23,671 bases of DNA, from the IMG/VR virus record IMGVR_UViG_3300031972_000163, positions 1 through 23,671 of that record; one strand, 5' to 3'. Below the pieces are notes generated by a model, which searched no databases, had not been told where the DNA came from, and worked only from the letters and a program-made list of their open reading frames with translations. This DNA is from a virus. The position numbers and the translations under genes were made by a program. Positions 1-23,671 of this stretch are shown here, piece after piece (the first letter of the stretch is position 1; each line of letters starts with the position of its first letter).

Positions 1-2777
1 AGGGCAGGATTTACTTTACCTCTAGCTACAGGGTTGTCAAAGTCATAGTAGGCAATGTCTGTCTCATCGTTGAAAGACTGTAGGTACTGCACTGATCTTA
101 CATCAGGTAGCATCCTCAGTGCTCTGTTAGTCATCTCAGCGCCACTATAGTCTAGCTTAACATCATCTGTAATTGCTAGTTCTCTGGTGAAAGGATTACC
201 TGCTTGATCATAGTCTGCCTGTCCTATCAAGTCTCTAGCTATTGCACCTGGCATGGTAAATGTAGCTAAGAAATCTCCAAACTTTTTCTCTAAATCTGGT
301 GTTATTTCTTGTTTTGCTGCAGCATCTAATATTGCAACAGGAATACCAAGATCAAAAGAAAATTCTGGTATACCACCAAGAACATCTTGCAAGTCTCTTT
401 TTAACTGATCTGTGTTTTCAAAAGAGGTAGGAAGACCATTCTCTTTTCTCCATGCCTGATCACCTAGATACATATGAAACATAGCAGCACCTAGTAAAGG
501 CTTGAGATCCTCTTGTGCTCCTAACTCATTCTTTATAGATCCGTAGTCTACTTCACCATCTCTATCTTTAGCTATCTGATACCCTGCAAACAACATCATA
601 GCTCCAGTGGCTTGACGTGCATACCTAGTGGCATCATCTTTAGCACCCTCAGTTAGACCTGATCTGTGCAACATCTCCCCAAGGATAGGAGCGTAGTCAG
701 ATACCATCTGTAGGTGATTACCTAAATATCTTGGAAAGGGAACACCTGCTGCTGCTGAAACAAGGAATGGTACTTTTCTATTTAAGTTTACTAACCCTCT
801 TGTTGTACTTGCTAGTACAGAGTCAGCACCTCTAAAGTCTCTCTGCATGGTAAGTCTGTTAGCGTCATCAACAGCAAGATTTAAATCTATACCCTCTGGT
901 AGATCTTCTAACTTAGTGTTAGATTTCAACCATTCAGACATCGACATACCCTTGTCTCTGAACTGTCTCTCTAAAGATCCATAGAAAATACCCTCTTTAA
1001 AAACAGAATCAGAAAGAGTGTTTGCCATGTTTACTAGTCTACCAGTTTTAGCTAGTACACCACTGCTTTCCATACCAACTTCAATCCTCATGGCTTGGTT
1101 GTACAAGCGCATGGACTGCTCTGGCATTTCTTCTAACATAATTTGTCGTAGGAGTTTAGCCTCTGTCACATTACCAACTACAAGACCCCTAATAACTGCT
1201 GTCATGTTAGGTATAAAAGTTTTTATTTGAGATGCGTCACCAGTAATCCCTTTGTAGATAGCCTTGTTAACTTGGTCTACCATATCTGTTCCAATAAGGA
1301 TACCTACGTTAGTCAAGTTACGCATTGTAGTGGCAGGTTGAGAAGTCATGAAAGATATTCTCATGGTGTCTAAGTCTTGCAAGAATTTATAAACACCACC
1401 CTTAGAGTTTCTAACTGCTGCTGCAGATATTTCCTGTGCGTCTTGACTGCTGATAGATGAAGCACCCTTAGAAAATAAAACATCTATATCAGATGCTTTA
1501 TCCATATCTATCTTAGCACCACGTTTTATAGCACTTTGAAATCCTAGAGTTTGACCTGCTCTTGATACCTCAGATAAGTAGATCATAGAGAACTCATCTT
1601 TGGAAAGACCATACTTGTCTTTTACATTTTTAAGTATCGTAAATACTTCCTGGGCTTCTCCATCTCTCAGCTTGTTGGCTATAGCCTCAGTGATCCTGAT
1701 GTCACCACCCTTTGTATCTAGCTTCAACTCTCTCATGAGGTCTACACTAGCAGCAGCAATACCTCTCATTGTTTGCACTGAAAGACCAGAACTAAACTCT
1801 GGGTTTGCTTTTGGATCTGACATTGCGTTGAGGATAGCTCTACCCTTGGCTACACGTTCAGGATCTAATCTGGCTTTTATCTTAGCACCTTTTACTCCTG
1901 CACGAGCAGACAGTATATCCTCTACATCAGCTACGATATTCATAGCTTGTTTCTTTTCAGCATCTGAAGCAGCTTTTATAGTTCCAAGAGATTTTTTAGC
2001 AGCCTCTTCTGCTTGCTTTTTAAATGTAGTGTTTCTTTGTAACATTACATCTTCTACTTTTTTAGCTCTACCTCTACCTACAAAACCAGAGATGTAACCT
2101 GTAGCTGCACCAAAAGTTCCTTCAGCTACAGCACCTACAGTAGAATCAAAGATTAAATCTTTTGTTGTGTATTCTGGACCTACCCCAAGTTCTTCTCTAG
2201 TTTCACCTTGTTGTTTACCCTGAAACCCAGAGACAGCAGCACCAGTTACTGCACCTGTACCTGCATCTTTTACAGACTGCCTTGCGATAGAAGACTTAAC
2301 TACATTCTTCTTTAAAGTTTCTTTCAGACCTGCTCTGACAGCTAACTGAACACCTTTAGATGCTACTTTAGCCCCAACTTTTCCAAGACCAAAACTAGCA
2401 AACCCCAAGTAAGTAGATGGTGCTGTAACCACACCTTCTGCAAAGTCTCCTAGACCGTCAAAGAAACCTGTACCTGCTTCTTTAGAACTATCCCATGCCT
2501 GGGTTAGCCTACCAAAAGCTTGTTTACCTTTATAGCTAAAGTCTTTATTGCGAACATAGTTTAAATCTTTTGTGGCAGTAACTTCGTTGACTGATTGTGC
2601 TCTCATGTGTTCTATGAAATCTTTGGTGAGATTCTCAAAACCCATTTCTTTTATTTCGTCTTTAGTATATTTATATCTACCACCACTAAAAAATCTAACT
2701 AAGTCTCTTTTGAAATCGTCATCCTCAACAAGATCAATAAAACTAGAGTCAGGTGCTTTTTGTACGTAAGTGCTCAT
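1..2777 (-). CDS. Large internal/ejection-type virion protein, partial (C-terminus beyond the window)
   Basis: My translation of the minus strand from the ATG at 2777 stays open through base 1, giving at least 925 codons with the stop outside the window. The ATG directly follows the TAA of the 309-aa gene (TAAATG), so the two are translationally linked. The N-terminus (residues 1-100) is charged and begins MSTYVQKAPD. Residues about 113-232 hold three Ala/Gly-rich, weakly hydrophobic stretches (around 113-135, 172-186 and 213-233) separated by basic segments. The remainder is mostly helical and polar, with a conserved-looking patch around MRNLTNV (485-491). I see no transglycosylase or peptidase motif. 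Size, helical character, Ala/Gly-rich stretches and last place in a late operon match the large internal virion proteins of podoviruses (T7 gp15/gp16 type), which leave the head with the DNA and line a channel through the envelope. That role is inferred from position and composition, not from a recognised domain. Confidence 0.82.
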   Translation of the reverse strand, partial: MSTYVQKAPDSSFIDLVEDDDFKRDLVRFFSGGRYKYTKDEIKEMGFENLTKDFIEHMRAQSVNEVTATKDLNYVRNKDFSYKGKQAFGRLTQAWDSSKEAGTGFFDGLGDFAEGVVTAPSTYLGFASFGLGKVGAKVASKGVQLAVRAGLKETLKKNVVKSSIARQSVKDAGTGAVTGAAVSGFQGKQQGETREELGVGPEYTTKDLIFDSTVGAVAEGTFGAATGYISGFVGRGRAKKVEDVMLQRNTTFKKQAEEAAKKSLGTIKAASDAEKKQAMNIVADVEDILSARAGVKGAKIKARLDPERVAKGRAILNAMSDPKANPEFSSGLSVQTMRGIAAASVDLMRELKLDTKGGDIRITEAIANKLRDGEAQEVFTILKNVKDKYGLSKDEFSMIYLSEVSRAGQTLGFQSAIKRGAKIDMDKASDIDVLFSKGASSISSQDAQEISAAAVRNSKGGVYKFLQDLDTMRISFMTSQPATTMRNLTNVGILIGTDMVDQVNKAIYKGITGDASQIKTFIPNMTAVIRGLVVGNVTEAKLLRQIMLEEMPEQSMRLYNQAMRIEVGMESSGVLAKTGRLVNMANTLSDSVFKEGIFYGSLERQFRDKGMSMSEWLKSNTKLEDLPEGIDLNLAVDDANRLTMQRDFRGADSVLASTTRGLVNLNRKVPFLVSAAAGVPFPRYLGNHLQMVSDYAPILGEMLHRSGLTEGAKDDATRYARQATGAMMLFAGYQIAKDRDGEVDYGSIKNELGAQEDLKPLLGAAMFHMYLGDQAWRKENGLPTSFENTDQLKRDLQDVLGGIPEFSFDLGIPVAILDAAAKQEITPDLEKKFGDFLATFTMPGAIARDLIGQADYDQAGNPFTRELAITDDVKLDYSGAEMTNRALRMLPDVRSVQYLQSFNDETDIAYYDFDNPVARGKVNPA

Positions 2778-3707
2778 TTAAGTTTCTGTCTCTTGGTTAA
2801 TAATTGTCTCTTCAACAGTGTCAGGAGATAAAGGCATTGGTCCTTGAAAAGGAGAAGGAACTTGAAATGTTTTAAAATTCTCTGCAATATCTCTCAAGTC
2901 TATGTTTGGATCTTCAGTCAGAGCGTCTACCCTGTTAAAAATATCTTTAATAACTTCAGCCCCACTTCTTGACTTTAATGGGTCAGACATTTCACTAACG
3001 TAAAAATCTACTGCGTTGTTTAAAATTTCACCTGAAGCATCTGGGTTTGTGAACTGTAATTGACCAGTGTTAGGATTTGTCGTTGTTTCAAGTTGTGTTT
3101 TTAAATTAGCATCTATCAATTCTCTAGCTGCTTTTATATCTGCAGGATCGTAGTCTATTAAACCCCTTCTATTAATGTCAAAAGGACTTATGTTTGGGGC
3201 TACACGAGTAGTCGGTGACGTGTTCATAAATTCAGAGATAGCCTCATCAAAATCATCCAGTGATGTAGCATGTATGGCTTCTACTAATTTATCAGAGCTT
3301 GGATCTTCTGCAGCCCCTAACTCAAAAGCGTACTTCATGGCTGCACCTAATTTTTCTTCAGGTACACTTGCAACAATAGCCTCACTAAATCTTTTTAACC
3401 CTGCTTTGTTTATCTTCTTATCAGGATCTTCAGACTGCTCTATCTTTTTTAAATAACCTACTGTGCTAGACAATTGACCAGTAGAATATAAAACTGCAGC
3501 AGCCTCTTCATCAATACCAAGTTTATCTGCTTCATCTAAAAGCTTTGCTCTTTCTGCTCTAGCTTCTTTTAGTTTAGCCCTCTCTTCAAAACCTGCTTTC
3601 AACATATAATCTTGAAGCATACCTTGTTTTGCTTTTAGGTACTCTCTGTTTTCTTTCATGAGATCTGCTATTCTACCTGCAGCAGCCCCAAAAACTATAC
3701 TAACCAT
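2778..3707 (-). CDS. Unknown virion-module protein, 309 aa, helical
   Basis: I do not recognise a family. The N-terminus (MVSIVFGAAAGRIADLMKEN) is a short Ala/Gly-rich helix that could associate with membrane or a partner. Residues about 20-65 are strongly charged (Lys/Glu/Ala-rich) and predicted coiled coil. The C-terminal third is acidic and proline-containing. Residues 107-117 (FSEAIVASVPE) closely resemble residues 125-134 of the adjacent upstream 170-aa protein (FDEAVASVPE). The start at 3707 is supported by GAGGT about 8 bases upstream, overlapping the end of the 170-aa gene with only a 4-base gap. The position between the lysozyme and the giant ejection-type protein suggests an internal virion or assembly role, by neighbourhood only. 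Confidence 0.8.
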   Translation of the reverse strand: MVSIVFGAAAGRIADLMKENREYLKAKQGMLQDYMLKAGFEERAKLKEARAERAKLLDEADKLGIDEEAAAVLYSTGQLSSTVGYLKKIEQSEDPDKKINKAGLKRFSEAIVASVPEEKLGAAMKYAFELGAAEDPSSDKLVEAIHATSLDDFDEAISEFMNTSPTTRVAPNISPFDINRRGLIDYDPADIKAARELIDANLKTQLETTTNPNTGQLQFTNPDASGEILNNAVDFYVSEMSDPLKSRSGAEVIKDIFNRVDALTEDPNIDLRDIAENFKTFQVPSPFQGPMPLSPDTVEETIINQETET

Positions 3708-3711
3708 TTTA

Positions 3712-4224
3712 CTACCTCGCCATCAAACCTTTAGGTTCTTCTTTTGTTTCTTCCTCAACTGGTTCTTCTTTCATAGACTCAGCAGCCTCTTTAACTAGTT
3801 CAAATCCTTTGTCTCTCTCACCTTCAGGTACTGATGCAACAGCCTCATCAAAAAGAGAGGCACGTTCAGCCATAGTCATTTCATCAGGTTTAAATGTTTC
3901 TTTGTAATTTACCCCTGCCATATCAGCAGCTTTCATCATAAAGTCTCTGACGATAGGTTCTATTATAAGACTTACATCTATGCTGTGAATACCTGAACCC
4001 ACTGCTGCTGTCATTATGGATTCAGATAGTGTCTTTGCAGGTATTCCAAACTCAAGAAGGTCTAGTACGTTATCTATAACATCCTCATCTGCTATCCTAT
4101 CAATGTGAAACTTAATAGCGTCATTAGGATCTGTTATTTCAGGCGGTCTTTCCCAAGGATAATTCTTAGGATAGTCCGTAAGAGATTGTCCTGGCACTGC
4201 TGCCATAAGTGCTGCTTCTGTCAT
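3712..4224 (-). CDS. Unknown virion-module protein, 170 aa
   Basis: The start at 4224 abuts the TAG stop of the lysozyme gene (0-base gap). The N-terminus carries a proline-rich stretch (PGQSLTDYPKNYPWERPPE, residues 11-29), then a helical core with hydrophobic patches (DNVLDLLEFGIPAKTL, 51-66; SIDVSLIIEPIVRDF, 81-95), and an acidic Glu/Lys tail ending KGLMAR. The PGQSLT...P.ERPPE opening looks like a conserved family found in marine phage structural modules, but I cannot attach a function. No catalytic motif, signal peptide or clear membrane segment is visible. The short segment FDEAVASVPE (125-134) is echoed in the next gene. Confidence 0.8.
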   Translation of the reverse strand: MTEAALMAAVPGQSLTDYPKNYPWERPPEITDPNDAIKFHIDRIADEDVIDNVLDLLEFGIPAKTLSESIMTAAVGSGIHSIDVSLIIEPIVRDFMMKAADMAGVNYKETFKPDEMTMAERASLFDEAVASVPEGERDKGFELVKEAAESMKEEPVEEETKEEPKGLMAR

Positions 4225-4992
4225 CTAGTAACCCTCGTTAAATAATTTAAGTTCTGCTGCTCTTCTTTTTATAAGACCATCATTAATTTTACCACCTGCA
4301 TACTTGTACTCTGGTAACATATCAGCAATCTCTTCATCACCTCTTGTGCCATTGTCTGTTAACTTTCTCAAGTTACCTGCCCCTAAATTATAAGTAAAAC
4401 TTGTAAGAGCATCTACTTGATTTTCGTTCCAGTCATAACCTGCTGTTTCTTTTAGTTTTAAAACAGTTTTACGTGCAGCATCTAAATCTTTTTTCATAAG
4501 TTCTCTGGCTTCTGGCTCAGTTATTGTTTGTTTTTTACTGGTGGCTTTTGTTCCGTAGCCTATAGATGTTTGTTTAAAATCATCGTAAGCAGTTGGACTA
4601 AAATCTTCAAGTTCTATTATAAACTCAACTAAGTTAGAGGGCGTTTTAGAACCTTCTTTATCAGGTAAAGATGTGTTTTGTGTAGTTTTTATACCTAACT
4701 CTTCTCTCTTTTTTGATAACTCAGGAGATTCATTTTCACTTGCAAAAACCTCATTTAGTATTTCCCCCCAACCACCTGTGTAAGCAAGCATAATATTAGA
4801 ATCATCCTTTGATTTATTTTCAGAATCATTTTGTATTCTCCTAACACCTTCTCTAGTTTCACTAAAATCAAAATCAGGATTACCAAGAGCTTTTCTTTGA
4901 CGTTTAACTCCAGGATCAGCTACATTCAACTCAGGATTACCCTGTTCAAGCATCATTTTTTTTCTTCTTTTATCTAGAAATGAGTTTAACAT
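4225..4992 (-). CDS. GH24 phage lysozyme (muramidase) with N-terminal extension
   Basis: The protein has 255 aa. Residues about 118-255 form a T4-lysozyme/RrrD-like glycoside hydrolase family 24 domain, which cleaves the MurNAc-GlcNAc bond of peptidoglycan. The active-site block reads ELEDF...AYDDF...SIGYG: Glu129 is the expected general acid, Asp138 the second triad residue, and the third position, usually Thr before IGYG, is Ser143 (Thr142 is just before it). The Asp-to-Ser spacing is one residue shorter than in T4 lysozyme. A second family block, NQVDALTSFTYNLGAG, supports the call. The first ~117 residues are charged, low in hydrophobics and have no signal peptide or anchor, so release would need a holin unless the protein is packaged in the virion. 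It lies between internal virion-type genes. AAGGA lies about 8 bases before the ATG. Lysis endolysin or virion-associated lysozyme are both possible. Confidence 0.9.
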   Translation of the reverse strand: MLNSFLDKRRKKMMLEQGNPELNVADPGVKRQRKALGNPDFDFSETREGVRRIQNDSENKSKDDSNIMLAYTGGWGEILNEVFASENESPELSKKREELGIKTTQNTSLPDKEGSKTPSNLVEFIIELEDFSPTAYDDFKQTSIGYGTKATSKKQTITEPEARELMKKDLDAARKTVLKLKETAGYDWNENQVDALTSFTYNLGAGNLRKLTDNGTRGDEEIADMLPEYKYAGGKINDGLIKRRAAELKLFNEGY

Positions 4993-5001
4993 GTTTAATC
5001 C

Positions 5002-8000
5002 TTAATTAAATAAATTTAAACCAGAAAATGCTTTTAGAGCCAACTCCCCAATAAGATTACCAGTTTGTTCTTTAGCCCCTATCTTAGCCATTAGTTCTGC
5101 AACATCTATCTCAGCATCAGCAGCCATTTTCTGAAGTATAATACTGTTAGCCCTGTCAGCGTTGCTCTCTGACACTTGGAAAGCCATAGATAGTATATCT
5201 CTTTCTCTCTGCCATATTGCATCAAGGTTAGTAGATGTCAAAGCGTTTATAGTCTGAGCAAAAGCCATGTTGCTTTCGTTCTGTGCAGCAGTGTTAAGTG
5301 TCGCTAAGTTTTGTCTCCACTGAGCGTTAGCCTGTGCTATCACCAAACCGTTCTGTGCGTTAAACAAATCTCTTTGTTGTTGTATCTGTGAGTTAAACTC
5401 TCTCAGAGCGTTGACACTGTTGACGTTGAACTGATCCATAGCATTTGCTTGAACAGCGTTGAACTGTGATGTCTGACCTGCTAAGTTAGCAAAGAACTGG
5501 TCTGTTTGATTTTTGTTTGCTGCATTAAATTGTTCAGCAGCGTTCTCTGCAGCCTGATCAGTAAACAAAGCCTGTATGTTTTGTTGCGCTTTGAACACCT
5601 CTGTCTGCTGTCTGTTCGACAGGTTAGCCATGTCCATCTGTAAGAAGTTAGCTGCGTTCTGTACAGCAGCCTGTTGTCTGTTGGATAGGTTAGCCATGTC
5701 TAGTTGAGCTAGAGCAGCAGCCTCTGCCATTACCATAGCTTGTCTGTTAGACAGGTTGTTTAAGTTTACTGTGTTAGCTGCACGAGCATCTTCTAGAGCT
5801 ATCTGTTGTTCAGCAGTAAAGTTCATGTTAGCTACATCAGCAATCTTAGCTGCATTTTGCACACGAGCCTGGAACGCTTGGTCAAACTCTTGCCCTATAA
5901 ACTGAGCACGTTGTTGTGCTGCAAGCATAGCACGTTGCTGTCTGTTAGACAAGTTTTGTGATTCAAACTGTGCCTGTGTCTGTGCATCCATCTGGGCAAT
6001 GGGTAGTGCAGCCTCCATAGTAGCTTGTATGATAGCCTGTCCTGCCATACTAGATGCACCTAGACCACGAGCAGCCATCGTAGCCATAGCCTGTCTCATT
6101 GATCCTGCAGCCCAAGGAGGTGTATTGCCACCCTCAAACTGATTCATAAGTCCTTCTAGCTGACCTGCAACTGTTGCCTGTTTAGAGGGTGTGGCTTCTG
6201 CAGCTTGTATTGCTTCAGTAAATTTAGAAGCTTTAGTAGCATCTGCTACACCAGATATTATTTCACCTTCTTGTATTTCTCTAGCATCAGGTGCATCTAC
6301 TTTTATAAAATCACCTAATGCAGCTTCTAATCCTGAAACAGAGGTGGTTTCTTGTTGAGCAGCATTTATTATATCTGAAACTTCACCCTGTTCTGCTGCA
6401 AGTTTATCTGTTTCAGATTGTACTTGAGGAGATACAGTAGTAAAGTCAGCAGTAGTAATGTCTGTAGGGGTAGGCATTTCTGCTTGTGTTACTGCCCCTG
6501 TTGTAGCCGCTTCAGCAAACGGAGCCATAGGTGTAGTCATACCTGCATCTACTGGTATAAATTCTTCGGCAGTAGGTTGTATCCCTGCTATTGGAGCTTG
6601 GATAGGTTGCATTGTCTGACCTACCAAGTTAGCGCTCTGTTGAGCTAGGGGATTGTTTATAACAGGGGCAGGAGGAGCAGTTGTTACAGTCGTACCTTCT
6701 TGAGCACCCATACGCATACCGCCCATATTCATCATAGCTTGTCTGTATTTACCCATACGTGCAGCAGCAGCAGGGCTAGACTGTAAAAAGTTATCAAGCT
6801 GATTATCAGGAGCGTCCTCTGGAAAACCTAAAAACTTTCTAGCTAGGGTAACATCTCCACCTAGAGACATACCCATATTATCTGAAGCTGTTGGTTGTTC
6901 TACTGTCTGTTGTTCTGTCATTGATGCTTGACGTACAAACCCAGGTGGTATGTAAGTAATGGGTTTACCGTTAAACTCAGTGACAATTATTACTTGATTA
7001 GTTTGTGGGTTTATGTACGGAACTTGCTGATATCCAGAGGCAATCTGCTCACCTGATCCTGGAGTAGAAGTAAGTATTGTTTGTGGCACTGCACCTGCAG
7101 TACCTGCATAACTTGTTTTGTAAGTCACTTGTCCAGGAACAGCAGACAGTCCTGCAGTCTGTACAGGTGTAGCAACAGTTCCTGTCTGAGGCACAGAACC
7201 TGGCATTACAAAAGGTGAAGCCTGTGTTGGTTGTGTTTGAGTTACAGGTGCAACCTGTTGAACAACAGTTTTTGGAGTACTTGGGTCTATGGGAGCCACT
7301 TCACCAGGTTTTAACTGAACCACCTCTGTTGAAGGTGTAATCTCCACGATCTCAGGTCTATCTACAGTTCTATCAACAAAAGCTGTGTCTTGCAGACTAG
7401 TGCCTCCTCCTGGACTTGGACCATCGGTAAGACTAGTGTCTGTTAAATTAGTATCAGTAGTGTCATCATCAGTATCAGTGGTAGTAGAAGTAGTAGAAGT
7501 AGTAGTAGTAGTATTAGCAAGTCCTGTTTTTAAATTACTAAATGCATCTAAAACTCTTCTGACATTTTTTCCTCTAGTGCCTGTTTTTGTTACATTACCA
7601 AATGCATCTGGAGTTGAATTTATCCTAGAAACACTGTCTACTCTTTCACGAGTACCGTCAGGGTTTATCTTTTCAATAAAACTAGAGTTCTTACCCGATA
7701 CAGCTAGATACTGTGTACCGTCAGCCTCTGTAACGCTATCATAAACAGCATAACCTCTACCTTCATTAAAAACTCTATTATAGGAATTAGCAGTTTGACC
7801 ACCTCCTATATACAACTTAGGTGTATCTGCACTAGCGCCACTATAGTCACCAGTATTTGCACCTTCTAGAGCGTTATACTTTTTAAGTATTGCATTGGCT
7901 TGATTAATTACATCTCGCCTATCCCTAGGATTTACATTAGCAGTTACAGCAGAAAAATCTCCAGACTGAGCAGCTTCTAGTAGAGCCTTGTCTCTTTCTG

Positions 8001-8076
8001 TTTGACGTGCTTTATCTCGTGCATCATCACTACTATAGTTACGTGTAACACCATATACGTCTGTGACTTCTACCAT
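5002..8076 (-). CDS. 1024-aa virion protein with hendecad (11-residue) helical repeats
   Basis: Large protein of no enzymatic family that I recognise. Residues 1-185 are mixed and may form a small domain (LYIGGGQTANSYN, YAVYDSVTEADG). Residues 188-218 are a Thr/Asp-rich linker encoded by an ACT-type trinucleotide run. Residues 230-560 are Pro/Thr/Gln-rich and probably extended. Residues 700-910 are Ala/Gln/Asn-rich and repetitive: NLSNRQ(Q/A) recurs at 708, 774, 796 and 818 (multiples of 22 residues), NFTAEQQ fits the same register at 752, and Phe occurs at exactly 850, 861, 872, 883, 894 and 905. Such an 11-residue period is the signature of a hendecad coiled coil. The C-terminus (910-1024) is helical and mostly without repeats. 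It follows the holin-like gene by 10 bases, with AAGGA about 7 bases before the ATG. An internal core or ejection protein is the best guess, and a tail-associated rod the alternative. Confidence 0.85.
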   Translation of the reverse strand: MVEVTDVYGVTRNYSSDDARDKARQTERDKALLEAAQSGDFSAVTANVNPRDRRDVINQANAILKKYNALEGANTGDYSGASADTPKLYIGGGQTANSYNRVFNEGRGYAVYDSVTEADGTQYLAVSGKNSSFIEKINPDGTRERVDSVSRINSTPDAFGNVTKTGTRGKNVRRVLDAFSNLKTGLANTTTTTSTTSTTTDTDDDTTDTNLTDTSLTDGPSPGGGTSLQDTAFVDRTVDRPEIVEITPSTEVVQLKPGEVAPIDPSTPKTVVQQVAPVTQTQPTQASPFVMPGSVPQTGTVATPVQTAGLSAVPGQVTYKTSYAGTAGAVPQTILTSTPGSGEQIASGYQQVPYINPQTNQVIIVTEFNGKPITYIPPGFVRQASMTEQQTVEQPTASDNMGMSLGGDVTLARKFLGFPEDAPDNQLDNFLQSSPAAAARMGKYRQAMMNMGGMRMGAQEGTTVTTAPPAPVINNPLAQQSANLVGQTMQPIQAPIAGIQPTAEEFIPVDAGMTTPMAPFAEAATTGAVTQAEMPTPTDITTADFTTVSPQVQSETDKLAAEQGEVSDIINAAQQETTSVSGLEAALGDFIKVDAPDAREIQEGEIISGVADATKASKFTEAIQAAEATPSKQATVAGQLEGLMNQFEGGNTPPWAAGSMRQAMATMAARGLGASSMAGQAIIQATMEAALPIAQMDAQTQAQFESQNLSNRQQRAMLAAQQRAQFIGQEFDQAFQARVQNAAKIADVANMNFTAEQQIALEDARAANTVNLNNLSNRQAMVMAEAAALAQLDMANLSNRQQAAVQNAANFLQMDMANLSNRQQTEVFKAQQNIQALFTDQAAENAAEQFNAANKNQTDQFFANLAGQTSQFNAVQANAMDQFNVNSVNALREFNSQIQQQRDLFNAQNGLVIAQANAQWRQNLATLNTAAQNESNMAFAQTINALTSTNLDAIWQRERDILSMAFQVSESNADRANSIILQKMAADAEIDVAELMAKIGAKEQTGNLIGELALKAFSGLNLFN
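7423..7515 (-). repeat. Thr/Asp-rich low-complexity linker, trinucleotide repeat
   Basis: In the + strand this is a run of agt/gta/gaa triplets, densest at about 7479-7515, that encodes Thr-Thr-Thr-Ser-type sequence followed by TDTDDDTTDTN (residues 188-218 of the 1024-aa protein). It is in frame and probably a flexible linker. The triplet repeat could change copy number by slippage without shifting the frame. Confidence 0.8.
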
Positions 8077-8086
8077 AATCTATTCC

Positions 8087-8341
8087 TTATTTACCCATTG
8101 TCATCCATACCGCACCTGCAATAAACGTCAGCAGTGCGACAGTGGTTACTTTAACTATTGTTGACCAGACAGATTTACGTGTGTCTCTCCAAGCCTCTAA
8201 CAAACTTCTCATCTCTATAATATCCCTAGCTGCGTCATCATCAAGCAAACCTATAGAACGCAGAGCCTCCTTTGCCCCACGTCTAGCTGCGTTGTCTAAC
8301 ATCTCCTCTAGATCGTCAGAAGTAAGTTTGATGTCAGCCAT
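8087..8341 (-). CDS. Small single-span membrane protein, holin candidate (DUF6127-like)
   Basis: The protein has 84 aa: an acidic/helical N-terminal region (LTSDDLEEMLDNAARRGAKEAL), a central RSLLEAWRDTRKS block, then one hydrophobic helix at about residues 60-80 (VKVTTVALLTFIAGAVW) and a very short C-terminal tail. The EMLDNAARRGAKEAL...GLLDDDAARDI...LLEAWRD pattern matches what I remember of the DUF6127 family, found in alphaproteobacterial phages and gene-transfer clusters and often placed beside lysis genes. The size and single C-terminal span fit a class III-type holin or a spanin-like accessory, so lysis is inferred. The start at 8341 overlaps the end of the upstream gene by 8 bases, so translation is coupled. 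The lysozyme lies one gene further on. Confidence 0.82.
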   Translation of the reverse strand: MADIKLTSDDLEEMLDNAARRGAKEALRSIGLLDDDAARDIIEMRSLLEAWRDTRKSVWSTIVKVTTVALLTFIAGAVWMTMGK

Positions 8342-9197
8342 CTGTCTTATCCTCTAGCTGTGGTGTATTAGTTAAAGATGTTCTATCTAATATGTTAAAT
8401 CCACGACTGTTAGCAAAATCGCCAGGACAATGCGCCCACTTGTCTGCACAAGCTTCTAACCATTGTACTGTGTGGTGGTGCTCTGGCACTTTACCTTCTT
8501 GTATTACTTTGTTTTCCCACTCTAGGTAAGCAAACACTTCAGCTTGTGCTTGTGCTGCGTTGATACCTAAATCAAACAAGTAGATCATGTTACCCTCATC
8601 AATGACACCACCTCTAGGTCTTGCACTGTTGAGTGCTTGCTTCATACAGGTCATAATGTGGTACTTGATTTCTTCTAGCTCGTAGTCTTCTTCTGTTAGT
8701 TCCTCTTTACCTATCTTTTCCATCAGGTTGTCGTACTGGTTAGTAAAGAAGTTTAGCTTACGTACTGCACCTTCTACATAACCACGAGAGCTTGCAGCCT
8801 GTGCTTGCTTCTCGTTTATCTTAATCTCTAGCATCTCTCGTTCTAATGGATCAGTTTCTTTTAGTAGCTTACGTTCTAGCTTTTTTAGTTTTACCTCTTC
8901 TTTTTTCATCTTGAAGTAAGATTCTTGTAGTGCAGATTTAGTCTTTTCTATCTCAGCTAGACTGTGCTTAATAGAACGTATAGGTGTGATAGCTGTAACG
9001 TCCAGTGTTACACTCATCATCTGTGAGTGAGACTTATAGAAGTTGCTTGATGCCTGTCGTATAGCAGGAGCATGTTCTTTAATATTAGCCAACATAGATT
9101 TGTATTCAGGCTTTGACATTGGTAGCTGAATGTCTATGTCTTGTGTGACCAGTTGTGTCTGATCCTCGTTATAATTTTTTGATAAGTCTTTTAACAT
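8334..9197 (-). CDS. Coiled-coil protein of unknown function, 287 aa
   Basis: No family recognised. Residues 1-70 are polar. Residues about 75-165 are a long charged coiled coil (AEIEKTKSALQESY, MKKEEVKLKKLERKLLKE). The C-terminal part (170-287) is a different, probably globular segment with KYHIMTCMKQALNSARPRGG, a helical LFDLGINAAQAQAEVFAYLEW and a His/Cys-containing stretch (HHH at 240-242, Cys250, Cys257), without a clear zinc-knuckle spacing. AAAAGGA lies about 5 bases before the ATG at 9197. It sits between the last fibre gene and the holin-like gene. A virion or tail-assembly role, or a fibre-assembly helper, would fit, but nothing in the sequence decides it. Confidence 0.8.
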   Translation of the reverse strand: MLKDLSKNYNEDQTQLVTQDIDIQLPMSKPEYKSMLANIKEHAPAIRQASSNFYKSHSQMMSVTLDVTAITPIRSIKHSLAEIEKTKSALQESYFKMKKEEVKLKKLERKLLKETDPLEREMLEIKINEKQAQAASSRGYVEGAVRKLNFFTNQYDNLMEKIGKEELTEEDYELEEIKYHIMTCMKQALNSARPRGGVIDEGNMIYLFDLGINAAQAQAEVFAYLEWENKVIQEGKVPEHHHTVQWLEACADKWAHCPGDFANSRGFNILDRTSLTNTPQLEDKTDG

Positions 9198-9212
9198 TTT
9201 AATCCTTTTGTG

Positions 9213-11282
9213 TTATGATATTGCTGCTATGGCATAGAAGATAAACGTAGCACCGTCAGTGTTAATCCCAGAGTTTGTTGATAAAGAAAAACCACCAGAA
9301 TAAGGATCTATGTAATCATAAGCACTTGTTTCGGCATCCGTAGTATTAAGATATAAAGCTTTTTCAGTACCTGCAACAATACCTCTTACAGAATCAAACA
9401 CCCACCAATTACCAGTGCCACTGGTTTCTTTTATAAGTATAAAACTAGGTGTGTCACCAGTAAAGCCACAGTCTACATTAATAGTGGAAGCACCTGCATT
9501 TCCAGTATAGCTTCCCACCTTGGATACACCTGCTAAGGTAGCGAAAAGGTAGGCTATGAAGTAGTCACCATTTGTATTATTAGCGCCTGTGGCTATGGTA
9601 AAAACACTTTCTGTTGGCGTAGTGTTATGCCATGTATATTGGCTTGTGGAAGCAGCGGCTGTTGAGTTTAATGTTAGATATTTAGTATTTCCAATATCTT
9701 TATGATAAACATCCCAATCACCTCCAGTAGAGTTACGTCTTCTCACCCACATCATTTCTGGAACAACACCAAGATTATGGCTTACAGTACGCCCTGCTGT
9801 GTCGTTCCCAATGTAAGTAACCACATCGAAATAGCCTCTAGCTCTTTTCCACATCCATGTTTGATCGTTTGTGTCTGCACCATTTGCGCTATTACCCCAA
9901 CCATTCATATAATTAAAAGAGTAGAAAGCTGATGACGCTTCTGCGTTAGTAGCGTTTGGCCGTAAGTTATAGCCTTGTATTAGTCTTGCTGAGTTTGTCC
10001 AAGCACTACTGCCGTTTGCAATGTCCTTAAACAAAACCATATCAACAAGATGATTAGCTGAAAAATCTGGGTCAGGGCCATTGTAAGTTGTTTCAATCCT
10101 AGTTGTAATATCAAACACATCAGACGCTGCAGTTGGGGTTTGCATACCACCACGTCTAATTGCCGTGTAAATAAATGTCTGACCAGAAGAACCACTTATA
10201 AGAAAGCCGCTTGAGTTAAGATAAGATGCAGGAGAATACGAACCCTCTGCGAGATTGCTGTTAGCTAACATCATTGCCCCTGCTTGATTTGGCATCGCAG
10301 TCCAACCTCTTATGTTGTCGTTAATAATCCAATTGCCCGTGCCATCTGTACGTTTATAAATTATCCATGAAGGCTCAAACCCTAAATCAACAAGACCTTG
10401 ACCAGAGCCATCTAAAGTAACGCTTCCACACTTGATAATGTCCTGATCTCCAGGTTCACCAAAGCCACCGTCATTATTGTTATGTGCGAATAGGTAGGCT
10501 ACGTATGTGTCACCAAAGTCATTTACATCATCGTCACCACCTACTGTAAAATGAGTGCTTGTCGGTGCAGTATCGTTCCAAAAACTACTGCTGTCAGCTT
10601 CTGCATTTGTTAAATTAAGATTTATAACGTAATCTTCTGGAGCATTACCACCGTCTAAACCTCTGTGATAAACTCGCCAATTACCAGTATCGTTTGTGCA
10701 TTTTACCATAATCATGCCAGGAACTGAACCAAGATTATGGCTAATTGCTTGTGCTGAACTCGTACCTGTGTACGTCACAACATCAAAAAATTTAGGCTGC
10801 TTCCTAAAGGTCCAAGAGACGAATGAACTATAGATGCCACCATCTCCATTATTAACAGTAGTACTGTCACCTAAAGAAAAACCATTAGAATTAAAAGCAG
10901 TTACGGAGCCGTTTAGGTTGTTAGAGGCGTCTGTGTCGTTAGACTCTAAATCTTTATTAACACCTCTTTCAGTATCAAATAGGGCATGGTTGTCGGCTGC
11001 AAGTCTTTTCTTAATCCAAACCAAACCACCACTGCCACTTAAATCTATATTATTTGTTATTGTTTGTGTTCCACCATTTCCAGTATATATGTGACACTGA
11101 AACAAAGCATCAACAAAAGCAGCAGGATTAATGTTAGCTGCGTTAGGCCAGTTACCACCTTTGATAAGATCTAGTGCTTCATTAATATCCCACACACCTG
11201 ATGCTTTGCTATCTTTAAAGTTACCATCAGGCACTACTTTAGTAGTAGATATAACGTTAGCTGTGAAGTCTCTAGTTGACAT
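9213..11282 (-). CDS. Six-repeat tail fibre / receptor-binding-type protein, 689 aa
   Basis: I place the start at 11282 (MSTRDFTANV) because GGAGGG lies 8 bases upstream and the ATG overlaps the previous stop as TAATG. An in-frame ATG at 11312 would add ten residues inside the previous gene with no such site. After a 60-residue N-terminal region (probably the attachment part, with WDINEALDLIKGGNWP), residues about 62-689 hold six diverged units of 90-110 residues. A typical unit runs: YTG, (T)ISHNLG, VPGMIMVK, GNWRVYH, then WNDTAPTSTHFTVG and DTYVAYLF. Units 2 and 5 (about 164-266 and 483-580) are the closest pair; units 3 and 6 share GTGNW...D..RG. This resembles the DUF7483-type repeat of marine phage fibres (family name from memory). 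It is expected to be on the tail tip and to bind the host surface. No chaperone or lyase motif is seen. Confidence 0.85.
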   Translation of the reverse strand: MSTRDFTANVISTTKVVPDGNFKDSKASGVWDINEALDLIKGGNWPNAANINPAAFVDALFQCHIYTGNGGTQTITNNIDLSGSGGLVWIKKRLAADNHALFDTERGVNKDLESNDTDASNNLNGSVTAFNSNGFSLGDSTTVNNGDGGIYSSFVSWTFRKQPKFFDVVTYTGTSSAQAISHNLGSVPGMIMVKCTNDTGNWRVYHRGLDGGNAPEDYVINLNLTNAEADSSSFWNDTAPTSTHFTVGGDDDVNDFGDTYVAYLFAHNNNDGGFGEPGDQDIIKCGSVTLDGSGQGLVDLGFEPSWIIYKRTDGTGNWIINDNIRGWTAMPNQAGAMMLANSNLAEGSYSPASYLNSSGFLISGSSGQTFIYTAIRRGGMQTPTAASDVFDITTRIETTYNGPDPDFSANHLVDMVLFKDIANGSSAWTNSARLIQGYNLRPNATNAEASSAFYSFNYMNGWGNSANGADTNDQTWMWKRARGYFDVVTYIGNDTAGRTVSHNLGVVPEMMWVRRRNSTGGDWDVYHKDIGNTKYLTLNSTAAASTSQYTWHNTTPTESVFTIATGANNTNGDYFIAYLFATLAGVSKVGSYTGNAGASTINVDCGFTGDTPSFILIKETSGTGNWWVFDSVRGIVAGTEKALYLNTTDAETSAYDYIDPYSGGFSLSTNSGINTDGATFIFYAIAAIS

Positions 11283-11295
11283 TACTGAAGCCCTC
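11274..11295 (-). promoter_or_regulatory. Ribosome binding site and TAATG junction fixing the fibre start
   Basis: Reading the minus strand, GGAGGG (11296-11291) precedes ATG 11282-11280 by 8 bases, and the stop TAA of the upstream kelch-like gene (11284-11282) shares its last base with that ATG. This selects 11282 over the upstream ATG at 11312 and implies coupled translation. Confidence 0.8.
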
Positions 11296-12241
11296 CATGT
11301 CCTGGGGAACAACCTGCGGTATAGGTAGAACCAGTTATTAGATCACCAAAATCTGCAGCATCACCAGTGCTTGCTATGGTAATATATTGTATAACATTAC
11401 TGTCGCTTGATCCACCTGCCATAACACCAAATACGCTATCTGAAGTCCCTCCTACACCGTATTTAGCAGTCAACAAGTCTCCAAAATCTGTAGCGTTACC
11501 AGTGCTTGCTATAGTAATATAATCAATTACATTAATACCATTAAAAGAACCATCGCCACCACCTTGAAAGATACCTCTTGTTCCAGAAGATATACCACCG
11601 CCATTATAATATCTCCCGACTGTTAAATCTCCAAAGTCTGATGCATTACCTGTAGAGGCAATAGTGATATAGTCAATCGTGTTTGAAGTTCGTGGATCAG
11701 GGTCTCTGTAGCCACCTGCAAAGACACCCCTTGTTGAACTTGAAACACCCCCTGGACCGTCTCTTGATTCTGTTACATCACCAAAATCAGTAGCATTACC
11801 AGTTGAGGCTATGGTGATATAATCAATTACATTTGTGTAACCACTTGCAGGGCCACCTGTGGCAATAACCCCTCTTGTTGAATTTGATGCACCTCCAGGC
11901 ATTTGTCTTGCTACTGTTAAGTCTCCAAAATCACTTGCATTACCTGCTGCTGCAAAAGTAACATACTCTATTACATTAGTTTTTGCACTTGCATTACCAT
12001 CATAACCCCCTGCAAAAATACCTCTTGTTGAACTTGCAATACCAGAAGCAGCACCACCACCTCTTGATATGGTCATATCACCGAAATCAGTAGCGTTACC
12101 TAGAGAGAGAATATTAATTTGGTCTATATTAGTTATAGTGCCTGACCCTGCTGCAAAAAGACCGATAGTAGGAGGGCTAGGCCAATCTGAGGCATACTGT
12201 GCTTGTGTTGTGAGTGACCACACGCCATTAAAGTTAGGCAT
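11282..12241 (-). CDS. Kelch-like repeat virion protein, 319 aa (paralogue of the upstream gene)
   Basis: A short N-terminus (MPNFNGVWSLTT) similar to that of the preceding gene (MPRYNGGFIG) is followed, from residue ~26, by six units of about 48 residues. The unit reads RGVFAGG, a variable loop, N.IDYITIASTGNATDF, GDLT.AR, then GG.SS.T, repeated to the C-terminus. Blade-sized units with a conserved RG(V/I)F.GG strand are reminiscent of kelch/RCC-type beta-propellers, so a six-bladed propeller is plausible, although I cannot confirm the fold. The last unit ends GDLITGSTYTAGCSPGHGGLQ. The start at 12241 lies 3 bases after the upstream stop, with AGGGA before it. It is likely an outer virion or fibre-tip protein that contacts the host. 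It lacks the FN3 domain of its neighbour and appears to derive from the same ancestor by tandem duplication. Confidence 0.83.
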   Translation of the reverse strand: MPNFNGVWSLTTQAQYASDWPSPPTIGLFAAGSGTITNIDQINILSLGNATDFGDMTISRGGGAASGIASSTRGIFAGGYDGNASAKTNVIEYVTFAAAGNASDFGDLTVARQMPGGASNSTRGVIATGGPASGYTNVIDYITIASTGNATDFGDVTESRDGPGGVSSSTRGVFAGGYRDPDPRTSNTIDYITIASTGNASDFGDLTVGRYYNGGGISSGTRGIFQGGGDGSFNGINVIDYITIASTGNATDFGDLLTAKYGVGGTSDSVFGVMAGGSSDSNVIQYITIASTGDAADFGDLITGSTYTAGCSPGHGGLQ

Positions 12242-12244
12242 TAC

Positions 12245-13462
12245 TTAATTCCCTGATGCTGAAGCGTCACGTGCAGAGTGTCTTGCTTGTGTTAAATCGC
12301 CAAAATCCGTTCCATTTCCTGCCGAAGCTATGGTAAAATATTCTACGGTATTAGATGATGCTGAAGTTGTATCTGAAAACCCAACAGAAGCTAAAGCTCT
12401 TGTTGCATTAGCAACGATATTACCACTATTCATCTTTTCAGATGTTGTAAGACTTCCAAATGCAGTTGCATTTCCAAGAGTTGCGATTGTTACACTTTCA
12501 ATTCTACCCTTTGTTGAAGCCCCATCATTGTCATTGCCGATCATTGCAGTGGTTCCATTAGAATATGCTGCACATTGTTCATGCTCACCAGTTAAATCGC
12601 CAAAGTCCGTTCCGTTGCCTGTGGATGCTATAGTGATATATTCTATGCTGTCTCTGTTTCCTGATGTGCCACCAATAATCAACCCTCTCGTAAAGCTACT
12701 TGCACCTGCCTGACCATTTTGAGTTACATTTGTGTCACCGAAATCTGTGGCGTTACCTGTGGAGGCAATAGTAATATAATCCATAACATTAGTATTATCA
12801 CCTGTTGTCCCACCGCAAAATACACCCCTTGTGACACTTGACACACCTGCTAGTCGTTCTCTAGCTAAAGTTAAATCTCCAAAGTCTTCCGTATTACCTG
12901 TTGAAGCAAATGTTATATATTGAATACGATTTGTTCTTGAACTTTCTTCACCCCCTCCAAAAACACCCCTTGACCCACTGCTTAAACCTGCGGCATTATC
13001 ATTACCTGCCGCAAGATTTCCAAAATCAGTAAAGTTGCCTGTTGTTGTAATAGTGGCGTAATCCATAACATTTGACCGATTATAACTAGGTGGGAAAACT
13101 CCACCTGCAATAATACCACGATTACCGTAGTTTGGTGCAACAGGAGTAAAACTAGAACTAGCATCACTGGGAGCAGATGTGCCATAAACATTTATAGCCC
13201 ACACTTTAGCTGTAGCTGCAGTATCATTAGTTAAACTAGTTACAACAATAGGAGAAGATGTACCTGTGTTAGAACCTGCACTGTAGTCTGTACCATCTGT
13301 GCTAACCTGCACAACAAAACTTGTAGTAGCTGATGTACCACCACCTGCATCAGTAAATGCTACACTTACCTGTGTATCACCTGCTGTAACAGAATCTATT
13401 GTAGGTGCATCAGGTGCATCTAATCCGTCAGTGCCTATAAAACCACCGTTGTATCTGGGCAT
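12245..13462 (-). CDS. FN3 domain plus kelch-like repeat virion protein, 405 aa
   Basis: Residues about 16-108 form a fibronectin type III domain: APTIDSVTAGDTQVSVAF, then the STDGTDYSAG turn and AKVWAINVYGTSAPS as the last strands, an arrangement common in phage structural proteins. From ~113 to the end there are six ~48-residue units of the form RGVFGGG...NVMDYITIASTGNATDFGDLT, the same repeat as in the next gene. Units 5 and 6 are more diverged (TAMIGNDNDG, RALASVGFSD). The start at 13462 has AAAGG upstream, overlapping the stop of the 120-aa gene. FN3 domains on virions usually give weak carbohydrate or surface binding. With the possible propeller, the protein looks like a surface-exposed adhesin or fibre component. 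No signal or membrane segment is present. Kelch-like naming is by pattern only. Confidence 0.83.
   Translation of the reverse strand: MPRYNGGFIGTDGLDAPDAPTIDSVTAGDTQVSVAFTDAGGGTSATTSFVVQVSTDGTDYSAGSNTGTSSPIVVTSLTNDTAATAKVWAINVYGTSAPSDASSSFTPVAPNYGNRGIIAGGVFPPSYNRSNVMDYATITTTGNFTDFGNLAAGNDNAAGLSSGSRGVFGGGEESSRTNRIQYITFASTGNTEDFGDLTLARERLAGVSSVTRGVFCGGTTGDNTNVMDYITIASTGNATDFGDTNVTQNGQAGASSFTRGLIIGGTSGNRDSIEYITIASTGNGTDFGDLTGEHEQCAAYSNGTTAMIGNDNDGASTKGRIESVTIATLGNATAFGSLTTSEKMNSGNIVANATRALASVGFSDTTSASSNTVEYFTIASAGNGTDFGDLTQARHSARDASASGN
13139..13417 (-). other. Fibronectin type III domain coding segment
   Basis: This segment encodes residues 16-108 of the 405-aa protein. The pattern P.APTI..V..GDTQVSV.F, a central VQVSTDGTDY strand and the closing WAINVYGTSAPS are typical of FN3. 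The equivalent segment is absent from the downstream paralogue, so FN3 was either gained here or lost there. Confidence 0.75.
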
Positions 13463-13474
13463 TATTAATTACCT

Positions 13475-13837
13475 TTAGTCTACTAGAAGTTCGTAACTAA
13501 CCAAGTATGTTAGGTCACTGTTAGCAGAAGCTGTAACAGCGAGTAGATCTGTCTCGTCTAAATAAAATCCGTTGTCTTTACCTACAACAACTAGAGTTGC
13601 ATCAGCAGGTACAGATATTGTGTTAGCTATCTTAACATAGTTTGATCCGTTGTCTACACTTACCTCAACAGTAATATCAGCAGCATTTGTACCATCTATG
13701 TTTGATATCATTAGTGTGTTTATCTTTGCACAGTTTTCTGCAGGTACATCAACGATGTCTGCTCTACTTGTTGTTACCGCACCAACTGCTACCTTTGGAG
13801 TAATAGTTGCTACATTAATTATATTTGGGGTTGCCAT
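13475..13837 (-). CDS. Small beta-rich virion protein, 120 aa
   Basis: No named family recognised with certainty. The protein alternates short hydrophobic beta strands and polar turns (INTLMISNIDGTNAADITVEVSVDNGSNYVKI), with a VPADATLVVVGKDNGFYLDE hairpin and a C-terminal strand LTYLVSYELLVD. This is the look of small jelly-roll or Ig-like accessory proteins next to fibre genes in marine phages. No signal peptide or membrane span is present. AAAGG lies about 8 bases before the ATG at 13837, 14 bases after the fibre stop. It could be a fibre cap, a joint between fibre and tail, or a head-surface protein. Position favours a fibre-associated part. Confidence 0.78.
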   Translation of the reverse strand: MATPNIINVATITPKVAVGAVTTSRADIVDVPAENCAKINTLMISNIDGTNAADITVEVSVDNGSNYVKIANTISVPADATLVVVGKDNGFYLDETDLLAVTASANSDLTYLVSYELLVD

Positions 13838-13851
13838 TTACTTTTACCTTT

Positions 13852-16515
13852 CTATCCAAATACTATTGCCATAGCAATGGCAAATCCTTTAGTGGCAGCA
13901 CTACCTGCAGCGTAAGTTTTTACATCTGATGCAGGAATAGTTTTCATTGTTCCGTTATCATTGACTATAAAACCATCGCCATCTGCCAATGTTATTGAAC
14001 CACCAACAGAAGTATCACCATCTAATAAATTTATTTCTGATGCAGTTGCTGTAGCACCATCAAGTATATTTAGTTCTGCAGCAGTGGAAGTTACAGCAGT
14101 TCCGTTTATTGCTAGTTTATCTGTGACAACGTTGAATGTACCATTGTCTTCAATCCTAGCTACTTCTGTTCCATCTCTTTGTTGAAAGATAAGATCTTTA
14201 GCATCTACAACAGGTCTGATAACTACGTCACTAGACGAGTTGGTAATTCTAAGTATCTCAGTACCACCATCTTGAAACTTAAAGTCACCACCATCTGCGT
14301 CTAGGATAATATCTCCTGCGACATCTACTGTCAAGTCTCCAGAGCTAAGATCAATCTCTGTTCCGTCAATAGTAATGTTATCTATTACCACACCTGCGTT
14401 AGCTGTAACTACACCACCAACAGCTAGAGTAGATGCCATATCAACAGCACCATCAATATCAACAACATCTAAGTTAGTTGTACCATCTACATCAATGTCA
14501 CCACTAATATCTAGAGATGCAGCAATTAGTTGATCTACCTGTAAATCTTCATGGCTAGATCCTAACTTTAATTCAAACTTTGGTCCTGAAGTATTATAGG
14601 TAAATGTAGCATCGTCACCACTACCACCCTCTATTGTAATACCTGCACCGTTGACTACAGCAGATGTACTATTACCACTGTCAAGAACAATATTGTGATC
14701 GTTAAGATTTACAGTAGTAGAGTTTACTGTTGTGGTTGTTCCTGATACTGTCAAGTCACCTGTAACTGTAAGGTTGTCTGCTACTGTAACCTCTGAGGTG
14801 CTATGTCCTAGTGTAATAGCTGTACCAGATACACCTGTACCAATAGCAATAGACTCACTACTATTACCTGTATCAACTACAAAATAATTATCTGAGCCTT
14901 GTTTAATTGTAAATGCAGTAGCTGAGTTATCAGAAACAGCCACGTTAATATCTGTACCATCAGCACTGATAGAGTCTAGAGCAATATCACCAACGTTGGT
15001 AATGTTGTTATCACCAAAGCTAGTGTTGTCACCAAACGTTTTGTTTGTAAGTGTTTGTGTTGCTGTCGTACCAACTATCTCTTGATCACCACCAGGAGGT
15101 AGAGTTAGCACATTAGTAACAGAGGCTGAGTGTGGTTGTGCTTTTACTGTTTGACCATGAGAGTTAGCCTCACAATTAAATACAACAGTACCAGGATTAC
15201 TATTACCTTTTACAACTACTTTACCTGTGCCGTTAGGTGCTAAATCAATATCAGCATTTGATGTAGTAACAATATCGTTACCATTCATATCAAGGTTGCC
15301 ACCTAACTGTGGAGTGCTATCCTCTACTACGTTAGATATAGCAGCACCACTAACAGCAAGACCAGAAACTATAGTGCTACGTGTAATCTTTTTAAGACCA
15401 CCACCAGATGTATCTACAGCAAGAAATACGTCATCGTTAGCAACCGTACTAATCTCAGATAAATCACCTACAGCCGTAGGATTAAAATTTGTGCCATCTG
15501 CAATCATAAGATGTCCTGCAGTATTGGTAGCCATAGTAAGATCATCACCACCAATAGTAAGATCACCTGTAAGTGTAAGATTTCTTATACCAGTGTAGTC
15601 TTTGTTAGCATCTAGTACAACTGCTTTAGAGTTAATGGCTGTGCCTGTACCTGTAGAACCTAGATCAAGAGCGTTAAGCTCACCCACTACGGCTGTAACA
15701 CCATCTAAAGTATTTAGCTCTGCTGTAGTAGCAGTGACACCATCCATAATATTAAGTTCTGCTGCAGTGGCTGTTATAGCTGTACCGTTAAAGTTTATTG
15801 CATCTGCATGAAGTGTACCGTCAAAGTAACCATCTTTAAACTCAAAAGAACTAGAACCTAAATCTACATCGTCATCTGTTGTAGGAAGTATTGATCCATT
15901 GTTAAATGTTACTTGTGTCTCACCACCTGCAGTAATTGTAATTACATCAGAACCACTAAATGCTATACTTGTATTAGAGTCAGCATCACCTGCAATACTA
16001 TCTAACTGTACTGCACCTACATTTGATAAAGCAGCATCACCAAAGTCTACAGCACCTGCAACGGTAAGTGTTCCTGATACATCTACGTTACCATTTATGT
16101 CTACTGTTGTAGCAGCAATCTGTATTTCTGTATCTGCGACAAGATCAAGCTGACCATCAGCACTAGAGTTAATGTAAATAGCTGTATCACGAAACTGTAA
16201 CTTTTCATCAGAGGCTATAAGAATGTCATCAGAAAACTCAAAGTAGTCTTCATCTTCCATCCATTTAAAAACACCATCGTTACTTTCACCATCAAAGGTT
16301 ACTGTAATATCAGTACCTGCTGTGGCATCACCGATGGTAATGTTAGTTCCTAACAGTTTAGTGATAGGGCCACCCTCTGCAGCCGTACCATCATGAGTGT
16401 GTCCTGTGCTTGCTGCAAATGCAGCTAAGAGTTGATCATATTCATTGTTGAACAGATCAGCAGTAATAACATCACCGTCTGTAAAACTAGATTGTCTCGT
16501 GTATGTATTACCCAT
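13852..16515 (-). CDS. Long beta-structured tail fibre protein, 887 aa
   Basis: The start at 16515 immediately follows the nozzle gene's TAG. The N-terminus (FTDGDVITADLFNNEYDQLL, then GHTHDG at 38-43) is the usual virion-proximal opening of marine phage fibres, and the His motif may bind metal. The middle is a long series of short beta repeats (VDINGNVDVSGTLTVAG, DLTVTGDLTVSG-like) expected to form a trimeric beta shaft. AELN-type units occur at a 13-residue spacing (251, 264, 277) and again near the C-terminus (about 813 and 826). The protein ends in a short hydrophobic AIAMAIVFG tail with no S74 intramolecular chaperone, so trimerisation would need another route. Role: main tail fibre, probably binding host surface glycans or carrying the smaller adhesins encoded downstream. 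Confidence 0.88.
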   Translation of the reverse strand: MGNTYTRQSSFTDGDVITADLFNNEYDQLLAAFAASTGHTHDGTAAEGGPITKLLGTNITIGDATAGTDITVTFDGESNDGVFKWMEDEDYFEFSDDILIASDEKLQFRDTAIYINSSADGQLDLVADTEIQIAATTVDINGNVDVSGTLTVAGAVDFGDAALSNVGAVQLDSIAGDADSNTSIAFSGSDVITITAGGETQVTFNNGSILPTTDDDVDLGSSSFEFKDGYFDGTLHADAINFNGTAITATAAELNIMDGVTATTAELNTLDGVTAVVGELNALDLGSTGTGTAINSKAVVLDANKDYTGIRNLTLTGDLTIGGDDLTMATNTAGHLMIADGTNFNPTAVGDLSEISTVANDDVFLAVDTSGGGLKKITRSTIVSGLAVSGAAISNVVEDSTPQLGGNLDMNGNDIVTTSNADIDLAPNGTGKVVVKGNSNPGTVVFNCEANSHGQTVKAQPHSASVTNVLTLPPGGDQEIVGTTATQTLTNKTFGDNTSFGDNNITNVGDIALDSISADGTDINVAVSDNSATAFTIKQGSDNYFVVDTGNSSESIAIGTGVSGTAITLGHSTSEVTVADNLTVTGDLTVSGTTTTVNSTTVNLNDHNIVLDSGNSTSAVVNGAGITIEGGSGDDATFTYNTSGPKFELKLGSSHEDLQVDQLIAASLDISGDIDVDGTTNLDVVDIDGAVDMASTLAVGGVVTANAGVVIDNITIDGTEIDLSSGDLTVDVAGDIILDADGGDFKFQDGGTEILRITNSSSDVVIRPVVDAKDLIFQQRDGTEVARIEDNGTFNVVTDKLAINGTAVTSTAAELNILDGATATASEINLLDGDTSVGGSITLADGDGFIVNDNGTMKTIPASDVKTYAAGSAATKGFAIAMAIVFG

Positions 16516-18255
16516 CTAACGTCTTGCTCCTACTAAATATTCTAATTGAAACCCTTTGAGGGAATATGGTGCCGTTTCTCCACCATCTTTAATTCTTAAT
16601 GCTACAGAAAAACCTGATCCTTCCACTGACTGTCTTACAAGTGGCTGTGATGGACCGCCAAAAACAAACTGTGCAGCACTGCTAGTTGTACTAAAAGTTG
16701 CAGAACCAAACTGTGCTGCAACCTGAGAACTGTCTAAAGGGTATGCTGCAGGTCTCGCAGAGTCAGATGCCTCGTTGTCATAACGAACAAAAAGATCTGC
16801 ATCTATTGCTGACTCAGGTTTAAAGTTAAGGATAACTCTTTGCATGTGTTTTCTAACACCAGTGTCTCCAAAACTTAAATCAGGACTTCTGTATCTTGCT
16901 AGTATTGCTGTACCATCAAAAGTATTACCTTTTTCTTGTCTGTGAACATATCCTGAAAAATCACCGTGTATAACTGTAACATCTCCATCAACAACTAAAG
17001 TGTCTGTGGCTGATGGTTTTACACCACGTATTTCTGCAAACTCGAACTTGTCTGCCCTTCTAACACAAACAATACCTCTTGTTAATTTTTCACCTTGTCC
17101 TGCTTTTGAAAAGAATATTCTATACTGTGTTTTATCTGGTATTACTACACTTTCAAATACTGTAGAGTCTTTAATATTAGCATCAAAAATAGACTGCACA
17201 TTTTGTGTAATCGCACCAAGAGCCGTATCACCAATTCTTGCAGTAGCAGCAACAGTTCTAAGTCCATCAGGGCCAAGAAATAATAAATCACCTGCAAATT
17301 CTTGTATTGTGTCTTTATTTACACAACCAATATCTCTGGTAACTGGTTGTACAGCAAAGTCACTAACAGTAGATCCTGTCATTTTAAATATTCTGTTTTC
17401 ACAAAATATAAATAAAGAGTCTCTAAATACTTTTAGTCCGACAATGTTATCATCTACGTTAATAGTTCCTGCACCGTCACCTGATTGAAAACCATCTTCA
17501 TCAAAAGTTTCACTAAAAACTAAGGTCTGTGGTGTACTAGACTTACCTGCATAGAACATATGATTTTTAAAAGCTACTACTATTGTAGAACCTGCTACAG
17601 AACTTTCACTAACATCTGTTGCTGATAAAGAAGAGTTAAAAATAGTTGGGGCATTTGCACCATCAACAACTATAATCTTTTCGTTACCATCAAAGTTATA
17701 TCTCTCAAAACTATATTTACCTGCACTAGTTCTGCCAGTGTCTCTTTCAGTCCAAGATTCTGATACTACATCATCAACAGCATGATCAGCAGCAGTTGTA
17801 CTTGATGTAGCACGAGTTACACCTGTAAAACTAGTAGAGGTAACTCCAGTATACGTAAATATTTCATCGTTAATCTGCAGTGTTCCACTAGAAGAAAATC
17901 CTGTTGTAGAATCTACAGTTATAGTTCCAGAGCCTGTCATACCTGTGCTAGAAACAATTTTAGTTGCAAGCTCAGTGGATGAAGAACTAAATATTTTTTC
18001 ACCTCTGGCTGCTAACACTTTATCTGCAAAAGTAGCAACCATAAGAATTTTTTCACTAGAGTCAGATGTTTGAGGTACTTGTTGATTTACGTATTTACGA
18101 AAACCGTTTATTCTTCTGTAACCACCCTCAATGTCAGGCTCAAAGTTTTCTAACTCTAACGCTTCACCTGGTTGCATTAAGAACGTAGAACGATTTAAAA
18201 CTAAACCACCCTCACAATTAAATGCTGCAGGTTGTGCTTGGGATAGATCTGGCAT
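16516..18255 (-). CDS. Tail nozzle / tubular protein B-like (T7 gp12 or P22 gp10 type)
   Basis: The protein has 579 aa. The N-terminus GGLVLNRSTF, PGEALELENFEPDIEGGYRR with GF following, is the characteristic opening of the nozzle (tail tubular B / DNA stabilisation) proteins of short-tailed phages. The body shows successive beta-propeller-like strands (VATFADKVLAARGEKIF; EKIIVVDGANAP; NHMFYAGKSS; DSLFIFCENRIFKM; GDLLFLGPDGLRTVA). Residues about 101-166 interrupt this with an inserted small beta domain (GTLQINDEIFTYTGV...FTGVTRAT...AADHAVDDVV). The flanks KIFSSSSTE and WTERDTGRTSAG would join smoothly without it. The start at 18255 overlaps the adaptor stop as TAATG. The nozzle closes the tail tube until infection and then opens the channel. 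T7-type versus P22-type cannot be decided by eye. Confidence 0.85.
   Translation of the reverse strand: MPDLSQAQPAAFNCEGGLVLNRSTFLMQPGEALELENFEPDIEGGYRRINGFRKYVNQQVPQTSDSSEKILMVATFADKVLAARGEKIFSSSSTELATKIVSSTGMTGSGTITVDSTTGFSSSGTLQINDEIFTYTGVTSTSFTGVTRATSSTTAADHAVDDVVSESWTERDTGRTSAGKYSFERYNFDGNEKIIVVDGANAPTIFNSSLSATDVSESSVAGSTIVVAFKNHMFYAGKSSTPQTLVFSETFDEDGFQSGDGAGTINVDDNIVGLKVFRDSLFIFCENRIFKMTGSTVSDFAVQPVTRDIGCVNKDTIQEFAGDLLFLGPDGLRTVAATARIGDTALGAITQNVQSIFDANIKDSTVFESVVIPDKTQYRIFFSKAGQGEKLTRGIVCVRRADKFEFAEIRGVKPSATDTLVVDGDVTVIHGDFSGYVHRQEKGNTFDGTAILARYRSPDLSFGDTGVRKHMQRVILNFKPESAIDADLFVRYDNEASDSARPAAYPLDSSQVAAQFGSATFSTTSSAAQFVFGGPSQPLVRQSVEGSGFSVALRIKDGGETAPYSLKGFQLEYLVGARR
17758..17955 (-). 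other. Inserted beta domain in the nozzle gene
   Basis: Residues about 101-166 of the nozzle protein have the pattern TITVDSTTGFSSSGTLQI, then EIFTYTGV, FTGVTRA, and a closing DHAVDDVV. The same pattern is inserted in the adjacent adaptor gene. The two copies are clearly diverged, so neither is a recent copy of the other. Confidence 0.75.
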
Positions 18256-19199
18256 TAGGAAACTACTCCACCTGCAAAGTTAGCAGAACCTCTAGGGGCA
18301 ATAATAACTGTGGATCTTACATACTCATATTTGTTGATAAGCAGACTTTGCATATTTTTAATACCTTGCTCAAACCTAGCAAAGTTTAATTGATACTGTT
18401 GCGTTTCACCCCGATACTGATAAACAAAAGCAGATGCACCATCTATAATTACAGGTGCAAATCTATCTGGAATACTTGTGGTGTCTCCATGTGCTGATAG
18501 GTCAGATGGAAATGTAAAGTAATCAAAAATAAGTGTGTATTGTTTATCTGGATAAGGATATAGTAAATAGTTATTGTCGGGGGTTCTAACTATATTTCTA
18601 GGAACACCACCACCATCAAACTGGGTCACTGTAGTGCCGTTTGATATCGCTGCTGCTGTTGTACTATTTGCACCTCTAGTGCAGCCTGTAAAATCGTTAC
18701 CTGATATACCTGTATATGTTATTTGTTCTCCACCTATGTACAGAGTTCCTGTTGAACTAAAGTCTGTTGTAGATGCAACAGTTATTGTTGTTACGGCTGC
18801 AGATAACCCATCTGTTGCATTGATAGTTGTTGTTGCAACATCATCCTCTTCATTAGGATAACCTTTTTCTATGTACTCGTTGTAGTTAAGAAGTGTTAAA
18901 TTATTTCCTGCAGCATTAACATCATCATCTTTTTTAATTCTAGCAGTAGCGTAGTCTATTGATTTAGTATCTGTTGGTGCAGTATACCTACACACACCTG
19001 GAGTCAAAGTAGATGTATTCTGTGCATGATTAAAAGAGTATCCAAACTCTCTTTGATTTATATATCTGATGGCTTCATTAACGGCATTTTGACACTGTAC
19101 TTGAACACCCCTAGCGTTAGCAAAAGTAGTAGAAGTAAGCGTCACTTCGTTCATTCGTGTAATTACATCATTCGTTAATGATAGAAATGTTAAAGCCAT
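18255..19199 (-). CDS. Tail adaptor / tubular protein A-like (T7 gp11 type)
   Basis: The protein has 314 aa. An N-terminal helical part (FLSLTNDVITRMNEV, then VQCQNAVNEAIRYINQRE) and the block RNIVRTPDNNYLLYPYPDKQ with YTLIFDYFTFPSDL are the recognisable core of marine podovirus tail tubular A / gatekeeper proteins. The C-terminus (DRFAPVIIDGASAFVYQYRG...FEQGIKNMQSLLINK) is helical, as in the family. Residues about 122-196 are an insertion between NYNEYIEKGYPNEEDD and GGGVPRNIV: a small beta domain with GTLYIGGEQITYTGI, FTGCTRGANST. The protein forms the ring between portal and nozzle. The start at 19199 has AAGGA about 8 bases upstream, following the 52-base gap that contains the UUCG hairpin. 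Confidence 0.86.
   Translation of the reverse strand: MALTFLSLTNDVITRMNEVTLTSTTFANARGVQVQCQNAVNEAIRYINQREFGYSFNHAQNTSTLTPGVCRYTAPTDTKSIDYATARIKKDDDVNAAGNNLTLLNYNEYIEKGYPNEEDDVATTTINATDGLSAAVTTITVASTTDFSSTGTLYIGGEQITYTGISGNDFTGCTRGANSTTAAAISNGTTVTQFDGGGVPRNIVRTPDNNYLLYPYPDKQYTLIFDYFTFPSDLSAHGDTTSIPDRFAPVIIDGASAFVYQYRGETQQYQLNFARFEQGIKNMQSLLINKYEYVRSTVIIAPRGSANFAGGVVS
18612..18836 (-). other. Inserted beta domain in the adaptor gene
   Basis: Residues about 122-196 of the adaptor. The pattern TITVASTTDFSSTGTLYIGG, EQITYTGI, FTGCTRGA, NGTTVTQF matches the insert of the neighbouring nozzle gene. Removing it would leave a continuous adaptor core. Confidence 0.75.
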
Positions 19200-19221
19200 A
19201 TTTTTTCCTTAGATAAGCTAA

Positions 19222-19245
19222 AGGGGCCAACCGAAGTCAGCCCCT
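19222..19245 (-). terminator. 10-bp UUCG hairpin after the capsid/decoration genes
   Basis: On the minus strand AGGGGCTGAC, TTCG, GTTGGCCCCT folds into an uninterrupted 10-bp stem (two G.U pairs) with a C(UUCG)G tetraloop, 6 bases after the decoration gene stop. Only three T residues follow, so it may be a leaky intrinsic terminator or an mRNA 3'-end stabiliser. Its place between capsid and adaptor genes is that of T7 T-phi. Confidence 0.7.
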
Positions 19246-19251
19246 AAAGTG

Positions 19252-19788
19252 TTATGCTAGTAGATCACGATCTACTTCGGTAGCTGCCACACGTCCTCGC
19301 TTCCCTGTGTCGATGCAACATGCAAAAACACGTAGGATGCCAGATGTAACGTCTGCAGATGAAGCAATCAACTTAACGTCAATTGTATCTGTAGTTGTTA
19401 CGTGTGCCGTAAACGTATCTGCAGAAGCAGTGTTTACAACCATAGTTTGACCGTTTGTTCCTCCTGCTAGGAAACCTGCAGATGAAACGTCACCACCATC
19501 AATGATGTCATCACCTGCTGCGAAATCAATATCCACAGTTGGAGATGTACCGTTGAAAGCAGTTTCAACTTCAGCACCTGCAAACAATATTAGTGTGTTG
19601 GCAGGAATTTCTAGAAGCTGAAAGATATCCCCATTCGTACAGGAATATCCGTCTTCTACCATTTTAGCAATGTCAAGACGTGCTTCACGCATGTACATGC
19701 TCATTGCTTGGTGGCGTGAGGTAGCTGCTGCAATGCTGTCTGAATCGACACCAACAGTAGCTTTTGAGGTCATGTCAAAAGTAGCCAT
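19252..19788 (-). CDS. Capsid decoration-like protein, 178 aa
   Basis: The gene directly follows the major capsid gene (14-base gap carrying GGGAGGA). The N-terminal third is polar and helical (SIAAATSRHQAMSMYMREARLDIAKMVEDG). The remainder is beta-rich with hydrophobic strands (QLLEIPANTLILFAGAEVETAF, TMVVNTASADTFTAHVTTTDTIDVKLI, GILRVFACCIDTGKRGR). Immediate juxtaposition to the capsid gene, the size, and a shared transcription unit fit a head decoration or cement protein. It could also be a head-tail or head-surface fibre base. No membrane or signal sequence is visible. The family is common in marine phage capsid modules as far as I recall, but I know of no experimental role. Confidence 0.82.
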   Translation of the reverse strand: MATFDMTSKATVGVDSDSIAAATSRHQAMSMYMREARLDIAKMVEDGYSCTNGDIFQLLEIPANTLILFAGAEVETAFNGTSPTVDIDFAAGDDIIDGGDVSSAGFLAGGTNGQTMVVNTASADTFTAHVTTTDTIDVKLIASSADVTSGILRVFACCIDTGKRGRVAATEVDRDLLA

Positions 19789-19802
19789 ATCTTAATCCTC
19801 CC

Positions 19803-20876
19803 TTACGCTGCGTTGTATTTAGCAGTAGCGATTGCTTCTGGACGAAGAATCTTTCTGCCGTATAGATGCATACCACGAACAATGTCAGCAAAGCTGTCAG
19901 GGTCACGATATGTTTCTGTTTTGTTGATCTGCTCTGCAGTTGCTACAGCAGAATCATGACCTGCAACAATCACACCAAAGTTTGAGTTTTGGTTTGCTGT
20001 TCCTGATGTACCTGGACCAGTACCTACAGCAGGTAGGTTTGATGACACGTACAAACGGAAGCCATGAAAGTTGTTGATTACAAGACCGTTACGTAGTCCA
20101 CCAGAATCACCGTAGTCTCCATTCATGAAGCGTGAATCTTCATCGGAAAGTATTTCCATGAACACAGGGTCAATTACAAGCCATCTGCCTTGTGAATCAA
20201 CTTGTTGCTGATCAAGCAATCGTTTCATTCTTGCAACAACCATTGCAGGTGAAACTGTAGCTGTTGGTAGAGAAGTAGCACCTGGCATACGTGCAGTTAC
20301 TGGGATTGAGTGATCCCCTGCAGATGACGTTGTGATGTTACCAAATGAACTCTTAATCAACTTCATGCTTGAAAGTAGTTCGTCTGAACCTGCAGTAGTT
20401 ACAGCCTTTGTACCGTTTACTTGGTCATTAGCTGTGTCTGCTGTTGCATGTAGAGCAGATTGCTTGAAACCTGACATATAACCAAGAACTTCTTGGTCAT
20501 ACTGATCAGCTAGTCTGTAAGCTGCACGATCTGTAGCAAGTTGCATGAAGTTCACATGTGAGTGAGCTTCTTCAATATCGTCCATCTTAAAAGCAAAGTA
20601 GTTGCTTTTGTCTACGACTAACTGAAAATCTTCATCGTCAAGGTCTTGTGCTGTAACTGTTGTGCCACGAGCATAAGCTTGAACTGAGATTTCAGGCTCT
20701 TTGATTATGCGAACAGTATCACCTTGTGCGCTAATCTCTCCGAAATAATCGGAGTTAGTTATGTCTCCTACAGTAGCAGCTTTACGGAACGCAAGCTGTA
20801 CCTTCTTGGAGTAGATTATAGGACTAAAATTACCGTTAGGTAAATTCCCATAACCCGATGCGGTTTGAAAAGCCAT
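19803..20876 (-). CDS. Major capsid protein, 357 aa
   Basis: The sequence pattern is that of an HK97-fold major capsid protein of marine podoviruses: an N-terminal arm (MAFQTASGYGNLPNGNFSPI), then VQLAFRKAATVGDITNSDYF and GEISAQGDTVRIIKEPEISV (E-loop region), a helical spine (MQLATDRAAYRLADQYDQEVL), the P-domain stretch RWLVIDPVFMEILSDEDSRF and a C-terminal GMHLYGRKILRPEAI. I place the start at 20876 because GGAGGA lies 7 bases upstream. The in-frame ATG at 20891 would put that ribosome site inside the reading frame and add five residues. The gene lies downstream of a promoter and a ~200-base structured leader and is the most likely highly expressed gene in the window. The shell encloses the genome. 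Confidence 0.92.
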   Translation of the reverse strand: MAFQTASGYGNLPNGNFSPIIYSKKVQLAFRKAATVGDITNSDYFGEISAQGDTVRIIKEPEISVQAYARGTTVTAQDLDDEDFQLVVDKSNYFAFKMDDIEEAHSHVNFMQLATDRAAYRLADQYDQEVLGYMSGFKQSALHATADTANDQVNGTKAVTTAGSDELLSSMKLIKSSFGNITTSSAGDHSIPVTARMPGATSLPTATVSPAMVVARMKRLLDQQQVDSQGRWLVIDPVFMEILSDEDSRFMNGDYGDSGGLRNGLVINNFHGFRLYVSSNLPAVGTGPGTSGTANQNSNFGVIVAGHDSAVATAEQINKTETYRDPDSFADIVRGMHLYGRKILRPEAIATAKYNAA

Positions 20877-20889
20877 TGTTAAATCCTCC
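20877..20889 (-). promoter_or_regulatory. Strong ribosome binding site selecting the capsid start
   Basis: GGAGGA on the minus strand (20889-20884) is 7 bases before ATG 20876-20874. The alternative ATG at 20891 overlaps it and has no Shine-Dalgarno sequence of its own. Confidence 0.85.
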
Positions 20890-21080
20890 ATGATATTTGG
20901 CTTTGGGAATAAAGCTTAAACACCTGAAAGAGGCTGTACGTTTTCTAGGGTGCAGAAAGTATTAGGTTGCGCTACCGAATACCACTGGGCCTATACTTGT
21001 CCAGGTAGTTCTTTGTAGTTTAGACTTTTGGGTTGAAAGTATCTTTGAAGGTGGTCCTTACGGAGGCTTCAAGTCAGATA
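20877..21080 (-). ncRNA. Structured 5' leader of the capsid mRNA (putative)
   Basis: From a start point near 21080 to the ATG there are ~200 non-coding bases, far longer than any other gap here. Minus-strand hairpins: (a) 21072-21045, stem TTGAAG/CTTCAA, inner TCC/GGA capped by a GTAA (GNRA-type) loop; (b) 20982-20959, GTATT/AATAC plus GGT/ACC around a 6-base loop; (c) 20915-20900, GCTTT/AAAGC around ATTCCC, just upstream of the ribosome binding site. No ORF with a ribosome site is seen. It is probably an mRNA stability or translation element. I do not recognise it as a known RNA family. Confidence 0.5.
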
Positions 21081-21086
21081 CGAGTA

Positions 21087-21114
21087 GTTATATAGATGAC
21101 TTTTAATATGTCAA
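21087..21114 (-). promoter_or_regulatory. Sigma70-like promoter for the capsid transcription unit
   Basis: On the minus strand TTGACA (21114-21109) and TATAAC (21092-21087) are separated by 16 bases: a consensus -35 and a one-mismatch -10. The site begins 7 bases after the scaffold gene's stop and points at the capsid gene. Host RNA polymerase would recognise it. Confidence 0.7.
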
Positions 21115-21121
21115 CTAATTA

Positions 21122-22069
21122 TCATGCAGAACGAGACATGTCATAAACAAACTTGCCAGTACGCATAGCTTCGTTTATTTTGTCCTGCATTTCCTCAAAC
21201 TCCTTATTAGACATTCTGGCTACATCAGACTCTTTTATTTGTCCTTGTGAACCTTCTGCGTCTATAGAAGTACGAGTTCCTTTTGCAACAGTAGATGCTG
21301 CAGCTTTCTTAGATTTCTTCTTAGCTGCTACGGTCATACCGTTGTCAATCTTGTATAAATCTATCACACGTATAACTGAGGCAGGATCATCCATGTTTTC
21401 ATAGAGTGCATCCTTAACCCACTTGGGTTGATCATCTGCCCAGTTATGGAACTTATCTGACTGTCTTAGGTCATCAAAGTCTTCGTGAGTTTTACGAATA
21501 ACATTCTCTGCTTTTACTCTTTGAGCTTCAGAATGTGCTTCATCTAATTCTTGCAAACGTGTTTCAGCCTTGCTAAACATCTCTTGAGCTTTCTTAGCCG
21601 CAATTGTTTCAACAATACCTGCTACGTCTGGATACTGCTCTGCCCAATTCTCTATATCTTCATCAGACTTAGGAGGAACAATACCCTCACGTTTACTCTT
21701 ACTTTCTAGAGCATCAAACTTTTCTTGCCACTCTTTTTCTTTAGCAGCTAAATGTTTGCGAATATCACCATAGCGTTTCTTAAAAGACTTTTCTTCAGCG
21801 TCTAACTCGCTGTCATTGTCTTCCTGTGCTTTGGTTTCCTCTGTGGTTTCTTCTTGTTTGGAATCATCTGAGGCTTGAACTTCGGTGTTCTCAGTATCCT
21901 CGCTACTGGATTCCTCTTGTTCTTCAACTGTTTCACCACGAGCCTCTGCTTCTAGTCGGGCAATCTCTGCCTCTGCTTCTTCCATCTGTTTTTGTTTTTT
22001 AGCGTGGTTAAATCCACGATCTACAAAACCTGCTACTTTAGGTTTTTCCATTGCAGTTAGTTCAGGCAT
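21122..22069 (-). CDS. Capsid scaffolding-like protein, 315 aa
   Basis: The protein is highly charged and helical: a short N-terminus (MPELTAMEKPKVAGF), a coiled coil (EEAEAEIARLEAEARGE), an acidic Glu/Asp/Thr stretch at ~50-90, then a conserved-looking middle (IENWAEQYPDVAGIVETIAA, DDLRQSDKFHNWADDQPKW) and a basic/polar tail (AAKKKSKKAAAST near the C-terminus). This composition, and its place directly before the major capsid gene, are those of podovirus scaffolding proteins, which assemble the procapsid and leave before DNA packaging. The basic tail would suit the capsid-binding end. The start at 22069 has AAGGAGAA 6-8 bases upstream. There are no catalytic residues of a maturation protease. 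Confidence 0.83.
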   Translation of the reverse strand: MPELTAMEKPKVAGFVDRGFNHAKKQKQMEEAEAEIARLEAEARGETVEEQEESSSEDTENTEVQASDDSKQEETTEETKAQEDNDSELDAEEKSFKKRYGDIRKHLAAKEKEWQEKFDALESKSKREGIVPPKSDEDIENWAEQYPDVAGIVETIAAKKAQEMFSKAETRLQELDEAHSEAQRVKAENVIRKTHEDFDDLRQSDKFHNWADDQPKWVKDALYENMDDPASVIRVIDLYKIDNGMTVAAKKKSKKAAASTVAKGTRTSIDAEGSQGQIKESDVARMSNKEFEEMQDKINEAMRTGKFVYDMSRSA

Positions 22070-22093
22070 TTAAAGTTCTCCTTTATGTTGGGG

Positions 22094-22110
22094 CCAGGAA
22101 TGATTCCTGG
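22094..22110. terminator. Intercistronic 7-bp hairpin before the scaffold gene
   Basis: CCAGGAA, three-base loop, TTCCTGG is a perfect 7-bp inverted repeat in the 56-base gap. No T-run follows on the minus strand (GCCCCAACAT), so it is more likely an mRNA-processing or stabilising hairpin than a terminator. Confidence 0.5.
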
Positions 22111-22125
22111 GTAGCCTTATAGTTA

Positions 22126-23671
22126 TTATTTCTTTTTGCCCTTTTTATTCATTAGTCCACCTTCTTTAAAACCAGTTCTACCTGTAGTGTTTTTACCAGA
22201 AGCCATATCTTTTAATTGAGCTTGTACTTTTGCTCCTTCATCTCTAATTTTTTGTTGTTCTTTTTGACTTGCACCTCTTGCAGCAGCTTTGCCCACTTGA
22301 ATATTAGTTGCTCTACTAGATCCTTTAAGTGCTTTTTTTGCTGCTTTTTTAGTTGGTGTATTGAAAGTATTTTCAACTTTAATTGGAGCACTAGGTTCAG
22401 GTTTAGAGGTTTTTGCTTTGTTTGATGTTATTTGTTCCGCACTAAAAGTAGGATTACCAGTTTTACTATCTACGGTATATTCAAACCCAAGACGATCAAG
22501 GGCTGCTTTACCTTTTGCGTCACCGTCCACTGTCTCGTTAAAAAACTTATCTACAAATCTAGTAATACCAGAAGATTTTTTAAGTATTCCCTCTACTTGC
22601 TGATCAATTTTTTCAGCTACATTATCTAGACCTTGCGCTCTAGCAATAATAGCAGAAGCTCTTAAATCAGATATAGATTGTAAAGTGGGAAGGTTTCCTG
22701 CCGTAGCACCTGCCACTGCTCCTAATGGACCTGCAACAGCACCTATAGCAGTTAGCCTATTACCAGTCTTAGGATCAATTAAACCTTTTTGAGATTCTTC
22801 AACAAACTTCATAATTGCATCAGAGCTTGTCCAGTCTACGTCTTCACCCCAGTTTTTAAAACCAAAACTAAATCCTTTACCAGTTCCTCCACCTGTAGTA
22901 ATATTAGTGCCACTACCTCCACTACCTCCTGTGGTTTCTGTAGTTACTGGAGTATCAGTCGTTGGAGTTTCTCCCTGTCCTGCAGGTCCAGTCATAGGCA
23001 TCTGCTTGGTGTAACCCATGTCAAGATATTGTTGATAGATTTCGTTATCTCTAGGAAGATAAAAAGTTTTACTTCTACCATTTGTAGCGTAGTCAGGATG
23101 ATAAAGAACTGTAAAGGTTTGTCCTTGTGGAGCTTGAGTGGTTGTTGTTCCTGTTTGCTGTGGTTGACCCATAAAACTAAAACCAAGTCCAAACTGAGCA
23201 GGGTTAAATTTATTCTCAGCAAAAGGAGGGATATCATCATCTGGTTGTGTAACAACACTACTGTCTTGATATCCTTGGACTTGACCACCACTAGCCATGC
23301 TCTGCATAGGCATTTGGTTCTCAACAGGATTAACGTTGGTTATCGTTGTATTTCTTTTCTCATCTATAGGTGCAGGTCTAGGTTGGCTGTATAGCTGCTG
23401 TTGTTGTAGGTAAGGGTTCTGTACTTCACCACCTTCAGCCATGCCCATCACTTCCCTGATAGCAGCCATCTCTTGCTCAGATAGTTCCTGATTATTTATA
23501 GGACCACCTGCAGGTACAGGCTCTCCACCTATACGTCCATTGGCTTCCATCTCAGCTAGACCCATCTTAGCTTGATCTCGTAGATCTTCAAAGAACTTGA
23601 CACCGTAGTATCTGACAACATCAGCAGGAACGACATACTCACCCTCAGAGAGTTGTGCAGGAATATCATCT
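22126..23671 (-). CDS. Virion-associated protein of unknown role, 5' end missing
   Basis: The minus-strand frame is open to the window edge, giving 514 visible codons, so the ATG at 23565 is internal (no ribosome site before it). The visible part begins DDIPAQLSEGEYVVPADVVR, a motif common in marine phage virion proteins that I cannot assign a function. After it come a Gln/Pro-rich segment (QNPYLQQQQLYSQPRPAPID), a short beta patch (TFTVLYHPDYATNGRSKTFYLPRD), a Thr/Gly linker, an Ala/Gly-rich region (AIGAVAGPLGAVAGATAGNL), and a very basic C-terminal quarter ending GLMNKKGKKK. It ends in double stops (TAATAA). The place before the scaffold, where head or portal-linked proteins are usual, and the DNA-friendly tail fit a structural or internal protein. 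Confidence 0.78.
   Translation of the reverse strand, partial: DDIPAQLSEGEYVVPADVVRYYGVKFFEDLRDQAKMGLAEMEANGRIGGEPVPAGGPINNQELSEQEMAAIREVMGMAEGGEVQNPYLQQQQLYSQPRPAPIDEKRNTTITNVNPVENQMPMQSMASGGQVQGYQDSSVVTQPDDDIPPFAENKFNPAQFGLGFSFMGQPQQTGTTTTQAPQGQTFTVLYHPDYATNGRSKTFYLPRDNEIYQQYLDMGYTKQMPMTGPAGQGETPTTDTPVTTETTGGSGGSGTNITTGGGTGKGFSFGFKNWGEDVDWTSSDAIMKFVEESQKGLIDPKTGNRLTAIGAVAGPLGAVAGATAGNLPTLQSISDLRASAIIARAQGLDNVAEKIDQQVEGILKKSSGITRFVDKFFNETVDGDAKGKAALDRLGFEYTVDSKTGNPTFSAEQITSNKAKTSKPEPSAPIKVENTFNTPTKKAAKKALKGSSRATNIQVGKAAARGASQKEQQKIRDEGAKVQAQLKDMASGKNTTGRTGFKEGGLMNKKGKKK

Follow-up and report, generated by a model that had tools for sequence, protein, structure and literature searches.

What does a short-tailed phage do with a protein that carries a long array of 11-residue repeats? 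The window analysed here is a 23,671-nt (23.7-kb) virus contig (IMGVR_UViG_3300031972_000163, positions 1-23,671) of a marine short-tailed phage, and it encodes a large, unannotated protein of 1024 residues for which searches of PHROG, Pfam and PDB gave no matching family. The initial annotation singled out region 5362-5955 (minus strand), that is, residues 708-905 of this protein, as a hendecad repeat of some 200 residues that could form a coiled-coil rod, and suggested a channel or tether of the ejectosome, or a length-measuring element. The protein (ORF 5002-8076, minus strand) is laid out as follows.

5002..8076, minus strand: hendecad-array protein, whole CDS, 1024 aa (ORF and homologues)
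6190..8076, minus strand: residues 1-629, N-terminal region, variable among relatives (length comparison)
5977..6132, minus strand: residues 649-700, anchor A1, conserved helical hairpin 'P-W-A...ARGLGASS...ALPIAQxDA' (alignments and AF2 helices)
5560..5976, minus strand: residues 701-839, array in 22-residue register (repeat analysis)
5539..5559, minus strand: residues 840-846, DQAAENA, anchor A2 (alignments)
5317..5529, minus strand: residues 850-920, 11-residue register (QFNA/NQxxQF) with Phe every 11 residues (repeats and pLDDT of 72-90)
5005..5319, minus strand: residues 920-1024, C-terminal helix (AF2 and length comparison)

The N-terminal region has no Pfam or PHROG match; it is largely T/P/Q-rich, and its residues ~190-400, which have this composition, are probably disordered. 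In alignments of relatives, the W, RG and PIA of anchor A1 are almost invariant, and the 11-residue register terminates at an invariant NxxW-R-R/Q, designated anchor A3. The C-terminal helix (~110 residues) has a constant length in most relatives, and the CRP-3 clade adds a Peptidase_S74 domain to it.

The 11-residue periodicity of the protein is real. NLSNRQ repeats are present where they had been reported, at residues 708, 774, 796 and 818 (spacings of 66, 22 and 22), as is a Phe every 11 residues, at 850, 861, 872, 883, 894 and 905. Self-identity at a shift of 22 is 0.317 over residues 696-840, compared to a mean of 0.110 and a maximum of 0.220 among 2000 shuffles; at a shift of 11 it is 0.201 over residues 696-915 (mean 0.111 and maximum 0.206, again for 2000 shuffles). 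A 22-residue unit, of consensus A-[QE]-[LMV]-[DE]-[LM]-A-N-L-S-N-[ER]-Q-Q-A-A-[VLI]-Q-N-A-Q-x-x, describes the array proper (~700-840) better, and an 11-residue unit the Phe part (~850-920).

Hundreds of viral contigs, and 27 phage records, contain homologues. The best matches are in podoviruses of the HMO-2011 type, which are among the most abundant phages known in the ocean (PMC9038755): Roseobacter phages CRP-1/2/9/13/345, Puniceispirillum phage HMO-2011 and pelagiphages HTVC103P/104P/115P/033P. More distant ones are in Vibrio phage CHOED, Aeromonas phages MQM1 and 1233, Pseudoalteromonas phage Slicky01, Sinorhizobium phage phiM6 and Rhizobium phages. Nearly all phage records with a homologue annotate it as 'hypothetical protein', and bacterial genomes scanned with one family member yielded no relative. 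One relative (L031, 1366-3957) is labelled 'huntingtin' in GenBank MW202701, evidently in error and on account of its Gln-rich array; in another contig (L016, 4304-7439) the homologous gene consists of two ORFs, split between positions equivalent to residues ~669 and ~677 of the window protein.

To examine how the array varies in length, we gathered relatives from IMG/VR (255 distinct sequences) and measured spans between three conserved anchors lying outside the array or at its edges: A1 (PxWA...ARGLxxSS...ALPIAQ), A2 (DQAAENA) and A3 (NxxWRR/WRQ). Eleven lengths occur for the A1-A2 span, each leaving a remainder of 1 modulo 11 (45, 67, 89, 122, 133, 199, 243, 309, 353, 463 and 683 in anchor coordinates, that is, differences of -88, -66, -44, -11, 0, +66, +110, +176, +220, +330 and +550). 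The A2-A3 span takes 7 values, from 48 to 114 by 11s and all equal to 4 modulo 11 (differences of -22 to +44 in steps of 11). Far from being absent in homologues, the 11-residue periodicity is thus kept in 255 of the 255 distinct relatives. No common remainder exists for moduli 7, 15 or 18, and the lengths of the N-terminal and C-tail regions in these proteins, taken as a control, are spread over all remainders modulo 11 with no preference. Since A2 is itself in register with the repeat, and a misassigned A2 would shift a span by 11, the analysis was rechecked with A1 (PIAQ) and A3 (WRR/WRQ) alone; between plain motif anchors flanking the array, 218 of 219 spans have the same remainder modulo 11, the single exception being off by +1. 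Measured from the start of A1, 13 sequences give -67 or -68, owing to an indel within this anchor, and from its end they give -66. If each further distinct span is counted as one independent event, the chance of such agreement is ~(1/11)^16, a value to be read as no more than a guide, since some of the steps come easily when a unit of 22 or 110 residues is duplicated in tandem.

Changes of the A1-A2 length are multiples of 22 except in one class, a clade of 10 sequences in which a loss of exactly 11 residues took one NLSN motif with it and left the flanks unchanged. Overall, arrays range from about 14 to 71 hendecads and the span across them from 151 to 778 residues (228 in the window protein). 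Two freshwater relatives have the long arrays of 71 hendecads in register (L255, the longest member) and 51 hendecads (L257), both with a 110-residue super-repeat; in L255 the best pair of adjacent 330-bp copies is 79% identical in DNA, on which basis the expansion of the freshwater arrays is probably recent. Such length quantisation is a rare and clean comparative signature, as would be expected if contacts all along the array maintained its helical phase.

What fold does the repeat adopt? AF2 was run on monomers only, with residues 630-1024 and 80 sequences as input, and predicts helix only (mean pLDDT 70.6, pTM 0.24), neither a globular nor a beta fold. The last helix is continuous over ~200 residues (821-1021), with a pLDDT of 72-90 over 850-989. 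In the NLSN part the pLDDT is about 49-69 and the helix breaks near 728-732, 749-754, 773-776 and 817-820. The longer freshwater version is likewise predicted as helix only (mean pLDDT 56.7, array ~41-65), partly continuous and partly in pieces at 22-residue spacing. In both models the array also includes uninterrupted helices 52-97 residues long, at low confidence. The model does not show one uninterrupted rod across the NLSN part, where the breaks come at low confidence. A Foldseek search of the model against PDB found nothing below an E-value of 8, and one against BFVD gave three hits in all at E < 0.001, which appear to belong to this same family.

The hydrophobic pattern fits a coiled coil less well than the initial annotation supposed. 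Fourier analysis of hydrophobicity placed the power at periods of 2.75 and 2.2 residues rather than at the 11/3 = 3.67 of a one-stripe hendecad coiled coil, and no significant 11/3 stripe appeared on the helical wheel: for large hydrophobic residues, R1 gave p=0.82 in the array and p=0.21 in the Phe part, in a test of low power (11 positions). A classical coiled coil is therefore not demonstrated, as these residues form no single significant stripe. Asn and Gln are very abundant and are spread round the helix (R1 p=0.66 on the same low-power wheel). The 2.2 and 2.75 periods prompted us to consider a beta-solenoid with a 22-residue coil and an Asn ladder; it is disfavoured by the lack of any strand in both AF2 models and by an array with almost no Gly and no Pro. 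An amphipathic 11-mer like those of apolipoproteins or LEA proteins was also rejected, as the hydrophobic moment at 98 degrees is not significant. Given a helix rise of 1.5 A per residue, the window's 228-residue span would measure ~34 nm as one helix and the longest span ~117 nm. The latter exceeds the usual podovirus head diameter, so that the longest forms at least cannot fit in the head as straight rods.

The position of the gene bears on its role. It sits at the 3' end of the structural operon, after the tail-fibre genes, with the genes downstream of it in the same operon. The neighbours are as follows.

8087..8341, minus strand: 84-aa DUF6127 protein with a C-terminal hydrophobic segment, upstream neighbour (domain match)
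4225..4992, minus strand: lysozyme (PF00959) with a ~127-aa N-terminal extension, next gene of the presumed ejection cassette (domain match)
3712..4224, minus strand: 170-aa cassette protein (BLASTP to CRP2_46, HMO_24, phiM6_27, CHOED_15 and MQM1_20)
2778..3707, minus strand: 309-aa protein at the place of the relatives' ~500-aa protein (synteny)
3..2777, minus strand: largest and final cassette protein, 925+ aa, truncated where the window stops (BLASTP)
18255..19199, minus strand: SU10-type adaptor protein (PF24175, E 2.9e-14)

In HMO-2011, CRP-2, phiM6, CHOED and MQM1 alike, the hendecad protein is followed (with small genes between) by proteins of ~170-190, ~300-600 and ~800-1500 aa, and each of the five encodes a homologue of the 170-aa protein. 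BLASTP matches the last cassette protein to CRP2_44 (1121 aa) and HMO_22 (1128 aa); no homology was detected to SU10 gp24 or 7-11 gp24. The adaptor places the tail module, as judged from its domain match, in the phiEco32/SU10 style.

Other features of the operon were recorded in passing. The adaptor and the next tail protein (16516-18255) contain a similar inserted segment (TTITVASTTDFSSTGTLYIGGEQITYTGI... and SGTITVDSTTGFSSSGTLQINDEIFTYTGV..., respectively), over which the same baseplate wedge PHROGs are matched. Two adjacent tail proteins of 319 and 405 aa (11282-13462) have kelch-like repeats with a recurrent 'YITIASTGNATDFGDL' motif. An ORF open at the window end (22126-23670) starts with DDIPAQLSEGEYVVPADVVRYYG, which we take to be a motif that recurs among functionally uncharacterised phage proteins; its remainder is low-complexity and Lys/Ala-rich.

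Domains added to the relatives give a further view of the family. The members of CRP-3, CRP-738 and CRP-235 end in a Peptidase_S74 domain that most members do not have, and S74 likewise ends 7-11 gp20 ('DNA ejection protein'), AH02 gp11 (PHROG 'DNA ejection') and DB2 gp18. The CRP-3 member matches phrog_6121, 'virion structural protein', over residues 258-618 (3.6e-13), although much of this match possibly comes from the S74 tail. A transglycosylase/endolysin-like N-terminus is present in the CRP-235 member (L035, 1285-3816), which shares the S74 C-terminus with L030 and L033. The N-termini of other relatives are mosaic, with LysM, RTX or DUF4214 and, in one of them, a cold-shock DNA-binding domain.

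These observations lead us to propose, with a probability of about 0.5, that the protein is the first, array-bearing member of an ejection (internal virion) protein cassette of HMO-2011-type podoviruses, in which the array aligns subunits; a conduit role is inferred. The protein is probably a rod- or tube-like part that helps push the phage DNA through the host cell envelope, a step for which a literature search found no description in HMO-2011-type phages. Nor did the literature searches turn up virion proteomics for any member of the family. This reading is founded on gene position, which agrees with the ejectosome assignment made at the outset, on the S74 tail common to one subclade and known podovirus ejection proteins, on the mosaic N-termini including LysM and transglycosylase-like domains, and on the phase-preserving indels, the helix-only AF2 models and the SU10-type adaptor. 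In SU10, gp20-24, encoded at the equivalent place, are in the virion and are gone after genome release, that is, they are ejection proteins (PMC9509320). Copies of the window protein would exit the head before the DNA does and line up against one another via the array; a gain or loss of 11 residues, or three helical turns, would then keep every contact in phase. The resulting Asn/Gln-rich alpha-helical bundle or tube would form or line a conduit across the envelope, and the variable N-terminus may serve as a leader with an optional cell-wall module. Such in-phase packing predicts that deletions of 11 and 22 residues are tolerated and those of 4 or 7 are not. Counting against the ejection reading are the want of any PHROG, Pfam or PDB match or hhalign homology to known ejection proteins, the low-confidence breaks in the NLSN part, the absence of a significant hydrophobic or amide stripe at 11/3, and the occurrence of S74 tails on tail fibres too; moreover, a ~5-fold variation in span is hard to reconcile with a fixed periplasm width.

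The breaks could also be taken at face value. It is possible, with a likelihood somewhat below that of the ejection reading as a whole, that the NLSN part zigzags, with every 22 residues contributing a helix of ~18, in a compact stack where N-L-S acts as helix stop, staple and N-cap, and that only ~821-1021 form a rod. Position 9 of the 22-mer is indeed mostly S, N, D or T (0.41, 0.26, 0.15 and 0.11), typical helix N-cap residues, with N-L before it and Q at N3 after it; the predicted breaks at the NLSN part, their 22-residue spacing in part of the longer array, the changes by multiples of 22 in all A1-A2 classes but one and the extreme length of the longest array as a single helix all point the same way. 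The class of 10 sequences that lost half a unit with its NLSN argues against a zigzag, as do the uninterrupted helices that AF2 also draws through the array, at low confidence.

The location after the tail-fibre genes, and the S74 domain typical of trimeric tail fibres in some relatives, would suit an external fibre or needle-like trimeric tail protein that is not ejected. We consider this unlikely: the same domain terminates the DNA-ejection proteins of 7-11, AH02 and DB2, most members have none, the window protein has no receptor-type C-terminus, and the gene order fits ejection cassettes. A DNA-organising or scaffold-like protein, packaged with the genome and forming no conduit, could account for the N/Q-rich helices and the cold-shock domain of one relative, but it is distinctly improbable, given that a separate scaffold-like gene (21122-22069, beside the capsid gene) exists and that the LysM and transglycosylase-like domains indicate the cell wall. 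Least credible by far is the length-measuring role raised by the initial annotation. Quantisation in 11s would be compatible with a ruler, but SAR11 phages HTVC033P and HTVC115P have genomes of similar size (53.1 and 54.8 kb) and spans of 164 and 318 residues, which, with the range of spans seen over the whole family, speaks against a ruler for periplasm or genome; short tails, besides, have no tube length to set.

How does the candidate ejection protein compare with known systems? The ejection proteins of SU10, phiEco32 and 7-11 (phrog_4287 and phrog_6121; SU10 gp21-22, 7-11 gp20) occupy the same place in the tail module: the window gene, too, lies at the end of the tail operon, as the first of several cassette genes. 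They are of the same Q/N/A-rich helical type, share the S74 tail with the CRP-3 subclade, and have the SU10-type adaptor as a counterpart in the window operon; unlike the window protein, they have no recognised long 11-residue array. The window protein did not match the phrog_4287 and phrog_6121 profiles, and hhalign found no homology to SU10 gp21/gp22, 7-11 gp20 or AH02 gp11, the one hit being the S74 tail of a single row. T7 gp14/gp15/gp16 and P22 gp7/gp20/gp16 are also helical and form a multi-gene cassette that ends the structural operon; a peptidoglycan hydrolase in or beside the cassette is a shared feature too, in the window as a separate lysozyme gene. Membership of the T7 gp14-16 or P22 ejection families was rejected, with no PHROG or PDB match. 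With hendecad helices and coiled coils in general the family has in common the 11-residue period and phase-preserving indels of 11, but it differs from them by the lack of an 11/3 stripe and by a 22-residue super-unit with a conserved NLSN.

The closest working analogue, rather than a detectable relative, appears to be the tube of phiX174 DNA pilot protein H, a decameric alpha-helical DNA tube (PMC7354561): profiles of A1 and A3 gave no H match among PDB sequences. Both proteins have long helical 11-residue repeats and are Gln/Asn-rich, and the lumen of the H tube, built of three hendecads and heptads, is lined mostly by N/Q/R (PMC7354561). H comprises three hendecads, a transition segment and eleven heptads in 121 residues, compared to ~14-71 hendecads here; phiX174 is an ssDNA phage without a tail, whereas the window phage is tailed; H is oligomeric, whereas the window protein is known from monomer prediction; and injection of a viral protein as a DNA conduit, shown for H, is for the window protein suggested by analogy. 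It is a tentative and rather doubtful extension that the family is to tailed dsDNA phages what the H tube is to phiX174: a conduit for DNA delivery that is alpha-helical, rich in Asn and Gln and built from hendecads. Its length would evolve freely by whole hendecads (and by 110-residue super-repeats in freshwater relatives) and exceed 100 nm if fully extended. Were this so, the DNA-tube principle of phiX174 may extend to tailed phages.
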